DNA of 64,000 nt from an uncultured Burkholderiales bacterium (GTDB taxonomy: Bacteria > Pseudomonadota > Gammaproteobacteria > Burkholderiales > Thiobacillaceae), in NCBI GenBank assembly GCA_937949525.1, contig CALEDT010000010.1, positions 1 through 64,000 on the forward strand, in the 5' to 3' direction. Below the pieces are notes generated by a model. The model made no database searches. It saw only the letters and a program-made list of their open reading frames with translations, and was not told the origin of the DNA. The translations under genes and the position numbers were made by a program. Below, piece by piece: positions 1-64,000 of the stretch; position 1 is the first letter of the stretch; the number at the start of each line of letters is the position of its first letter.

Positions 1-1703
1 ACGTGCTGGTTGGTGTAACGCACGTTGCAGGCGTCCTTGAAGGTGATCCACGGGTGCCCGGTCTCGAACAGCATGGACAGCATCTTGCGCCACAGGGTAA
101 CCGCCGGGATCTTCTTGTGCAGCTTGATCTCGCCGCGCGCGGCCTTCTCTTCGTACTGGGTATAGGCCGCCTCGAAGGCCGGCCCATACTTGTCGTGCAG
201 GTCGGGCACGTCGGAAGGCGAGAACAGGGTCCATTCACCGTTTTCCATGACCCGTTTCATGAACAGGTCCGGCACCCAGTTGGCGGTGTTCATGTCGTGC
301 GTGCGGCGGCGGTCGTCGCCGGTGTTCTTGCGCAGTTCCAGGAATTCCTCGATGTCCAGGTGCCAGGTCTCCAGATAGGCGCACACCGCGCCCTTGCGCT
401 TGCCCCCCTGGTTGACCGCCACGGCGGTGTCGTTGGCCACCTTGAGGAAAGGCACCACGCCCTGGGACTTGCCGTTGGTGCCCTTGATATACGCCCCCAA
501 GGCGCGCACGCGCGTCCAGTCGTTGCCCAGACCGCCGGCGAACTTCTGCAGCAGGGCGTTCTCCTTGATGCCCTGATAGATGCCGTCCAGGTCGTCCGGG
601 ATGGTGGTGAGATAACAGGATGAAAGCTGGCTGTGGCGCGTGCCGGCATTGAACAGTGTGGGCGTGCTGGACATGTAGTCGAAGCGGGACAGCACCTCAT
701 AGAACTCGATGGCGCGCGCCTCGCGGTCGATCTCGTTGATCGCCAGACCCATGGCCACGCGCATGAAGAATGCCTGCGGCAATTCGATACGGCGCTCGTG
801 GATGTGCAGGAAATAACGGTCGTACAGGGTTTGCAGACCGAGGTACTGGAACTGCTGGTCGCGTTCCGCCACCAGCGCGCCGGCCAGCCGCTCCAGATCG
901 AACTGGGCCAGGCGCTCGTCGAGCAGCTCGGCGGCGATGCCCTGCTTGATGAACTGCGGGAAGTACTCGGCATAGCGGCTGGCCATTTGCGCGGCGCCGA
1001 CATCCTCGCCGAATACCTCACGGCGCATGGCATGCAGCAGCAGGCGCGCGGTGACGCGGCTGTAGTCCGGGTCCTTCTCGATCAGCGAACGGGCCGACAG
1101 GATCAGCGATTTGCGCACTTCCTCCATGGGCACGCCGTCGTACAGATCACGCACGGTGGCCTGCAGGATGAGCTGGGGATTGGTCTCCGGCAGCCCCGCG
1201 CAGGCATCGGTGACCAGCGCCGACAGCGCGCCCAGATCCAGCGGACGGCGCTGACCATCCTCGACGCAATGCAGCGCGTGTTGCTGCACATCCTGTTGGC
1301 GCTGCTTGGCGCGTTCCTCGGCGCGGCGTTCGCGATACAGCACATAGGCGCGCGCCACTTCGTGCTCGCCCGAACGCATCAGCGCCAATTCCACCTGGTC
1401 CTGGATGTCCTCGATGTGGAACGTGCCTCCCTCGGGTTGGCGGCGCAGCAACGCATTCACCACGTTCTGCGTCAGTTGCTCCACCAGCTCGCGGATGCGC
1501 GCCGATGCCGCGGCCTGACCACCCTGCACGGCGATGAACGCCTTGGTCATGGCCACCGCGATCTTGTTCGGCTCGAACGCCACCACTGCGCCGTTGCGGC
1601 GGATGATGCGGCAAGATGCGTAGGCGGGTGGCGTCTCCGTCTCGGCTGCATGGATCGGCTCACGGACGGAAGGAACGGCGCGGTATTCGGTGGTGGGCTG
1701 CAT
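1..1703 (-). CDS. nrdA: Ribonucleoside-diphosphate reductase class I, alpha subunit (C-terminus beyond left edge)
   Basis: This is the large, catalytic subunit of aerobic class I ribonucleotide reductase, which reduces ribonucleoside diphosphates to deoxyribonucleotides in the cytoplasm with a radical-bearing beta subunit. About 567 codons are visible. An N-terminal ATP-cone (about residues 30-125, beginning CRIIRRNGAVVAFEPNKI) carries allosteric control. The barrel follows, with the substrate-site cysteine in SQLSSCYL and the loop FAGGLGNDWTRVRALG. The ATG at 1703 is preceded by AGGAGA. The 3' part, with the redox cysteines, lies outside the window. Two NrdR boxes lie upstream, so NrdR/ATP-cone repression is very likely. 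Confidence 0.93.
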   Translation of the reverse strand, partial: MQPTTEYRAVPSVREPIHAAETETPPAYASCRIIRRNGAVVAFEPNKIAVAMTKAFIAVQGGQAAASARIRELVEQLTQNVVNALLRRQPEGGTFHIEDIQDQVELALMRSGEHEVARAYVLYRERRAEERAKQRQQDVQQHALHCVEDGQRRPLDLGALSALVTDACAGLPETNPQLILQATVRDLYDGVPMEEVRKSLILSARSLIEKDPDYSRVTARLLLHAMRREVFGEDVGAAQMASRYAEYFPQFIKQGIAAELLDERLAQFDLERLAGALVAERDQQFQYLGLQTLYDRYFLHIHERRIELPQAFFMRVAMGLAINEIDREARAIEFYEVLSRFDYMSSTPTLFNAGTRHSQLSSCYLTTIPDDLDGIYQGIKENALLQKFAGGLGNDWTRVRALGAYIKGTNGKSQGVVPFLKVANDTAVAVNQGGKRKGAVCAYLETWHLDIEEFLELRKNTGDDRRRTHDMNTANWVPDLFMKRVMENGEWTLFSPSDVPDLHDKYGPAFEAAYTQYEEKAARGEIKLHKKIPAVTLWRKMLSMLFETGHPWITFKDACNVRYTNQH

Positions 1704-1759
1704 CGGGGTCTCCTGTGCGTCTCTGATCCGGCGCGACGGCGCCGGGGCTTGATTAGAGG

Positions 1760-1775
1760 ACACTAAATATAGCGT
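1760..1775. promoter_or_regulatory. NrdR box 1
   Basis: ACACTAAATATAGCGT is a near-match to the known NrdR consensus (acaCwAtATaTwGtgt). It lies 57 bp upstream of the nrdA start. Its start is exactly 32 bp from that of the second box, the three-helical-turn spacing typical of NrdR operators. Confidence 0.85.
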
Positions 1776-1791
1776 TGCTCTGTCATCAATG

Positions 1792-1807
1792 ACGCTAATT
1801 CTAGTGC
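1792..1807. promoter_or_regulatory. NrdR box 2
   Basis: ACGCTAATTCTAGTGC is the second NrdR-like half of the operator pair. The divergent gap between nrdA and purU (1704-2010) holds these boxes. The remainder is GC-rich and I see no other clear element in it. Confidence 0.8.
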
Positions 1808-2010
1808 CGGAACGCCGAACGTCAATCGCCATTTTCGGCCTACCGCCGGAGCGCTTCCTTGGCCGTCTGCGCGGCGCCAGGAGGCTGGCGGCGCCGCGAC
1901 CGGTTGGACGCGCCCCGGCGGCGCCGGCGCCGATTGTCACTACAATGACGCGCTCATTGGATATGCCCGCCGTCCCACACCCTACTCCGTTCCCGAATGC
2001 CGAGACCCGA

Positions 2011-2865
2011 ATGCGCAATACCGCCGTCCTGCTGATCTGCTGCCCAGACAAGAAGGGTCTGGTCGCTGCCATCGCCAACTTTCTGCTGCGACACAACGCC
2101 AACATCCTACATGCCGACCAGCACCAGGACGGTGCGGCCGGCCTGTTCCTGATGCGTGTGGAGTGGTCACTGGACGATTTCGATCTGGGCCTGCACAAGT
2201 TCGAGCAGGCGTTTTCACCCATCGCCGCCGAGCACCGCATGCAGTGGCGCCTGGCGTTGTCCAGCGTGAAACCGCGCATGGCCGTCTTCGTGTCGAAATT
2301 CGACCACTGCCTGGCCGACCTGCTCTACCGTCATCACGCCGGCGAGCTGTACTGCGAGATTCCGCTGATCATCAGCAACCACCCGGACACCCACTGGCTG
2401 GCCGCAGCCTACCGCGTGCCCTTCCATCACATCCCCGTGACGCGTGACAACAAGGCGGAAGCGGAGGCGCAGCAGCGCGCACTGCTGCAGGCTCACCATG
2501 TCGATTTCATCGTGCTGGCGCGCTACATGCAGGTGCTCTCGCCGGAGTTCATTCATCACTACCCCAACCGCATCATCAACATCCATCACTCCTTCCTGCC
2601 CGCGTTCCACGGCGCCAAGCCGTATCAGCGCGCGTTCGAGCGCGGGGTGAAGTTGATCGGCGCCACCAGCCACTACGTCACCGAAATACTGGACGATGGC
2701 CCCATCATCGAGCAGGACGTCGCCCGCATCTCGCACCGCGACGACCTGGACGACCTGGTGCAGAAGGGCGCGGACCTGGAGAAGGTGGTGTTATCGCGCG
2801 CGGTGAAATGGCATATCGACAACCGTATCCTGGTATACGGCAACAAAACCGTGGTGTTCGATTGA
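2011..2865 (+). CDS. purU: Formyltetrahydrofolate deformylase
   Basis: PurU hydrolyses 10-formyl-THF to formate and THF, balancing one-carbon pools and supplying formate for purine synthesis. The protein has 284 residues: an N-terminal ACT domain (about 1-85, starting MRNTAVLLICCPDKKGLVAA) and a formyltransferase-type hydrolase domain (about 90-280). The catalytic N190 and H192 lie in NIHHSFLPAF and the aspartate in DDGP (D228). The ATG at 2011 gives the usual family length; an in-frame ATG at 1945 would add 22 unconserved residues. No strong ribosome-binding site separates the two. Confidence 0.93.
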   Translation: MRNTAVLLICCPDKKGLVAAIANFLLRHNANILHADQHQDGAAGLFLMRVEWSLDDFDLGLHKFEQAFSPIAAEHRMQWRLALSSVKPRMAVFVSKFDHCLADLLYRHHAGELYCEIPLIISNHPDTHWLAAAYRVPFHHIPVTRDNKAEAEAQQRALLQAHHVDFIVLARYMQVLSPEFIHHYPNRIINIHHSFLPAFHGAKPYQRAFERGVKLIGATSHYVTEILDDGPIIEQDVARISHRDDLDDLVQKGADLEKVVLSRAVKWHIDNRILVYGNKTVVFD

Positions 2866-2934
2866 TCCAACGGGGCTCGTTACCGACCGGCGCATGCGCG
2901 GCTCACGACCAGCCCCCCCGTTCGAAGGAATCGC

Positions 2935-3954
2935 ATGAAAACCATACTGATCACCGGCGGTGCCGGCTACATCGGCTCGCATGCCTGCGTCGAATTCCTC
3001 GCCGCCGGCTATGACATCGTGGTGTATGACAATCTGAGCAACAGCAGCGCGTTGGCGTTGGATCGCGTGCGCGAGCTGTCCGGCCTGGATTTCCCCTTCG
3101 TGCAGGGCGACATTCGCGACCGTGCCGCACTCGACGCGCTGTTCAAGACGCACGACATCGACGCGGTGATCCATTTCGCCGGCCTCAAGGCGGTGGGCGA
3201 ATCGGTGGCCAAGCCGCTGCTGTACTACGACAACAACATCGCCGGCAGCGTCACGTTGTTCGAGGCCATGCAGTCGGCGGGCGTGAAGACCATCGTGTTC
3301 AGCTCCTCGGCCACCGTCTATGGCGACCCGGCCTCAGTGCCCATCCGCGAGGACTTCCCGGTGGGCGCGACCACCAACCCCTACGGCCGCAGCAAACTGA
3401 TCATCGAGCAGATCCTCGGTGATGTGGCGGTTTCCGATCCGGGCTGGTCCATCGCGTTGTTGCGCTATTTCAATCCGGTCGGCGCACACAAGAGCGGGCG
3501 CATCGGCGAAGACCCGCGCGGCATCCCCAACAATCTGATGCCCTACATCGCCCAGGTGGCGGTGGGGCGGCGCGAATACCTCAACGTGTTCGGCAACGAC
3601 TACCCGACCCCGGACGGCACCGGCGTGCGCGACTACATCCATGTCGTCGATCTCGCCCAGGGCCACGTCAGGGCCGTGGAGAAGCTGGCGGAAGGACCCG
3701 GCGTACGCGTGTGGAACCTGGGCACCGGCCAGGGCTACAGCGTGCTGGACATGGCGCGCGCGTTCGAGCAGGCCAGCGGCCGCCCCGTACCCTACCGCAT
3801 CGCACCGCGCCGCGCCGGCGACATTGCGCAATGTTGGGCGGATCCGGCCAAGGCGGAACGCGAGCTGGGCTGGAGGGCGACGCGGGGCCTAGCCGAGATG
3901 TGCGAGGACACCTGGCGCTGGCAGGCGCAGAACCCGGAGGGTTACGGTACCTGA
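2935..3954 (+). CDS. galE: UDP-glucose 4-epimerase
   Basis: GalE interconverts UDP-glucose and UDP-galactose for surface polysaccharide synthesis. It is an extended short-chain dehydrogenase of 339 residues, the normal length. The NAD-binding motif GGAGYIG is at residues 8-14, the catalytic serine lies in SSSATVYG (123-130), and the Y150/K154 pair is in YGRSK. It is followed, after 72 bp, by rfbD and manC on the same strand, forming a small nucleotide-sugar group. Confidence 0.95.
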
Positions 3955-4026
3955 GCAGCGGTCTCGACGATCCGCATAGACAGGCAACAGCCGACGAACC
4001 GCTTCCTTTCTTGACGAGATCCGTTC

Positions 4027-4905
4027 ATGAACATACTTCTCACCGGCGCACGCGGCCAGCTCGGCTGGGAACTGCGCCGCACGCTGGACTGCCTGGGCGA
4101 GGTGGTGGCGCTTGATTCCCGTGCGCTGGATCTGGCCGACCCCGATGCCATCCGCCGCACGGTGCGCGCGCTGGCGCCGCACGTGATCGTCAACCCGGCC
4201 GCGTATACCGCGGTGGACAAGGCGGAGAGCGACGCCGAGCGGGCGCACGCGGTCAATGCCACCGCGCCCGGTGTGCTGGCCGAGGAAGCGGCGCGGCTCG
4301 GTGCCCTGCTGCTGCATTACTCCACCGACTACGTGTTCGACGGCAGCGGCGAACGGCCGTGGCGCGAGGACGACCCCACCGGCCCGCTCAACGTCTACGG
4401 CGCCAGCAAACTGCTGGGTGAACGGTCCATCCAGGCGAGCGGCTGCCGCCATCTCATCTTCCGCACCTCGTGGGTGTACGGCCTGCGCGGCGGCAATTTC
4501 CTGCTGACCATGCGCCGGCTGATGCGCGAACGCACGGAGCTGAAGATCGTCGCCGACCAGATCGGCGCGCCCACCTGGTGTCGCGATCTCGCCCAGGCCA
4601 GCGCCGCCATCCTGGCGCAGTTGCTGTCGCCCGCGCGCGGCGCCGACCGGCCGGAACCATGGGGCGTGTACCACATGACCAACGCCGGCGAGACTTCCTG
4701 GCATGGCTTTGCCGCGGCGATCCTGGCGCTGGACCCACCCGAGCCGGCGCCGCGTCTGCTGTCCATCGCCACCAGTGACTACCCGACCCCGGCGCGACGC
4801 CCGCACAACTCGCGGCTCGACAACGACAAACTGGCGCGCGTGTTCGGCATCCGCCTGCCGGACTGGCATCATGCGCTGAAGCTCTGCCTCGACCGCGCCG
4901 ACTGA
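4027..4905 (+). CDS. rfbD: dTDP-4-dehydrorhamnose reductase
   Basis: RfbD makes dTDP-L-rhamnose, the last step of the rhamnose donor pathway for lipopolysaccharide or exopolysaccharide. It has 292 residues. The Rossmann motif GARGQLG is at residues 7-13, STDYVFDG follows at about 99-106, and the catalytic Y124/K128 pair is in YGASK. The companion genes rfbA, rfbB and rfbC are not in the window, so rhamnose genes are split in this genome or lie further off. Confidence 0.93.
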   Translation: MNILLTGARGQLGWELRRTLDCLGEVVALDSRALDLADPDAIRRTVRALAPHVIVNPAAYTAVDKAESDAERAHAVNATAPGVLAEEAARLGALLLHYSTDYVFDGSGERPWREDDPTGPLNVYGASKLLGERSIQASGCRHLIFRTSWVYGLRGGNFLLTMRRLMRERTELKIVADQIGAPTWCRDLAQASAAILAQLLSPARGADRPEPWGVYHMTNAGETSWHGFAAAILALDPPEPAPRLLSIATSDYPTPARRPHNSRLDNDKLARVFGIRLPDWHHALKLCLDRAD

Positions 4906-4935
4906 ACCCATCACAGCCCACTGGACATTCCGACC

Positions 4936-6354
4936 ATGACTTTGCATCCCGTCATCCTTTCCGGCGGCTCCGGCACCCGCCTGTGGCCCATGTCGCGCGC
5001 GGCGCTGCCCAAGCAACTGCTGGCGCTGGCCTCGGAACGCACCATGGTGCAGGAGACGGTGCTGCGTCTGGCCGATCACCCCGCCGTCGGCGCGCCGCTG
5101 ATCGTGTGCAACAACGACCATCGTTTCCTGATTGCCGAGCAGATGCGCGAGATCGGCGTCACGCCGCTGGGCATCTACCTGGAGCCGATGGGCCGCAACA
5201 CCGCGCCGGCGGCCGCCATCGCCGCGCTGACGCTGGTGCAGCAGGACGCCGACGCGGTGATGCTGCTGCTGCCGGCCGATCACCTGATCCGCGACGTCGC
5301 CGCGTTCCACGCCGCCATCGATGCCGGCCGGCGCGCGGTCGAGTCGGGCCATCTGGTCACCTTCGGCATCGTCCCCGACGCGCCGGAGACCGGCTACGGC
5401 TACATTCAGCGCGGTGACGCGCTGGAGCAGGATGGCCCGGCGCGGCGCGTCGCCCGCTTCGTCGAGAAACCGGACCGCGCCCACGCCGAAGCCTTCGTCG
5501 CCAGCGGTGACTACTTCTGGAATAGCGGCATGTTCCTGTTCAACTGCCGCCAGTATCTGGACGAACTGCGCCGGCTGCGCCCGGACATGCTCGCCGCCTG
5601 CGAACAGGCGCTGGCCGCGGGCAAACATGACCTGGACTTCTGCCGCCTGGACGCCCAGGCGTTCGCCGCCTGCCCGGCCGACTCCATCGACTACGCGGTG
5701 ATGGAACACACCACCCATGCCGCGGTGATCCCCGCCGACATCGGCTGGAACGACATCGGCTCCTGGTCCGCGCTGTGGGCCGTGGGCGCCAAGGACGAGG
5801 CGGGCAACGTCACGCGCGGCGACGTCTATCTGGACGGGGTCCGCGACAGCCTGGTGCGCGCCGAATCGCGCATGGTCGCGGCCATCGGCGTGCGCGATCT
5901 GCTGATCGTCGAGACCGCCGACGCGGTGCTGGTCGCCGACAAGGCGCATGCGCAGGACGTGAAGAAGGTGGTCGATTATCTGAAGACGCACGACCGCAGC
6001 GAGCACGAACTGCACACGCGCGTGTTCCGCCCCTGGGGCTGGTACGAAGGCATCGATCTGGGCGAGCGCTTCCAGGTCAAGCGCATCATGGTCAAGCCGG
6101 GCGAGAAGCTGTCGCTGCAGATGCACTACCACCGGGCCGAACACTGGATCGTGGTATCCGGCACCGCGCGCATCACCCGCGACGGTCACGAGGAACTGCT
6201 GAGCGAGAACCAGTCCACCTACATTCCGCTGGGCACCAGCCACCGCCTGGAGAACCCCGGCAAGGTGCCGCTGCACATCATCGAGGTGCAGTCCGGTTCC
6301 TACCTCGGCGAGGACGACATCGTCCGCTTCGAGGACGTGTATCAGCGGACATGA
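4936..6354 (+). CDS. manC: Mannose-1-phosphate guanylyltransferase / mannose-6-phosphate isomerase
   Basis: This bifunctional enzyme forms GDP-mannose and isomerises fructose-6-P to mannose-6-P. It has 472 residues. The nucleotidyltransferase domain starts with the signature SGGSGTRLWP (9-18). The C-terminal type II PMI cupin (about 345-472) has the metal-binding segment LSLQMHYHRAEHWIVVSG. It ends in a 4-bp ATGA overlap with the next small gene, which implies co-transcription and possibly translational coupling. Confidence 0.94.
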   Translation: MTLHPVILSGGSGTRLWPMSRAALPKQLLALASERTMVQETVLRLADHPAVGAPLIVCNNDHRFLIAEQMREIGVTPLGIYLEPMGRNTAPAAAIAALTLVQQDADAVMLLLPADHLIRDVAAFHAAIDAGRRAVESGHLVTFGIVPDAPETGYGYIQRGDALEQDGPARRVARFVEKPDRAHAEAFVASGDYFWNSGMFLFNCRQYLDELRRLRPDMLAACEQALAAGKHDLDFCRLDAQAFAACPADSIDYAVMEHTTHAAVIPADIGWNDIGSWSALWAVGAKDEAGNVTRGDVYLDGVRDSLVRAESRMVAAIGVRDLLIVETADAVLVADKAHAQDVKKVVDYLKTHDRSEHELHTRVFRPWGWYEGIDLGERFQVKRIMVKPGEKLSLQMHYHRAEHWIVVSGTARITRDGHEELLSENQSTYIPLGTSHRLENPGKVPLHIIEVQSGSYLGEDDIVRFEDVYQRT

Positions 6355-6509
6355 AAGGCAAACGCGTCTCCGGCCCGCCGCGGCGACCGCGCGATCCGGT
6401 CGCCAAGGCCGTGCGCACGCCGCAATACCGGCAGCGCGTGGTACCGGACAAACGCTGGCAGGCGCGACTGAAACAGACCGACAAGGGAGACCCCGAACCC
6501 GATCGATGA
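6351..6509 (+). CDS. arfA: Small basic protein resembling ribosome-rescue factor ArfA
   Basis: This 52-residue basic protein starts at an ATG overlapping the manC stop. Its core VRTPQYRQRVVPDK resembles the conserved part of ArfA (DPLFRQRV...K), which recruits RF2 to ribosomes stalled on non-stop mRNA; the basic tail also fits. Known arfA mRNAs are truncated inside the coding region by a hairpin. Here the gene keeps its stop codon, and a 7-bp perfect stem (6382-6388 with 6398-6404) lies early in the frame. The assignment rests on a short motif, so an uncharacterised small protein is the alternative. Confidence 0.55.
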   Translation: MKGKRVSGPPRRPRDPVAKAVRTPQYRQRVVPDKRWQARLKQTDKGDPEPDR

Positions 6510-6538
6510 CCCGCCCGGCGACATCCCTGAGCCGGTTG

Positions 6539-6554
6539 CGGGAATTTTTTCCCG
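6539..6554 (+). other. Short perfect hairpin downstream of the arfA-like gene
   Basis: CGGGAA-TTTT-TTCCCG forms a 6-bp stem with the thymines in the loop. No U-run follows the stem, so it is not a standard intrinsic terminator; it may be an RNA-processing or stability element. The role is unknown. Confidence 0.3.
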
Positions 6555-6619
6555 GCCATTGCACTCCATGTGTGCGGACCCGCCCGCCGCGGGCATTCGC
6601 AAGAAAAGGAGGCAATGGC

Positions 6620-6901
6620 ATGATCGAACAGGCGCGCCGGCAACCACTGCATCCGTCCGGCATTCAGGAACGCCGTGTCAATCGCGCACTGCGCGAACGC
6701 TTCGAAATCGTCAAACGCATGCTGACGCCGTTGCTGCGACAGCCGGAACACCGTCTGCCGGCGGTGATCTACAAGGCGTTCTACCGCATCCTGCAACGCC
6801 TGCGGCAGGTCTACCCGCAGCTCAATCCCTACCAGTTGGAAGCGCTGATCGCCAGCGTCTATCACACGCTGATGCAGCGCCGCGCGCAACGCGCGGTCTG
6901 A
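6620..6901 (+). CDS. Small protein of unknown function
   Basis: This 93-residue, Arg-rich protein has an excellent ribosome-binding site (AAAGGAGG, 7 nt before the ATG), which fixes the start and argues it is real. It looks all-helical (for example HRLPAVIYKAFYRILQRLRQVYPQLNPYQLEALI), with no cysteines, signal peptide or membrane segment. I do not recognise a family. It sits between the arfA-like gene and csoS1D on the same strand, with 120 bp to csoS1D, so a link to carboxysomes is possible but unproven. Confidence 0.65.
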   Translation: MIEQARRQPLHPSGIQERRVNRALRERFEIVKRMLTPLLRQPEHRLPAVIYKAFYRILQRLRQVYPQLNPYQLEALIASVYHTLMQRRAQRAV

Positions 6902-7021
6902 TTGCAGCGCGGCCGGTCGGCGTCTTGCATTGACGCCAGCCGGCCGGAACGGCGATACTTCGCCGCCCACCGCGCCGCGCGCACGCGGCGACGACCCCGC
7001 CTCAGACACTCTCCACCGCTC

Positions 7022-7663
7022 ATGGCCACCCCCCGCATCGTCCTGCGCACCTACGTGCACATCGACGCATTGCAGCCGCAACTGGCGTCGTACATGGCCA
7101 CGGTGTCGCAGGGCTTCCTGCCCAAGCCGGGCGATTCGGCGCTATGGCTGGAAGTGGCACCGGGCCTGGCGGTGCATCGCCTGACCGACATCGCGCTCAA
7201 GGCCTCGCCGGTGCATCTGGGCCAGATGGTGGTCGAACGCGCATTCGGCTCCATGGTCATCCACCACCGCGACCAGGCCAGCGTGCTGGAGGCGGCGGAT
7301 GTGGTGCTGCGCCGGCTCGGCACCGACGAGGCCTCGCGCCACGTGTGCCGCGTCACCTGGGAAGAGATCATCCGCGGCATCAACGCCGACCATGCCGTGC
7401 TGATCAACCGTCAGAACCGCAAGGGTTCCATGGTGCTGGCCGGGCAGAGCATCTACCTGCTGGAGACCGAACCGGCCGGTTATGTGATCTACGCCGCCAA
7501 CGAAGCCGAGAAGGCCGCCAACATCACCCTGTGCGAGGCCCATGCGGTGGGGGCATTCGGCCGGCTGACCCTGGCCGGGCGCGAAGCCGACATCGAAACC
7601 GCGGCGCGCGCCGCGCGCGCCGCGATCGAACGCATCAATCGCGGCGCCGCCACACCGACCTGA
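7022..7663 (+). CDS. csoS1D: Tandem-BMC carboxysome shell protein CsoS1D
   Basis: CsoS1D is the trimeric tandem bacterial-microcompartment protein of the alpha-carboxysome shell, thought to gate metabolite passage through a large central pore. The 213 residues carry two BMC folds. Highly conserved segments include [18 protein letters not shown] near the N-terminus, [34 protein letters not shown] and [19 protein letters not shown]. It lies about 3 kb upstream of cbbL, separated from the carboxysome operon by three minus-strand genes, and ends 4 bp from the convergent channel gene. The weak translation-initiation region leaves the start only fairly secure. Confidence 0.92.
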
Positions 7664-7667
7664 ACCG

Positions 7668-8510
7668 CTACCCGCGCGTCTCCAGCAGACGCCGCAAGTC
7701 CTGAAGGTCGGCGCGCAGCGCTTTCACCTCCGCGTGTACGTCGGCTTCGATGTGGTCGCGCGCCTGTTCCACCACCTGCACGGTATCGCGATGCTCCTCC
7801 TCGCCGAAGGTCTGCATGGCGTTGACGATGATGGCGATGAACAGGTTCAGCATGGTGAACGTGGCGATCAGGATGAACGGGATGAAGAACGCCCAGGCAT
7901 ACGGGAAGGTCTCCATCACCGGGCGCGAGATGCCCATCGACCAGCTCTCCAGCGTCATGATCTGGAACAGCGTGTACAGCGAACGGCCGATGTCGCCGAA
8001 CCAGTCCGGATAACTGGCGGCGAACAGATTGGTGGCGATCACCGCGAACACGTAGTAGATGATCATCAGCACCAATGCGATGGAGCCCAGACCGGGTATG
8101 GCCGCGAGCAGCGCGCCGACCACGCGCCGCATGGACGGCACGATGGTCAGCACGCGCAATACGCGCAGCACGCGCAACGCGCGCAATACCGAGAACTGGC
8201 CGGTAGCGGGCACCAGGGCGATGCCGACGACGATGAAGTCGAACACGCTCCACGGATCGCGGAAGAAGCGCGCACGATGCACATACAGGCGGATGGCGAT
8301 CTCCAGCACGAACACGCCGAGGATGGCCTTGTCGAGCATGTGGATCGGCCCGCCGGCGACCGCCATGACCGAAGGCGAGGTCTCCAGACCTAGCGTCACC
8401 GCGTTGATCAGGATCAGGGCGAGGATCGCGCGCTGCACGCGCGCGTCCTCGATGAAGGCGCGCAGACGAGCGCGCGGGCCGGCGGCGCCGGCCGTCATGT
8501 CAGCAGGCAT
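7668..8510 (-). CDS. Voltage-gated sodium channel of the bacterial NaChBac/NavMs family
   Basis: This is an inner-membrane, homotetrameric ion channel of 280 residues with six transmembrane segments. The S4 voltage sensor has arginines spaced every third residue (R110, R113, R116, R119 in RALRVLRVLRVL). The selectivity filter TLESWSM (186-192) is the sodium-selective signature of bacterial Nav channels. A C-terminal helical coiled coil (about 235-280) fits the tetramerisation neck. Such channels are typical of halophilic, alkaliphilic or marine bacteria. It ends tail to tail with csoS1D. Confidence 0.92.
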   Translation of the reverse strand: MPADMTAGAAGPRARLRAFIEDARVQRAILALILINAVTLGLETSPSVMAVAGGPIHMLDKAILGVFVLEIAIRLYVHRARFFRDPWSVFDFIVVGIALVPATGQFSVLRALRVLRVLRVLTIVPSMRRVVGALLAAIPGLGSIALVLMIIYYVFAVIATNLFAASYPDWFGDIGRSLYTLFQIMTLESWSMGISRPVMETFPYAWAFFIPFILIATFTMLNLFIAIIVNAMQTFGEEEHRDTVQVVEQARDHIEADVHAEVKALRADLQDLRRLLETRG

Positions 8511-8522
8511 GGCGCGTCCGGA

Positions 8523-9404
8523 TCAGCGCCGGGCCTTGAGCGCGGCGATGCGCTCCTCCAGCGGCGGATGGGTCATGAACAGGCGCTTGATGCCGGAGCC
8601 CAGGCCACCGGCGATGCCAAACGCCGCCATCTGATCCGGCAGCGGCGCGGTGCGGCCGGCAGCCAGGCGTTCCAGCGCAGCGATCATCTTCTGCCGGCCG
8701 GCCAGATTGGCGCCGCCGGCATCGGCGCGAAACTCGCGCTGGCGCGAGAACCACATGACGATGATGCTGGCGAGGATGCCCAGGATCAACTCCGCGATGA
8801 TGGCGGTGACCCAGAACGCCGGGCCATGGCCGCGTTCGGTCTTGAACACCACGCGGTCGACCAGATGGCCGATCACGCGCGACAGGAAGATCACGAAGGT
8901 GTTGACCACGCCCTGGATCAGCGCCAGCGTCACCATGTCGCCGTTGGCCACGTGGCTGACCTCGTGCGCCAGCACCGCCTCCGCCTCATCCTTGGTCATG
9001 CTCGCCAGCAGGCCGGTGCTGACCGCCACCAGCGCGTTGTTCTTGCTCATGCCGGTGGCGAAGGCGTTGACCTCCGGTGCGTCGTAGATGGCCACCTCGG
9101 GCATGCCGATGTTGGCCATCTGCGCCTGCCGCCGCACCGTCTCCACCAGCCAGATCTCGGTCTGGGTACGCGGCTGTTCGATCACGCGAGCACCGGTCAG
9201 GCGTTTTGCCGTCCATTTGGAAATGGCCAGCGAGATCAGCGAACCGCCAAAACCGAACACGGCGGCGAACAGCAGCAGCGAGTTGTAGTTCAGACCGGTG
9301 CCGGACTCGTCCAGGATGCGCTCGAAACCGAGCAGGCGCAGCGTGATGCTGAGCACGACGATGATGGCCAGGTTGGTCACCAGGAACAGGAAGATGCGCT
9401 TCAT
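8523..9404 (-). CDS. htpX: Membrane zinc protease HtpX
   Basis: HtpX is an inner-membrane M48 metalloprotease that degrades misfolded membrane proteins under heat or envelope stress. It has 293 residues: two N-terminal transmembrane helices (about 4-24 and 38-60), the zinc motif HEVSH at 147-151, and two further hydrophobic segments after it. Length and layout match the enterobacterial protein. It lies just downstream of cbbR on the same strand, but the two have no evident functional tie. Confidence 0.95.
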
Positions 9405-9532
9405 GGTTTTCCCTTTGCGTTGGTTCAGGTTTTCGGTTGAACGGTGTCTGGTCAGTTCGGGCGAAAAGCCCGGTTTTCAAGTCGGCGTGTTTGAAGGCGA
9501 ACGACCGCGCGAGTTCCGCGCAGCGCGCACGC

Positions 9533-10465
9533 TCAGCAGACGCAGGCCCGCGCAACCGGCTCGACGACCTCACCGGACGCCTGGCGCCGCCCGAGCAGGA
9601 AGTCCAGGAATGCACGCGCCACCACCGAGAGCTGGCGCCCGGACGGATGGACGACGTACCAGTGCCGGCGGATCGGGAAGCCCTCGACCTCGAGCACCGC
9701 GAACTGGTCGGGCTGATGCAGTGTCAGCGCGTGACGCGACAGCGCGGAGATGCCCAGCCCGGCCAGAATGGCCTGTTTGATCGCCTCGTTGCTGCCGAGC
9801 TCCAGGCGAGGGCTCAATTCCAGTCCGCGGGTGTGGAACAGGCGCTCCACCGCCTTGCGCGTGCCCGATCCGGCTTCGCGCAACAGCCACGGCTCGCCGG
9901 CCAGGCGTTCCAGCGTCAACGGACCCTCGCGCGTCAGCGCATGACCGGGCGCGCACAGCACCACGATGGGATTGTCCATGATCGGCATCGCCACCACGTC
10001 GATCTCGTCCGGCGGCGTGCCTAGCAGGTACAGGTCATCGAGATTGTCCGCCATGCTGGCCAGCACCTGCTCCTTGTTGGTGACGCGCAGACTGACGTCG
10101 ATGCCAGGATGCAGCCGCGCGAAATCGCCCAGCAGGCGTGGTGCGAAATAGACCGCGGTGGTGATCGCCATCAGCTTCAGCCGCCCCTTCTCCAAGCCGC
10201 GCCGCTGCGCCACCGACATGGCATAGCGGTCCAGGATGGCGAAGATGTCGCGGCTGGCCTGGGCCAGTTCACGGCCATCCTCGGTCAGCATGATCTTCTT
10301 GCCCACCTGTTCGACCAGCGGCGTGCCCACCGCGTCGCACAGCTTCTTCATCTGCATGGACACGGTGGGCTGGGTCAGATGCAGTTCCTCGGCGGCGCGG
10401 GTGAAGCTGCCGAGGCGGGCGATGGCCTCGAAGATCTCAAGTTGTCTGAACGTACCGTGGCGCAT
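9533..10465 (-). CDS. cbbR: LysR-type regulator of CO2 fixation CbbR
   Basis: CbbR is the LysR-family activator of Calvin-cycle genes. It has 310 residues: an N-terminal winged helix-turn-helix (about 5-62, FRQLEIFEAIARLGSFTRAA) and a C-terminal effector-binding domain of the periplasmic-binding-protein type. It is divergently transcribed from cbbL across a 189-bp gap with palindromic sites, the standard cbbR-cbb arrangement. It probably activates the carboxysome operon in response to cellular metabolites and represses itself. The effector cannot be read from sequence. Confidence 0.93.
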   Translation of the reverse strand: MRHGTFRQLEIFEAIARLGSFTRAAEELHLTQPTVSMQMKKLCDAVGTPLVEQVGKKIMLTEDGRELAQASRDIFAILDRYAMSVAQRRGLEKGRLKLMAITTAVYFAPRLLGDFARLHPGIDVSLRVTNKEQVLASMADNLDDLYLLGTPPDEIDVVAMPIMDNPIVVLCAPGHALTREGPLTLERLAGEPWLLREAGSGTRKAVERLFHTRGLELSPRLELGSNEAIKQAILAGLGISALSRHALTLHQPDQFAVLEVEGFPIRRHWYVVHPSGRQLSVVARAFLDFLLGRRQASGEVVEPVARACVC

Positions 10466-10518
10466 GGTTTATGCTTACGGCCTCGCCCGCCCGGCGCGGT
10501 GAGGGAGTGGGTAACAGA

Positions 10519-10534
10519 ATAGATTCGAATCTAT
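10519..10534. promoter_or_regulatory. Palindromic operator candidate for CbbR
   Basis: ATAGATTCGAATCTAT is a perfect 16-bp palindrome in the cbbR-cbbL gap, 54 bp from the cbbR start and 120 bp from cbbL. It contains the T-N-A type ends expected of LysR-family sites. A second inverted repeat, TGATG-N4-CATCA, lies at 10571-10584. Together they fit the upstream recognition and downstream activation sites of a LysR operator. Confidence 0.6.
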
Positions 10535-10570
10535 CACGTCAATAGAAAATCGTGACTGTTATTTATGGTT

Positions 10571-10584
10571 TGATGTGCGCATCA
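10571..10584. promoter_or_regulatory. Second inverted repeat in the cbbR-cbbL gap
   Basis: TGATG and CATCA flank a 4-base spacer in an AT-richer stretch (10555-10590) that probably includes the cbbL promoter. I could not assign convincing -35 and -10 hexamers. Confidence 0.4.
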
Positions 10585-10654
10585 TTCGCGGACCTCGAAA
10601 TCGACCGACCAGTCGATGAGGTTCAAAGCAATCCCGAGACTAAGGAGCTTACTC

Positions 10655-12076
10655 ATGGCTGTGAAGACCTATAGCGCTGGCGTGAAGGAGTATCGCCAGA
10701 CTTACTGGATGCCGGAATACACCCCGCTGGACACCGACCTCCTGGCTTGCTTCAAGATTACCCCCCAGCCCGGCGTCGATCGCGAGGAGGCCGCCGCAGC
10801 CGTGGCCGCCGAGTCTTCCACCGGCACCTGGACCACGGTGTGGACCGACCTGCTGACCGACATGGACTACTACAAGGGTCGTGCCTACCGCATCGAGGAC
10901 GTGCCGGGCGACGACACCTGCTTCTATGCCTTCATCGCTTACCCCATCGACCTGTTCGAGGAAGGCTCCGTGGTCAACGTGTTCACCTCGCTGGTGGGCA
11001 ACGTGTTCGGCTTCAAGGCGGTGCGCGCCCTGCGTCTGGAAGACGTGCGCTTCCCCATCGCCTACGTCAAGACCTGCGGCGGCCCGCCGCTGGGCATCCA
11101 GGTCGAGCGCGACGTACTCAACAAGTATGGCCGTCCGCTGCTGGGCTGCACCATCAAACCCAAGCTGGGTCTGTCCGCCAAGAACTACGGCCGCGCCGTG
11201 TACGAGTGCCTGCGCGGTGGCCTGGACTTCACCAAGGACGACGAGAACGTCAACAGCCAGCCGTTCATGCGCTGGCGTCAGCGCTTCGACTTCGTCATGG
11301 AAGCCATCCTCAAGGCCGAGGCCGAGACCGGCGAGCGCAAGGGTCACTACCTGAACGTGACCGCCCCGACGCCGGAAGAAATGTACAAGCGTGCCGAATA
11401 CGCCAAGGAGATCGGCGCGCCCATCATCATGCACGACTACATCACCGGCGGCTTCTGCGCCAACACCGGCCTGGCCAACTGGTGCCGTGACAACGGCATG
11501 CTGCTGCACATCCACCGTGCCATGCACGCGGTGATCGACCGTAACCCGCATCACGGCATCCACTTCCGCGTGCTCACCAAGATCCTGCGTCTGTCCGGCG
11601 GCGACCACCTGCACACCGGCACCGTGGTCGGCAAGCTGGAAGGCGACCGCGCCTCCACGCTGGGCTGGATCGACCTGCTGCGCGAATCCTTCGTGCCGGA
11701 AGACCGTTCGCGCGGCATCTTCTTCGATCAGGACTGGGGTTCCATGCCCGGTGCCTTCGCCGTCGCTTCCGGTGGCATCCACGTCTGGCACATGCCGTCC
11801 CTGGTCACCATCTTCGGCGACGACTCCGTGCTGCAGTTCGGTGGTGGCACCCTGGGCCACCCCTGGGGCAACGCCGCCGGCGCCGCCGCCAACCGCGTGG
11901 CGCTGGAAGCCTGCGTGCAGGCGCGCAACGAAGGCCGTCAACTGGAGCGCGAAGGCAAGGAGATCCTGACTGCCGCCGCGCAGCACTCGCCCGAACTGAA
12001 GATCGCCATGGAAACCTGGAAAGAGATCAAGTTCGAGTTCGACACCGTCGACAAGCTGGACATCGCGAACAAGTAA
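10655..12076 (+). CDS. cbbL: RuBisCO form IA large subunit
   Basis: CbbL is the catalytic subunit of form IA, carboxysomal ribulose-1,5-bisphosphate carboxylase/oxygenase, which fixes CO2 in the Calvin cycle. It has 473 residues. The active-site segment [17 protein letters not shown] includes the carbamylated lysine K194; KPKLGLS and the loop-6 segment [11 protein letters not shown] are intact. The N-terminus [18 protein letters not shown] is typical of carboxysomal form IA. The start is fixed by AAGGAG (10643-10648) before the ATG. It is the first gene of the carboxysome operon. Confidence 0.98.
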
Positions 12077-12089
12077 TCGGCACACCGGC

Positions 12090-12112
12090 GGCGCGCGCAT
12101 CGGCCGCGCGCC
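12090..12112 (+). other. Hairpin in the cbbL-cbbS intergenic region
   Basis: GGCGCGCG (12090-12097) pairs perfectly with CGCGCGCC (12105-12112) around a 7-base loop, between the cbbL stop and cbbS. No U-run follows, so it may stabilise the upstream cbbL message rather than terminate. GC-rich context makes chance hairpins more likely. Confidence 0.4.
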
Positions 12113-12142
12113 CCGAACCCGCATACCTGAAAGGACACAGAC

Positions 12143-12469
12143 ATGGCTGTTCAAGCTTACAAGTCTTCCAAGAAGTACGAGACGTTCTCCTACCTGCCGC
12201 AGATGAACCCGGACCAGGTGCGTCGCCAGATCGCCTACTGCATCAGCCAGGGCTGGAACCCGGCGGTCGAACATACCGAGAAGGGCACCACCGCGCGCGT
12301 CAACTACTGGTACATGTGGAAGCTGCCGCTGTTCGGCGAGCAGTCCATCGATGCCGTGCTGGCCGAGATCGAGGCCTGTCATCGCGAGTTCCCGGATCAC
12401 ATGGTCCGCTTCGTCGCGTACGACAACTACGCGCAGAGCCAGGGCATGGCGTTCGTCGTCTATCGCTGA
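12143..12469 (+). CDS. cbbS: RuBisCO form IA small subunit
   Basis: CbbS caps the RuBisCO octamer and, in alpha-carboxysomes, helps form the binding site for CsoS2 N-terminal repeats. It has 108 residues, the usual short proteobacterial form, with [19 protein letters not shown] at the start and the conserved [12 protein letters not shown] segment. GAAAGGA provides the ribosome-binding site. A long stem-loop immediately downstream separates it from csoS2. Confidence 0.97.
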
Positions 12470-12526
12470 TTCCCGGGCGCGGCGGCGGGTTCGACCCCGT
12501 CGCCGAGGCAACTCCATTCGCAGGAC

Positions 12527-12570
12527 GTTTGTTGCGGACGCGGCGGCGCAGGTCCGCGTCCGCAACGAAC
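12527..12570 (+). promoter_or_regulatory. Strong stem-loop between cbbS and csoS2
   Basis: Bases 12527-12543 pair with 12554-12570 to give a 17-bp stem with one G-U wobble and a 10-base loop; the inner 13 bp (GTTGCGGACGCGG) are perfect. No U-tract follows. In Halothiobacillus neapolitanus a hairpin at this place is thought to make cbbLS transcripts far more abundant than shell-gene transcripts, by partial termination or 3'-end protection. The same role is inferred here. Confidence 0.75.
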
Positions 12571-12591
12571 CTTAACCTTCCGAGGTAAGTG

Positions 12592-15303
12592 ATGACACCA
12601 GCCGCAGAAAGCACGGCCAGCGCCACCCTGTCGGGGCGCGAGCTGGCCTTGAAGCGCAGACAGGCCATGGCCCTGCATGGCAAGAAGGCCGTGGCCAAGG
12701 CAGCCGGCGCACGCCAGGCCGCGACGCCCCGCGCCGTCCCCGCCGTGATGCCGGTGCCGGCCGAGGAATCCGCACCGGCGACGCGCATCGAGCCGACGTC
12801 GGTGAGCACGGGCTCCACCCAAGCCACAAGCGATGCCGCGTTGATCGCGCAACTCAGGCAAACGGGCAGCCACAGTCCAGCCCGCGCCCGGCGCGAGGCC
12901 CTGAGCCAGTCCGGCAAGGCCGCGCTGCGCCCGACCGCCGCGCGTCCCACCGGCCGGGTTCGCCCGACGCGCCAGGCCAGCGCGGTCGAAGCCGCGGCCG
13001 TCCAGACCGGCTGCGGCTGCGGCTGCAATGGCGCGCCGGGCGGTTGCGGCGGCGCGCAGGTTCAACCCGCGGCAGACGACATGCGGCCAGCCGCCCGTGA
13101 AACCGCCAGTGCCATCACCGCCAAGCCGGTGGAGGCCCCCACCGGCCGCGCGTTGGCCCGCGCGCGTCGCGCCGTGCTGGCGCGCGACGGCAAATCCGGC
13201 CTGAAACGCGTGGCCCAGGCCACCAAGATTGCCGCCGCCATGCCCCACCAGGACTGGCAGGCGGCCATCAGCAAGGGCGCCACCGGCCGCCAGGTGGCCA
13301 TGCAGCATCGTCTGGTGCAGTCACTCACCGGCCGTGTCGGTGCCAGCCATGACGGCGCCCGCCCCAGTGGCCGCATGCGCGCGCGCCTGGTGGTGCCGGC
13401 ACCGGCCAAGGTCGAGGAAGGCCACACGTTGTCCGGCCAGACCGTCACCGGCACCATGGTGGAACGCAGCAAGAAGGTGACCGGCAACGAGCCGGGTTCC
13501 TGCCGCCCCGTGACCGGCACCGAATACATCGGCAGCGAACAGTTCGACACGCTGTGCGGCACGCGCCCGGCGCCGGCGCCGGCCAAGGTCGGCGTGAGCA
13601 GCACGGCGCGCGAGCACAAGGTCACGGGCACCGAGGTCGGCCGCTCGATCAAGGTCACCGGCGATGAAGTCGGCGCCTGCCGCGGCATCACCGGCACCGA
13701 GTACCTCGCGGTCGAACGCTACCAGGAATTCTGCGATACCCGTCCTGCGCCGGGTCCCGCGAAGGTCGGCGTCACCGAATCCGTCAAGGGCAAACCGGTG
13801 ACCGGCGTACTGGTCGGCCGCTCGGGCAAGGTGACCGGCGACGAGCCGGGTGCCGACCGCCAGCTCACCGGCACGCAGTACACCCAACCCGGTGACGCCG
13901 CGCGCGCGCCGGAGAAGGTCGCCGTAACCCACACCGCCCGCGGCAAGGCCGTGACCGGTACTGCCGTGGGCCACACCGCGCGTATCACCGGCGACGAGTA
14001 CGGTGCCTGCCGGGGCATCACCGGCACGGAGTATCTGGCGCTGGAGCAGTTCCAGGAAGTATGCGGCACCACACCGCCGGCCACGCCGCGCAAGGTCAGC
14101 GTGATGTCCTCGCGCGCTGCCCAGCCGGTGTCCGGCACCGAGGTCGGCCGCTCGGCCAAAGTCACCGGTGACGAGCCCGGCTCCTGCCGCCAGATCACCG
14201 GCAGCCAGTATTACACCGCCAGCGATTTCTCCGATCTGTGCAAGGTCTCCGGACCGCGCAAGGTCGCCGACATGCGCACCCTTGCGGGACGCGTCGTGAC
14301 CGGCACGGAGGTGAACAGCGGCCCAAAAGCGTCCGGTGACGTGGACGGAGGGTGCATTCCCGTCACCGGAACAGATTACGTCGGCGTCGAACAGCAGCAA
14401 GCCGTTTGCGCCGTCAGCACCCCGGTAGTACCCGTGGCCAAGGTCCAGGTGGATCAGACCTGGCGCGGCCAGCCCGTGACCGGCAGCCATGTCGGTCGCT
14501 CCGCACACGTCACCGGCGACGAGTTCGGCGGCTGCGCGCCGATCAGCGGCACGCCTTACATCGGTCGTGGCCAGTACGCCGGCTTCTGTCCGGCACCGGC
14601 GGTCGAGGCGCAAGCCGCGCGCGTGCGTGTCGGCGCCTCCATCCCCGCCGCGGCGGTGACCGGCGACCGGCCGGGCGCCGGCGGTTCGGTGATGACCGGT
14701 GACGAGCGCGGTGCCTGCGAATACGTCAGCGGCACGCCCTACGTCGGGCCTGACAATGCCGTCGCGCAGTGTCTGAGCAGTGGTCGTTTCGTTTCGCGCG
14801 CGCGCAGTTGGGAAACGCCGGCACAGCCGCCGGCGCCCAGCGACTTCAGCATCCAGACGCCGGCGCGTCAGGCGCGCGCGCGCGGTCTGGATGCCGTCAC
14901 CGGCGCTGCTTTTCACACCGAACGCATCACCGGCCCGGTGAACAAGGCCAACGGGCTGATCACCGGCACGCCCGAATTCCGCCATCTCGGCGCCAGCATG
15001 CAGCACACCGAGCAGGCCGAGACCATCGCCGCCGCCCGCCGCCTGACCGGCGAGGGCAACCAGCAGGGACCGCGCATCACCGGCGACGCCTGGAACGCGC
15101 AAAGCCGCGTCACCGGTACGGAAGGCGCTTCCGTGCTGGCGCGCAACAGTTCGCTGCGCGGCCAACCCCGCGGCAGCGGCGTCGACGCCAGGGCGTTCCG
15201 CGAGATCGAACGGCCGGAAGTGCCGGAAAGCCGCATCACCGGCTCGGCCGGCAACACCGGCAAGGGTGCGGTGGTGACCCTGTCGGGCGGCGCGCGCGGC
15301 TGA
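12592..15303 (+). CDS. csoS2: Carboxysome scaffold protein CsoS2
   Basis: CsoS2 is the disordered scaffold that links RuBisCO to the shell. The full-length form has 903 residues. N-terminal RuBisCO-binding repeats are at about 14-35 (GRELALKRRQAMALHGK), 97-115, 185-207 and 232-250. A cysteine-rich GCGCGC stretch lies near 140. Seven middle repeats (about 275-640) follow the pattern VTGTxVGRSxKVTGDExGxCRxITGTxY. The third has lost its cysteine (GADRQ), and the sixth is divergent (NSGPKASGDVDGGC) where the frameshift site lies. The C-terminal shell-binding region follows. ATG 12592 has GAGG upstream and is preferred to the adjacent GTG at 12589. Confidence 0.96.
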   Translation: MTPAAESTASATLSGRELALKRRQAMALHGKKAVAKAAGARQAATPRAVPAVMPVPAEESAPATRIEPTSVSTGSTQATSDAALIAQLRQTGSHSPARARREALSQSGKAALRPTAARPTGRVRPTRQASAVEAAAVQTGCGCGCNGAPGGCGGAQVQPAADDMRPAARETASAITAKPVEAPTGRALARARRAVLARDGKSGLKRVAQATKIAAAMPHQDWQAAISKGATGRQVAMQHRLVQSLTGRVGASHDGARPSGRMRARLVVPAPAKVEEGHTLSGQTVTGTMVERSKKVTGNEPGSCRPVTGTEYIGSEQFDTLCGTRPAPAPAKVGVSSTAREHKVTGTEVGRSIKVTGDEVGACRGITGTEYLAVERYQEFCDTRPAPGPAKVGVTESVKGKPVTGVLVGRSGKVTGDEPGADRQLTGTQYTQPGDAARAPEKVAVTHTARGKAVTGTAVGHTARITGDEYGACRGITGTEYLALEQFQEVCGTTPPATPRKVSVMSSRAAQPVSGTEVGRSAKVTGDEPGSCRQITGSQYYTASDFSDLCKVSGPRKVADMRTLAGRVVTGTEVNSGPKASGDVDGGCIPVTGTDYVGVEQQQAVCAVSTPVVPVAKVQVDQTWRGQPVTGSHVGRSAHVTGDEFGGCAPISGTPYIGRGQYAGFCPAPAVEAQAARVRVGASIPAAAVTGDRPGAGGSVMTGDERGACEYVSGTPYVGPDNAVAQCLSSGRFVSRARSWETPAQPPAPSDFSIQTPARQARARGLDAVTGAAFHTERITGPVNKANGLITGTPEFRHLGASMQHTEQAETIAAARRLTGEGNQQGPRITGDAWNAQSRVTGTEGASVLARNSSLRGQPRGSGVDARAFREIERPEVPESRITGSAGNTGKGAVVTLSGGARG
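14322..14369 (+). other. Predicted programmed -1 frameshift site in csoS2
   Basis: The heptamer C CCA AAA (14322-14328) is in the correct zero-frame phase for X XXY YYZ slippage. Four bases later a perfect 9-bp stem begins: CCGGTGACG (14333-14341) pairs with CGTCACCGG (14361-14369) around a 19-base loop. A -1 shift after codon 579 would add three residues (SVR) and stop at TGA 14337-14339, giving a 582-residue short CsoS2 lacking the C-terminal region. Frameshifting producing CsoS2A and CsoS2B is established for H. neapolitanus; its use here is inferred from these signals. Confidence 0.82.
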
Positions 15304-15313
15304 GGCAACGGTC

Positions 15314-16843
15314 ATGAACACGCGCAAGAGACTCGCCGCCATGCGCGCCGCCGGCCAGGCACCGGGGCCCCGGCACGCCAACGCCGCCCCGGCTCCACTG
15401 CCCAATCCGGCCTGTGTCATCGGCCCCGACCAGCGCTGCGAGCACGCCCTGGTCGACCAGGAACTGAACCGCCGGCTGTACGCTTACGAACAGCGGGTGC
15501 GCGGCCGCTTCACCGCCATCGTCAACACCCTCAAGGTGATCTCGTCGTTGCAGCACGAACGCGATTTCGTCGAAAGGGCACAGCATCTGGCGCGGGAATG
15601 CCTGGGTTACGATTTGCCCGTGACGCTGCTGGAGGACGCCTGGGTCACCGGCCTCGATCTGCGCGCGCTGCACGCCCATTGCGTGTTCCGGAGCTTCAAG
15701 CAGAGCGTCGACCAGGCGGATGCCGATCAGGCACCCTGGCGCGAACGCATGACCCTGGATGCGACGTTCTTCCAGTCCTGCGGCTTTCATACCGTGGACG
15801 TCAGCCCGTGCGCCGATGGCCGTCTGCAGGGTCTGTTGCCCTTCGTGCTGCGCCTGGCACCGAACGACGCGGTCTACGTCAAGGCCTACGCCGGCGCGAT
15901 GTTCGACGTCGAGGCGGACGTGGCCGACTGGACGCACCGCGAACTGGACCGGCTGAGCGGCGGCATTCCGGGCGGCGAGGACGCCAACTATCTGAAGATC
16001 GCGGTCTACCATTTCAGCACCTCCAATCCGTGCCAGCAGGGCTGCGCCGCACACGGCAGCAATGACCTGCAGGCGGTGGAACTGGCACTGGCGCGCCTGA
16101 ACGAGTTGCGCGCGGCCGTGGAGAACACCTTTGGCCGCGGCGCGGCGCCGGACATCCTGCTGATCGGCATGGACACCGACACCGACGCCATCCGCGTGCA
16201 CGTGCCGGACGCCAACGGTGACATCAGCCCGCACCGCTACGTCGACAACGCCACGTTGTACCGCGAGACCTTGGGCATGCTGCCGGACACCGCGCGGGCC
16301 CACATCGATGCGGCGGTGGCCGCGGCCGAGAACGCGCAGGGCTGGGGCCACGGCGCCGGCGCCTGCCCGCCCGGCATGCGCCGCCTGATCCTGGCGTTGC
16401 TGGAAGCCAACCTGTCGCAGATCGAATTCGTGGTCCAGCACCATGCCGGGCGATACACGGTGATCGGCCACGACGAAGCCTTCATCTGCGCCGGCGAAGC
16501 CACCCATTATGTCCAGTTGCGCAACAAGTACTACTACGCGCATCTCGACACCGTGGAGGAAGGCGCCGCGGACATGGATGTCGGCATCAAGATTTTCACC
16601 GGCCTGAACCTGCGCCACGGTCTCGCCATACCGGTGCTGGTGCATTTCCATTATTCCTCGCGCGTGCCCGGCGCCCGCGAGCGTGCCATCCTGCGCTGCC
16701 GGCGGGTCAAGGCGGCGATCGCGGCGCGCTACCCGCAGCTCCATACCCTGGGCCAGCTCCACTGCCAGATGGCGGTGAGCGACCTGCACGGCAGCGAACA
16801 CGTCACGTTCATCGATGACGAGACCGAAGACCACGGACACTGA
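15314..16843 (+). CDS. csoSCA: Carboxysomal carbonic anhydrase CsoSCA
   Basis: CsoSCA (formerly CsoS3) converts bicarbonate to CO2 inside the carboxysome for RuBisCO. It is a divergent beta-class enzyme of 509 residues, the usual length. The zinc ligands are C166 (in DVSPCADGR), H233 (in AVYHFSTS) and C244 (in QQGC), with the D168/R170 dyad present. An N-terminal disordered, basic stretch (about 1-35) fits its RuBisCO-binding role. The C-terminal half is the catalytically dead duplicated domain typical of the family. It follows csoS2 after 10 bp. Confidence 0.96.
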   Translation: MNTRKRLAAMRAAGQAPGPRHANAAPAPLPNPACVIGPDQRCEHALVDQELNRRLYAYEQRVRGRFTAIVNTLKVISSLQHERDFVERAQHLARECLGYDLPVTLLEDAWVTGLDLRALHAHCVFRSFKQSVDQADADQAPWRERMTLDATFFQSCGFHTVDVSPCADGRLQGLLPFVLRLAPNDAVYVKAYAGAMFDVEADVADWTHRELDRLSGGIPGGEDANYLKIAVYHFSTSNPCQQGCAAHGSNDLQAVELALARLNELRAAVENTFGRGAAPDILLIGMDTDTDAIRVHVPDANGDISPHRYVDNATLYRETLGMLPDTARAHIDAAVAAAENAQGWGHGAGACPPGMRRLILALLEANLSQIEFVVQHHAGRYTVIGHDEAFICAGEATHYVQLRNKYYYAHLDTVEEGAADMDVGIKIFTGLNLRHGLAIPVLVHFHYSSRVPGARERAILRCRRVKAAIAARYPQLHTLGQLHCQMAVSDLHGSEHVTFIDDETEDHGH

Positions 16844-16869
16844 CGGAAAGGATCATCGAGGTTGCGGCA

Positions 16870-17127
16870 ATGAAGATCATGCGTGTCGAAAAAACCCTGG
16901 TATCGACCAACCGAATCGACAGTTTCGGCCATCGGCCGCTGCTGGTGGTGCAGGAGAAAGTCGGCGGAGCGCGCAGTGTTGCCGTCGATGCGGTCGGCTG
17001 CGTGCCGGGCGACTGGGTGATCTGTGTCGGCTCGTCCGCCGCGCGCGATGCGGCCGGCAGCAAGGAATTCCCGTCCGACCTGACCATCGTCGGCATCATC
17101 GACCACTGGAACCCGGAGGCGGCCTGA
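16870..17127 (+). CDS. csoS4A: Carboxysome shell vertex protein CsoS4A
   Basis: CsoS4A is a pentameric BMC-vertex protein that caps the corners of the icosahedral shell. It has 85 residues (EutN/CcmL fold), with VEKTLVSTNRIDSF at the start and DAVGCVPGDWVICVGSSAAR in the core. Its stop codon overlaps the csoS4B start by one base (TGATG), which implies translational coupling. Confidence 0.95.
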   Translation: MKIMRVEKTLVSTNRIDSFGHRPLLVVQEKVGGARSVAVDAVGCVPGDWVICVGSSAARDAAGSKEFPSDLTIVGIIDHWNPEAA

Positions 17128-17372
17128 TGGAAATCATGCGGGTGGTCGACGAACTGGTGTGCACGCGTCGCGTGCCTGGCCTCAAGGCCGCGTCACTGCG
17201 CATCCTCGCCAGCCAGCAGGGTGCCCTGTCGGTGGCGACCGATCCGGTCGGCGTGCCGGCCGGCAAGTGGGTGTTCACCACCAGCGGCAGCGCGGCGCGG
17301 CTGGCGATGCCCGACGTCAAGGTCATGACCGACCTGACCATCTGCGGCATCATCGACAACTGGGGTGAATGA
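17127..17372 (+). CDS. csoS4B: Carboxysome shell vertex protein CsoS4B
   Basis: This is the second pentameric vertex protein, 81 residues, paralogous to CsoS4A: MEIMRVVDELVCTRRVPGL at the start and DPVGVPAGKWVFTTSGSAAR in the core. It begins within the csoS4A stop codon. A 152-bp gap follows before csoS1A; it has moderately AT-rich parts but no promoter I can assign with confidence. Confidence 0.95.
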   Translation: MEIMRVVDELVCTRRVPGLKAASLRILASQQGALSVATDPVGVPAGKWVFTTSGSAARLAMPDVKVMTDLTICGIIDNWGE

Positions 17373-17524
17373 ACGCGTTGGACGCAAGCAATCTCGATAC
17401 GCCGGCGAGTCCGGCAGCGGTGCAAGGTGGTACTGGACAAGAGCAGTGGTTAGGGACGCGATCTCCCGGCAATCTGAGCGGTCGTGATCTTATTTTCAAT
17501 GTTGTTCCTGGAAGGAGTAGTCAA

Positions 17525-17821
17525 ATGGCTGAACGTATGGGTATTGCGCTGGGCATGATCGAAACCCGTGGACTGGTGCCCGCCATCGAGGCGGCGGACG
17601 CCATGACCAAGGCCGCCGAAGTGCGCCTGATCGGTCGTCAATTCGTCGGCGGCGGCTACGTCACCGTGCTGGTGCGCGGCGAGACCGGCGCCGTCAACGC
17701 CGCCGTGCGCGCCGGGGCGGACGCCTGCGAACGCGTCGGCGACGGTTTGGTCGCCGCGCACATCATCGCGCGCGTGCACAGCGAAGTGGAAGGCATCCTG
17801 CCGACCGCCCCCTCCGCCTGA
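17525..17821 (+). CDS. csoS1A: Major hexameric carboxysome shell protein CsoS1 (first copy)
   Basis: CsoS1 forms the hexagonal facets of the alpha-carboxysome shell. The 98 residues are a single BMC domain: MAERMGIALGMIETRGLVPA followed by the pore-region sequence VGGGYVTVLVRGETGAV. The ATG at 17525 is chosen because AAGGAG precedes it and because it matches the family start; an upstream in-frame ATG at 17369 would add unrelated sequence. It is nearly identical to the next gene over its BMC domain. Confidence 0.96.
   Translation: MAERMGIALGMIETRGLVPAIEAADAMTKAAEVRLIGRQFVGGGYVTVLVRGETGAVNAAVRAGADACERVGDGLVAAHIIARVHSEVEGILPTAPSA
17642..17730 (+). repeat. 89-bp direct repeat shared by the two csoS1 genes (copy 1)
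   Basis: This stretch is identical to 17982-18070. The flanking parts of both genes differ at many third codon positions, so the block looks homogenised by gene conversion or strong constraint rather than being a simple fresh duplication. Confidence 0.85.
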
Positions 17822-17864
17822 GACTTCGGCGTGATCGTTTCACCTACATCGATGGAGAAAATTC

Positions 17865-18203
17865 ATGGCTAACGTGACCGGCATTGCCCTGGGCATGATC
17901 GAAACCCGCGGCCTGGTGCCCGCGATCGAAGCGGCCGACGCGATGACCAAGGCCGCCGAAGTGCGCCTGATCGGTCGTCAGTTCGTCGGCGGCGGCTACG
18001 TCACCGTGCTGGTGCGCGGCGAGACCGGCGCCGTCAACGCCGCCGTGCGCGCCGGGGCGGACGCCTGCGAGCGCGTCGGTGACGGACTGGTGGCCGCGCA
18101 CATCATCGCGCGCGTGCACAGCGAAGTGGAAGGCATCCTGCCGACCGCGCCGGACGCTGGCGGCGGCGGACGCGACGCCGAGATCACCTCCACCCGTAGC
18201 TGA
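17865..18203 (+). CDS. csoS1B: Hexameric carboxysome shell protein CsoS1 with C-terminal extension
   Basis: This 112-residue BMC protein has the same core as the upstream copy. A C-terminal extension (PDAGGGGRDAEITSTRS) marks it as CsoS1B-like. Many operons have three csoS1 genes; only two are present here. The start ATG at 17865 follows a GGAG-containing leader. The shared 89-bp block lies at 17982-18070. Confidence 0.95.
   Translation: MANVTGIALGMIETRGLVPAIEAADAMTKAAEVRLIGRQFVGGGYVTVLVRGETGAVNAAVRAGADACERVGDGLVAAHIIARVHSEVEGILPTAPDAGGGGRDAEITSTRS
17982..18070 (+). repeat. 89-bp direct repeat shared by the two csoS1 genes (copy 2)
   Basis: Identical to 17642-17730; see that entry. Confidence 0.85.
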
Positions 18204-18217
18204 CGCACGCGCGGCCG

Positions 18218-18655
18218 ATGCACGTCGATCCGCGTACCCTGGGCTGGCTGTCGCGCGCGCTCACGCACGAGATGAGCGCGTTGCAGCAGTATCTGGCGCA
18301 GAGCGTGCTCGCGCGCCTGTGGGGCGACACAGCGCTCGCTGCCAAGCTGCGGCACGAGGCGCTGGAGGAAATGGAGCATGCCGAACGCCTGATGGAACGG
18401 CTGATCCTGCTCGGCGTCGCACCTTCTGCTGGCAATCTGCCGCCGGCGCGGCTCGGCCGCGGCGTCGATGACCTGCTCGCGGCGGATCGCCAACTGGAAC
18501 TCGACGCGGTGCGGCTGTACCAGGAAGCCGCCGCGCATGCGCGCCGCATGCGCGATGGCGACAGCGTCGCACTGCTGGAAGCGATTCTGGAAGAGGAGCG
18601 CGCCCACGTGCAGGAACTCGACGACATGCAGACACAACGGGTCCAGCATGGCTGA
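18218..18655 (+). CDS. Carboxysome-operon ferritin-like (bacterioferritin-related) protein
   Basis: This 145-residue four-helix protein is related to bacterioferritin and is conserved in many proteobacterial cso operons. Likely metal-site residues lie in THEMSALQQYL (helix 1), ALEEMEHAERL (about 47-57) and ILEEERAHVQEL (about 122-133), a repeated E-xx-H arrangement. Its role is unproven; redox or iron handling near the carboxysome is usually suggested. It overlaps the next gene by 8 bp. Confidence 0.88.
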   Translation: MHVDPRTLGWLSRALTHEMSALQQYLAQSVLARLWGDTALAAKLRHEALEEMEHAERLMERLILLGVAPSAGNLPPARLGRGVDDLLAADRQLELDAVRLYQEAAAHARRMRDGDSVALLEAILEEERAHVQELDDMQTQRVQHG

Positions 18656-18917
18656 CGCCCCGGCAGGCTGGGAAGCGCGCGGTAAACCACCGACGCTGTT
18701 TCGCCGTTTCGCGTTTGCGCGTTACGGCGACACGCGCGCCTTCCTGGACGCGCTCGCCGCGCTCAGCGAACAGACCGGGCTGCACCCGCAGAACATCAAC
18801 TTTGGCGCCACCTACGTCAATGTCACGCTGGAAGGCGCCGGCGGTGGCGTACCGGGCGAAGCCGAGCTGGATTTCGCGCGCCGGGTCAACGCGCTGTATC
18901 CGCCTGCCGGTGGCTGA
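18648..18917 (+). CDS. Alpha-carboxysome RuBisCO assembly factor acRAF (PCD-like)
   Basis: This 89-residue protein has the pterin-carbinolamine-dehydratase fold. In alpha-carboxysome operons that fold has been recruited as a RuBisCO folding and assembly chaperone. Segments RFAFARYGDTRAFLDALAAL and HPQNINFGATYVNVTLE show the fold. The catalytic histidine pattern of true dehydratases (HHP) is replaced by LHPQN, which fits a non-enzymatic role. It overlaps the ferritin-like gene and touches mcdA. Confidence 0.9.
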   Translation: MADAPAGWEARGKPPTLFRRFAFARYGDTRAFLDALAALSEQTGLHPQNINFGATYVNVTLEGAGGGVPGEAELDFARRVNALYPPAGG

Positions 18918-18918
18918 C

Positions 18919-19554
18919 GTGGCGACCCAGGTCACCGCCGTCATCAACCAGAAAGGCGGCGCCGGCAAGACCACGCTGGCCATGAACCTGGCCGCCGGTC
19001 TGGCGCGGCGGGCACCGACCGTGGTGATCGATCTCGATCCGCAGGGCTCCTCGCTGCAATGGGCCAGCCAGGGCAGCGCGCCCTTCCCGGCCACGGTCAA
19101 GCAGATCAACGGCCGCTGGGATGCGCGCACGCTGCACCAGAACTACCGCGCCTATCGTCACATGGTGCTGGACTGTCCGCCCTCGCTCGACAGCCACGCC
19201 TCGCTGCAGGCGCTACGCGCCTGCGACCTGGCGCTGATCCCGGTGCTGCCCTCCCCGGTCGATCTGTGGGCCAGCCTGCGCCTGCCGCGCGAGATCGAGG
19301 AAGCGCGCAAGGACAACGCCAACCTGCGGGCGTACATGGTGCTCAACCAGCTCGAACCGAAGAGCGCCATTTCCGCCGCCATGCACGACGCCCTGGCCGA
19401 GTTCGGGGTGCCGGTGCTGAACGCGGCCATGCGTCGCCGCGCCGCCTACCGCAGTGCGGCGCTGGAGGGCGTTTCGGTGTACCAGATGGGCAGCCGCGGC
19501 GCGCCGGCCGCGGCTGAGATCGAAGCCATCATTAACGAGGTGATCGCATCATGA
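18919..19554 (+). CDS. mcdA: Carboxysome-positioning ATPase McdA (ParA family)
   Basis: McdA is a ParA-type ATPase that binds the nucleoid and spaces carboxysomes through the cell so both daughters inherit them. It has 211 residues. The deviant Walker A KGGAGKTT lies at about 12-19, VVIDLDPQGSS at about 36-46, and VLDCPPS at about 76-82. The GTG at 18919, one base after the acRAF stop, is chosen; an in-frame GTG at 18910 is an alternative. Neither has a strong ribosome-binding site. It overlaps mcdB by ATGA. Confidence 0.92.
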   Translation: MATQVTAVINQKGGAGKTTLAMNLAAGLARRAPTVVIDLDPQGSSLQWASQGSAPFPATVKQINGRWDARTLHQNYRAYRHMVLDCPPSLDSHASLQALRACDLALIPVLPSPVDLWASLRLPREIEEARKDNANLRAYMVLNQLEPKSAISAAMHDALAEFGVPVLNAAMRRRAAYRSAALEGVSVYQMGSRGAPAAAEIEAIINEVIAS

Positions 19555-19853
19555 CCAACGTCAAAGACAAGCTCTCCGCCAGCGTCCGTCAAGCCCGTGC
19601 CGCGCAAGCGCCGGCCGCCGCAGACGATGCCGCCAGCCCGGCTGCACCCATCCAGCCGGCGGCGGTTAAGGCCAAGCCGGCCAAACCCGCGGCCACCCGC
19701 ACCGCCGCGCCCCGGAGCACGGCAGCCAAGCCGGCCGTAGCCCGAGCCGAGCCCAAAAAGCCGGCCACGCCCAAACCCGCGCCCGCCGCCAGCGCCAACA
19801 GCGTGCGCGACAGCGCCGGCGAACGGTTCCCCGCGCGCGTCTGGCCCGACTGA
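19551..19853 (+). CDS. mcdB: Carboxysome-positioning adaptor McdB
   Basis: McdB links McdA to the carboxysome. This 100-residue protein is disordered and rich in Ala, Pro and Lys (many APKPA-type stretches at about 20-80), with no recognisable fold. It ends RFPARVWPD; a C-terminal tryptophan is the hallmark of alpha-McdB. The N-terminus KLSASVRQARAAQ resembles CsoS2 N-terminal repeat style. Function is inferred from position (4-bp overlap with mcdA) and composition, since sequence conservation is low. Confidence 0.82.
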   Translation: MTNVKDKLSASVRQARAAQAPAAADDAASPAAPIQPAAVKAKPAKPAATRTAAPRSTAAKPAVARAEPKKPATPKPAPAASANSVRDSAGERFPARVWPD

Positions 19854-19913
19854 GCCGGGGCGGCCCGCGCCGCGCCGGCAACGCTCACCGATCCCATCAC
19901 CCGGTAATCCGCC

Positions 19914-20840
19914 ATGCGTAACGATCCCTTCCTGCGAACCTATTCCCCGCGCCAGCAGGCTCTGGCGCGCGCCGCCGCCCAGCAGTCCGCCTACGGTCCG
20001 GCCGGCGCCGGCACGCGCGCAGCCGCCGACACCACCACCGCCGAGGTACTCGAGCCCTACCTGGTGAAGAGTGAGCCCTACTACCGCCCGGTGGCGGACG
20101 AGGTGGAACTGTACGAAGCCGCCTATTCGGTACGCATGCCGATGATGCTGAAGGGCCCCACCGGCTGCGGCAAGACGCGTTTCGTCGAATACATGGCGTG
20201 GAAGCTCGGCAAGCCGCTGATCACCGTCGCCTGCAACGAGGACATGACGGCCAGCGACCTGGTCGGCCGTTTCCTGCTCGATGCCAGCGGCACGCGCTGG
20301 CAGGACGGCCCGCTCGCCGTCGCCGCGCGTCACGGCGCCATCTGCTACCTGGACGAAGTGGTGGAAGCACGCCAGGACACCACCGTCGTGATCCACCCGC
20401 TGACCGACGCACGCCGCGTGCTGCCGCTGGAAAAGAAAGGCGAACTGATCGAGGCCCACCCGGACTTCCAAATCGTCATTTCCTACAACCCCGGCTACCA
20501 GTCGCTGATGAAGGATCTGAAGCAGTCCACCAAACAGCGTTTCGGCGCGCTGGATTTCAACTATCCGGAACACGACATCGAAGCCGAAATCGTCGCGCAC
20601 GAATCCGGCGTGACGCTGGACGTGGCCAAGAACTTGGTGCACATCGGCGAACGCGCGCGCAACCTCAAAGGCCACGGCCTCGACGAGGGCCTGTCCACGC
20701 GCATGCTGATCTACGCCGGCTCGCTGATCGCCAAGGGTGTGCCGCCGCTGGCCGCCTGCCGCGTCGCGCTGGTACGGCCGATCACCGACGACCCAGACAT
20801 GCGCGACGCGCTGGATTCCGCAGTCACCACCTATTTCTGA
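19914..20840 (+). CDS. cbbQ: RuBisCO activase AAA+ subunit CbbQ (carboxysomal type)
   Basis: CbbQ is a MoxR-type AAA+ ATPase that with CbbO removes inhibitory sugar phosphates from RuBisCO. It has 308 residues. An Ala/Gln-rich N-terminal extension of about 40 residues (SPRQQALARAAAQQSAYG) precedes the ATPase core. Walker A GPTGCGKT is at 81-88, Walker B is in ICYLDEV near 143, and the C-terminal CbbQ domain includes HGLDEGLSTRMLIYAG. The extension may target it to the carboxysome; that is inference. Confidence 0.94.
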   Translation: MRNDPFLRTYSPRQQALARAAAQQSAYGPAGAGTRAAADTTTAEVLEPYLVKSEPYYRPVADEVELYEAAYSVRMPMMLKGPTGCGKTRFVEYMAWKLGKPLITVACNEDMTASDLVGRFLLDASGTRWQDGPLAVAARHGAICYLDEVVEARQDTTVVIHPLTDARRVLPLEKKGELIEAHPDFQIVISYNPGYQSLMKDLKQSTKQRFGALDFNYPEHDIEAEIVAHESGVTLDVAKNLVHIGERARNLKGHGLDEGLSTRMLIYAGSLIAKGVPPLAACRVALVRPITDDPDMRDALDSAVTTYF

Positions 20841-20844
20841 TTCA

Positions 20845-20938
20845 GGATACGGGTTACGGGTTACCGGATACGGTCGTGTTGCGGCGCGGCGAGGCAGCGC
20901 GGATTGACCGAAACCTGGAACCCGGAACCTGAACCCCG
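20845..20938 (+). repeat. Two degenerate 7-bp repeat arrays between cbbQ and cbbO
   Basis: ACGGGTT repeats twice at 20849-20862 and continues as ACCGGAT-ACGG to 20873. A complementary-type array follows at 20912-20936 (aacctgg, aacccgg, aacctga, acccc). CGGGTT and AACCCG can pair, so the gap could fold into an imperfect hairpin in the mRNA ahead of cbbO. Confidence 0.5.
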
Positions 20939-23296
20939 ATGGCCATTCATCTCGAGGAATACCAGGAACTGCTGGACGACCTGCCGCACGACGCGCAGGA
21001 CGTGCTGCGCGCGTCATGGAACGAGGCCGCGCGGATATTCTCTGCGCGAGGCCTGGACAACTACATCAAGGGCGGGGTGGCGTTGCACCATCTCGGTCGC
21101 GGCGAGGAGCTGGTGGTCACCTACCTGCAGGAGATGCCGGAGGTGGCGCGCGCCATCGGCGAGGACGTGCTGCCGGAAGTGGTCAATTTCCTGCTCTCCA
21201 TGGCATCCAAGACCTCCGGCCAGGTGCTGACGCTGATCGCCGGGACCGCGCCGCTGGCGGCCGAGCGCCTGGGTGACGAGGATCTGTTCCGCAAGTATCT
21301 GAACGTGCTGTCCATCCTGCTCGCCCAAGCGCCGCGCGGCCTGCGGCCGATGCTGGAAAACCTCGACCGGCTGCTCACCCAGCTCACGCTCGGCGGCCTG
21401 CGCCGCTGGGTGCAATGGGGCGCACAGGCCTACAAGGCCGATTTCGATGGTCAGCAGCGCTATTTCTCGTTGCAGAGCCCGGACGCGCTGTCGGTGCTGC
21501 AATCGGAACGCAAGGGCACGCTGTTCGTCGACGTGCAGCGGCGCCTCAACATCTATCTGCGCGCCATGTGGGGGCGCGACTTCTTCCTGCGCCCCACCGC
21601 CGGCGACTACGAGAGCCGGGAGGGACTCAAGCCCTACATCGCGCATTACCAGATCTATATCGCCGACGCCTACGACGACTTTCGGCCGCAAGGCCCGGAC
21701 ACGCCGCCCGAGGCGGTCATCCCCGGCCTGGAGATCTACCGTGCAGCCGCCAATCACTGCGCCGCGCATCTGGTGTTCACCGCTGCGCCGCTGTCCATGC
21801 AGATGCTCAACACCACGCAGATGGCCATCATCGAGACCATCGAGGACGCCCGCGTGGAGGAACTGGCCTGCCGCCAGTTCCCCAACATGCGCAATGCCTG
21901 GCTGGCCTTCCACCCACCGCTGGACCCGGTCGAGCCGCAGACGGTGGGCGATCTGCTCAACCGGCTGGCGCGCGCATTGCTGGCACAGGACGACCGCGAC
22001 CCGCACCCCTGGGTGCGCACGGGTGTCGAGCTGTTCCGCGCCGAGCCGGATCTATCCAGCAACCAGGTGAGCTGGAACATCGGCGTTGAGTTGGCGCACC
22101 ACCTCGGCCAGATTCCGCTGCCGGAATACAACCCGCGCACCGACACGCTGCGCGCGCTGTACCGCGACGACAACCGCACGGTGTGGGAGTCGGAAGAGTA
22201 CGACGAACACGAAGCCCTGGAAGCCACCTGGCAGAGCCGGCAACAGGTGCGCAAGAAGGTCTCGGTGATGGAGATGGTCAACGAGGTCAACAACGAATTC
22301 GCCGGCGACGACGCGGAAGAGATCTGGGTGCTGGAAACTCCGTTCTGGCTCGACCAGGAAGGCAAGACCATCAACGAGTTGGAAGGCCGCGAGCCGATCG
22401 CCGACCCGGTGCACTACCACGAGTGGGATTACCAGATCCAGCTCGAACGGCCGAGCTGGGTCACCGTGCTGGAACGCCGCCCCAAGGCCGGCGAGCTGGA
22501 AGTGATCGAGCAGATCATCGACGACAACAAGCCGGTGATCTCGCGCCTCAAGTTCCTGATCGAATCCATGATCCCGCAGGGCATGCAGCGCATCCGCCGG
22601 GTCGAGGACGGCGACGAGCTGGACATCAACGCCGCCGTGCGCGCCATGATCGACATCCGCATGGGGCAGCAGCCGGATACGCGCATCATGATGCGCTACA
22701 AGCGCAACGTGCGTGATCTCGCGGTCATGGTGCTGCTGGACCTGTCGGAATCGTCCAACGACAAGGTGCGTGGCCAGGACTACACCATCCTGGATCTGAC
22801 CCGCGCCGCCACCGTGCTGCTGTCCGACGCGCTGGACCGCATCGGCGACCCGTTCGCGCTGCACGGCTTCTGCTCGGACGGACGGCACGACGTGCACTAC
22901 TACCGTTTCAAGGACTTCGCCCAGCCCTACGACGACCTGGTGAAGGCGCGTCTGGCGGCGATGAAAGGTTCGTACTCCACGCGCATGGGCGCCGCGCTAC
23001 GCCACGCCGCCAGCCACCTGAAACAACAGCCCAAGAACAAGAAAATCCTGTTCATCATCACCGACGGCGAACCCGCCGACAACGACGTGCGCGACCCGCA
23101 GTACCTGCGCCACGACACCAAGCGCGCGGTGGAGGAACTGCAACGCGACGGCATCACCACCTACGCGCTGTCGCTCGACCCGCATGCCGACCAGTATGTG
23201 TCGCGCATCTTCGGCGCCAAGAACTTCACGGTGCTGGACCACGTCGAGCGCCTGCCGGAAAAGTTGCCCATGCTGTACATGGGCCTGACGCGCTGA
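20939..23296 (+). CDS. cbbO: RuBisCO activase adaptor CbbO (von Willebrand A domain)
   Basis: CbbO is the substrate adaptor of the CbbQO activase; it docks the CbbQ ring on RuBisCO. It has 785 residues, matching the family. The long N-terminal domain is helical. The C-terminal vWA domain (about 585-785) has an intact metal-ion site motif DLSES (in AVMVLLDLSESSND) and FIITDGEPADND. It is the last gene of the operon. A 202-bp convergent gap follows, with no clear terminator. Confidence 0.94.
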   Translation: MAIHLEEYQELLDDLPHDAQDVLRASWNEAARIFSARGLDNYIKGGVALHHLGRGEELVVTYLQEMPEVARAIGEDVLPEVVNFLLSMASKTSGQVLTLIAGTAPLAAERLGDEDLFRKYLNVLSILLAQAPRGLRPMLENLDRLLTQLTLGGLRRWVQWGAQAYKADFDGQQRYFSLQSPDALSVLQSERKGTLFVDVQRRLNIYLRAMWGRDFFLRPTAGDYESREGLKPYIAHYQIYIADAYDDFRPQGPDTPPEAVIPGLEIYRAAANHCAAHLVFTAAPLSMQMLNTTQMAIIETIEDARVEELACRQFPNMRNAWLAFHPPLDPVEPQTVGDLLNRLARALLAQDDRDPHPWVRTGVELFRAEPDLSSNQVSWNIGVELAHHLGQIPLPEYNPRTDTLRALYRDDNRTVWESEEYDEHEALEATWQSRQQVRKKVSVMEMVNEVNNEFAGDDAEEIWVLETPFWLDQEGKTINELEGREPIADPVHYHEWDYQIQLERPSWVTVLERRPKAGELEVIEQIIDDNKPVISRLKFLIESMIPQGMQRIRRVEDGDELDINAAVRAMIDIRMGQQPDTRIMMRYKRNVRDLAVMVLLDLSESSNDKVRGQDYTILDLTRAATVLLSDALDRIGDPFALHGFCSDGRHDVHYYRFKDFAQPYDDLVKARLAAMKGSYSTRMGAALRHAASHLKQQPKNKKILFIITDGEPADNDVRDPQYLRHDTKRAVEELQRDGITTYALSLDPHADQYVSRIFGAKNFTVLDHVERLPEKLPMLYMGLTR

Positions 23297-23498
23297 CCGC
23301 GCTCAAGCGGCGGGCCGACCGTAACGTCGGCAAGCGCGCACACTGGCGGGCCCGGATCGACGGCGAGGCCGAACGCGCGCGACGCATCGCGCGGCGATTG
23401 CCGGACAGCATAAGCCGCGCCTGTGCCCGGACTGCCTGACCGAGTGATCCGCCGCGTCGGCGCCGGGGGGTTCGGGCCCTGGCGGGGACGCAGTCCGG

Positions 23499-24032
23499 CT
23501 ACACGCGCGACGAGCCCACCGGCGGCCGCCTGACCACGTCGCGGATGGCGCGCAGCAGCGCCAGCGGGCCCGGCGGACAACCCCGCAGCTCGACATCCAC
23601 CGGAATCACGTTGGCAACGCGGCCGCGGGAGGCATAGCTCGGGCCGAACAGACCGCCGTCGCAGGCGCAATCGCCCATGGCGATCACCCACTTGGGGTCT
23701 GGCGTCGCGTCATAACTGCGCCGCAGCGCGGTTTCCAGATGCGCGCTGACCGGACCGGTGACCAGCAGCACGTCGGCGTGGCGCGGACTGGCAGCGAAGC
23801 GGATGCCCAAACCCTCGATGTTGTAATGCGGTCCGTTGAGCGCGTGGATCTCCAGTTCGCAGCCGTTGCACGAACCGGCGTCGACGTGGCGGATGACCGG
23901 TGCGCGGCCGAACACCTGGCGCAGCTCGTCGTGCAGACGCGCGAATTCGGCTCGGTCGTCGTCGGACGCCGGCTGCGGCTCCGACACGATGCCGCAGCGC
24001 AGCATCTTGTGCAGTATCCGAAAGGTGGCCAT
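23499..24032 (-). CDS. NuoB/HycG-like iron-sulfur subunit of a hydrogenase-4-related complex
   Basis: This 177-residue subunit is the electron-transfer partner of the large subunit, homologous to complex I NuoB and hydrogenase-4 small subunits. All four cysteines of the proximal 4Fe-4S cluster are present: CNGC, AMGDC and ELRGC. It should therefore carry an N2-type cluster. The ATG at 24032, 2 bp after the large-subunit gene, is preferred over upstream options. It is the last gene of a six-gene minus-strand operon, converging on cbbO. Confidence 0.88.
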   Translation of the reverse strand: MATFRILHKMLRCGIVSEPQPASDDDRAEFARLHDELRQVFGRAPVIRHVDAGSCNGCELEIHALNGPHYNIEGLGIRFAASPRHADVLLVTGPVSAHLETALRRSYDATPDPKWVIAMGDCACDGGLFGPSYASRGRVANVIPVDVELRGCPPGPLALLRAIRDVVRRPPVGSSRV

Positions 24033-24034
24033 GG

Positions 24035-25585
24035 CTACAGATCCTGCCCCGAGTAACTGAGGTTGAAGGATTTGTTGATCAGCGGGAAGTCCGGCACGAT
24101 GTTGCCGAGAATGGCCAACTCCAGCAGCGGCCAGTTCTGCCACGATGGATCATGCGGATGCACGCGCTCCAGCCGGCCGTCGGTGCCGATATGCACCGAT
24201 ACCAACACGGGGCCGCGCCAGCCTTCCACCCAGCCCAGACCTTCGGCGTTTTGGCCGTGCGCACACACCTCGGAGCGGCAGGGTCCGGCCGGCAAGCGGC
24301 GAACGATCTCACCGATCAGGCGCAGCGACTCGGCCAGTTCCACGAAGCGCAGCTCGACTCGTGCCGCCACGTCGCCGCGAAGCCCCGTGGCCATGCGTAC
24401 ATCGAGCTGATCATACGGGGCATGGGCATACTGCACGCGCAAATCCCACGCCTGGCCGCTGGCACGCCCGGCCAGGCCGGCAAGCCCCAGGCGCGCGGCC
24501 AGATCCGGGCGTACCGTGCCGGTGTGGGCGAAACGGTCCTGCACGCCGGCGTGCTCGTCATAGATGCTGCGCAGTTCCGCCACCTCGTCGTGCAAACGGA
24601 CACAGGCCACGCGCAGTGGGTCCAACGAAGGTGGATCGACCGCCACCCCGCCGGGCACGATGTGGTCAAACAGGTAACGGTGGCCGAACAACTGCGCGCC
24701 GAGGCGCAGCCAGTCTTCCTTCAGCCGCCAGAACTGGTTGAAACCGAACGTCAGCGCCACGTCGTTGCCCAAATAACCGAGGTCGCCCAGGTGATTGGCC
24801 ACCCGCTCCATCTCCAGCATGAGCGCGCGCAGCCATAGCGCGCGCGCCGGCACAGCCACCCCCAGCGCGGCCTCCACCGCCTGGCAATAGGCCCAGGCAT
24901 AGGCGCTGTGGCTGTCGCCCGATACCCGCCCGGCGAGCCGTGCGCCGGTGACGAGATCCATGCCCTCGAAGCGTTTCTCGATACCCTTGTGCGTATAGCC
25001 CAGCCGCTCCTCCAGCCGGAGCACCTTTTCGCCGACCACGGAGAAACGGAAGTGTCCCGGTTCGATCACGCCGGCATGGATCGGACCGACCGGGATCTCG
25101 TGCACGCCCTCGCCAGCCACGCGCACGAACGCATAGCCGTCGTCGCCCCCGCCGCCGGCAGATGCCGCCGCCGCGTCGAAATCCTTGCGCAGCGGGTAGA
25201 CGTCGGCCGCCCAGGCGTCGTGGCGCAGCCACTTGCGCGTGTCCTCGGCGCCCTCGGCGACGATGCCGAGCAGATCGCGGGTCGCGCGCTGCATGCGCCC
25301 GGCCTGCGGAAACAGCCCGGCCAGATCGGGATAGGCCGGCCTATCGGTGTCCAGGGCACAGCGCGCCCAGATCAGCCCCAGGCTGGACAGGAACACGGTG
25401 TCGAGTGCGAAACTGCCGCCGGACGGACGCCCGTCGCTGCCCCACAACGCCAACAACTGCCCGCCCTCATCGCGGATCGCGCGCGCGAACGACGGCAGTC
25501 GTGCAGGCGTGAGCGAAAAGCGCCACAGCGCATCCTCGCCCTGCGGCGTCAAGGTCAGTTCCAGGTCCCCCAGCCGAGTTTCCAC
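24035..25585 (-). CDS. NuoCD/HycE-like large subunit without nickel ligands
   Basis: This 516-residue protein fuses a NuoC-like domain (about 1-150) to a NuoD/HycE-like domain (about 165-516). Where NiFe hydrogenases have RxCGxC, it has RVSGDS (220-225). The C-terminal DPCxxC motif is also absent; the protein ends INKSFNLSYSGQDL. So it cannot bind the NiFe centre and is not a hydrogenase. It groups by logic with energy-converting hydrogenase-related (Ehr) complexes. The start is a GTG at 25585, with GGGAGG 5 bases upstream. Substrate and electron donor are unknown. Confidence 0.88.
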   Translation of the reverse strand: METRLGDLELTLTPQGEDALWRFSLTPARLPSFARAIRDEGGQLLALWGSDGRPSGGSFALDTVFLSSLGLIWARCALDTDRPAYPDLAGLFPQAGRMQRATRDLLGIVAEGAEDTRKWLRHDAWAADVYPLRKDFDAAAASAGGGGDDGYAFVRVAGEGVHEIPVGPIHAGVIEPGHFRFSVVGEKVLRLEERLGYTHKGIEKRFEGMDLVTGARLAGRVSGDSHSAYAWAYCQAVEAALGVAVPARALWLRALMLEMERVANHLGDLGYLGNDVALTFGFNQFWRLKEDWLRLGAQLFGHRYLFDHIVPGGVAVDPPSLDPLRVACVRLHDEVAELRSIYDEHAGVQDRFAHTGTVRPDLAARLGLAGLAGRASGQAWDLRVQYAHAPYDQLDVRMATGLRGDVAARVELRFVELAESLRLIGEIVRRLPAGPCRSEVCAHGQNAEGLGWVEGWRGPVLVSVHIGTDGRLERVHPHDPSWQNWPLLELAILGNIVPDFPLINKSFNLSYSGQDL

Positions 25586-25586
25586 C

Positions 25587-27044
25587 TCAGCCTCCCAGCA
25601 ACAGCGTGGCCGCCTGGCGATACCAGTCGGCCAGATAGGCGGGAATGAACAGCCCCAGCGTCAGCACCAGGGCCAGATGGATGAATACCGGCACCAACGC
25701 CGGCTGATGCGGCAGGCGGGGCAGTCCGGCCTCGCCGAACACCATGGGCTGCACCTTGCCGAACACGCCGGCGAAGGTCACGCCCAACGCCAGCAGCAGC
25801 AGCGGTGTCGCCCAGGGCTGCGCGTGCATGGTGGTGGTGATGATCAGGAACTCGCTGGCGAACACGCCGAACGGCGGCATGCCGAGGATGGCGACGGTGC
25901 CCAGCATCAGCCCCCAACCGATGGTCGGATGACTGCCGACCAGGCCGCGGATGTCGGCCATGGCCTGCGTGCCCGCTGCCTGCGTGGCATGCCCCACGGC
26001 GAAAAAGATGGCCGACTTGGTCAGCGAATGCATGGTCATGTGCAGCAGCGCCGCGAAGTTGGCGACGGCGCCGCCCATGCCGAAAGCGAAGGTGATCAGC
26101 CCCATGTGTTCGATCGACGAGTACGCGAACAGGCGTTTGACATCGGTCTGGCGCTTGATCAGGAAGGCGGCGAGCAGTACCGACAACAGGCCAAAGCCCA
26201 TCATCAGGTTGCCGGCCAGCGGCGTGCCCAGGGCACCGTCGACCAGCACCTTGCAGCGCATCACCGCATACAGCGCGACGTTCAACAACAGCCCGGACAG
26301 CACCGCGGAAATCGGCGTCGGCCCCTCGGCATGCGCATCCGGCAGCCAGTTGTGCAGCGGCGCCAAGCCGACCTTGGTGCCGTAGCCGACCAACAGGAAG
26401 ATGAAGGCCAGTTGCAGCACCGTCGGCTCCAGTTGCGCCTTGACGCCGTTCAGGTGCGACCACAGCAACGCCGTGCCGCCGTCACCGAGCACCTTCTCCG
26501 CAGCGAAGTACAGCAATATGGTGCCGAACAGCGCCAGCGCGATGCCCACGCCGCACAGGATGAAGTACTTCCACGCCGCTTCCAGCGCCGCCGGCGTGCG
26601 GTACAGCGACACCAGCAGCACCGTGGCCAGCGTCGCGCCCTCCATGGCCACCCAGAGGATGCCCATGTTGTTGGTGGTCAGGGCCACCAGCATGGTGCCG
26701 ACGAAAATCTGGTAACTGGCGTGATACAGGCGCAGGCGACCGGCGCCGAGCCGACCGTGGTCCGCCTCGATGCGCATGTAGGGGCGCGAGAACAGCGCGG
26801 TGGTGAACGCGACGAAAGCGGTCAGCGCCACCAGGAAGACGTTGAACGGGTCGATGAAAAACCAGCCGTGACCGCCGATCATCGCCGGCCCGTGCGCGAT
26901 GACACGCAGGGTCAGGGCCGCCGCCCCGATCAGCGTGGCCAGACTGAAGGCGGCATTGACTTCCGGCGCGCCAGCGCGATGGCCCCACAGCGCCAGAACC
27001 GCGCCGCCCGCGAACGGCAGAGCCAGCAGCCAATAGATTTCCAT
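25587..27044 (-). CDS. HyfF/NuoN-like proton-antiporter subunit
   Basis: This 485-residue polytopic membrane protein belongs to the Mrp-antiporter-like family (NuoL/M/N, HyfF). It has about 13-14 predicted helices. Conserved channel regions include YFILCGVGIALALFGTILLYF, LNVALYAVMRCKVLVDG and FAYSSIEHMGLITFAFGMGG. It would move ions or protons in the membrane arm. It lies between the HyfE-like gene (1-bp gap) and the large-subunit gene (overlapping signals), a tightly packed operon. Confidence 0.88.
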   Translation of the reverse strand: MEIYWLLALPFAGGAVLALWGHRAGAPEVNAAFSLATLIGAAALTLRVIAHGPAMIGGHGWFFIDPFNVFLVALTAFVAFTTALFSRPYMRIEADHGRLGAGRLRLYHASYQIFVGTMLVALTTNNMGILWVAMEGATLATVLLVSLYRTPAALEAAWKYFILCGVGIALALFGTILLYFAAEKVLGDGGTALLWSHLNGVKAQLEPTVLQLAFIFLLVGYGTKVGLAPLHNWLPDAHAEGPTPISAVLSGLLLNVALYAVMRCKVLVDGALGTPLAGNLMMGFGLLSVLLAAFLIKRQTDVKRLFAYSSIEHMGLITFAFGMGGAVANFAALLHMTMHSLTKSAIFFAVGHATQAAGTQAMADIRGLVGSHPTIGWGLMLGTVAILGMPPFGVFASEFLIITTTMHAQPWATPLLLLALGVTFAGVFGKVQPMVFGEAGLPRLPHQPALVPVFIHLALVLTLGLFIPAYLADWYRQAATLLLGG

Positions 27045-27045
27045 G

Positions 27046-27708
27046 TCAGCGTTCTTTCAGCTTTTCCATGTGTTTCAGATCCAGCGAATCGAAGGTCTCG
27101 CGGATGTGAAAGAAGAAAATGCCCAGCACGAACAGCGCCACCAGCACATCCAGCGCCACACCCAGTTCGACCACCATGGGCATGCCGTAGGTGGCGCTGG
27201 TGGCGGCGAAGAACAGGCCGTTCTCCATGGCGAGAAATCCGATCACCTGCGGCATGGCCTTGCTGCGTGTGATCATCATCAGGAAGGCAAGCAGAACGCT
27301 GGCCAGCGCAATGCCCAGGGTCGAACGGGTGACCGTGCCGGCCATCTGGGCGATCGGCAAGGCCAGGTTGAAGGCGAAGATGACCAGCGCGATGCCGATC
27401 AGCATGGTGGTCGGAACGTTGATCATCGGCTCCACCTCGCGATCCATCTCCAACCGGCGCACCAGCCGGAAGAAGTACCAGGGAATCACGATCACCTTCA
27501 GCAACACCGTCAACGCCGCGGATCCATACAGGTGATGCTGGCCGGTGGACCAGGCGACGATGGCGGTGGATGCGGCCAGCGCCACGCCCTGCCAGGCCAG
27601 CAGCGTGATCAGCGCGACGATGCGCCGCTGCGACAGCATGGCGAAGGCGATCAGCAGCAGCAGCGCGGCCAGCAGGTTGACGACCTGGAGGTGATACGTC
27701 AGCGACAT
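27046..27708 (-). CDS. HyfE-like membrane subunit
   Basis: This 220-residue hydrophobic protein has about six helices and resembles HyfE of hydrogenase-4, whose C-terminal part is NuoK-like (AMENGLFFAATSATYGMPMVVELGVALDVLVALFV). It ends with a cytoplasmic tail DSLDLKHMEKLKER. The presence of HyfE, rather than separate NuoJ and NuoK, points to hydrogenase-4-type ancestry. Start ATG at 27708, 8 bp from the upstream HyfC-like gene. Confidence 0.87.
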   Translation of the reverse strand: MSLTYHLQVVNLLAALLLLIAFAMLSQRRIVALITLLAWQGVALAASTAIVAWSTGQHHLYGSAALTVLLKVIVIPWYFFRLVRRLEMDREVEPMINVPTTMLIGIALVIFAFNLALPIAQMAGTVTRSTLGIALASVLLAFLMMITRSKAMPQVIGFLAMENGLFFAATSATYGMPMVVELGVALDVLVALFVLGIFFFHIRETFDSLDLKHMEKLKER

Positions 27709-27716
27709 GGCGAGCC

Positions 27717-28661
27717 TCACACTTCCAGCAGGAAATGCACCAGCATGCCCAGCACCGCCAGCAGGAAGGCGGTGCCCAGGAACTCCGGCGCGCGGAACAG
27801 GCGCATCTTGGCGGACAGCGTCTCCAGCAGTGCCAGCGCGGCGCCGCCGAGCATCAGCTTGGCCACCAGCACGAGCAGCGCCAACGGCAACGCCGCCCAG
27901 TCGCCGCGCGGCGCGATGCCCCAGGGCAGGAACAGCGCGATGCCGAGCGCGGAATAGGTGAACAGCTTCAGCGCCACGGCCCACTCGATCAAGGCCAGAT
28001 GACGCCCGGAATACTCCAGGATCATGGCCTCGTGGATCATGGTCAGTTCCAGGTGGGTGGTGGGGTTGTCCACCGGGATGCGCGCATTTTCGGCGGTGGA
28101 CAGCATCCAGAATGCCACCGCGGCAAACGCCATGCTCGGATAGAGGGCGAACTCCTGGTGCGCCAGGCGCTCGACGATGTGCGGCAGCTCGGTGGACTGC
28201 GAGATCAGACTGGCGGTGAAGAACACCATCAGCAATGCCGGCTCGGCAAGAAAGGCGATCAGCATCTCCCGGCGCGCGCCCAGGCTGCCGAAAGCGGTGC
28301 CGACGTCCATGGCGGCCAGGGCCAGGAACACCCGCGCCAGCGCCAACAGTCCCACCAGCGCGATCACGTCCGCCGCCGGCGAGAACGGCAGATCGTTGGC
28401 CAGCGTGGGTACGATGCCGGCCGCCAGCGCCATGCAGGCGAACACGATATGGGGCGCGAAGCGGAACAGCGAGGTCGCGTCGTGCGCCAGCACCACATCC
28501 TTGTGCAACAGCTTGCGCAGCGTGTGATATGGCTGCAGCAGCGGCGGCGCCGAGCGCCCCAGCATCCAGGCGCGGCATTGGTTCACCCACCCCACCAGCA
28601 GCGGCGCGAGCAGCAGGGCCAGCAATGTTTGGGCGAGTTGCAGCAGGATCCCGGCGGTCAT
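27717..28661 (-). CDS. HyfC/NuoH-like membrane subunit
   Basis: This 314-residue membrane protein is the NuoH/HyfC homologue, which joins the soluble arm to the membrane arm. It has about eight helices and the typical motif region PVDNPTTHLELTMIHEAMILEYSG, rich in acidic residues that line the quinone/proton path in relatives. It is 4 bp from the HyfB-like gene. Confidence 0.9.
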   Translation of the reverse strand: MTAGILLQLAQTLLALLLAPLLVGWVNQCRAWMLGRSAPPLLQPYHTLRKLLHKDVVLAHDATSLFRFAPHIVFACMALAAGIVPTLANDLPFSPAADVIALVGLLALARVFLALAAMDVGTAFGSLGARREMLIAFLAEPALLMVFFTASLISQSTELPHIVERLAHQEFALYPSMAFAAVAFWMLSTAENARIPVDNPTTHLELTMIHEAMILEYSGRHLALIEWAVALKLFTYSALGIALFLPWGIAPRGDWAALPLALLVLVAKLMLGGAALALLETLSAKMRLFRAPEFLGTAFLLAVLGMLVHFLLEV

Positions 28662-28665
28662 GGCG

Positions 28666-30678
28666 TCACCCGGTCACGAACACCAGCAGCACGATCAGCG
28701 TGGCGAAACTGTAGATCAGATACCACTGGATGCGACCGTGCTGCAGCCGGCCGGTGCGCTCGGAAAGCCATGCCACAGCCTCCCCGACCGGCCGGTAGAG
28801 CAGCAGCCACAGCCGGTCGCGGCTGTCGCCGCGGTATTCCGGGTGGCGATCGAACGGATCCGGCGTGTGCCGCTCGACCCGCATGAAGGCACTGAAGATA
28901 TGGCGGATGGGTTGACCGAAACCCTCGGCGCTGTCCTGCATGCACGCATCCTGCTCGGGATAGCCGCAATCCCACGGCGCGGCGCGGCGCACGCGGCCAT
29001 GAAACAGACGCCTGACGCCGAAGAACACCGCCACCGTGACCGTGACGACCACGCCCAGGAACAGCAGCGGCGCATAACTCGCGCGTTCGGCGGCGATCGG
29101 CGCGAGCAGCAGCGGATTGCCATCGTTGACCAGCGCCAAACCGATCAACTGCCGCGTCACCGGCGCCAGCCCCTCGACCACGAAGGACGGAAACAGGCCC
29201 AGCAGGACGCAACCCGCAGCCAGCCACAGCATGCCCAGCCGCTCCGGCCAGCCGGCATCATGCGCCTGCTGCAGCGCGGCATCGCGTGGCCGGCCCAGAA
29301 ACACCACACCGTAGAACTTGACCATGACATAGGCGGCCAGCGCCGCCGCCAGCACCACCACCGCCGCGGCCACCGGAATCACCATGTTCAGATACGGCCG
29401 GTCCAGCCCCGGCGTGAGCAGGAACGCCTGCAACAACAGCCACTCCGACACGAAACCGTTGAGCGGCGGTAGCCCGGCGATGGCCAACGCGCCGATCAGC
29501 GTCAGCCATGCCGTCCAAGGCATGGTGCGGATCAGCCCGCCCAGGCGCCCCATGCGCCGCTCGCCGGTGGCATGCAGCACCGAGCCGGTGCCGATGAACA
29601 GCAGACCCTTGAACAGCGCGTGATTGAGGGCGTGGTACAGCAGCGCGGTCAGCGTCAACGCCGCCAGCATCGGCTTGCCGTCGACGTGGAAGATCAGCGT
29701 CAGGCCGAAGCCGGCGACGATCAGGCCGATGTTCTCGATCGACGACCACGCCAGCAGGCGCTTCATGTCCGACTGCACGGCTGCGAAGATCACACCGTAC
29801 AGCGCGCTGGCCAGGCCCAGGGCGAGCGCCAGCACCCCCCACCAGGCCAGCGTCACCCCCAGCAGATCGAACGTCACGCGCAGCAGGCCGTAGATGGCGG
29901 TCTTCAACATGACCCCACTCATCAGCGCCGAGACCGGCGAAGGCGCCGCCGGATGCGCCTCCGGCAACCACACGTGCAAAGGCACCAGCCCCGCCTTGGC
30001 GCCGAAACCGAACAGCGCCAGCAGGAACGCGACCGATGCCCATGCCGGCGTCGTCTCGGCCAGACGCATCGCGTCGAAAGCGTAGGAGCGCGCGTGACCC
30101 GACTCGCCGCCGTGCAGCACGCCAAAGCACAACAGCAGCGCCACCGCACCGACATGGGCGATGAGCAGATAGAGAAAGCCGGCGCGGCGGATCTCCGGCA
30201 CGGCATGGTCGCTGGTGACCAGGAAATACGAGGCCAGCGCCATCACTTCCCACGCCACCATGAATGCGTAGGCGTCATCCGCCAGCAGCACCAAGGCCAT
30301 GCCGGCCAAAAACAGGTGGTACCACAGCGCCAACTCGGCCAGCGGGACCGCCGCCAGCGCACGGAAATAGCCGGTGGCATGCAGGGTCACGCCGAACGAC
30401 GCGACGCCGAGCAACAGCAGAAAGAACCCGGACAGCGCATCCAGGCGCAGATGGAACGGCAGATCGGGGAGACCCATGGGCAGGACGAAAGCCGACGGCG
30501 GCAGCATCAGCGCAGTCGCGCCGATGCCGGCCATGAGCAGACCACCGAGCGCGCCCAGCGGCAGTATCCAGCGCGTGATGCGCGCGGCCTGGCGCCGACC
30601 GGCCAGCGCTGCCGCGGCGAGCGCGAGCCAGTACAGCACCACGCCCCAGGCCCAGTCCAGTGGCGCGGTTTCAGGCAC
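28666..30678 (-). CDS. HyfB/NuoL-like proton-antiporter subunit (start uncertain)
   Basis: This is the first gene of the Ehr-like operon, a NuoL/HyfB-type antiporter subunit with about 15 helices. Motif regions include FMVAWEVMALASYFLVTSDHA, LLAWSSIENIGLIVAGFGL and LYHALNHALFKGLLFIGTGS, with the key membrane lysine/histidine regions visible. The GTG at 30678, preceded by GAGG, gives 670 residues. Longer starts are possible (GTG 30687, or 30744), but they add sequence before the first helix with no family look. Confidence 0.88.
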   Translation of the reverse strand: MPETAPLDWAWGVVLYWLALAAAALAGRRQAARITRWILPLGALGGLLMAGIGATALMLPPSAFVLPMGLPDLPFHLRLDALSGFFLLLLGVASFGVTLHATGYFRALAAVPLAELALWYHLFLAGMALVLLADDAYAFMVAWEVMALASYFLVTSDHAVPEIRRAGFLYLLIAHVGAVALLLCFGVLHGGESGHARSYAFDAMRLAETTPAWASVAFLLALFGFGAKAGLVPLHVWLPEAHPAAPSPVSALMSGVMLKTAIYGLLRVTFDLLGVTLAWWGVLALALGLASALYGVIFAAVQSDMKRLLAWSSIENIGLIVAGFGLTLIFHVDGKPMLAALTLTALLYHALNHALFKGLLFIGTGSVLHATGERRMGRLGGLIRTMPWTAWLTLIGALAIAGLPPLNGFVSEWLLLQAFLLTPGLDRPYLNMVIPVAAAVVVLAAALAAYVMVKFYGVVFLGRPRDAALQQAHDAGWPERLGMLWLAAGCVLLGLFPSFVVEGLAPVTRQLIGLALVNDGNPLLLAPIAAERASYAPLLFLGVVVTVTVAVFFGVRRLFHGRVRRAAPWDCGYPEQDACMQDSAEGFGQPIRHIFSAFMRVERHTPDPFDRHPEYRGDSRDRLWLLLYRPVGEAVAWLSERTGRLQHGRIQWYLIYSFATLIVLLVFVTG

Positions 30679-30878
30679 CGGCCTCACCCACCCAATGGCC
30701 CAACTGCATTGTGACCGCACGACGAGCGCCCGACCGGCGCCCATCGCCCGCCTCCACCGCCGGCGGGCGGCAACCGGCGTACCGTTCCTGGTGCGGACAC
30801 CGGTATCGATGTGCGATTCCTGCGCAGTGAACGACCGGGCACCGGGAATGGACTTGGACCGACATCACGTATTTGAAT

Positions 30879-30908
30879 TTGATGCGAATAAGATGTGCGT
30901 TAGATTAT
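30879..30908 (+). promoter_or_regulatory. Possible sigma-70 promoter for the ribbon-helix-helix gene
   Basis: TTGATG (30879-30884) and GATTAT (30903-30908) are 18 bp apart in a locally AT-rich island within GC-rich sequence, 28 bp before the start codon. This divergent gap (30679-30935) should also hold the promoter of the Ehr-like operon, which I could not place. Confidence 0.4.
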
Positions 30909-30935
30909 CATGCTTTGGTGCATCAGGAGCAACCG

Positions 30936-31130
30936 ATGGAACACAAGACCGCCCGCCTCACCGTGCTGCTCGACCCGGCCAAGAAACGCGCCTTCGAGAC
31001 GCTGTGCGCGCAACAGGACATGACACCGTCACAGGTCGTGCGCCAGTTGATCCGTGAACATCTGAGAAAACATGGTGTGGAGTGGCGTCCGAGCGGCGCG
31101 GACGATAAAAACCGTTCGGTACCGGAGTGA
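30936..31130 (+). CDS. Small ribbon-helix-helix (CopG/Arc-type) DNA-binding protein
   Basis: This 64-residue protein shows the RHH pattern: a short strand (TARLTVLLD), helix (PAKKRAFETLCAQQ), a turn (DMTPSQ) and a helix (VVRQLIREHLRKHG). RHH proteins bind operators as dimers. AGGAG lies 6 bases before the ATG. It sits divergent to the Ehr-like operon and upstream of the SLC13 permease, so it may regulate one or both. No toxin gene is adjacent, so a toxin-antitoxin role looks unlikely. Confidence 0.75.
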   Translation: MEHKTARLTVLLDPAKKRAFETLCAQQDMTPSQVVRQLIREHLRKHGVEWRPSGADDKNRSVPE

Positions 31131-31246
31131 CGGCCAAGGCGGTCGCGCCTCGATCGCACGCCTGACGGCGGTCCACACAAAAGCCGACCGATGACGTAGA
31201 TTTCAGGCGAGGCGCATCGTCTCGCCCCGACGCAGACACCCACGCG

Positions 31247-33097
31247 ATGACCACCGACCAAGGTCTGATCCTCACCATCCTGCTCGCCACGGTGGCCCTG
31301 TTCCTGTGGGGCCGCTGGCGCCACGACATGGTGGCGGTATCCGCCCTGCTCGCCTGCGTGCTGGCGGGACTCATCACGCCGGCGCAGGCGTTCGCCGGTT
31401 TCGGCCATCCGGCCGTGGTCACCGTCGCCTGCGTGCTGGTGCTCAGCAGCGGCCTGCAGACCTCGGGCGCGGTGGATGCGCTGACCCGCGCCGTGCTGCC
31501 GGCGCGCGCCGGCATCACCCTCAGTCTGGCTGCGCTGGTCGGTCTGGGCGCGCTGCTGTCGGGGTTCATGAACAATGTCGGCGCGATGGCCCTATTGATG
31601 CCGGTGGCCATGCAACTGGCCGGACGCCTGAACCTCACGCCGGGCCAGGTACTGATGCCTCTGGCCTTCGGCACCATCCTGGGCGGGATGACGACATTGA
31701 TCGGCACGCCGCCCAATCTCATCGTCTCCGGCTTCCGCGCGCAGACCGGCGTCGGCAGTTTCGCCATGTTCGACTTCGCCCCGGTCGGTCTGGCCGTGGC
31801 CGTCACCGGCATCCTGTTCGTCGCCCTGCTTGGCTGGCGCCTGGTGCCGAAACGCCAGCCCGCCGGCATGGAAGGCTTCGAGTCCGGTGCCTACATCACC
31901 GAGGCGCGCGTGCCCAAGGACAGCAAGGCGGCAGGCTCGAATCTGCGCGAGATCGAGGCGATGCTGGACGGCATCGATGCGCAGATCATCGGCCTGGTGC
32001 ACCGGGGCGTGCGCCTGACCGCGCCCAATGCGCGGCGCACGGTGCGCGCCGGCGACATCCTGCTGATCGAGGCGGAGGCCGAAGCCTTGGCAGGCGTGCT
32101 CTCCACGCTCGGCCTGATCCTGGAGGAAGCGGTGACGCCCACGCCCGCCGCCGATGCCGCACTGACCGCGGAGTCCGGTGACACGGCGGGCGCCGACGTC
32201 GACACACACGACACGACGCCGGATCGAGCCGCGGACTCGGGCGAGATCGCCCTGATGGAATTGGCCGTACTGCCCAGTTCGACCCTGGTCGGACGTTCGG
32301 CCAGCGATCTCCTGCTGCGCACCCGCTACGGGCTCAACCTGCTGGCGCTGTCACGCGAGGGGCAACGCTCGATGAAGCGTCTGCGTTCGGTGGCCATCCA
32401 GTCCGGTGATCTGCTGCTGATGCAAGGGCCGCCGGAGGCCCTGGCCGAGTTCGCCGCCGACCATGGCTGCGTACCGCTGGCCGAACGCGAACTGCGCATT
32501 CCCGACCGGCACAAGGCCTGGCAGGCCGGTTCGATCATGGCGGTGGCCGTCGGCGGCGCGGCCTTCGGCCTGGTGCCGGCGGCCATCGCCTTCGCCGCCG
32601 GCGTGCTCGCGTCCATGGTGCTGCGCACCGTGCCGCCGCGCGCCGTCTACGAGGCTATCGACTGGCCGGTGATCGTGTTGTTGGCGGCACTGATCCCGGT
32701 GGCCGGCGCGATGGAAACGACCGGTACCGCGGATCTGATCGCCCGCTTCATGCTCGACCATCTGGCGCAGGGTCACGCCGTCATCGGCCTGGCAATGGTC
32801 CTGGTGGTGACGATGTTCCTGTCCGACCTGATGAACAACGCCGCCACGGCGGCGGTAATGTGTCCGATCGCCATCGGCACCGCCATGGCCCTGGGGGTCA
32901 GCGCCGATGCGTTCCTGATGGCAGTGGCGATCGGTGCCTCGTGCGCCTTCCTCACCCCCATCGGCCACCAGAACAATACCCTGATCCTGGGCCCCGGCGG
33001 CTTCCGTTTCGGCGACTACTGGCGCATGGGCCTGCCGCTGGAGCTGGTGGTGATCGCGGTCAGCCTGCCCACGCTGCTGCTGGTCTGGCCACTGTGA
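31247..33097 (+). CDS. SLC13-family permease with two TrkA-C domains
   Basis: This 616-residue inner-membrane transporter belongs to the divalent-anion:sodium symporter superfamily. Two membrane halves (about 1-200 and 425-616), each with a GxxxN-type hairpin (SGFMNNVGAMALLMP, SDLMNNAATAAVMCP) and a TPPN/GHQN substrate loop, flank two soluble TrkA-C (RCK_C) domains at about 212-290 and 335-410. Substrate is uncertain: sulfate is common for this architecture, but the location in a carbon-supply cluster also allows a Ci role. An acidic, low-complexity linker (about 298-330) joins the two TrkA-C domains. Confidence 0.85.
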   Translation: MTTDQGLILTILLATVALFLWGRWRHDMVAVSALLACVLAGLITPAQAFAGFGHPAVVTVACVLVLSSGLQTSGAVDALTRAVLPARAGITLSLAALVGLGALLSGFMNNVGAMALLMPVAMQLAGRLNLTPGQVLMPLAFGTILGGMTTLIGTPPNLIVSGFRAQTGVGSFAMFDFAPVGLAVAVTGILFVALLGWRLVPKRQPAGMEGFESGAYITEARVPKDSKAAGSNLREIEAMLDGIDAQIIGLVHRGVRLTAPNARRTVRAGDILLIEAEAEALAGVLSTLGLILEEAVTPTPAADAALTAESGDTAGADVDTHDTTPDRAADSGEIALMELAVLPSSTLVGRSASDLLLRTRYGLNLLALSREGQRSMKRLRSVAIQSGDLLLMQGPPEALAEFAADHGCVPLAERELRIPDRHKAWQAGSIMAVAVGGAAFGLVPAAIAFAAGVLASMVLRTVPPRAVYEAIDWPVIVLLAALIPVAGAMETTGTADLIARFMLDHLAQGHAVIGLAMVLVVTMFLSDLMNNAATAAVMCPIAIGTAMALGVSADAFLMAVAIGASCAFLTPIGHQNNTLILGPGGFRFGDYWRMGLPLELVVIAVSLPTLLLVWPL

Positions 33098-33273
33098 CCG
33101 CAGTCATCCGTGCGCGGCGTGACTCGAGCGGCGGTCGGAGCGCGAGCGGATTTGCGCCACGGCAGCGCGAAAACCGCCGCTCAGCGCTCCGTCATGGTTT
33201 CTCCCTTCGCTCATCGGGCACCAGCCCGGTCCAATGGGCAATCCGCGTTCAGCGCGGGCGTGCACGACCGCAC

Positions 33274-34419
33274 TCACAAGCGCACGACCACGTCGCGATG
33301 CTGGGTCAGCGCCTGAATCGCGCGTTCCAGATCGAGCTGGGACGGATTGACCGCGCACGCCTCGCCCAGACGGGCGAACAGTTCGTCTTGTTCGAACACC
33401 TGGCGCGTGCCGTCGGCGCGTTGCAGGTAAGCGGCCCAGGGCACGAACTTGGTCAGCGGGAAGTCGTCGCCGTGCTTGGGCGAGATGTCGATGTTGAGAC
33501 CGGCCACGAACAGCAGATTGCGGCCATGCATGACCGGCGCACGCACGAAGCTGCGATAGGTGCGCTCGAATTCCGCCAGCGTATTGGCGCACGCCGCGGT
33601 CAGCAACGGATGCTTGGCGGTAACGATCCAGGGCATGGGCGCCAGCAGGTTTTCCTCCAACTGGTCCTGGAACGGGTCTTCCTGGGCGCCCTCACGGCGG
33701 AAATAGAAATCCTCCGCCTCCAGGCGCGCGCCCAGCGCCTCGCTGCCCTCGGCCGGCCAGGCCGCCTCGCCCAAGCGCGCGATCAGCCCATCCGCGGCCA
33801 GGAACACGTGGCCGGTGCTGCGCGTCGCCAGGGGGCGCGGCAGTTCGCGTCCGGCGCCGCGTACCAGACGTTCGAACAACGGAAACAGGCCGGGGCCGCG
33901 CGTGCGCGAGATCAGCAGGTAGTCGACCAGCACCGCCAGTTCGCCGTCATGACGCATGAGCCGGATGTTCTCGCTGGCATACGCGTACTCCGCGGCATAG
34001 CTCTCGATGACGCTGCCGATCTTGCCGCAGGAACAACTGTTGGTTTCGTGCTCGGTGCGCAGCCGTCGATACACGCCGAACTCGCCGCTGTCGGCGTCGT
34101 AGCCGACATGACTGGCCTGCAACAGCAGCAGATCCTTGCCGTGTTCGGCATGCGGCGCGTGCCGGTTGAGCGACACGATGCCGCCGACGCGACCGTGGTT
34201 GAACGGAAACGCGCCGAAATGCTTGGTCATCAGGATGGTGGGAAAGCCCTGGCTCTCGTCGGAACAGAACGCGCGCGAGGGCATGATGCGCGCCGCGTCG
34301 AAACCCAGCGCCAGGCACCAGTTGTACAGCTTGGGCACGAAAGCGCTGTAACACAGCATGTAGCCGTCCAGGCGAAAGCTGGCGAGCGCACTGGGGATGC
34401 TGGCGCGATTGGAAAACAT
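33274..34419 (-). CDS. LCIB-like beta/theta carbonic anhydrase domain protein
   Basis: This 381-residue protein appears homologous to algal LCIB/LCIC carbonic anhydrases. C52 (in FCSDES), H104 (in QASHVGYD) and C131 (in SCSCGKI) match the family zinc-ligand spacing (about 54 then 26 residues), and FGVYRR and HAP segments also fit. D54 is present two after the first cysteine; position 56 is Ser. The C-terminal 200 residues are unfamiliar. It is divergent from the SulP transporter across 82 bp. It may hydrate CO2 or recapture leaked CO2 for that transporter; this is inference. Confidence 0.68.
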   Translation of the reverse strand: MFSNRASIPSALASFRLDGYMLCYSAFVPKLYNWCLALGFDAARIMPSRAFCSDESQGFPTILMTKHFGAFPFNHGRVGGIVSLNRHAPHAEHGKDLLLLQASHVGYDADSGEFGVYRRLRTEHETNSCSCGKIGSVIESYAAEYAYASENIRLMRHDGELAVLVDYLLISRTRGPGLFPLFERLVRGAGRELPRPLATRSTGHVFLAADGLIARLGEAAWPAEGSEALGARLEAEDFYFRREGAQEDPFQDQLEENLLAPMPWIVTAKHPLLTAACANTLAEFERTYRSFVRAPVMHGRNLLFVAGLNIDISPKHGDDFPLTKFVPWAAYLQRADGTRQVFEQDELFARLGEACAVNPSQLDLERAIQALTQHRDVVVRL

Positions 34420-34452
34420 GGGGAGGGCTCGGCGGGAAGCGGGGCGCCGCGC

Positions 34453-34477
34453 TATAATATCAAGCTTTGCTGATATT
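34453..34477. promoter_or_regulatory. Divergent promoter region with perfect -10 and inverted repeat
   Basis: TATAAT lies at 34453-34458 on the plus strand. It overlaps a perfect inverted repeat, AATATCA (34456-34462) and TGATATT (34471-34477), with 8 bases between. No convincing -35 is seen, suggesting activator dependence. A LysR-type regulator such as CbbR, or a Ci-responsive one, is a reasonable candidate. Confidence 0.55.
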
Positions 34478-34501
34478 GCAGACGCGTACTGGCCACGGAC
34501 G

Positions 34502-36631
34502 ATGATGAACGCCAAACTCGAACGATTCTTCCCCTTTCTCCGCTGGTTCCCGCTGCAAGCCGGCGATGTGCGCGTGAATTTCATGGCCGGTCTCACGGTC
34601 GCGCTGGTGCTGATCCCGCAGTCCATGGCCTATGCGCAACTGGCCGGCCTGCCCGCCTATTTCGGCCTGTATGCGGCGTTCCTGCCGGTGGCGGTGGCAG
34701 CCATGTGGGGTTCGTCCAATCAACTCGCCACCGGTCCGGTGGCGGTGGTGTCGCTGCTGACCGCGTCGTCGGTGGCAACGCTGGCCACGCCGGGCAGCGA
34801 CGATTTCATTGCGCTGGCCATCATGCTCACCTTCCTGGTGGCGGTGATCCAACTGCTGCTGGGCATCTTCAAGCTGGGCGTGGTGGTCAACTTCCTGTCC
34901 CACCCGGTGATCGTCGGCTTCACCAACGCCGCCGCGATCATCATCGCGCTGTCGCAGGTCTCCAAGATCCTAGGCGTACCGATGCCGCGCAGCGAATCGT
35001 TCATGCAGGACATCTACGGGGTGCTGCAGCAGGTCGGCGACACCCATCTGCCGACGCTGGCCATGGGCGTGGGCGCCATGCTGCTGATGTGGGGCATGAA
35101 GAAGTATCTGCCCAACTGGCCCGGTGTGCTGGTGGCGGTGGCGCTGACCACGCTGATTTCCTGGGCGACCGGTTTCGAGAAGAAGGGCAGCGCGCACATC
35201 GACGAGCTGGCCGATCCGCAGATTGCCGCCATGGCGCTGGAATACGAGGCCGCCGTCAAGGAACTGGCGCAGGTCAACAAGGACGTGCTGACCAACGAGG
35301 CGGAAGCCAAGGCGCTGGAGAAGGCCGAGGAACGCAACGAGCCGTTCATCCTCGCCTTGCATTATCAGGCCGACCTGTTGCGCGCGCAGGCCGCGAGCCT
35401 GGAGGAATCCAACGCCAAGCGGCTGAAGGAGCTGCGCAAGCTGCGCTTTGAACGCGAACGGCTGGCAGACGGCCAGCCCGGCCGCCTGTATCGCGCCGGC
35501 ATGGTGCCGGAAGGCGTGGAGACCGATGGCGTCAACTGGCGCATCATGCGCGTGACCAAGGGCGAACTGCGCCTGACCGGCGGCGGCGAGGTGGTCGGCA
35601 CCATACCCGAGGGCCTGCCCAAGTTCAGCCTACCGTCGTTCGATCTGGACAAGCTGGCGGCGCTGTTCTCCGCCGCGCTGGTGATCTCCCTGGTCGGTTT
35701 CATGGAAGCGATCTCCATCGCCAAGGCGGTGGCGGCACGCACCAAGCAGCGCCTGGACCCCAACCAGGAGCTGATCGGCCAGGGCCTGGGCAATCTGGCG
35801 GGCAGCATGTCCATGGCCTACCCCACCTCTGGCTCGTTCTCGCGCACCGCGGTCAACATGAACATGGGCGCCACCTCCGGTCTGGCATCGGTATTCACCG
35901 CACTGATCGTACTGGTCGCACTGCTATTCCTGACGCCATTGCTCTACCACCTGCCGCAGGCGGTGCTGGCCGCAATCATCATCATGGCGGTGGGCGGTCT
36001 GGTCAACCTGCAGGCGGTCAAGCATGCCTGGAAGGCGCACAAGCACGACGGTGCCGCCGCGCTGGTCACCTTCGGTGCCACGCTGTTCTTCGCACCGCAC
36101 CTGGACAACGGCATCCTGGTAGGCGCGGGGCTGGCCATCGTGTTGTTCCTGCTGCGCAGCATGAAGCCGCGCGTCGCCCTGCTCGGCCGCTACTCCGACG
36201 GCACGCTGCGCGACATCAAGGTCAACCCGGACCTGCCCACCAGCGAGCACATCATGGCGCTGCGTTACGACGGCTCGCTGTACTTCGCCAACGTGTCCTA
36301 CTTCGAGGACGCGGTGCTGGAAGCGCTGGCCGGGCGGCCCACCGCCAAGTACGTGCTGATCGTCGGCGACGCCATCAACCAGATGGATGCATCCGGCGAG
36401 GAGGTGGTGCACCACTTGGTCGAACGCCTGAGGGAATCGGGCGTCACGCTGGTGTTCTCCGGCCTGAAAAAGCAGGTGCTGGACGTGATGCGCAGTACCG
36501 GCCTGTTCGAGCTGGTCGGCCAGGAAAACATCTTCGCCACCGAGGATCAGGCCATCAGCGCGATCTACGAACGCCTGGGGGATGCCGCGCACGAAGATCT
36601 GTTCTGCGTGGTCAAGCCGGCCACGGCCTGA
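34502..36631 (+). CDS. SulP-family anion (probably bicarbonate) transporter with internal insertion
   Basis: This 709-residue inner-membrane SLC26/SulP transporter has the signature FMAGLTVALVLIPQSMAYAQLAGLPAYFGLY near the N-terminus and a C-terminal STAS domain (about 560-690). Between transmembrane segments there is an extra soluble, charged, coiled-coil-like stretch of about 130-140 residues (about 228-365, including EAEAKALEKAEER), absent from typical SulP proteins. Proteobacterial SulP near carboxysome or carbonic anhydrase genes can act in bicarbonate uptake; sulfate is the alternative. Start ATG 34502, or 34505 directly after. Confidence 0.87.
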   Translation: MMNAKLERFFPFLRWFPLQAGDVRVNFMAGLTVALVLIPQSMAYAQLAGLPAYFGLYAAFLPVAVAAMWGSSNQLATGPVAVVSLLTASSVATLATPGSDDFIALAIMLTFLVAVIQLLLGIFKLGVVVNFLSHPVIVGFTNAAAIIIALSQVSKILGVPMPRSESFMQDIYGVLQQVGDTHLPTLAMGVGAMLLMWGMKKYLPNWPGVLVAVALTTLISWATGFEKKGSAHIDELADPQIAAMALEYEAAVKELAQVNKDVLTNEAEAKALEKAEERNEPFILALHYQADLLRAQAASLEESNAKRLKELRKLRFERERLADGQPGRLYRAGMVPEGVETDGVNWRIMRVTKGELRLTGGGEVVGTIPEGLPKFSLPSFDLDKLAALFSAALVISLVGFMEAISIAKAVAARTKQRLDPNQELIGQGLGNLAGSMSMAYPTSGSFSRTAVNMNMGATSGLASVFTALIVLVALLFLTPLLYHLPQAVLAAIIIMAVGGLVNLQAVKHAWKAHKHDGAAALVTFGATLFFAPHLDNGILVGAGLAIVLFLLRSMKPRVALLGRYSDGTLRDIKVNPDLPTSEHIMALRYDGSLYFANVSYFEDAVLEALAGRPTAKYVLIVGDAINQMDASGEEVVHHLVERLRESGVTLVFSGLKKQVLDVMRSTGLFELVGQENIFATEDQAISAIYERLGDAAHEDLFCVVKPATA

Positions 36632-36633
36632 GC

Positions 36634-37473
36634 ATGCGCATGCAGCCGACCATGGAAATCAACTCCATCACCAAAAAACTGCTGTTCAACACCATCCGCG
36701 TCGACACGGTACTGGAGGACGGCAGCGAGGGGTCCGGCACCGCGTTCGTGGTCAGCCATGCGCATGCACGCGGCGCCCATACCTTCATCGTCACCAACCG
36801 CCATCTGGTCGATGGCGTGCGCCGCGGCGGCTTGGTGTTCACGCAGAAACGCAATGGCCAGCCGGCGTTCGGCCAGCGCTTCCAGCTCAACATCGACGAT
36901 TTCCCGCATGCCTGGTTCATGCATCCGGACCCGCAGGTCGATCTCGCGGTGATCCCGATGCGCCCGCTGGAACAGGCGGCACGCGACCAGGGCATCGAGC
37001 TGTACTACCAGGTCATCGACAGCCGTCTGGCGCCCGACGCCGCCACGCTGCGCGGCCTGGACGCACTGGAGGAAATCCTGTTCGTCGGCTACCCCAGCGG
37101 CGTCTGGGACCAGGTCAACCTGATGCCCATCCTGCGCCGCGGCACCACCGCCACGCCCATCGCGCTGGATTTCGAAGGCCGGCCGGAATTCCTCATCGAT
37201 GCGGCGGTGTATCCCGGTTCCAGTGGCAGCCCGGTGTTCATCTACCAACCCGAGGGCGGTCGCGCCAGCCTGGGGCGTGGCAAATTCCTGTTCGCCGGCG
37301 TGGTGGCGGCGGTATTCTTCCGCGAGGAAGCCAACCACCTGGTGCCGGTGCCGGTGCCGGCCAACAATGCCGGCATGGTCATGGGCTCGGAGATGATCGA
37401 CCTGGGTCTGGTGATCAAGGCGCAGGCGGTGGTCGACATGATCGATGCCTACCTGGGCAAGTGGGCGGAGTGA
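36634..37473 (+). CDS. Trypsin-like serine protease
   Basis: This 279-residue S1-type protease has H57 (TNRHLV), D103 (VDLAVI) and S197 (GSSGSP), so the triad is complete. No signal peptide or PDZ domain is evident, so it may act in the cytoplasm. It starts 2 bp after the SulP stop, which makes co-transcription likely. Its target is unknown; the SulP insertion or transporter quality control are possibilities. Adjacent in-frame Met codons (1, 3, 7) leave the start open by a few residues. Confidence 0.82.
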   Translation: MRMQPTMEINSITKKLLFNTIRVDTVLEDGSEGSGTAFVVSHAHARGAHTFIVTNRHLVDGVRRGGLVFTQKRNGQPAFGQRFQLNIDDFPHAWFMHPDPQVDLAVIPMRPLEQAARDQGIELYYQVIDSRLAPDAATLRGLDALEEILFVGYPSGVWDQVNLMPILRRGTTATPIALDFEGRPEFLIDAAVYPGSSGSPVFIYQPEGGRASLGRGKFLFAGVVAAVFFREEANHLVPVPVPANNAGMVMGSEMIDLGLVIKAQAVVDMIDAYLGKWAE

Positions 37474-37477
37474 CACC

Positions 37478-37780
37478 ATGGCGGAAAAAATGACCTACGC
37501 CGGCTTCAACCAGGATACCCATGGCATCACCACGCTGGGGCGCATCGTGCTGGACGCCTGGCTGTTCGGCCTGCTGCCGCGGGAGGAGGACTGCGCCGGA
37601 TGGGACCTGCAACGCATGCAGCACCTGGTGGAACAGGTCAACCGCCGCTGGGACGAATACGGCAACCTGCCCAGCCGCCTGCCGGACGATCTGCGCGCGC
37701 GCCATGCCGAACTCTATGCCTGGGCCATGCAGCGCGCGCGCGAACGCGGCTGGAACCCCGAACTGGACGAGGATGAATGA
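37478..37780 (+). CDS. 100-residue protein of unknown function in the Ci-transport cluster
   Basis: This small soluble protein is Trp- and Arg-rich with an acidic end (LDEDE). It looks mostly helical (DLQRMQHLVEQVNRRWDEYGNLPSRLPDDL). No domain is recognised, and it has a single Cys. It lies 4 bp after the protease gene and 52 bp before sbtA, so it is almost certainly part of the SulP-protease-SbtAB operon. It could be a transporter-associated factor. Confidence 0.7.
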   Translation: MAEKMTYAGFNQDTHGITTLGRIVLDAWLFGLLPREEDCAGWDLQRMQHLVEQVNRRWDEYGNLPSRLPDDLRARHAELYAWAMQRARERGWNPELDEDE

Positions 37781-37832
37781 ACGCCGCCGGCGCGCTTAGG
37801 CGGCCGCCGGTGCCTCACATGCGGAGGACACG

Positions 37833-38777
37833 ATGAGCTTCGAACCGGTTGTGCTATTCTTCGTACTGGGCGCGGCTGCCGGCCTGCTGCGCTCGGACCT
37901 CAAGATTCCGGGCAGCATCTATGAGGCGCTGTCGATCTTCATCCTGCTCGCCATCGGTCTCAAGGGCGGTGTAGAACTGGCCAAGCACCCGATCGGCGAT
38001 CTGTTGGTCGACGGTCTGGTCATCGTGCTGATGGGCGCGCTGATCCCGCTGGTCGCCTTCCCGGTACTGCGCTACCTGGGCCACATGAGCCGGGCCGATT
38101 CGGCCTCCATCGCAGCGCACTACGGCTCGGTCAGCGTCGTCACCTTCTCGGTCGGCATCACGCTGCTGGGCCAGGAGAAGCTGGCGTTCGAAGGCTATCT
38201 GATCGTGTTCCTGGTGCTGCTGGAAATGCCCGCGCTGGTGCTGGGCGTGATCCTGGCGCGCTACGGTCAGGGCACGGTGCGCTGGGGCAAGCTGCTGCAC
38301 GAGGTGTTCTTCGGCAAGAGCATCTACCTGCTCGCCGGCGGCCTGGTGATCGGTTACGTCGCCGGCGCCGACGGTATCCAGCCGCTGGACAAACTGTTCT
38401 TCGACCTGTTCAAGGGCGTGCTCGCGCTGTTCCTGCTGGAAATGGGCCTGGTGGCCTCCACGCGCATCGCCGCGCTGCGCGAGTACGGCGTGTTCCTCGC
38501 TCTGTTCGCCGTGCTGATGCCGATATTCTCGGCCACCCTGGGTGTGGTCACCGGCTGGATGCTGGACTTCTCGGTCGGCGGCACCTTCCTGCTCGCCACG
38601 CTGTTCGCCAGCGCGTCCTACATCGCCGCGCCGGCCGCCATGCGCATCGCCGTGCCGGAAGCCAACCCGGCGCTGTCCATCGGCGCCTCGCTGGGCATGA
38701 CCTTTCCGTTCAACATCTTCCTGGGCATCCCCATTTATTTATGGATGGCCCGACTGATCCACGCAGGCGGAGGCTGA
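37833..38777 (+). CDS. sbtA: Sodium-dependent bicarbonate transporter SbtA
   Basis: SbtA is the inner-membrane, high-affinity sodium/bicarbonate symporter known from cyanobacteria. The 314 residues form ten helices in an inverted repeat. Characteristic segments are LKIPGSIYEALSIFILLAIGLKGGVEL, AAHYGSVSVVTFSVG and FASASYIAAPAAMRIAVPEANP. It is followed after 4 bp by its PII-like partner sbtB, so the pair should be controlled post-translationally. Confidence 0.95.
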   Translation: MSFEPVVLFFVLGAAAGLLRSDLKIPGSIYEALSIFILLAIGLKGGVELAKHPIGDLLVDGLVIVLMGALIPLVAFPVLRYLGHMSRADSASIAAHYGSVSVVTFSVGITLLGQEKLAFEGYLIVFLVLLEMPALVLGVILARYGQGTVRWGKLLHEVFFGKSIYLLAGGLVIGYVAGADGIQPLDKLFFDLFKGVLALFLLEMGLVASTRIAALREYGVFLALFAVLMPIFSATLGVVTGWMLDFSVGGTFLLATLFASASYIAAPAAMRIAVPEANPALSIGASLGMTFPFNIFLGIPIYLWMARLIHAGGG

Positions 38778-38781
38778 TCGC

Positions 38782-39072
38782 ATGAACGCGCAACCCATGC
38801 AGTTGCTCACCATCCTGACCGAAGCGGTGCTGGAGGACACCCTGATCGAAGAGATCATGGAACTCGGCGCCAGGGGCTACACCATCTCCGAAGCCCGCGG
38901 CCGCGGCACGCACGGCGTGCGCACCGGCAAATGGGCCGCGGGCGGCAACATCCGCATCGAAGTGGTCGGCGACGCGGCGCTGTGCCGGCGCATCGTCGAG
39001 CGCCTGCACAGCCAGTACGAGCGCGACTACGGCCTGCTGATGTTCACCTGCGCGGTGGAATTGCAGAACTGA
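38782..39072 (+). CDS. sbtB: PII-like regulator SbtB
   Basis: SbtB binds SbtA and adenine nucleotides (cAMP, AMP, ADP, ATP) and tunes bicarbonate uptake. It has 96 residues with the PII fold: EEIMELGARGYTISEARGRGTHGVR includes the nucleotide loop, and the protein ends LLMFTCAVELQN. The C-terminal redox-sensing CGPxGC loop of many cyanobacterial SbtB proteins is absent. The following 168-bp convergent gap (39073-39240) holds nothing I can identify. Confidence 0.92.
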   Translation: MNAQPMQLLTILTEAVLEDTLIEEIMELGARGYTISEARGRGTHGVRTGKWAAGGNIRIEVVGDAALCRRIVERLHSQYERDYGLLMFTCAVELQN

Positions 39073-39240
39073 TTTCGCACTGCGCGCGAAACCGGACGCG
39101 ACGGCAAACGGCATCGTTCAGCCTGGATGCCGCCGTCGGACGTGCCCGAGTATGGATCTGCCGGCTCGTCCGCCAGGTTGCGACGACGTGCCCGGCCGAC
39201 ACTCAAGGCTTCCGGCCCCAGCGACAGATAGCAGGCAACC

Positions 39241-40200
39241 TCACGGCAGCGGCGTGAAATCGTAGCCTTCGCCGCGCCGCACGAGCGTGCCGATGCCGGC
39301 CCCCGGCAGGTGATAGCCGGCCAGCAGCAGGTTCTCGTTCACCACCATCTCGCTGAGTCTGCGTCGGGTCAGGCGCGCGGCTTCGGGGTCCATGTCGAAC
39401 ATCACCGCCCAGTCCGGATTGCGCACGAACAGCGCCGCGACGTTGGTCGTGTCGGCCCAGAACATCAGCCGACGCGTGCCGCCCTCGACGGTGAACACGG
39501 TATGGCCCGGCGTGTGGCCATAGGCCGGCAGCGAGCGCACACCCGGCAGCACTTCGCTGCCCGGGGTGAACTTGACCACCGCATCGGCGATGGGCCCGAA
39601 CACGCGCCGCGCGGCGCCGAACACGCCTTTCATCGCTTCGGGTGCGGCCGCCATGCGCGCATCATCCATCCACCAGTTCCACTCCGGTTCCGGCACGTAG
39701 ACTTTTGCATTGCGGAACACCCATCGGCCGGCCTTGTCGCGTAAACCGTTGATGTGGTCACCGTGGAAGTGCGAGATGACCACGGCGTCGATCGAGTCCG
39801 GGGTGATGCCGGCCTTTTCCATGTTGGCCAGCAGCCGGCCGGCGGTGGCGGCACCGAATTCGCCATTGCCGGCATCGAACAGCACGCGCCGGCCACCGAC
39901 ATCGACCACCAACGGATTGAACGGCACCTCGACGCGGTCGGTGGGCAGACCGGCGCTGACCAGGGCCGCCTGCACATCGGCGAGGGCTGCGTTCCTGACG
40001 AAGTTTGCGTCCAGCGGGCGTGTGAAGTAGCCGTCGCTGAGCATGGTCACCCGCACGGCGCCCAGGTCGACGCGGGTCACACCGGCGCCCGGCGTGGTCG
40101 TGCCCGCCGTTGCCAAGGCGGCACCGGCGAGCAGGCCGGTCATGCATGCCGCGCTCAGCGCGACACCCGAAACCAGAAAATCCCTGCGTGTCATGCTCAT
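39241..40200 (-). CDS. Tat-exported metallo-beta-lactamase-fold hydrolase
   Basis: This 319-residue MBL-fold protein has a twin-arginine signal (MTRRDFLVSGVALSA, then a hydrophobic stretch to about 32), so it should act in the periplasm. Zinc ligands are H144, H146, D148 and H149 (HFHGDH), with a later GHTPGH. Such proteins include lactonases and quorum-quenching or glyoxalase-like hydrolases; the substrate is not determinable. Confidence 0.88.
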   Translation of the reverse strand: MSMTRRDFLVSGVALSAACMTGLLAGAALATAGTTTPGAGVTRVDLGAVRVTMLSDGYFTRPLDANFVRNAALADVQAALVSAGLPTDRVEVPFNPLVVDVGGRRVLFDAGNGEFGAATAGRLLANMEKAGITPDSIDAVVISHFHGDHINGLRDKAGRWVFRNAKVYVPEPEWNWWMDDARMAAAPEAMKGVFGAARRVFGPIADAVVKFTPGSEVLPGVRSLPAYGHTPGHTVFTVEGGTRRLMFWADTTNVAALFVRNPDWAVMFDMDPEAARLTRRRLSEMVVNENLLLAGYHLPGAGIGTLVRRGEGYDFTPLP

Positions 40201-40331
40201 GGCTGACCTGTCCTGTAGAGTTGAAGACGCGCCGGATTGTAGGGCGAAAACAACGCGGCCACCGCAGCACCCGCGTTACCGCCCACAGGTCGAGGCCAAC
40301 CGCCGAAACGCGCCGCGCCGCGACGGCGGGC

Positions 40332-40565
40332 TCAGAACCCCACCAGTTCGGCGTGCACGCCGTGATTGCGTACCTGCGACAACAGTTCGCTGGCGCGCAT
40401 CGCATCGGCGTCGTAGCGCACCAGGATCATGTGGCTGGCTTTGGGCGACAGGCAGCCGCTGACCACGTGCGCGTGGCTGCACAGGGTGTCGGCGATGGCG
40501 CACATGCCATATTCCGGCAGACTTTCATCGACGTGGATCATCACGTCCGCGATGGCTGGCTTCAT
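40332..40565 (-). CDS. Small HMA-like ferredoxin-fold protein
   Basis: This 77-residue protein has a beta-alpha-beta-beta-alpha-beta pattern like heavy-metal-associated domains (ADVMIHVDE...SHMILVRYDADAMRASELLSQVRNHGVHAELVGF). The CxxC metal motif is absent; cysteines at about 22, 29 and 38 are spread out. Function is unknown. AGGAG precedes the start. The next 342 bp (40566-40907) contain no gene I can support. Confidence 0.65.
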   Translation of the reverse strand: MKPAIADVMIHVDESLPEYGMCAIADTLCSHAHVVSGCLSPKASHMILVRYDADAMRASELLSQVRNHGVHAELVGF

Positions 40566-40907
40566 GCTGGGCTCCTCTCGTGTTCATGGGCGTGGCGTGT
40601 GCGGGTAGTCGCCACGCGGGAAGGCCGACGGACGTCGGACAAACAACTTGTGATGGGTTCGTTATAGCAGTTGTCCTGGCGACGGCCACGACGGCGAAAG
40701 AGCCGATGCCGGTGCGCCTGTGCCCTTTGCCGCATCTATGGTGGTGCAGCACGATGCCGACCGCCCGGGGGGCACAGCAAAACCCTTTTTTCGGCGCCCC
40801 GCATGCGCACCTTGCTCACCCCGTTTCTGCCGGCATTCGCCGGCAACGTCACCGCCGCCCCATCGCCGAGCCGATCGTGGTCAAGATCGATGTCGTGGGC
40901 GCTGCAT

Positions 40908-41855
40908 TCAGGTCACCGCGCCGAACCAGAACGCCCCGCCCTTGTCCAGGAACTCGTCGTAGCGCATGTAGTGCGAGCCGTCGCAGGAAAAGGTGAGACT
41001 GATCATGCCGTTGAACAGATTGATCGACGACATGCGCAGATAGATATTCTCGTCCGCCATGCGCAGGTCGCGCAGGTGATCGAGGATCTCGCGCACGCGG
41101 CGGCGCGGGATGAGCGCATCGGCCGGGTAATCCTGCGGCGGGTAGACCAGACAGATGTCCGGATCGCTCAACGCTTCCTGGTCGAGGATGCGGTAGCGGT
41201 AAGGATCGGCCAGAGTCCAGATGGTGGCCTGACTACTGGAGAAGTGGATCTGGCACTGGAACACACCGCGGTGGGTGAGCAGTTCCTCCAGGATGGACAG
41301 CGCCTGCGTCAGGTTGAGATCCATCGGGCTGTCTACACGGCACTGCTGGAACACGTTGCCGCGTATCGCCGGGTCGCCCTTGATCTGGCGCCAGTTGCCG
41401 GGTTCCTCGTACAACTCGGCGGTAACCGGCAGGTTGCGCAGGTCGAAATCGGCGCCCAGGTAGCCGACCACATGACCACCCACGCGCACGATCTGCAGCG
41501 CGGTGAGCGAGGGACGTTTCTTCAGCAGACTGATGTAGGCATCGGACAACAGGAAACCCCAGGCCGGCACAGCCTCCTTCATGTAGGGCCGCTGCGAGCG
41601 GTCGCGCCCGAAATGCTCGGGCAGCAGGCCGCTCTTGCCGACGTTGTCGCAGATCTGCAAGCCATCGGTGTCGACGCAGTACAGAAAGGTGCAATACGGA
41701 ATACGCGGAAATCCGTGCAGCAACACATCGTTCAGGCCGGCACGGTCGCCCCACACCGGCGCGCATTCCGCGGCCAGGCGCGCGAGCGGTTCATGCAGCA
41801 TCAGCGCAAGCTGTTCGCGTTGGCGATAGATGCTGTCTTTCCAGGAGTCCTGCAT
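40908..41855 (-). CDS. PDC/Cache sensor-domain protein
   Basis: This 315-residue protein resembles the stand-alone PDC-sensor proteins of gammaproteobacteria: FLYCVDTDGLQICDNVGKSG and RSQRPYMKEAVPAWGFLLSDAYIS are typical Cache segments, and VVGYLGADFDLRNLP follows. It lacks transmembrane helices and output domains (no GGDEF, kinase or methyl-accepting part), so it probably binds a small ligand in the cytoplasm. No obvious partner gene is adjacent. Confidence 0.75.
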   Translation of the reverse strand: MQDSWKDSIYRQREQLALMLHEPLARLAAECAPVWGDRAGLNDVLLHGFPRIPYCTFLYCVDTDGLQICDNVGKSGLLPEHFGRDRSQRPYMKEAVPAWGFLLSDAYISLLKKRPSLTALQIVRVGGHVVGYLGADFDLRNLPVTAELYEEPGNWRQIKGDPAIRGNVFQQCRVDSPMDLNLTQALSILEELLTHRGVFQCQIHFSSSQATIWTLADPYRYRILDQEALSDPDICLVYPPQDYPADALIPRRRVREILDHLRDLRMADENIYLRMSSINLFNGMISLTFSCDGSHYMRYDEFLDKGGAFWFGAVT

Positions 41856-41887
41856 GGCGGGCGGTCGATCGTGGTGATGTGGGGGGG

Positions 41888-41927
41888 CCGGACAAGGTTA
41901 ACGCGAACCGGACAAGGTTAACGCGAA
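41888..41927 (+). repeat. Tandem 20-bp direct repeat
   Basis: CCGGACAAGGTTAACGCGAA occurs twice head to tail with no mismatch, in the 163-bp gap between the PDC-sensor gene and the DUF3301 gene. Its GTTAAC core is AT-richer than its surroundings. It may be a binding site or a recent slippage product. Confidence 0.8.
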
Positions 41928-42018
41928 TCCGTTGCGCGTCGTAGCGGCGCAGGGTCCGTAAGTGGCCGCCTGAACCCCGTGCGACGGTTCGGCCGAATCA
42001 CCGGTAAGCGAGCCGCAA

Positions 42019-42318
42019 TCATGACAGCAGGTCGGCCGACAACACGCGCGCCCCCAACAGATAGACGCGACCCGGCTGGCGGTCGTCGCCCTGCAGCGAG
42101 TATTCGAACGCGAACTCCCGGAACAGGCGCGCCCGCTGCATGGCATCGCGGCGCAACGCCATGCGCCGCAGCGCCACGGATTCATCGAGGAACTGCACGT
42201 TGGCGCGCTCACAGGCCAGACGCGCGGCGCGCACCGCCAATTCACGCTTCTGCAGACTGTCCCACCAGAACCAGCCCAGCGCGCCGAATACCAGCAGCAG
42301 CAGCCCCTCCGGGCTCAT
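42019..42318 (-). CDS. DUF3301 family membrane-anchored protein
   Basis: This 99-residue protein has one N-terminal transmembrane helix (LLLLVFGALGWFWWDSL) followed by a soluble part rich in Arg and Ala (RAARLACERANVQFLDESVALRR), the pattern of DUF3301. The function of the family is unknown. It overlaps the end of the helicase gene by 4 bp (ATGA), so the two are coupled. Confidence 0.8.
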   Translation of the reverse strand: MSPEGLLLLVFGALGWFWWDSLQKRELAVRAARLACERANVQFLDESVALRRMALRRDAMQRARLFREFAFEYSLQGDDRQPGRVYLLGARVLSADLLS

Positions 42319-43634
42319 GATGCCGGTGGCTCGGCGGCTCGGCGCGGCGGCAGCAGCAGGGCACAAACCGGTTCGCGCTGCCGGCGCGGTGGACGCGCGG
42401 TGCCGACGACGGTAGCCGACGCAGTCGCCTGCACCGCGACCGGGCCGGGCGGCGGCGCGATCTGCGGCAGCGGCGTCGGCGTGAGCGGCCGGTTGATGAA
42501 GCGCTCGATGGCGCCGAGCAGTCGTTCCTCGTCCGGGGCGACCAGCGATACCGCCAGGCCGGAAGCCCCGGCGCGACCGGTCCGGCCGATGCGATGCACG
42601 TAATCCTCGGGGGAGTAAGGCAGTTCGAAGTTGACCACACAGGGCAGTTCGGCGATGTCGATACCGCGCGCGGCGATGTCGGTGGCCACCAGTAGGCGCA
42701 CCTTGCCTTGCTTGAAGCCGTCGAGCGCGGCCAGACGCTCCAGTTGCGCCTTGTCGCCATGAATGGTGGCGGCCTGGATGCCGCGTTTCAGCAAGCGCCG
42801 GCCGAGCTTGTCGGCGGCAAGCTTGGTGCGCGTGAACACCAGCGCCTGGGTGATCTCGCGGGCTTCGACCACGCGCACCAGGGCATCGAGCTTGTCGTCC
42901 TCACGCACCTTGTGCACCACCTGCTCCACCGTTTCCGCAGCGGTATTGCGCCGCGCCACCTCGACCTTGAGCGGGTTGTGCAGGAAACTGCGCGCCAGCC
43001 CGACGATGGCATCGTCGAAAGTGGCGGAGAACAGCACGGTCTGGCGCTGCACCGGCAACAGATCGACGATGCGTTTCAGGTCGGGCAGGAAACCCATGTC
43101 GAGCATGCGGTCGGCCTCGTCCAACACCAGGAAGCGCACCTGCGACAGCAGCGCCGGGCGGCTGCCGGCATGGTCGAGCAGGCGGCCCGGCGTGGCCACC
43201 AGGATTTCCACGCCGTTGCGCAGATCCGCCTCCTGACCCTTCATGTCCATGCCGCCGAACACCACCGTGCTGCGCAACGGCAGATGGCGCTTGTAGGCCA
43301 TCACGCTGTCGTGCACCTGGATGGCCAGTTCGCGCGTCGGCGCCAGCACCAGTGCGCGCACCGGATGGCGCGCCGGAGAAGCGCTGGTATTGGCATCCGG
43401 AATCAGCTTCTGCAACAACGGCAGCGCGAAGGCAGCGGTCTTGCCGGTACCGGTCTGCGCTTGCGCCATCAGATCGCGTCCGGCCAGCATCAGCGGAATG
43501 GCCTGTTTCTGGATCGGCGTGGGCACCTTGTAATTGAGCGCATCGAGCGCGGCGAGCAGTCTCGCGTCCAGGCCGAGATCGGCGAAGGTGGTGGCGGCTT
43601 CCAGTGCCGCCGACGTGTCGGTGCCCGCGTCCAT
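42315..43634 (-). CDS. rhlE: DEAD-box RNA helicase RhlE
   Basis: This ATP-dependent RNA helicase acts in ribosome assembly and mRNA turnover. It has 439 residues: Q-motif region TFADLGLDARLLAALDALNY, Walker A AQTGTGKT, DEAD in VLDEADRMLDMGF, SAT, and motif VI HRIGRTGRAG. The C-terminal tail is short and Pro/Arg-rich. It starts one base within the stop codon of the upstream MBL hydrolase gene. Confidence 0.92.
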   Translation of the reverse strand: MDAGTDTSAALEAATTFADLGLDARLLAALDALNYKVPTPIQKQAIPLMLAGRDLMAQAQTGTGKTAAFALPLLQKLIPDANTSASPARHPVRALVLAPTRELAIQVHDSVMAYKRHLPLRSTVVFGGMDMKGQEADLRNGVEILVATPGRLLDHAGSRPALLSQVRFLVLDEADRMLDMGFLPDLKRIVDLLPVQRQTVLFSATFDDAIVGLARSFLHNPLKVEVARRNTAAETVEQVVHKVREDDKLDALVRVVEAREITQALVFTRTKLAADKLGRRLLKRGIQAATIHGDKAQLERLAALDGFKQGKVRLLVATDIAARGIDIAELPCVVNFELPYSPEDYVHRIGRTGRAGASGLAVSLVAPDEERLLGAIERFINRPLTPTPLPQIAPPPGPVAVQATASATVVGTARPPRRQREPVCALLLPPRRAAEPPAS

Positions 43635-44398
43635 CAAAGTTCCCGCCAATCCAGTCCGCATTCCTGATCGGCGACGCCGATCCAGTCCCGCTCACAGCCC
43701 AGTCCGCCGGCCAGGGCATCCCGGGCCAAGTCCGGTGTGTTGTTTTCTTCCGACAGATGCGCCGCGACCACGTGCTTGAGCTGCGGACCGGCCACGCGCG
43801 CCAGCAGCGCGGCGGCAGCTTCGTTGTCGAGATGGCCGTAATGACCCAGGATGCGCCGCTTCAGCGCAGCGGGGTATCCGCCGGCGCGCAGGCGTTCGAC
43901 ATCATGGTTGCACTCCAGCGCCAGCGCATCGCAATGTTCCAGCATGGCGACCATGTGCGCGGTGACGTGGCCGGCATCGGTAAGCAGGCCGAAACGGTGC
44001 GCACCGTCGCTGAACACGAATTGCACCGGTTCGCGCGCGTCATGCGGTACCGGATAGGGCATCACGCACAGATCGCCGACGGCGAAATCGGCATGGTCGA
44101 AGATCACGCGCGAGGAATCCGGTGCCGCGCCCTGCGCTTCAAGCATGGTCAGACAGCCATGCGAGGCCCAGACCGGACAGCGCGCACGTGTCGCCAGCGC
44201 CGCCGCACCGCGCGCGTGGTCGCTGTGCTCGTGGGTGACCAGCACGGCATCGATCTGCTCCACCGTCACATCGAGCCGCGCCAGCCGGCGCTTCGCCTCG
44301 CGCGCGGCGAAGCCGCAGTCCACCAGCACGAGCGTGGCGCCGGCTTGGACCAGCCAGGCGTTGCCCTTGCTGCCACTGCCCAGACAAGCGAACCGCAT
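43634..44398 (-). CDS. YycJ/WalJ-like MBL-fold metallo-hydrolase
   Basis: This 254-residue cytoplasmic MBL protein starts MRFACLGSGSKGNAWLV, typical of the YycJ group of metallo-hydrolases. The zinc motif HEHSDH is near residue 60, GHYGHLDNEAAA near 190, and a late HLSEENNTP. Relatives have nuclease activity, but the substrate here is not known. Confidence 0.85.
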   Translation of the reverse strand: MRFACLGSGSKGNAWLVQAGATLVLVDCGFAAREAKRRLARLDVTVEQIDAVLVTHEHSDHARGAAALATRARCPVWASHGCLTMLEAQGAAPDSSRVIFDHADFAVGDLCVMPYPVPHDAREPVQFVFSDGAHRFGLLTDAGHVTAHMVAMLEHCDALALECNHDVERLRAGGYPAALKRRILGHYGHLDNEAAAALLARVAGPQLKHVVAAHLSEENNTPDLARDALAGGLGCERDWIGVADQECGLDWREL

Positions 44399-44425
44399 GC
44401 GCGCCGAAAATCCCGGCTCCCGGGT

Positions 44426-45550
44426 CTACTTCAGTTGCTCGAACAGCAACGTGGCGATGCGGTTGCCGGTCTCGTTGCTGGCCGGCGCACCGTCGTCTTC
44501 GTAAACGCCCAGAACCGTACCGGCATCGGCGCCCGACACCCGCACCTGGTAACGCCGCGCCATCGCCTTGGCGTCGCTGGAACGCCAGAACGCCAGGCGC
44601 CCCAGGACGCCCCGGTCCTGGCGCGTGTTGGCCTCGGGATCGGCGTAACGCACGTAGTACAAGCCACCCGCCCGATCGCGGTCCTCGACCACGAAACCGA
44701 TGCGATCCAACGCCAGGCCGACGCGCCGCCAGGCGCGATCGAACGCATCCGGCATGGTCACGCCAGGTGCGGCGTCCGGCCGCTTGACCAGCACCGCCTG
44801 CGGTGCGACGCGCTCGGCCACCAGCGTCTGCGCGCGCGCCTCCTCGACGCCGAAACGCACCATCAGCCGACGCAGCATCTCCGCCTCCAGCTCGGGATCG
44901 GCCGGGCGCGGCTGCCAGACGGTTCGGCCCCGTCCCTGGTCACCACCACCCTGGGTGCCCTCGAACACCTCGTACATGCCGCGGTGACTGATGTAAATCT
45001 CGGTACGACCACCCGCCCCCGATTCCAGTCGGGTACGGAACTTATCGCGTTCGGCGGTGGAATACAGACCATCGATCACCCGCCCCAGCAGGCTGCGCAG
45101 GCCATCCTGCGGAATCTTGGCGCGGTTTTCCGCCCAGTCGGTCTCCATCACGCCGGCATCCGGCAGTTCCAGCGTGACGATGAAGCCCAGTTCCTGCCAG
45201 AAGTCCTTGACCACTGGCCACACCTCCGCGGCCGGCAGATCGACGACCAGCCAGCGTTGCGTGCCGGCGCGTTCGATGGCGACCTTGTCGACGCTGGGCA
45301 GCAGCCCTGCCGCCGCACTGGTGCGCGGCTGGCCGGCGCGGTCGCGATCATAGGCGGAGAACGTGGCGCTGCCGCGGCCGGCCACGTCCGGCACGGCGAA
45401 GCGGCCGTCGCCGCGCGGCAGGATCAGGTCGGGCGGAACCTCCAGGCTGGGCAGCGAGCCGGCCGACTTGTAGTCGATCTTCTTGCCCTCCAACAAGGTA
45501 CAGCCCGACACGAGCAGGGCCAAAACGAGCACTGACGGGGTATGACGCAT
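44426..45550 (-). CDS. bamC: Outer-membrane assembly lipoprotein BamC
   Basis: BamC (NlpB) is a lipoprotein of the BAM machine that inserts beta-barrel proteins into the outer membrane. The 374 residues start MRHTPSVLVLALLVSGC; the lipobox LVSGC puts lipidation at C17. Next comes the unstructured BamD-binding segment DYKSAGSLPSLEVPPDL, then two helix-grip domains. The dapA-bamC order is the usual gammaproteobacterial one. The ATG at 45550 is chosen because it gives the signal peptide. Confidence 0.92.
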   Translation of the reverse strand: MRHTPSVLVLALLVSGCTLLEGKKIDYKSAGSLPSLEVPPDLILPRGDGRFAVPDVAGRGSATFSAYDRDRAGQPRTSAAAGLLPSVDKVAIERAGTQRWLVVDLPAAEVWPVVKDFWQELGFIVTLELPDAGVMETDWAENRAKIPQDGLRSLLGRVIDGLYSTAERDKFRTRLESGAGGRTEIYISHRGMYEVFEGTQGGGDQGRGRTVWQPRPADPELEAEMLRRLMVRFGVEEARAQTLVAERVAPQAVLVKRPDAAPGVTMPDAFDRAWRRVGLALDRIGFVVEDRDRAGGLYYVRYADPEANTRQDRGVLGRLAFWRSSDAKAMARRYQVRVSGADAGTVLGVYEDDGAPASNETGNRIATLLFEQLK

Positions 45551-45561
45551 GACGGTGGACC

Positions 45562-46437
45562 TCACAGGGAGCCTGCTTCCTTCAAGGCGACGCGCAGCGC
45601 GTCGTGGAATTGCGATGACAGGGTGGACAGCGGCGGGCGGATGCCCGCTTCGATGCGCCCCATGGCCGCCAGCGCCCACTTCACCGGAATCGGGTTGGCT
45701 TCCATGAACAGCTTCTGGTGCAGCCCGAGCAGGCGGAAATTCAGCTCGCGCGCGCGCGCCAGATCGCCGACCAGCGCTGCGGCGCACAGCTCGCGCATGG
45801 CCAGCGGCGCGACGTTGGCGGTGACCGAGATGACGCCGCGGGCGCCCAGCAGCATCAGTGCCAGCGCGCTCGCGTCGTCACCGCTGTACACGGCGAAATG
45901 GGCCGGCGCGTCCTTGATCAGCGCACTGCCCCGCTCGATGTTGCCGGTGGCGTCCTTGATGCCCACCACGCCCGGCACCTGCGCCAGACGCAACACCGTG
46001 TCGTTGGCGATGTCGCAGGCGGTACGTCCCGGCACGTTGTACAGAATCAAGGGCAAATCCACCGCCTCGGCGATGGCGCGGTAATGACGATACAGCCCTT
46101 CCTGCGTTGGCTTGTTGTAATAGGGCGCCACCGACAAACCCGCGGCGGCCCCGGCCGCCTTGGCACAACGGGTCAGCTCGATCGCCTCGGCGGTCGAGTT
46201 GGCACCGGTGCCGGCGATCACCGGCAGGCGGCCCGCCGCCTGTTCGACCGCGACGCGGATCAGTTCGCAATGCTCGGCCGTATCGACCGTCGGTGATTCG
46301 CCCGTGGTGCCCACCACCACGAGACCATGCGTGCCCTGCTCCACGTGCCAATCGATCAGGGCACGATAACGGGGCATGTCGAGCGCCCCGTCGGGGTGCA
46401 TCGGTGTGACGAGGGCGACCAAGCTGCCGGTGAACAT
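45562..46437 (-). CDS. dapA: 4-hydroxy-tetrahydrodipicolinate synthase
   Basis: DapA condenses pyruvate with aspartate semialdehyde in lysine and meso-diaminopimelate synthesis. It has 291 residues. The Schiff-base lysine K161 is in GIKDATGN, Y133 is in LYNVPGRTA, and T44/T45 are in GTTGES. It lies directly upstream of bamC, the conserved pairing. Confidence 0.96.
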
Positions 46438-46534
46438 GATGGGCTTTTGCGTGTAAAGTCGTGATTCTAACGTGCAACACGGTGCAGCGTTACCACGTCA
46501 CCCTGATCCGGTGTGATCCGATCCGCCGATCCGC

Positions 46535-47320
46535 TCACCCGCCGCCGATCGCCCGTGTCGCCGCAACCCCGACCTCGATGGCGCGCAGCCATAGGCGTTC
46601 CACCTGGGCGGGAAGATAGGTCAGGGTCAGGTACAACACGAAGAAGCCTGCGCTCAACGACAGCGGGAAGCCCACCGCGAAGATATTCAACTGCGGTGCG
46701 GCGCGACTCATCATGCCGATGGTAAGGTTGGTGGCGAGCAGCGCCGCAGTCACCGGCAGCGCGATATGCAGGCCGCTGGCGAACACCGTGCCGCCCCACT
46801 GCGCCAGCGTGGCGAAGCCGCCGCCGGACAGCGTCGCCCCGACCGGGATGTCCTCGAACGAGTGCGCCAGCGCGCTGAGCATCACGTGGTGGCCGTTGAA
46901 CGCGAACAACAGCAACGCGGTGGTGAGCACCAGAAACTGCGCCATGACCGGCGTCTGGGCACCGTTGATGGGGTCGAACAGCGTGGCGAACGACAGGCCC
47001 ATCTGCAACGCCATGAACTGGCCGGCGTACTCCACCGCCGCGAACACCAGGCGCGCAGCGAAGCCCAGCGCGATACCCACGGCGATCTGCTGCAACAGGA
47101 TCAGCACACCATCCGCCGAAACCAGGCTTACCGGCGCCACCGGCGGCGCCAGCGGCGCGATCACCAGCGTCAGGGCGAAGGCCAGCGTCACGCGCGCGCC
47201 GGTCGGCACTGCCTTGTTGCCGAGCAGCGGATCGACCGACAGCCAGGCGAGGATACGCACGAACGGAAACAGGAACAGCGCCAGCAGCGCGTCCAGGTCG
47301 GTGGAGGACAGCGTCAGCAC
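46535..47320 (-). CDS. fliR: Flagellar export-gate protein FliR
   Basis: FliR is a membrane component of the flagellar type III export gate, with FliP and FliQ. It has 261 residues and about six helices (for example FALTLVIAPLAPPVAPVSL and MAQFLVLTTALLLFAFNGHHVMLSAL). It is the last of the fli genes here. flhB and flhA, which often follow, are absent; dapA comes next. Confidence 0.93.
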   Translation of the reverse strand: MLTLSSTDLDALLALFLFPFVRILAWLSVDPLLGNKAVPTGARVTLAFALTLVIAPLAPPVAPVSLVSADGVLILLQQIAVGIALGFAARLVFAAVEYAGQFMALQMGLSFATLFDPINGAQTPVMAQFLVLTTALLLFAFNGHHVMLSALAHSFEDIPVGATLSGGGFATLAQWGGTVFASGLHIALPVTAALLATNLTIGMMSRAAPQLNIFAVGFPLSLSAGFFVLYLTLTYLPAQVERLWLRAIEVGVAATRAIGGG

Positions 47321-47372
47321 GCCGGGCCACCCCTCATCGCCGCTGGCGTGCCGGTCCGCGAACCGGTGACAC

Positions 47373-47642
47373 TCATCCCACCAGCGACGGAATCGCCGCC
47401 AGCAGACGGGTGACGAACTCCACCAACAGTTGCAGCCCGTGCGGGCCGGTGATCACCAGCACCAGGAACATCACGAACAACTTGGGGATGAAGGTCAGGG
47501 TCATCTCGTTGATCTGGGTGGCAGCCTGGAAGATGGACACCACCAGACCGGCCAGCAGCGATGCGAGCAACAGCGGCCCGGCGGCGAACATGCCGACCTC
47601 CAATGCCTGGCGCACGATGGCGATGACGGTGTCGGGCGTCAT
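47373..47642 (-). CDS. fliQ: Flagellar export-gate protein FliQ
   Basis: FliQ is the 89-residue, two-helix export-gate subunit. The sequence MTPDTVIAIVRQALEVGMFAAGPLLLASL and VSIFQAATQINEMTLTFIPK matches the family. It overlaps fliP by 4 bp. Confidence 0.95.
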   Translation of the reverse strand: MTPDTVIAIVRQALEVGMFAAGPLLLASLLAGLVVSIFQAATQINEMTLTFIPKLFVMFLVLVITGPHGLQLLVEFVTRLLAAIPSLVG

Positions 47643-48382
47643 ATGTGGAAGGTCTGCACCAGCGAGGCGATCAGCAGGTTCCAGCCATCGGCCAGCACGA
47701 ACAGCATGATCTTGAACGGCAGCGACACCAGCACCGGCGAGAGCATCATCATGCCCATGGACATCAGCACGCTGGCCACCACCATGTCGATGATCAGAAA
47801 CGGGATGAAGACGATGAAACCGATCTGGAACGCGGTCTTCAGTTCACTGATGACGTAAGCCGGGACCAACACCCTGAGCGGCGTCTGCTCCGGAGTTTCC
47901 AGCGGCGGCGAATTCGCCAGGCGCAGGAACAGGGCTAGGTCGGACTGGCGTGTCTGCTGCAACATGAAGTCCTTGAGCGGTCGTGAGCCGACCTCGGCCG
48001 CCTCGACCAGGCTCATGCGGTTCTCGGTATAGGGCTTCCAGGCGGTCTCGTGGATCTTTTCGAACACCGGCGCCATGATGAAAAAGGTCAGAAACAACGA
48101 CAGGCCGACGATGACCTGATTGGGCGGCGCGGTCATCGTGCCCATGGCCTGGCGCAGCAGCGACAGCACGATGACGATGCGTGTGAAGGCGGTCATCATC
48201 AGCAGCGCCGCCGGCAGGAAAGTCAGCGCCGTGAGCAGCAGCAGCGCTTCGATGCTGAACGTGTAGTTGGTGCTGCCGCCCGGGCCGGGTGTGCTGCTGA
48301 ACGCCGGAATGCCTTGCGCCAGGGCGACGTCGGCGCCGCTCGAGGCAGCCAGGGCGAACAGGAGGATGGCGGCGCGGCGCAT
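47639..48382 (-). CDS. fliP: Flagellar export-gate protein FliP
   Basis: FliP is the core export-gate subunit, 247 residues with a cleavable signal peptide (MRRAAILLFALAASSGADVALA). It has the family motifs FTRIVIVLSLLRQAMG, PPNQVIVGLSLFLTFF and SELKTAFQIGFIVFIPFLIIDMVV. The ATG at 48382 gives the signal peptide and normal length. The fliO-fliP gap is 127 bp. Confidence 0.95.
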   Translation of the reverse strand: MRRAAILLFALAASSGADVALAQGIPAFSSTPGPGGSTNYTFSIEALLLLTALTFLPAALLMMTAFTRIVIVLSLLRQAMGTMTAPPNQVIVGLSLFLTFFIMAPVFEKIHETAWKPYTENRMSLVEAAEVGSRPLKDFMLQQTRQSDLALFLRLANSPPLETPEQTPLRVLVPAYVISELKTAFQIGFIVFIPFLIIDMVVASVLMSMGMMMLSPVLVSLPFKIMLFVLADGWNLLIASLVQTFHI

Positions 48383-48509
48383 GCGGCGGCGAGGGAGGCA
48401 GGAAGGCGTCAGTTTAGCGCGAAACCCTCGCATCGACGCCGGCGGTGATCGCGGGCGGGAAGTCGCCGACAGGCATCCAGCCTGCGCGTTGCCGGGCGCC
48501 GCACCCCGC

Positions 48510-48965
48510 TCATGCACTCGGCCGGCGCACCAGCAGGGCTTTGAGCTTCGCGCCGAAATCGCTCGGCGTCTCGTGCGGGGTGTCGACGTGATCGGCCGGC
48601 CGCGGCAGGGTGTGCAACGTGCGCACCTGACCCGCACCGACGCCCAGCAGCAACCAGGTATCGGCCACTTCCACCACCACCAGGCGCTCGCGCGGGCCCA
48701 GCATCACGCCGCCGACCACCTTGACCGCACCATGCGCGCCGGTCTGGCCGGGCGAGAAGCGGCGCAGAAACCAGAAGAACACACCCAGCGCGGCGAACAC
48801 CGCGACCAGACCCAGCAGCCCCTGCAACAACCCGGTGCCGGGGCCGAGTTCCGGCGCCTCGCCCGCCGCGCGCAGCATCGGGGCATACAGGCAGGCCAGG
48901 CCGAGCAGGAGCGCGCCACGGTCGGAACGACCCGTGCGCGTCGACTGCGCCGAACCGGCGCCCAT
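48510..48965 (-). CDS. fliO: Flagellar export protein FliO
   Basis: FliO assists FliP assembly in the export gate. This 151-residue protein has a signal-like N-terminal hydrophobic segment (about 20-33), a second helix LLGLVAVFAALGVFFWFLRRF, and the cytoplasmic beta-rich FliO domain VKVVGGVMLGPRERLVVVEVADTWLLLGV. It starts 1 bp after the fliN stop. Confidence 0.88.
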   Translation of the reverse strand: MGAGSAQSTRTGRSDRGALLLGLACLYAPMLRAAGEAPELGPGTGLLQGLLGLVAVFAALGVFFWFLRRFSPGQTGAHGAVKVVGGVMLGPRERLVVVEVADTWLLLGVGAGQVRTLHTLPRPADHVDTPHETPSDFGAKLKALLVRRPSA

Positions 48966-48966
48966 G

Positions 48967-49461
48967 TCAGCGATTGAGCCGCCGCAATCGCTCGGCGGGA
49001 CTGATGATGTCGGTGAGGCGGATGCCGAACTTGTCATTGACCACCACCACCTCGCCCTGGGCGATCAGGCAACCGTTCACCAGCACGTCCATGGGCTGGC
49101 CGGCCAGACCGTCCAGTTCCACCACCGAACCCTGCGCCAGTTGCAGCAGGTTGCGGATGGCGATCTTGGTACGCCCCAGTTCCACCGTGAGCTGAACCGG
49201 GATGTCGAGTATCAGGTCGAGGTTGTTGGCCGCAGGCTGGACGTTGTCCGGCGCCAGGTTATGGAAGATCTGCGCCTTTCGCGGTTCGGCCGCGGCGCTC
49301 GCAGCATCGTCGGCCGCCTGCTGCTCGGCGAGCGCGGCCGCCCAGTCATCCGCGGCACCGCCATCACCGCCGCCGGCCGCGTCGGCGGCCTCCTGCTCGG
49401 CGAGCGCGGCCGCCCAGTCATCGGCGGTGATGTCGTCCTGCTTGTGCGCGTCCTCGCTCAT
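48967..49461 (-). CDS. fliN: Flagellar switch protein FliN with duplicated N-terminal repeat
   Basis: FliN forms the C-ring of the motor switch with FliM and FliG. The 164 residues carry the SpoA/FliN domain at about 80-160 (LILDIPVQLTVELGRTKIAIRNLLQLAQGS, LIAQGEVVVVNDKFGIRLTDI). The N-terminal region holds a near-perfect duplication of a 24-residue unit (DDWAAALAEQ-type). The start overlaps the fliM stop by 4 bp. Confidence 0.94.
   Translation of the reverse strand: MSEDAHKQDDITADDWAAALAEQEAADAAGGGDGGAADDWAAALAEQQAADDAASAAAEPRKAQIFHNLAPDNVQPAANNLDLILDIPVQLTVELGRTKIAIRNLLQLAQGSVVELDGLAGQPMDVLVNGCLIAQGEVVVVNDKFGIRLTDIISPAERLRRLNR
49321..49422 (-). repeat. 72-bp tandem duplication inside fliN
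   Basis: Bases 49321-49350 recur exactly at 49393-49422, a 72-bp (24-codon) period. The bases between the two are partly alike. It encodes two copies of the acidic motif ADDWAAALAEQ. It is in frame, so FliN is lengthened rather than broken. Confidence 0.85.
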
Positions 49462-50456
49462 CGCTTGCCCCCGACACAGCTGACACGCTCCTGGCCCTGC
49501 AGGATGCGCTCGACCTTGAGCGCGAGCTGGCCGTTCTTCTGCCCATAATGGCAGCGGAACAGCGGCACGCCGTCCACTTGGGCGATCACGGCCTCGGGCA
49601 GGTCCAGGGACAGCACGTCGCCGACCTTGAGGTGGAGTATCTGGCGCAGCGTCACCGGCGCCTGGCCCAGATTGGCCACCAGTTCCACTTCCGCGTCCTG
49701 CACCTGCAAGGTCATTTGCGACACCCAGCGTTCGTCCGCTTCGGCGCGATCGGCCTGCATCGTGCTGGTCAGCTGATCGCGTATCGGCTCGATCATACTG
49801 TACGGCATGCACACGTGGAAATCACCGCCGCCGGCGCCCAGTTCGATGTTGAACGTGCTGACCACGACCACCTCGGTGGGTGTGGCGATGTTGGCGAACT
49901 GGGTGTTCATCTCCGAACGCACGAACTCGAACTGCACCGGGTAGATCGTCTCCCACGCCTTGCGCATCTCGTCGAAGGTGACTTCCAGAATGCGCTTGAT
50001 GATGCGCTGCTCGGTGGGCGTGAAATCACGGCCCTCCACGCGCATGTGCTGGCGACCGTCACCGCCGAACAGATTGTCGACGATCAGGAACACCAGGTTG
50101 GGATCGAACACGAACAGGGCGGTGCCGCGCAACGGGTTCATATGCACCATGTTGAGGTTGGTGGGCACCACCAGGTTGCGCACGAACTCGCTGTACTTGA
50201 TGACCGTCACCGGTCCGACGGAGATCTCCGCGGTACGACGGATCAGGTTGAACAGACCGATGCGGAAATTGCGCGCGAAACGCTCGTTGATGATTTCCAG
50301 CGTGGGCATGCGCCCACGCACGATGCGCTCCTGCCGACCGATGTCGTAGGCGCGTATGCCGCCATCACCCTGCTCCTCGACGGTTTCCTCGGCCTCGCCG
50401 GTGACTCCGCGCAGCAGCGCGTCGACTTCTTCCTGGGAAAGGATGTCGTCGGCCAC
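49458..50456 (-). CDS. fliM: Flagellar switch protein FliM
   Basis: FliM binds CheY-P and sets rotation direction in the C-ring. It has 332 residues: the N-terminal CheY-binding peptide ILSQEEVDALLRGV, the middle CheC-like domain with GGDGRQHMRVEGRDFTPTEQRII, and the C-terminal SpoA domain QVQDAEVELVANLGQAPVTL. Length and motifs are complete. Confidence 0.96.
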   Translation of the reverse strand: MADDILSQEEVDALLRGVTGEAEETVEEQGDGGIRAYDIGRQERIVRGRMPTLEIINERFARNFRIGLFNLIRRTAEISVGPVTVIKYSEFVRNLVVPTNLNMVHMNPLRGTALFVFDPNLVFLIVDNLFGGDGRQHMRVEGRDFTPTEQRIIKRILEVTFDEMRKAWETIYPVQFEFVRSEMNTQFANIATPTEVVVVSTFNIELGAGGGDFHVCMPYSMIEPIRDQLTSTMQADRAEADERWVSQMTLQVQDAEVELVANLGQAPVTLRQILHLKVGDVLSLDLPEAVIAQVDGVPLFRCHYGQKNGQLALKVERILQGQERVSCVGGKR

Positions 50457-50514
50457 GGCCGTCCCATCGGCTCAGATCAACGGCATGCAGCGCGACGGCG
50501 GGCGGCCATGTCCG

Positions 50515-51009
50515 TCACTGGATGATGAACGAGCCGAACAGGACACGGCGCACGCCTTCATCCTCGTTCTTGGCGCCGAGCACGTCGTTCACCTGCTGCC
50601 GCAATTCCTCGGCCAGCCGATCCTTGCCATCCGCCTGCGTCAGATCGTCCATGGTCTTGCTCGACAGCAGCCGGATCACCGCGTCACGCACCTCCGGCAT
50701 GCGCTCCTTCACCCTGGCCTGCGCCTTGACGTCGGCCATGGCCAGTTGCAGCTCGGTTTGCAGATAGTGCTGGGGATCGGCGAGGTTGACCGTGAACACC
50801 GCCAGGGTCTCGTAGACCGGCGGCTTGCCCGTGTCTTTCTTGACTTCCGCGCTCTCGGCCTTGTCGTCGCCCTTGGGCATCAGCAGCAACGCGCCGACGC
50901 CGATCACCGCCAGCAGCAGCACGCCCACCACCGCCAAGATGATGATTTTCGGCTTGCCACCCTTCTTGGGCGCGGCCGCCTCGGCCGCTGCCGCTTCCTG
51001 CTTCGCCAT
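50515..51009 (-). CDS. fliL: Flagellar basal-body protein FliL
   Basis: FliL is a single-pass inner-membrane protein near the stators. It has 164 residues: a Lys/Ala-rich cytoplasmic start, one transmembrane helix IIILAVVGVLLLAVIGVGALLLM (about 19-41), then the periplasmic FliL domain ending RRVLFGSFIIQ. It heads the fliLMNOPQR series. The upstream gap to fliK (51010-51215) is AT-rich near the start codon and probably holds a promoter, though I cannot assign a sigma-factor class. Confidence 0.92.
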   Translation of the reverse strand: MAKQEAAAAEAAAPKKGGKPKIIILAVVGVLLLAVIGVGALLLMPKGDDKAESAEVKKDTGKPPVYETLAVFTVNLADPQHYLQTELQLAMADVKAQARVKERMPEVRDAVIRLLSSKTMDDLTQADGKDRLAEELRQQVNDVLGAKNEDEGVRRVLFGSFIIQ

Positions 51010-51215
51010 GACTCCCCCGGAGAAAAAACGCCATTGCGGAAAATATCACACAAAAACAGAAAGTTCTTGGGAAAACCTTATGTTCTTTATTACGTCATGC
51101 GCGGGAAATAGGCAAGCACGATGTGGGGACCATTGCTGGAGCTCCCGATCGGGGCCAGTCCGCCGCTTCCGTTCCGGCGCGGCGGTGGACACGGCGCGGC
51201 GACGCCGCGACCGCG

Positions 51216-52526
51216 TCAGGCATACAAGTCGATCAGCCCGCTGCCTGCCTGGTGGCGTCGCACGGGTTCGCCGGCCGACGACATCCCCAGTCCAGTCCCC
51301 GCCGTCGGCAGGGCCGCAAAGCGGGGCGCGTCGTCCCGGCCAGAGAAGGCCTGGTCGCGCACCTGCGCGTCACCCAACTGGATGCCCGCGCCGGCCATCA
51401 GTTCGCGCAAGCGCGGCAACGCCGCTTCCAGCGCATCGCGCACCGCCGGCTGCGCACTGAAGAACTGCGCGCTGGCCTCGCCCGCGGCCAGTGTCAGGCG
51501 CACCTCGACGTTACCCAGATGCGGCGGGTTCAGCGACAACGCGGCCCACTGCCCCTGACGCCCCGCCAGCCAGACCAGTTTCTCGCTCAATTCGGCGGTG
51601 AACGCCGGACCCCGCAGCGGTGTTTCCAGCGCCAGATGCAGCCGCGTCTCACCGCCACGCCCCATGGATTCCACCGCGCGCGCGCCTTGTACCGCCGGCA
51701 ACGCGTCGTCGCCAGCGATCTGGCGCATCTCCGGGGCACCGCCGGGGGCAAGCGGAGTCGCGGTGGTCCCGTCGGGCGCGGCATCGAAAGCGGCAATACC
51801 GCCGGCGACGGCCGGCGCCGGCGAACCGGGTGGCAATGGCACCGCCTCAGCCCCCGGCGCACGCACGTCAGGCGGCAAGGCTTGCCCGGTCGGGGCAGCG
51901 ATTGCCGCCGCGCGTGCGCCGTCGACCCATGCCATGCCCACGGCAACCGGCTGCGGTTGGTTCGGATCGAACGTCGCCGCATCCGCCAGCGCGGGCGCAG
52001 GCGCCGCGCCCGTGCCTGCCGGCTCGCGCTCGCCCGCTCGTCCTTGCAGCCCTGCCTCGGCATCGACGTCGATGGCGGGCGTGCCCGTGCCGGACAGCGG
52101 TTGAACGATGGCCGCATCGGCTGCAGCCGCTACGGTGCCGATCGCGGGCGCGACACGTTGCGCCGCATCGACGGCCGTGCCGGCGACCGGCACGGTCGAC
52201 GTGTCGACGGTGTCAGGCAGCGGCGCATGCAGTCTGGCGCGCGGTGACGAGGCAACGGGCTGTGCGCCCGCGGGCGGGAGGTCGACGCGTGCACCGGCAG
52301 TCCACGCAGCCATCGCCCCCTCCACGACTTCGGCCCGGCGCGCACTCAGCAGCGCCTGGAACGGCGATTGCGCCGCAGCCCCGTGGACCGGCCCGGCAGC
52401 GACAGTCCGTTGCTCTCCCTTCAAGCTTGCCACGACGCCTGCCAACGCCACCAACCCTTCGGCCATATCGCCCTCCGCATCATGCCGGGCAAACCCCAGC
52501 AAGATTCGGGCCAGCGCCGCGCTCAT
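51216..52526 (-). CDS. fliK: Flagellar hook-length control protein FliK
   Basis: FliK measures hook length and switches export specificity. It has 436 residues: a long Ala/Pro-rich, low-complexity middle and the conserved C-terminal domain (about 320-420) with LSEKLVWLAGRQGQWAALSLNPPHLGNVEVRLTL. The ATG at 52526 is chosen because it starts a helical N-terminus (MSAALARILLGFARHD). It is weakly conserved apart from its C-terminus, as usual. Confidence 0.88.
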   Translation of the reverse strand: MSAALARILLGFARHDAEGDMAEGLVALAGVVASLKGEQRTVAAGPVHGAAAQSPFQALLSARRAEVVEGAMAAWTAGARVDLPPAGAQPVASSPRARLHAPLPDTVDTSTVPVAGTAVDAAQRVAPAIGTVAAAADAAIVQPLSGTGTPAIDVDAEAGLQGRAGEREPAGTGAAPAPALADAATFDPNQPQPVAVGMAWVDGARAAAIAAPTGQALPPDVRAPGAEAVPLPPGSPAPAVAGGIAAFDAAPDGTTATPLAPGGAPEMRQIAGDDALPAVQGARAVESMGRGGETRLHLALETPLRGPAFTAELSEKLVWLAGRQGQWAALSLNPPHLGNVEVRLTLAAGEASAQFFSAQPAVRDALEAALPRLRELMAGAGIQLGDAQVRDQAFSGRDDAPRFAALPTAGTGLGMSSAGEPVRRHQAGSGLIDLYA

Positions 52527-52572
52527 GACGCCCGACCGCTCACCCGCGGTCGACCCGCAGACGTCGTCGCGG

Positions 52573-53028
52573 TCAGACAGGCGGGCGGTCGCGCCGCCCG
52601 ACATGGCGACGCAGCGCGGTTTCATCGGTCTGGCGCTGTTCGGCCCGTTCCTGGCGCCGGTTCTGGTCATGCGCGTGACGCGCCGCCAGCGCCTGGTAGG
52701 CCCTCACCTTCTGCCGCAGTTCCAGCCACTGACCGTGCGCCTGCCGCCAGCGCGCGCTCGCCTGCTCCAGCTCGTGCCGCTGATGGGCAATGGCCTCGTC
52801 CAGCTTGGCCAGGAACCCATAGAAATCCCGCAACAGCCCGATGCCCATGCCGCGGCCGCCCCCACCGGTGAGGCGAAGCCGATATTCATCGCGGTAGCTT
52901 TCCAGCTCGCGCAGCCGGCCCGCCGCTGCCGCCTCCTTGTGCTTGAGCATGCGCAGCAGCCGTTCCGCCGCTTCCATGCGATGCAGCGCGTGGTCGAGCA
53001 GGGATTGCAGCGGGAAACGTGAGGGCAT
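52573..53028 (-). CDS. fliJ: Flagellar export chaperone FliJ
   Basis: FliJ is the 151-residue coiled-coil stalk of the export ATPase complex. The sequence is a long two-helix hairpin with the typical start SRFPLQSLLDHALHRMEAAERLLRMLKHKE. Its start codon shares one base with the trm112 stop codon, so the flagellar genes run straight on from the lpxK group. fliI, its usual neighbour, is not here. Confidence 0.85.
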   Translation of the reverse strand: MPSRFPLQSLLDHALHRMEAAERLLRMLKHKEAAAAGRLRELESYRDEYRLRLTGGGGRGMGIGLLRDFYGFLAKLDEAIAHQRHELEQASARWRQAHGQWLELRQKVRAYQALAARHAHDQNRRQERAEQRQTDETALRRHVGRRDRPPV

Positions 53029-53213
53029 CAGACGGAAGCGAGTTCGCCCTCATCGAGCGTCCGCGCCTCGTCGATCAGCATCACCGGGATGCCATCGCGT
53101 ATGGGGAAGGCCAGGCGATCGGCCTTGCACACCAGTTCCGCGGGATCGCGGCGATGGACGAGCGGCCCCTTGCACAGGGGACAGACGAGAATCTCAAGCA
53201 GCTTGGGGTCCAT
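53028..53213 (-). CDS. Trm112 family protein
   Basis: This 61-residue protein of the Trm112/YcaR family has [18 protein letters not shown], with C11 and C14, and ends [17 protein letters not shown]. The eukaryotic relatives activate methyltransferases; bacterial copies commonly follow lpxK, as here (20-bp overlap with lpxK). The precise bacterial function is not established. Confidence 0.93.
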
Positions 53214-54261
53214 CGATGGCCTTCAGACGTTGCGACACCACTCTATTTAGTCCCGCGTCGACGCTGGCGTCAACCGCGAGATACCAGAGATCGTCGCGCT
53301 CGAAGCGCGCGCATTTGACTGCGTCCTTCTCGGTCATCAGCACGGTGCCCGTCGGCAGTTCCTCCGCGCGATAGACGTGATGATCCGGGAACGCATGGGC
53401 CGCGAAGCGCAGCCCCAATGCGGAAAGGCGCGCGAAGAACCGCTCCGGGTGGCCGATGCCGGCGATCGCGTTCAGCCCCTGGGCCGGCAACTCAGCCACG
53501 CCGATGACGCGGCCGGGATCGCGCACGTTGACGAAGCGTGTCCCCGCCAGGGTCATGCGGAACAGTGGTCTTCCGGTCATACCCGCCGGCATGGATGCGG
53601 CGTCGCCGTCGCCGTTGAGCACCACCGCATCGACCGTGCGCAGGCGCCGGACCGGCTCCCGCAGCGGCCCGGCCGGCAACAACCGGCGGTTGCCGAAGCC
53701 GCGCGCAGCATCGACCACGACGATCTCGCAGTCGCGCGCCAGCGCATAGTGTTGCAGACCATCATCGGCGAGCAGCACGTCCACCTCCGGATGCAGTGCC
53801 AGCAGCAGCCGCGCCGCCTCCACGCGGGCGCGGCCGATGCACACCGGGCAGTGCGCGCGTCGGGCCAGCAGCAGGGGTTCATCACCCACCAACGCGACGT
53901 CGCTGTCAGCGCGCACCGGCATGGGCCGCCGTGCACTGCCGCCGTGGCCCCGGCTGATGATGCCCGGCCGATACCCCGCCTCGCGCAGCCAGTGCGCCAG
54001 CAGCAAGGTCAACGGGGTCTTGCCGGTGCCGCCGACCGTGATGTTGCCGACGACGATGACCGGTACCGGCAGGCGCTCGACGCGCCGCAGGCCGGCCCGA
54101 TAGGCCCAACGTCGCGCCGCGGCCACGCCGCCATGCAGCCAGGCAAACGGCAACGCCAACAGCGAGGACAGACGGCAGCCGAACCCGCCGAAACCGTACC
54201 AGCAACGTGTCACCGCTGCGGCGAGCCGGCCGACGCGCGTGGACACGGAGGCGTGGCTCAC
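53194..54261 (-). CDS. lpxK: Tetraacyldisaccharide 4'-kinase
   Basis: LpxK phosphorylates the lipid A precursor at the 4' position on the inner membrane. It has 355 residues. An N-terminal hydrophobic helix (about 31-45) anchors it, and the P-loop VGGTGKT is at about 76-82. RGHGGSARR and the switch-type [15 protein letters not shown] follow. The exbB-exbD-lpxK order is common in gammaproteobacteria. Confidence 0.95.
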
Positions 54262-54280
54262 CGGGCGCCGGGGAGAAATG

Positions 54281-54700
54281 TCAATCGGACGGCGTCTGCG
54301 TCACGAAGGTCACGCGCGCATAACCGGCGCGGCGCGCCGCATCCATCACGCGGATCACCGACTGGTGCATGGCGCGCGCATCGGCCTGGATGATCACCAC
54401 CGGGTCGGGCTGGCCGCCGGCGGCGGCAGTGAGTGCGCCGGCGAGCAGATCGACCCCAGCCCCCGCTGGCAGACGCGTTTCGTCGATGGCATAACCGCCC
54501 TGTTCATCGACCCCCACATGAATCTGCGCCGGCGTGTCCTTGACGCTGTCGCCCTGGGCCTGCGGCAGATTGATCTGCAACTCGGCGAAGCGCGCGTAGG
54601 TGGTGGTCACCACCAGGAAGATCAGCACCACCAGCATGACATCGATCAACGGGATCAGGTTGATCTCGGGTTCATCGCGACGTGCGCGCGGGAAGATCAT
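54281..54700 (-). CDS. exbD: ExbD/TolR biopolymer transport protein
   Basis: ExbD is the 139-residue peptidoglycan-facing partner of ExbB that converts the proton gradient into motion. It has one transmembrane helix (about 18-38) with the proton-path aspartate D20 in LIPLIDVMLVVLIFLVVTTT, and a periplasmic domain. The location beside lpxK rather than tonB is typical of an ExbBD pair of unknown partner. Confidence 0.92.
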   Translation of the reverse strand: MIFPRARRDEPEINLIPLIDVMLVVLIFLVVTTTYARFAELQINLPQAQGDSVKDTPAQIHVGVDEQGGYAIDETRLPAGAGVDLLAGALTAAAGGQPDPVVIIQADARAMHQSVIRVMDAARRAGYARVTFVTQTPSD

Positions 54701-54709
54701 GGCCCGGCC

Positions 54710-55315
54710 CTATTTGCGTTCACCGTGCACGATCTCGACCAGGCGCACGGCCTGCTGCTCCATCTCCACCAGCAGGTCGTCCACCCGGCCACGGTAGTAG
54801 CGATAGAAGATCATGCTGGGGATGGCGACGATCAGACCGAACGCGGTGTTGTACAACGCCACCGAAATACCGTGCGCGAGCATGGCGGGATTGCCGCCGG
54901 TCGGCGACTGCGAGCCGAAGATCTCGACCATGCCGATCACCGTGCCGAGCAGGCCCATGTACGGCGCCAGCGAAGCGATGGTGCCCAGCGTGAGCAGGTA
55001 ACGCTCCAGCTCATGCGCCACCACCCGCCCGGTCTCCTGCAGCGACTCCTTCATGACCTCCCGGCTGCTGCCCAGGTTGCGCACGCCGGCGGCGAGCACC
55101 CGCCCGAGCGGCGAACTGGTGGCCAGCGCGCGCAGCAGATCGGGGTTGACGCCGTGCTGGCGCAGGTTGGCCAGAGTCTGGTCGAGCAGGTTGGCGGGCA
55201 GCACGCGCTCCGAGCGCAGGCTGTACATGCGCTCGAGAATGATGGCCAATGCGAGGATGGAGGCGATGATCAACGGCCAGATCGGCCAGCCGGCGGCTTC
55301 GATGAGGGCTAACAC
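54710..55315 (-). CDS. exbB: ExbB/TolQ/MotA-type proton-channel protein
   Basis: ExbB forms the pentameric proton channel with ExbD. The 201 residues have three transmembrane helices (about 9-29 and two near 115-135 and 150-175) and the motif region LGTIASLAPYMGLLGTVIGMVEIF. The start is a GTG at 55315 with GAGG upstream; no ATG is suitable in frame. It is divergent from pcnB. Confidence 0.9.
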   Translation of the reverse strand: MLALIEAAGWPIWPLIIASILALAIILERMYSLRSERVLPANLLDQTLANLRQHGVNPDLLRALATSSPLGRVLAAGVRNLGSSREVMKESLQETGRVVAHELERYLLTLGTIASLAPYMGLLGTVIGMVEIFGSQSPTGGNPAMLAHGISVALYNTAFGLIVAIPSMIFYRYYRGRVDDLLVEMEQQAVRLVEIVHGERK

Positions 55316-55458
55316 TCCCAGTGATCCTCGTGGTGGACAACAGCATAACTGTAGCCCGCCGGAGGCGGTCGGGGCAAGCCGAGCCGCTGCCGGCCGGGTG
55401 TATACTGCGCCGCTTCGAGGAGCTGTCCCGTCATGTATCCAAGCAGACACCGGCATCC

Positions 55459-56817
55459 ATGATCCGCCGGTTCATCGACAAGGTATTCCGCCGCAAGGCG
55501 AAGTCCGGCCCGCGCATCCTCACGCGCGAGCAGCACGGCATCCCGCGCGATCGCATCCATCCCTGCGCCCTGAAAACCACGCGTGCGCTGCGCCAGGCTG
55601 GCTACAGCGCCTTCGTGGTCGGCGGCGCCGTGCGTGATCTGCTGCTCGGCCGCGTACCCAAGGATTTCGACGTCGCCACCGATGCCACCCCGGAACAGGT
55701 GCGCGCGGTATTCCGGCGCGCGCGCCTGATCGGCCGCCGTTTCCAGATCGTGCATGTCTATTGCGGCGCCGATGTCATCGAAGTCACCACTTTCCGTGCC
55801 GCCACGCCGGACGCGGACGAGGGCGAGGAGGATTCGCGCGTCACCGCCGACGATGGCCTGCTGCTGCGCGACAACGTGTTCGGCACGCAACAGGAGGATG
55901 CGGCACGCCGGGATTTCACGGTCAACGCGTTGTACTACGACCCGGACAAGGAGGAGATCTGGGAATGGCACGGCGGCGTCGAAGATGCCCGTGCCCGCGT
56001 GATCCGCATCATCGGCGACCCGACCCAGCGCTTCCGCGAGGATCCGGTGCGCATGCTGCGTGCGGCGCGCTTCGCCGCCAAGCTGGACTTCCGCATCGAT
56101 CCGGCCACACGCGCACCGATCGCCGAACTGGCGCCGATGCTGGCGCGCATCCCCATGGCACGGCTGTTCGACGAGATGATGAAGCTGCTGCTGTCCGGCC
56201 ATGCCGAACGCGGCGTGCACCAGTTGCGCGCCGAAGGGCTCCATCGCGGCATCCTGCCCATGCTCGATGCCATCCTCGACGACCCCGCGCGCCAGCCCTT
56301 CCTGCATGCTGCCCTGCACGACACCGACGAGCGCGTGCGCCAGGGACATTCCGCCTCGCCGGCGTTCATGCTCGCCTGCCTGCTGTGGTTCGACATGAAC
56401 GAGGCGTGGCGTGCCAACCAGCAGGACGACGGCATGAGCGCGCAAGCCGCGCTGCACGAGGCCATGGACCGGGTGCTGGAGCGCCAGCGCGACGCCTTGG
56501 CGTTTCCGCGCCGCTTCGACGGCACGATCAAGGAAATCTGGGCGCTGCAGGCGCGTTTCGAACAGCGCAGCGGCGCCCGCCCCTACCGACTGCTGATGCA
56601 TCCACGCTTTCGCGCCGGCTACGATTTCCTGTTGATCCGGGCGCGCGGCGGCGATGCGCCGCAGGAACTCGCCGACTGGTGGACCCGTTTCACCCAGGCC
56701 GACGAGGGCGAGCGTGCCGCGATGATCGCGCAGTTCGGCCCCGGCGACGCCAAACGCAAACCGCGCAGGCGCCGGCGACGCACACCGGCCGCCACCAGCG
56801 AGGCCGGGGTTGCCTGA
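55459..56817 (+). CDS. pcnB: Poly(A) polymerase I
   Basis: PcnB adds 3' poly(A) tails that promote RNA decay. It has 452 residues. The nucleotidyltransferase signature GGAVRD is at 55-60, the catalytic D69/D71 in KDFDVATDATP, and the C-terminal tail is strongly basic (KRKPRRRRRR), as in PcnB rather than CCA-adding enzyme. The start ATG at 55459 gives normal length; a TGTATACT extended -10 lies near 55401. The gene overlaps folK by 8 bp. Confidence 0.92.
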   Translation: MIRRFIDKVFRRKAKSGPRILTREQHGIPRDRIHPCALKTTRALRQAGYSAFVVGGAVRDLLLGRVPKDFDVATDATPEQVRAVFRRARLIGRRFQIVHVYCGADVIEVTTFRAATPDADEGEEDSRVTADDGLLLRDNVFGTQQEDAARRDFTVNALYYDPDKEEIWEWHGGVEDARARVIRIIGDPTQRFREDPVRMLRAARFAAKLDFRIDPATRAPIAELAPMLARIPMARLFDEMMKLLLSGHAERGVHQLRAEGLHRGILPMLDAILDDPARQPFLHAALHDTDERVRQGHSASPAFMLACLLWFDMNEAWRANQQDDGMSAQAALHEAMDRVLERQRDALAFPRRFDGTIKEIWALQARFEQRSGARPYRLLMHPRFRAGYDFLLIRARGGDAPQELADWWTRFTQADEGERAAMIAQFGPGDAKRKPRRRRRRTPAATSEAGVA

Positions 56818-57331
56818 GGCCACGGCTTTTGTCGCGCTGGGCGCCAATCTCGACCAGCCGGCGGCCCATATCGAACGTGCCGCGGACGAACTCGACCGCC
56901 TGCCCGGCACGCGTCTACTGCGGCTGTCGTCGCTGTACCGGTCCAAGCCGGTCGGTTATGCCACGCAGCCGGATTTCATCAATGCCGTCGCCGCGCTGCA
57001 CACCCGCCTGGCGCCACGCGAACTGCTCGACGCGCTGCTGGCCATCGAACGGCGCCATGGACGCCGGCGCGCGTTCAAGAATGCGCCGCGCACGCTGGAC
57101 CTGGACTTGCTGCTGTACGACGACCTGTGTCTGCACGAACCCGGCCTCTGCCTGCCCCATCCGCGCATGAATGAACGCGCATTCGTACTGGTGCCGCTGC
57201 TGGAGATCGCGCCGGACATCGGCATCCCCGGCCATGGCCTGGCGCGCGACTGCCTGGCACACATCGACATCGACGCCCTCACCCTCTGGCCGGGCACGCG
57301 GCAGGCACCGGGATGTGCGGCCGCCCGTTGA
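56810..57331 (+). CDS. folK: 2-amino-4-hydroxy-6-hydroxymethyldihydropteridine pyrophosphokinase
   Basis: FolK transfers pyrophosphate in folate synthesis. It has 173 residues with FVALGANLDQPAAHI at the start, RSKPVGYATQPDFINAV, and the signature DLDLLLYDD. The start is a TTG at 56810 preceded by GAGG; no ATG or GTG lies closer. It overlaps the pcnB end by 8 bp, a conserved pairing. Confidence 0.93.
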   Translation: MPEATAFVALGANLDQPAAHIERAADELDRLPGTRLLRLSSLYRSKPVGYATQPDFINAVAALHTRLAPRELLDALLAIERRHGRRRAFKNAPRTLDLDLLLYDDLCLHEPGLCLPHPRMNERAFVLVPLLEIAPDIGIPGHGLARDCLAHIDIDALTLWPGTRQAPGCAAAR

Positions 57332-57353
57332 TGCGCATGGGTATGCTGACAGG

Positions 57354-57527
57354 GTGCCGGAGCGTCATCGTCACATCGTCGTCGCGCGCCGGTTTGGCGC
57401 CGGCAAGACCACGCTGGCGCGGACCTGCGGCGAGTTCCTCTATCATCACCGGGGCGCGCCGCCGCTGACGGTCGACAGCGAGCTGCTCGACTTCGCCGCG
57501 CGTCAATTCCTCGATCCCGGAGCGTGA
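57354..57527 (+). pseudogene. Deoxynucleoside (deoxyadenosine) kinase remnant with a large internal deletion
   Basis: This 57-codon frame starts at GTG 57354. VPERHRHIVV...FGAGKTTLAR is the P-loop N-terminus of a deoxynucleoside kinase. It passes straight into a segment like the enzyme's C-terminus (EFLYHHRGAPPLTVDSELLDFAARQ). About 140 residues of a roughly 210-residue enzyme are missing. The P-loop GPIGAGKTT is also damaged (RRFGAGKTT). The intact gene is commonly found at this position, between folK and panB. Confidence 0.75.
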
Positions 57528-57530
57528 ACC

Positions 57531-58313
57531 ATGTTTCTGCCGCATCTGATGGCCCGCGTGGAAAAAGGCGAAAAGCTGGCCGCCCTGACCTGTTACGACG
57601 CCAGCTTCGCCCGGGTGCTCGCGGACAACGGCATCGACCTGCTGCTGGTGGGCGACTCGCTGGGCATGACCATCCAGGGCCACGTCACCACGCTGCCGGT
57701 GACGCTGGAGCACATGGTCTACCACACCGAGGCGGTGGCGCGCGGCGTCGGCGGCCGCGCATTCATCATGGCCGATCTGCCGTTCGGCAGCTATCAGGCC
57801 GGCCCGACCGCAGCGTTCAGCGCCGCCGCGCGCCTGCTGGCCGCGGGTGCCAACATGGTCAAGCTGGAAGGTGGCGCGGTGATGCTCGACACGGTGCGCT
57901 TCCTGCACGAGCGCGGCGTTCCCGTATGCGGGCATCTCGGCCTGCTGCCGCAGTCGGTCAATGTCACCGGCTACCGCGCGCAGGCGCGCGACGTCGCCGC
58001 CGCCGAGCGGTTGATGCACGACGCCGAGGCGCTGGCACAGGCCGGCGCCAGCATGCTGGTGCTGGAATCCATCCCGGCGGTGCTGGCCGACGAGACCACG
58101 CAGCGTCTGGCCATTCCCACCATCGGCATCGGGGCCGGACCGCACTGCAACGGCCAGGTGCTGGTGTTGCAGGACATGCTCGGCCTCACCGACAAGCCGC
58201 CGCGTTTCGCCAAGGACTTCATGGAAGGCGCCTGGAACGTCGCGGCGGCGGTACGCGCCTATGTCGCCGCGGTGAAGGCGGGCGAGTTTCCCGGACCGGA
58301 GCACGGGCTGTAA
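57531..58313 (+). CDS. panB: 3-methyl-2-oxobutanoate hydroxymethyltransferase
   Basis: PanB makes ketopantoate from ketoisovalerate and methylene-THF, in pantothenate (coenzyme A) synthesis. It has 260 residues with LLLVGDSLGMTIQGH (metal ligand D42), VKLEGG and HLGLLPQSVNV. Its stop codon TAA overlaps the panC ATG (TAATG), so the two are coupled. Confidence 0.96.
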   Translation: MFLPHLMARVEKGEKLAALTCYDASFARVLADNGIDLLLVGDSLGMTIQGHVTTLPVTLEHMVYHTEAVARGVGGRAFIMADLPFGSYQAGPTAAFSAAARLLAAGANMVKLEGGAVMLDTVRFLHERGVPVCGHLGLLPQSVNVTGYRAQARDVAAAERLMHDAEALAQAGASMLVLESIPAVLADETTQRLAIPTIGIGAGPHCNGQVLVLQDMLGLTDKPPRFAKDFMEGAWNVAAAVRAYVAAVKAGEFPGPEHGL

Positions 58314-59152
58314 TGCGCCTGATCCATCGCGTCGATGAACTGCGCGCCGCGCTGCGCGACGCGCGCGAATGCGCGCTGGTGCCGACCATGGGCAATCTGC
58401 ATGACGGTCATCTCGCCCTGATCGAGCGCGCCCGCCGCCACGGTGCACCGGTGGTGGCGAGCATCTTCGTCAATCCGCTGCAGTTCGGCGCAGGCGAGGA
58501 TTTCGAACGCTATCCGCGCACGCTGGCACAGGACTGCGCGCGTCTGGCCGATGCCGGTACCGATATCGTGTTCGCGCCCGATGTCGGCGAGATGTATCCG
58601 GAACCACAGACCTGCGTGGTGCTGCCGCCGCTGGCGGACGAGCTGTGCGGCGCGCATCGGCCCGGCCATTTCCAGGGCGTGGCCACCGTGGTGCTGAAGC
58701 TGTTCAACATGGTGGCGCCGCGTTACGCCGTGTTTGGCAAGAAGGATTACCAGCAGTGCTTCATCCTCAAGGCCATGGTGCGCCAGTTCAATCTGCCCAT
58801 CGAGCTGATCGTCGTGGATACCCAGCGCGCCGAAGACGGTCTGGCGTTGTCGTCGCGCAATGCCTACCTGTCGCCGGCGCAGCGCGCCGAGGCGCCACGC
58901 CTGTATCGGGTACTGCGCGAGGCGGCGGCGCAGCTCGAACGGGGCTGCGATGCGGCCGGCGTCGTTGCCGCGGCCGAGGCCGAACTGACGGCCCACGGCT
59001 GGCAGGTGGATTACGTAGCCGTGCGCGCGCAGGCCGGCTTGCAACCACCGACGCCGGACACGCGGGAACTGGTGGTGCTGGCCGCGGCGCGGCTGGGCAC
59101 GACACGGCTGATCGACAACGTCGAGGTGGTGCTGCCGCTTCACGCCGGGTAG
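58313..59152 (+). CDS. panC: Pantothenate synthetase
   Basis: PanC joins pantoate with beta-alanine using ATP. It has 279 residues with [15 protein letters not shown] near the N-terminus, [16 protein letters not shown] and the KMSKS-like LSSRNAYL. The product feeds coenzyme A synthesis. panD, supplying beta-alanine, follows after 103 bp with its own likely promoter. Confidence 0.96.
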
Positions 59153-59197
59153 CCGCCACCCGCGCCCGACGCCCCCCTCGACGCGGAGCGGAGCGCC

Positions 59198-59224
59198 TTG
59201 TGCAGCGCAATACGAGGCTATAAT
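59198..59224 (+). promoter_or_regulatory. Likely panD promoter
   Basis: TATAAT (59219-59224) is a perfect -10 hexamer. TTGTGC at 59198-59203 is a weak -35 with a 15-bp spacer, slightly short. It lies 31 bp before the panD start and would allow panD to be expressed apart from panBC. Confidence 0.45.
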
Positions 59225-59255
59225 CGCCGCCCTCCCGTCGCCCACCGTCCCATCC

Positions 59256-59636
59256 ATGCAACGCACCCTGCTGAAATCCAAGCTGCACCGCGTGCGCGTC
59301 ACCGCCGCCGAGTTGGAGTACGAGGGCTCCTGCGCGATCGACGAGCGCCTGCTGGAAGCCGCCGACATCCGTGAATACGAGCAGATCCATCTGTACAACG
59401 TGACCAACGGCGAACGCCTCACCACCTATGCCATCCGTGCGCAGCGAGGCTCCGGCACGATCTCGGTGAATGGCGCGGCGGCGCGGCGTGCGGCGGTGGG
59501 GGACGTGTTGATCATCGCCAGCTACGCAGGGTACGGCGACGTGGAACTGGCCCAGTACACGCCCAAACTGGTGTACGTCGACGAGCGCAACCAGGTGCGC
59601 CGCATCGGCGCGCATATCGCCGCACAGGCGGCCTGA
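59256..59636 (+). CDS. panD: Aspartate 1-decarboxylase
   Basis: PanD forms beta-alanine from aspartate with a pyruvoyl group made by self-cleavage. It has 126 residues; the cleavage site G24-S25 is in YEGSCAI, with K9 in the expected place. [21 protein letters not shown] is conserved in the family. The three pan genes make this a compact pantothenate locus. Confidence 0.96.
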
Positions 59637-59654
59637 TACCGGCGCCACGGGCTT

Positions 59655-60242
59655 TCAGCCGGCCGGCTGCGGCGCGCCCGCCGCGCCAGTCTCCCAGACC
59701 ACCCGGCTCCAATCGAAATACGGCCCCGGATCGGTCTTGCGCCCGGGCGCGACGTCGGCGTGTCCGGCAATGTCCACCAGCTCCGGGTAGGCCGCGCGCA
59801 ACGCGGCGATCAAACGGTTCAGGCAGGCGTATTGCGCAGCGGCGAACGGGGTGTGGTCACTGCCTTCGAGTTCCACGCCGATGGAGAAATCGTTGCAGCA
59901 CGCCTGCCCGCGCCAGCTCGACTCGCCGGCGTGCCAGGCGCGTGCCTGGCAGGGTACGAACTGGACCAGATCGCCATCGCGGCGGATGAGGAAATGGGCC
60001 GAAACGCGCAACTGCGCGATGCCCGCGAAATACGGATGGGCCTGCGCATCCAGCCGGTTGGTGAACAGCGCTTCCACCCACGGCCCGCCGAACTCCCCGG
60101 GCGGCAGGCTGATGTTGTGGATCACCAGCAGGCGGATGCGCGCATCGGGCGGGCGCGCATCGCAGTTGGGAGAAACGACGCGGCGCGCCGGCGTCACCCA
60201 GCCTTGCTCATCCAGCGTGAACGTGGCCAGCGTCGATCTCAC
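59655..60242 (-). CDS. ampD: 1,6-anhydro-N-acetylmuramyl-L-alanine amidase AmpD
   Basis: AmpD cleaves anhydromuropeptides during cytoplasmic peptidoglycan recycling and so influences ampC control where present. It has 195 residues. Zinc ligands are H42 (VIHNIS), H161 and D171, with K169, in AGHADVAPGRKTDPG. It overlaps the next gene by 4 bp. Confidence 0.94.
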   Translation of the reverse strand: MRSTLATFTLDEQGWVTPARRVVSPNCDARPPDARIRLLVIHNISLPPGEFGGPWVEALFTNRLDAQAHPYFAGIAQLRVSAHFLIRRDGDLVQFVPCQARAWHAGESSWRGQACCNDFSIGVELEGSDHTPFAAAQYACLNRLIAALRAAYPELVDIAGHADVAPGRKTDPGPYFDWSRVVWETGAAGAPQPAG

Positions 60243-60568
60243 GGCTCCTCCTGCGCCGGCAGCGCCAGCGCGCGCGCGATGGCGGCCTCCAGCGCGGCCG
60301 GTGTCACTTCGCAGTCCAGCCGCGCGTGGTAGGCGCCATCGCGGTACAGCAACAGCGTCGGCAGATGGAACACCTCGAACGCGCGCGCCAACGCCGTGGC
60401 GCGCTGCACGTCGACGCAGAACAGCGTGGTACCGGCAGGGGCGCCGGCGGCGAGGTGGCGTTCCACCACCCGACAGGTGCCGCAGTGCGGACTGGAGAAC
60501 AACACCAGGGCGATACCCCGGGTGTGCGCCAGTCTTTGGTGGTAGTCGAATTCATCCAGCGCGATCAT
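60239..60568 (-). CDS. Thioredoxin-like protein
   Basis: This 109-residue protein has a thioredoxin fold with the active site CGTC at C29-C32 (in SSPHCGTCRVVE) and the cis-proline in FHLPTLLLY. No signal peptide is seen, so it is cytoplasmic. The overlap with ampD suggests co-transcription. Partner proteins are unknown. Confidence 0.88.
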   Translation of the reverse strand: MIALDEFDYHQRLAHTRGIALVLFSSPHCGTCRVVERHLAAGAPAGTTLFCVDVQRATALARAFEVFHLPTLLLYRDGAYHARLDCEVTPAALEAAIARALALPAQEEP

Positions 60569-60586
60569 CGCCGCATCCGTCCACCA

Positions 60587-61924
60587 CTACTCCAGGCCGA
60601 GACGTTCCAGACGATAGCGCAGTGACCGGAACGTGATACCCAGCAGGCGCGCGGCGGCGGTCTTGTTGCCGCCGGAGCGCTCCAGCGCGTCGCGGATGGC
60701 GCGTATCTCCACGCGGTCGAGCATCGCTTGCAGGCCGTCACCGACATCGGTCACATAATCCGTATCGGCCTGGCTCGCCGGCACCAGATTGAGCGCCTCC
60801 GGCGTGATCGCGCCGCCATCGGCCAGCGCGAGCCCCCGTTCCAGGATGTTCTCCAGCTCGCGCACGTTGCCGGGGTAATCGTAGCGGCGCAAGGCCTCCA
60901 GTGCCGCCGGACCGAGGTCCGGCGCCGGCACCCGATTGACAGCGGCCAGGCGCACGAGGATGTGGCGCGCGAGCTGAGGCAGATCCTCCAGACGCTCGCG
61001 CAGCGTGGGCATGCGCAGGGCTATGACGTTGAGACGGTAGAACAGGTCACGACGGAAACGGCCGCTGGCCACCAGCGCCTGCAAATCCTGATGGGACGCA
61101 CTGATGATGCGCAGATCCACCGGCTCCTCGACGGTGCCACCGACCCGGCGCACACGCTTCTCCTGGATCGCGCGCAGCAGCTTGACCTGCATCGACAACG
61201 GTAGATCCGCGACTTCGTCGAGAAACAACGTACCGCCGCGCGCCGCCTGGAAGACGCCATCGCGTTCGCTATCCGCCCCGGTGAACGCGCCCTTGCGATA
61301 GCCGAAGAACTCGCTTTCCATCAGGTTCTCCGGTATGGCCCCGCAGTTGACGGCGATGAACGGGCCCGTGGCACGCGGGCTGAGCGCGTGGATCTGACGA
61401 GCCGCCACCTCCTTGCCGGTGCCCGTCTCGCCGGTGATCAACACCGGCGCCTGACTGTGTGCCACGCGCTCGATCAGCGCGCGCACCTGGGTCATCGGCG
61501 GCGAATCGCCGACCAGCGGGCGCACCCCGGCAGCCGATGCCGCATCGGGCAGACGCAAAGCGGATCGCACCAGGCTGCGCACCTTCTCCGGGGTGACCGG
61601 CTTCTCGACGTAGTCGAACGCACCGGCCTTCAGCGCCGCCACGGCGTTCTCCGCCGAACCGAACGCGGTGATCACCGCCACCGGCGTGCGCGGGTGACGC
61701 TCGGCGATGTGGCGTACCACGTCCAGGCCCTCACCGTCGGGCAGGCGCATGTCGCACAGGCACAGATCGAAGCTGCCGGTACGCAGCCGCATCCGCGCTT
61801 GCGCCACGCTCAGCGCGCGCTCGCAGTCCAGGCCAAGACGCGACAGGTCGAGTTCCAGCAGATCGAGCAGGTCCGGCTCGTCATCCACCAGCAGCACGCG
61901 CGGGCGTTTCATCGGTATCGTCAT
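60587..61924 (-). CDS. pilR: Sigma-54-dependent response regulator, PilR type
   Basis: PilR is an NtrC-family activator of type IV pilin genes. It has 445 residues: receiver domain (about 8-120) with the phospho-accepting D58 in CLCDMRLPDGEG, AAA+ domain (about 140-370) with Walker A GETGTGKE at 165-172 and the sigma-54 loop GAFTGA, and a C-terminal Fis-type helix-turn-helix. The start ATG 61924 (or 61912) follows pilS by 13 bp. Confidence 0.92.
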   Translation of the reverse strand: MTIPMKRPRVLLVDDEPDLLDLLELDLSRLGLDCERALSVAQARMRLRTGSFDLCLCDMRLPDGEGLDVVRHIAERHPRTPVAVITAFGSAENAVAALKAGAFDYVEKPVTPEKVRSLVRSALRLPDAASAAGVRPLVGDSPPMTQVRALIERVAHSQAPVLITGETGTGKEVAARQIHALSPRATGPFIAVNCGAIPENLMESEFFGYRKGAFTGADSERDGVFQAARGGTLFLDEVADLPLSMQVKLLRAIQEKRVRRVGGTVEEPVDLRIISASHQDLQALVASGRFRRDLFYRLNVIALRMPTLRERLEDLPQLARHILVRLAAVNRVPAPDLGPAALEALRRYDYPGNVRELENILERGLALADGGAITPEALNLVPASQADTDYVTDVGDGLQAMLDRVEIRAIRDALERSGGNKTAAARLLGITFRSLRYRLERLGLE

Positions 61925-61937
61925 GACGACAGTGTAG

Positions 61938-63554
61938 TCAGCAGGGAGGAACCTGGCAGCGCAGCACGAAACCGGTACCGTCGGCATACTCCGGACAGCG
62001 CAGATAGGCATCGTTGGCCTCGGCGAGTTCACGGGCGATGTACAGACCCAGGCCGGAGCCCTGTTTCTCCGTGGTGTAGAACGGTTCGAACAGGTGCGCG
62101 CGCGCCTCGCGGGAAATCGGCGGTCCGTCATTGAACACCCCGATCTCCACGGTGTTGCCGCGCGTCTCTGCGCGCACGCGGATGCTGCCGGCACCACGGC
62201 TGCAATAACGCCAGGCGTTGCGCAGCAGATTCCACAGGATCTGTTCGAGATGGCCGACATCCATGCAGATGTTCAGGCCCTCGGGCGCATCGAGCGTGAT
62301 GACGCCCGCCGCCACCCCCTCGCGCTGCATGAATTGCTGGGTGAACGATGCCAGAAAGCCGGCCACATCGACCACCTCACGCCGCACCCGGTCGCGCCGG
62401 TTGAGCGCCAATACATCCTCGACCAGCGCGTTGAGACGACGCGTGTTGTCCTCGATGATGCGCGTCAATTTGGCCGCCATGCCGTCACCGGCATCTTCAC
62501 GCAGCAACCCGGCGGCATGACGGATGGCGGATAGCGGATTGCGGATCTCGTGAGCCAGATTGGCGGTGAGCATACCCAGCGAGGCCAGCTTCATGCGCTG
62601 CGCGCGCGCCTCCAGTTCGCTGACATCCTCCAGCACGATCAACGCACCCTCGCGTCGCGTCGGCTCCAGTTCGATGAAACGGGGGCGCAGACGGTGGCCA
62701 TCCTGGCCGAGATCGAGCGGATGCGGAGGCGGTTGGTCACCCTGACACCACGCCGCCCACAACTCGGCCAAGCCCGGCGCGCAGCGATCCAAGGCGCAGC
62801 CGGCGAGCAGCGGAGCGCCCAACAGCGCTTCGATGCGCGCGTTGTATTGCAAGACTTCGCCGTCGCCGCCGACCGCCATCACCGCGTACGGCAGTTCCTG
62901 GATCATGCGCTCGTTGATGCGCGCCAGGTTGCGTGCCTGGCGCGTCTTCTCCTGCGCCAGCGCAGCCGCCGAGCGTGTCCCCTTGGCCAGCGCGTGCGAC
63001 AGCAGAGCCACCGCGAAGAAACCCATGGACAGCAGCCCGGCACGCACGAAACCGGTGACGCCGAGATCATAGCGCCACCACTGCACGCTTTGCTCGGCCA
63101 GCACCACGATGGATGCCAGCGCCGCCCAGAACAGCACCTGGCGCGTGTCGCGCAGCATGCCCACGGCTGCAAGCGTGACGATCAACAACAGCCCGATGCC
63201 GCTGGAGTTGCCTCCGGTCAGATACAGGATCACGCCGAGGCAGGCGATGTCCACCAGCGCCTGGCGCGCCACCTGGCGTTCGAACGGATCGCTGCGCCGG
63301 ATCAGGGGTCGTTGGAACAGCAGCGCGGCCAGGAAATAGGCGGCGCAGCCGAGCATGAACAGACTGGGATACTCCAGGCGCTGATAAATGTGCTCACTGG
63401 CGAACCCGGCCGCCGCCAGCGCAACGCCCAGGAACAGACGGAAGTGATTGAGATGGACCAGGGAGCGCCAGAAACTATCCGGCTCAGCATCGGCCCCTGC
63501 GCCGGGTCTGGCCGGCGTGACCTCAATCGCGCTCGTCGGCGCGGCGATGCTCAT
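61938..63554 (-). CDS. pilS: Sensor histidine kinase, PilS type
   Basis: PilS senses pilin level in the membrane and controls PilR. It has 538 residues: about six transmembrane helices (37-190), a PAS-like domain (about 215-320), the H-box NLAHEIRNPL with H335, and an ATPase domain ending with the G-box KQGSGLGLYIARELAEAND. It overlaps the next upstream gene by 32 bp. No pilA is in the window. Confidence 0.92.
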   Translation of the reverse strand: MSIAAPTSAIEVTPARPGAGADAEPDSFWRSLVHLNHFRLFLGVALAAAGFASEHIYQRLEYPSLFMLGCAAYFLAALLFQRPLIRRSDPFERQVARQALVDIACLGVILYLTGGNSSGIGLLLIVTLAAVGMLRDTRQVLFWAALASIVVLAEQSVQWWRYDLGVTGFVRAGLLSMGFFAVALLSHALAKGTRSAAALAQEKTRQARNLARINERMIQELPYAVMAVGGDGEVLQYNARIEALLGAPLLAGCALDRCAPGLAELWAAWCQGDQPPPHPLDLGQDGHRLRPRFIELEPTRREGALIVLEDVSELEARAQRMKLASLGMLTANLAHEIRNPLSAIRHAAGLLREDAGDGMAAKLTRIIEDNTRRLNALVEDVLALNRRDRVRREVVDVAGFLASFTQQFMQREGVAAGVITLDAPEGLNICMDVGHLEQILWNLLRNAWRYCSRGAGSIRVRAETRGNTVEIGVFNDGPPISREARAHLFEPFYTTEKQGSGLGLYIARELAEANDAYLRCPEYADGTGFVLRCQVPPC

Positions 63555-63744
63555 CGCAACAGTAGATGCGTCCCCGGCTGAGGAGGGCTTCGGAACGGGG
63601 CAGATTCACGCCGCACACACGACAGCGCACCATGTCCTCGACCTTGCGCCGCTCGCGCGGCGGTTCCACCCGCTTCGCGGCGGAACGCCGCAGCAGATAG
63701 ACCACCAGCACGATGACCAGGATGACGACCAGGTACTTAGTCAC
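63523..63744 (-). CDS. PP0621-family small membrane-anchored protein
   Basis: This 73-residue protein has one N-terminal helix (YLVVILVIVLVVYLLRR) and a C-terminal cysteine-rich part (CRVCGVNLP...YCCDEHR), four cysteines that may bind zinc. It is commonly encoded just upstream of pilS in gammaproteobacteria. Its function is unknown. Confidence 0.82.
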   Translation of the reverse strand: MTKYLVVILVIVLVVYLLRRSAAKRVEPPRERRKVEDMVRCRVCGVNLPRSEALLSRGRIYCCDEHRRADERD

Positions 63745-64000
63745 GTGCCAGGCCGTTCTTGTGGGTCTGATTGATCACCACCAGCAACTGCTTGAACGGG
63801 ATCTCCCGCCCCCAGCGATTGATGAACGGCATGTAGGGCAGATCGCGGTCGGTCGGGAACTGGTAACGGTCGGAAATCATGTCGTCGTACAGCTTGCGCA
63901 GTACGCCGTCGAGCTGATCGAGCATGGCCGACCAGCGTTCGGCGTTTTCCGGATCATATTCGATGCCGGCGCGCATCTCGTCGATCTCGTACACCGCCTG
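63737..64000 (-). CDS. C-terminal part of an unidentified protein (continues past right edge)
   Basis: The frame is open from 64000 to a stop at 63737 and encodes about 87 residues, ending KQLLVVINQTHKNGLARD. The frame is open through the edge, so the true start is outside. It is acidic and aromatic (YQFPTDRDLPYMPFINRWGREIPF). I do not recognise the family. It overlaps the PP0621-family gene by 8 bp. Confidence 0.6.
   Translation of the reverse strand, partial: QAVYEIDEMRAGIEYDPENAERWSAMLDQLDGVLRKLYDDMISDRYQFPTDRDLPYMPFINRWGREIPFKQLLVVINQTHKNGLARD

Follow-up and report, generated by a model that had tools for sequence, protein, structure and literature searches.

A nickel-free, Ehr-type hyf operon near RuBisCO and bicarbonate-transporter genes, and its possible link to inorganic-carbon acquisition

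The hyf operon and its neighbourhood

The window analysed here is the whole stretch of 64,000 nucleotides from an uncultured Burkholderiales bacterium. Six genes, hyfB-C-E-F-G-I in that order, lie on its minus strand (23499-30744), and the gaps from hyfB to hyfI are 4, -1, 1, 1 and 2 nt; gaps of this size make one transcription unit likely. The profile matches and the gaps bear out the tight order of six minus-strand genes given in a preliminary description of this DNA, in which hyfB ended at 30678; that end is a matter of start-codon choice, and the open frame extends to 30744. The genes are as follows.

28666..30744, minus: hyfB-like, NuoL/HycC-type ion-translocating membrane subunit (NCBIfam NF005086, 883 bits, cut-off 667)
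27717..28661, minus: hyfC-like, NuoH-type membrane anchor (PF00146, 115 bits, cut-off 27)
27046..27717, minus: hyfE-like membrane subunit (NF008556, 85 bits, under the cut-off of 136)
25587..27044, minus: hyfF-like, NuoN/M-type ion-translocating subunit (NF005045, 837 bits, cut-off 543)
24035..25585, minus: hyfG-like, fused NuoC+D / HycE-like large subunit without Ni ligands (PF00329 and PF00346)
23499..24032, minus: hyfI-like, NuoB/HycG-like small subunit with four cluster cysteines (PF01058)

The product of the hyfE-like gene has no Pfam match; a hyfE-like gene is found again beside other hyf genes in relatives. Around the operon, the window contains the following genes.

10616..12469, plus: cbbL and cbbS, RuBisCO large and small subunits
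12589..17127, plus: csoS2, csoSCA and a EutN/CcmL-family vertex protein (CsoS4 position), alpha-carboxysome
19914..23296, plus: cbbQ and a VWA-domain protein in the cbbO position, convergent with hyfI across a 202-bp gap
30873..31130, plus: RHH_9 ribbon-helix-helix protein, divergent from hyfB
31247..33097, plus: DASS/CitMHS-type transporter with TrkA-C
33274..34359, minus: LCIB-like protein, a marginal match (putative carbonic anhydrase)
34505..36631, plus: SulP and STAS anion transporter (long type, whose transporter domain contains an insert), a candidate for bicarbonate transport
37833..38777, plus: SbtA-family Na+-dependent bicarbonate transporter (PF05982, 380 bits)
38782..39072, plus: PII-family protein adjoining SbtA (SbtB position)

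The SulP gene of the window is divergent from hyf and lies outside the operon. Relatives of RHH_9 occur in 19 of 80 named hyf loci, not always adjoining hyfB, and a relative of the DASS/CitMHS-type gene lies between hyf and SulP in two loci (L127 and L065); in a third, L130, it adjoins hyf.

The nearest match of HyfG is E. coli HycE (E 4e-85; TM 0.81 in the structure comparison). Alignment with HycE places RVSGDS at the position of RVCGIC and, near the C-terminus, NLSYSG at the position of DPCYSC, so that the four Ni-ligand positions are S222, S225, S510 and G513; the preliminary description, which had read RVSGDS for RxCGxC and found no terminal DPCxxC, was thus correct. The two Ni-Fe-binding CxxC motifs of group 4 [NiFe] hydrogenases are absent from the HyfG of the window. 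Furthermore, the second ligand position is occupied by S, T or A in all 128 HyfG rows compared (some genomes are counted twice); thus, none of these rows can have all four cysteines, and with 128 homologous rows the observation is not due to chance. The small subunit HyfI retains all four Fe-S cluster cysteines, as had also been noted before, and ion-path residues are kept in both HyfB (E166, K250, K281, H375 and K379) and HyfF (E135, K224, H339 and K343). A group 4-like large subunit without Ni ligands, an Fe-S small subunit and antiporter-like membrane subunits are the features of Ehr complexes, and from its sequence the operon is predicted to encode a nickel-free complex of this type, related to hydrogenase-4 and formate hydrogenlyase, in agreement with the preliminary assignment. 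The predicted fold of HyfG has a pLDDT of 75, with residues 145-201 and 491-516 below 50; because the C-terminal portion of the emptied metal site falls in the latter segment, we make no claim on the pocket.

No ferredoxin-like HyfA or HyfH is encoded in the operon of the window (six genes between the cbbO-position gene and RHH_9), nor in heterotroph plasmids that carry the same six genes, and the hyf operon holds no NuoI or NADH-module gene. When HyfG is aligned to Nqo4, a G occupies the position of the Tyr and a residue other than His the position of the His that we take to act at the quinone site of the complex I 49-kDa subunit. A stronger NuoD match than HyfG is present elsewhere in the genome of the window (at C58).

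Linkage to carbon genes in relatives

HyfG matches of at least 54% identity define 64 hyf-positive genomes of the order, that of the window included; the other 186 of the 250 genomes were counted as hyf-negative, including those with distant matches such as G190 (34%). By gene coordinates, at least 17 of the 64 have a SulP gene no more than 10 kb from hyfG, where about one is expected (for the scored count of 16, expected 0.99, Poisson P 2e-14, relatedness ignored). As a control, SulP was within 10 kb of NuoD in none of the 12 hyf-positive genomes with SulP and a listed place for NuoD (by eye). Of 20 fetched regions, 13 have SulP directly upstream of hyfB on the same strand; the 20 regions were mostly selected because SulP is near, and counts inside them are no linkage test. 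Three SulP subtypes, labelled from BLAST, fill this slot. The analysis A1 comprised 19 of the 30 fetched hyf loci, the survey of upstream-neighbour families 80 proteins, out of 111 selected prior to the removal of open-ended ones (the SulP of L065, at least, is not included), and the survey of fetched-region neighbours 90 of the 139 listed proteins. In the phylogenetic test given below, the trait counts exclude seven genomes with a short upstream contig (G201, G081, G100, G164, G006, G030 and G131), and the hyfG tree excludes two with a fragmentary hyfG (G011 and G126).

A Cam/CcmM-type gamma-carbonic anhydrase (gamma-CA), sought among the 64 hyf-positive genomes, was found in 15 and lies within 13 kb of the complex in 9 of these 15 (0.15 expected, relatedness ignored). 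The motifs NIQDGVVIH and IAHRSIVHG are intact in all 12 copies listed, and by alignment these putative enzymes have the three metal-binding His, at positions that we presume to be the metal ligands, and the conserved R, Q and D. Two genomes without RuBisCO (G057 and G008) also have a gamma-CA, unlinked to hyf. The genome of the window has no close copy. Its LCIB-like protein is marginal (24.5 bits against a threshold of 25; 25.7 bits in the genome-wide search), and its match to PtLCIB4 (E 0.19) ranks under an unrelated top match (E 0.16); the motifs CSDE, SHVG and C-x-C-G can be recognized by eye, and the predicted fold (pLDDT 33) is unusable. As a conserved partner of hyf, LCIB was rejected: its model matches the genome of the window alone of the 250, and the apparent matches in L033, L065, L123 and L132 are due to a spurious extension at the N-terminus that runs antisense to SulP. 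The linkage of SulP and gamma-CA in relatives thus upholds the earlier proposal of a connection with inorganic-carbon (Ci) genes and, for some relatives, that of a carbonic-anhydrase partner, for which the window offers the marginal LCIB-like match; the suggested co-occurrence with lcib-like genes did not extend beyond the window's own genome.

RuBisCO is present in 44 of 64 hyf-positive and 49 of 186 hyf-negative genomes (p 4e-9, Fisher), and in 20 of 20 genomes with linked SulP as against 11 of 29 with unlinked SulP (p 3e-6), relatedness being ignored in both comparisons. At the threshold of E <1e-100, RuBisCO is missing from 20 of the 64 hyf-positive genomes. In two species of one genus (L160 and L161), cbbR-cbbLSQO follows hyfI at about 4.3 kb. 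The carboxysome is another matter. The gene csoS2 occurs in 12 of 64 hyf-positive and 16 of 186 hyf-negative genomes (p 0.037); however, among RuBisCO-bearing genomes the proportions are 12 of 44 and 16 of 49 (p 0.65), and carboxysome linkage, for which the preliminary description had proposed a co-occurrence test, was rejected as a general rule. On the hyfG tree, SulP linkage changes at least five times, and an independent-pairs test of SulP linkage against RuBisCO found two pairs on supported branches, which are too few; the counts of hyf-positive genomes are thus not independent.

Possible function and alternative explanations

One possible explanation, to which we give slightly less than an even chance, is that an Ehr complex has been recruited to Ci acquisition beside SulP and a carbonic anhydrase. 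Transport of protons or Na+ through the two antiporter-like subunits, HyfB and HyfF, would be coupled to electron transfer between a presumed donor and acceptor; this transfer would take place in the region of HyfI's only Fe-S cluster and of the HyfG active-site pocket that has lost its metal. In the bacterium of the window, an autotroph, and in its relatives, Hyf may power, or work alongside, a putative bicarbonate transporter (SulP) and a carbonic anhydrase, which would be gamma-CA in several relatives and might be the LCIB-like protein in the window; cytoplasmic bicarbonate would thereby be raised for RuBisCO. The gene set, the lost Ni ligands, the kept cluster and ion-path residues, the linkage of SulP and gamma-CA and, in a few genomes, that of cbbLSQO are observed. 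Its place in the CO2-fixation region here, and next to genes for a likely bicarbonate transporter and a carbonic anhydrase in a number of related CO2-fixing bacteria, makes the complex a candidate, open to testing, for a so far unrecognised component of carbon uptake. The recurring transporter and carbonic anhydrase neighbourhood also gives a concrete, testable hypothesis for the widespread Ehr complexes. A review of the DIC toolkit lists, in the part available, SbtA, SulP/BicA, Chr, Cmp, NDH-1-type complexes and DAC, and the term hyf is absent from its text (PMC10880623); if our proposal is true, chemolithoautotrophs would have a Ci-uptake system missing from that list.

An alternative, somewhat improbable in our judgement, is a general Ehr redox pump, in which electron exchange between the quinone pool and a donor in the cytoplasm is accompanied by ion translocation, or the reverse reaction generates reductant, the carbon genes being nearby only because autotrophs cluster or co-regulate energy and carbon genes. 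The function of Ehr complexes has been described as unknown (PMC10284858), and the nearest solved relatives are FHL, complex I, MBH and MBS. Furthermore, hyf is found at 41% identity or more in 63 of 398 genomes of the phylum, and SulP was seen within 10 kb in one of 59 of these, which are additional to the 64 above (56 of the 59 are outside the order) and many of whose contigs are too short to tell. Plasmids of Rhizobium, Bradyrhizobium, Burkholderia and Variovorax carry the six genes in heterotrophs, with no SulP or carbonic anhydrase within 10 kb among the genes listed in an incomplete gene table. However, an excess of SulP as well as gamma-CA around the complex would not be expected from such a pump, the operon of the window has no electron-input subunit, and HyfG lacks the Tyr and His presumably needed at a quinone site. 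It is a serious rival since the statistics ignore relatedness, the independent-pairs test has too few pairs and heterotrophs carry the operon alone.

In another explanation, which we regard as unlikely, the complex receives electrons from formate dehydrogenase. The core hyf genes of At. caldus are a few genes from formate dehydrogenase (PMC3826726), levels of Ehr subunits in Geobacter were higher on formate than with hydrogen (PMC7894505), an FDH-Ehr has been proposed in Margulisbacteria (PMC6349859), and a formate role was suggested for the Hyf of At. ferrooxidans (PMC7735108). However, formate dehydrogenase is absent from the 25 commoner families listed for the 80 upstream neighbours, from the commoner ones listed for the 90 fetched-region neighbours, and from the window genes scanned.

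It is similarly unlikely that the genes serve sulfur-oxyanion traffic, in which SulP and TauE/SafE would export or import sulfate or sulfite in sulfur oxidisers and the complex would supply the ion gradient. SulP proteins carry sulfate and other anions too, the family PF00916 is named sulfate permease, TauE/SafE genes occur in 6 of the 20 fetched regions, and Thiobacillus is among the relatives. However, another SulP is upstream of hyfB in Methylobacter-type methanotrophs too, the gamma-CA in 9 of the 20 regions would be unexplained, and in the window 1.2 kb separate SulP from SbtA.

The family names suggest a functional hydrogenase-4, which would remove protons by forming H2, and this was proposed for At. 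caldus (PMC3826726); here it is extremely unlikely, because the Ni ligands are absent, the second of them throughout the HyfG rows, the At. ferrooxidans Hyf was scored as non-hydrogenase (PMC7735108), and the genome of the window has separate NiFe hydrogenase matches.

Comparison with known systems

The preliminary description regarded the complex as an undescribed system, which is too strong, since the six-gene set is already known, with unknown function, in Cupriavidus and Acidithiobacillus: hyfBCEFGI has been published for C. metallidurans and C. necator (PMC2864759) and for At. ferrooxidans (PMC7735108), where the accessible text proposes no carbon-uptake role. The HyfG of C. metallidurans is 58% identical to that of the window. 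In At. caldus, one hyfBCEFG cluster adjoins a beta-carbonic anhydrase and another is near carbon-fixation genes (PMC3826726), a similar gene context; the authors interpret the hyf product as an H2-evolving hydrogenase. Ehr complexes, as in Geobacter and comammox Nitrospira, likewise have a group-4-like large subunit without CxxC ligands (PMC10284858) and NuoL-like and HyfE-like membrane subunits (PMC7894505); the present complex differs from them in the six-gene set and, in some autotrophic relatives, in the links to SulP, gamma-CA and cbb genes. E. coli formate hydrogenlyase and hydrogenase-4 include HycE, the nearest match of HyfG; unlike them, the operon has no Ni site, ferredoxin or FDH subunits.

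The preliminary description had named DAB for comparison. DAB/MpsAB (DabA-DabB) also has a complex-I-type membrane subunit beside CO2 genes; however, HyfG and HyfI are present here and no match to DabA (PF10070) was found in the genome of the window, so the system is not DAB. In At. ferrooxidans can2-sulP, SulP is likewise beside a carbonic anhydrase, but a beta-CA; can2 transcripts drop with rising CO2, and hyf is absent from the available text (PMC6458275). Cyanobacterial NDH-1MS, with CupA/CupB, and the gamma-CA-bearing complex I of plant mitochondria likewise combine a complex-I-like machine with a carbonic-anhydrase-type partner, here known from gene neighbourhood in relatives alone; the hyf operon differs in that it encodes no NuoI-type subunit. 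A more far-reaching form of the carbon-acquisition proposal, which we consider doubtful, is that SulP, the carbonic anhydrase (gamma-CA, or LCIB-like here) and HyfBCEFGI form one energised Ci-uptake machine, with the carbonic anhydrase docked on the membrane arm, the proton paths making CO2 hydration one-way and SulP importing bicarbonate. Such a machine would add a third, redox-driven, kind to the CO2/bicarbonate pumps derived from complex I, the other two being NDH-1MS and DAB, and in bacteria it would parallel the gamma-CA found on complex I of plants.

The hyf operon and its surroundings

In the 2.68-Mb genome that holds the window, homologues of the six hyf genes lie on one strand with intergenic gaps of 4, -1, 1, 1 and 2 nt, and 202 bp beyond the end of the set, tail to tail, is a gene with a VWA domain in the cbbO position. 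Reading upstream from hyfB, one meets the genes for an RHH_9 regulator and a DASS/CitMHS transporter, then those for a marginal LCIB-like protein and a SulP-STAS transporter, and finally those for a trypsin-like protein, SbtA and a PII protein. RuBisCO, csoS2, csoSCA and a protein of the CsoS4 type are encoded on the opposite side of hyf. Taken as a whole, the stretch looks like a region for carbon acquisition.

Features of the window
18468-19554, ParA-family gene (McdA position) between the carboxysome genes and cbbQ; also a frame with a pterin-dehydratase match below the cut-off
23499-30744, minus strand, hyfB, hyfC, hyfE, hyfF, hyfG and hyfI homologues
33274-34359, minus strand, 361-aa LCIB-like protein; the LCIB match leaves a long C-terminal part uncovered
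34505-36631, SulP of the long subtype
37445-37780, 111-aa protein with no Pfam match, encoded between SbtA and the trypsin-like gene; three fetched loci (L159, L160, L161) have a relative (56-64%) after cbbO
60587-63554, kinase/regulator pair weakly similar to that near SulP in relatives

Elsewhere in the genome, a NuoD match stronger than that of hyf was found on contig C58, outside the hyf locus, and NiFe hydrogenase matches on contigs C1, C41 and C61; DabA had no match in this genome.

Subunits and distribution of the complex

When a HyfG profile of 19 homologues was compared with solved structures, E. coli HycE was the best match (E 4e-85), followed by MBH and Nqo4, and HycE was also first in Foldseek with the predicted HyfG model (7z0s_E, TM 0.81). 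The preliminary description had called the large subunit nickel-free, and the alignment bears this out: window HyfG has S, S, S and G at the aligned Ni-ligand positions, and fetched relatives (some genomes entered twice) have mostly the same, with S 115, C 7, A 5, V 1 at position 1 (n=128), S 105, T 16, A 7 at position 2 (n=128), S 117, A 6, N 4 at position 3 (n=127) and G 125, A 1 at position 4 (n=126). Judged from these residues, the Ni site is gone. The Tyr and His of the complex I quinone site are likewise not in place in HyfG when the profile is aligned to solved structures. The four cysteines of HyfI are invariant across 122 to 124 rows, as are E166, K250 and K379 of HyfB (81 to 83 rows) and E135, K224 and K343 of HyfF (120 to 123 rows), and K281 of HyfB is K in 76 of 81 rows. 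We take the conserved E and K of HyfB and HyfF to be the ion-path residues of NuoL/M-type subunits; because of these and the HyfI cysteines, both the ion pump and a single Fe-S cluster appear to be preserved.

Of the 250 genomes of the order, 64 (hyf+; the window's included) have a HyfG with at least 54% identity, fragmentary in two of them, which leaves 186 hyf- genomes. A phylum sample of 398 genomes gave 71 under E 1e-60 (identity at least 41% in 63 of them and 32-33% in the other 8). The named loci, which are the best 80 of 580 relatives, belong to Betaproteobacteria, methanotrophs, Nitrospirae and others, and the six genes are together wherever these loci are long enough, apart from L104 (no hyfB or hyfC match) and L107 (no hyfI match). 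Plasmid records gave 82 matches at E 1e-40, foremost from Rhizobium, Azospirillum, Cupriavidus and Burkholderia, and including Escherichia and Klebsiella records that are not necessarily of the Ni-free type. The six genes also stand together in four annotated regions of Rhizobium, Bradyrhizobium, Burkholderia and Variovorax, where SulP and carbonic anhydrase are not among the genes listed within 10 kb in an incomplete gene table. On a Variovorax plasmid (L171, 1-1389), a second NuoC-like gene and then a 4Fe-4S protein precede the six-gene set by about 3.5 kb, a possible sign of a sister complex that has a ferredoxin subunit.

SulP transporters and carbonic anhydrases near hyf

Of the 64 hyf+ genomes, 49 have SulP. 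By listed coordinates its distance from hyfG is 10 kb or less in at least 17 (G000, G129, G050, G095, G035, G206, G182, G135, G014, G145, G243, G248, G161, G187, G067, G150, G045) and 13 kb or less in another two, G062 and G020; in G167 it is 115 bp from hyfB, on a different contig from hyfG. These 20 genomes form the SulP-linked set. The computed count within 10 kb was 16 genomes against 0.99 expected, by a Poisson estimate that ignores relatedness. As a control by eye, SulP was within 10 kb of NuoD in none of 12 hyf+ genomes, SulP-linked and not, with both places listed. In 13 of 20 fetched regions, picked mostly for SulP nearness, SulP is directly upstream of hyfB on the same strand, with 57 to 489 bp between the two in the alignments. 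Sorted by best BLAST query, the SulPs in this slot are of three subtypes, one of which occurs there in L124 only. The stretch fetched includes a SulP in 14 of the 80 named loci (L033, L034, L043, L055, L065, L072, L080, L085, L099, L100, L106, L108, L109, L111), and in a set of 80 genes upstream of hyfB SulP is the commonest family (10/80). In another 59 hyf+ genomes (56 from outside the order, many with short contigs), SulP was within 10 kb in one (G430).

The long SulP subtype (the window; L033, L065, L116, L119-L123, L125, L132) most often adjoins hyfB in the fetched regions, and an insert of about 120 residues, charged and by eye coiled-coil-like, interrupts its Pfam transporter domain. 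The SulP at 10606-13170 of L123 has a C-terminal extension resembling, by eye, universal stress protein domains; Usp matches were found in 5 of 90 neighbours scanned. A histidine kinase and sigma-54 response regulator recur near SulP (L113, L116, L117, L119, L120, L125, L126, L128 and L132, the last with the regulator and no kinase). A TauE/SafE-type permease is near the SulP-hyf genes in L114, L115, L127, L128, L129 and L130, accompanied in five of the six by a small protein of the 90-aa type.

Relatives repeatedly encode, next to SulP and hyf, a protein of 186 residues. It matches Cam of Methanosarcina (E ~1e-29), CcmM (1e-25) and, more weakly, the complex I subunits of gamma-carbonic anhydrase (gamma-CA) type from plants and algae, and the motifs NIQDGVVIH and IAHRSIVHG are kept in 12 of 12 printed copies. 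At 67% identity or more it occurs in 15 of the 64 hyf+ genomes, and within 13 kb of the hyf complex in 9, against 0.15 expected by an estimate that ignores relatedness. In G129 and G206 it is near SulP and away from hyf; in G034, G057, G008 and G122 (near a contig end in the last) no linkage was seen; two of these four, G057 and G008, lack RuBisCO. The gene order is SulP, gamma-CA, hyfBCEFGI in L034, hyfB, gamma-CA, DASS, SulP in L127 and hyfB, RHH_9, DASS, LCIB-like, SulP in the window; from this order we infer that the window's putative LCIB-like protein, whose family match is marginal, replaces gamma-CA. A wider co-occurrence with lcib-like genes, one of the checks first proposed, was not found, since the LCIB model passed in 1 of the 250 genomes, the window's own.

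Autotrophy and the proposed role of the complex

RuBisCO (E <1e-100) was found in 44/64 hyf+ versus 49/186 hyf- genomes (p 4e-9), and in 20/20 SulP-linked genomes versus 11/29 unlinked genomes with SulP (p 3e-6) or 24/44 of the hyf+ genomes outside that set (p 1e-4), kinship among genomes inflating these values and those for csoS2 below. A tree of 62 HyfG has at least five changes of SulP linkage, and its supported branches offer two independent pairs for a comparison with RuBisCO. A cbbR-cbbL-S-Q-O set lies about 4.3 kb after hyfI in G014 and G243 (one genus) and some 24 kb from hyfG in G248 and G150, and 34 of the 59 further hyf+ genomes have RuBisCO at E <1e-100. The proposed association with carboxysomes did not hold: csoS2 was in 12/64 hyf+ versus 16/186 hyf- genomes (p 0.037), but there was no excess among those with RuBisCO (12/44 versus 16/49, p 0.65).

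In earlier work, hyfBCEFGI of C. metallidurans and C. necator was judged very unlikely to have a role in lithotrophic growth (PMC2864759), that of At. ferrooxidans was scored as non-hydrogenase with formate oxidation as a possible role (PMC7735108), and a vent gammaproteobacterium has a set without the ferredoxin subunit HyfA (PMC4136832). At. caldus has one hyf cluster that adjoins a beta-carbonic anhydrase, and its authors propose that this cluster serves in H2 evolution and in pH/CO2 homeostasis; a second cluster is found with carbon-fixation genes and formate dehydrogenase (PMC3826726). SulP beside carbonic anhydrase is already known, and At. ferrooxidans can2 transcripts drop with rising CO2 (PMC6458275). 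The word hyf is absent from the text of the DIC toolkit review (PMC10880623), and a sample of the open-licence literature gave, beyond the cited works, no paper that links hyf with SulP and carbonic anhydrase in the uptake of carbon.

The most likely explanation is that the hyf complex is an ion-translocating Ehr machine that supports carbon uptake in these autotrophs. The main rival is a general redox pump, because heterotrophs carry the bare operon, which suggests a core activity broader than carbon uptake. There are two ways in which the complex might support carbon uptake: by energising SulP with a proton or Na+ gradient, or by making CO2 hydration by a carbonic anhydrase one-way, the action ascribed to NDH-1MS and DAB. 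In DAB2, a complex in which one subunit is complex-I-like, CO2 hydration is reported to be coupled to membrane potential (PMC13144422).
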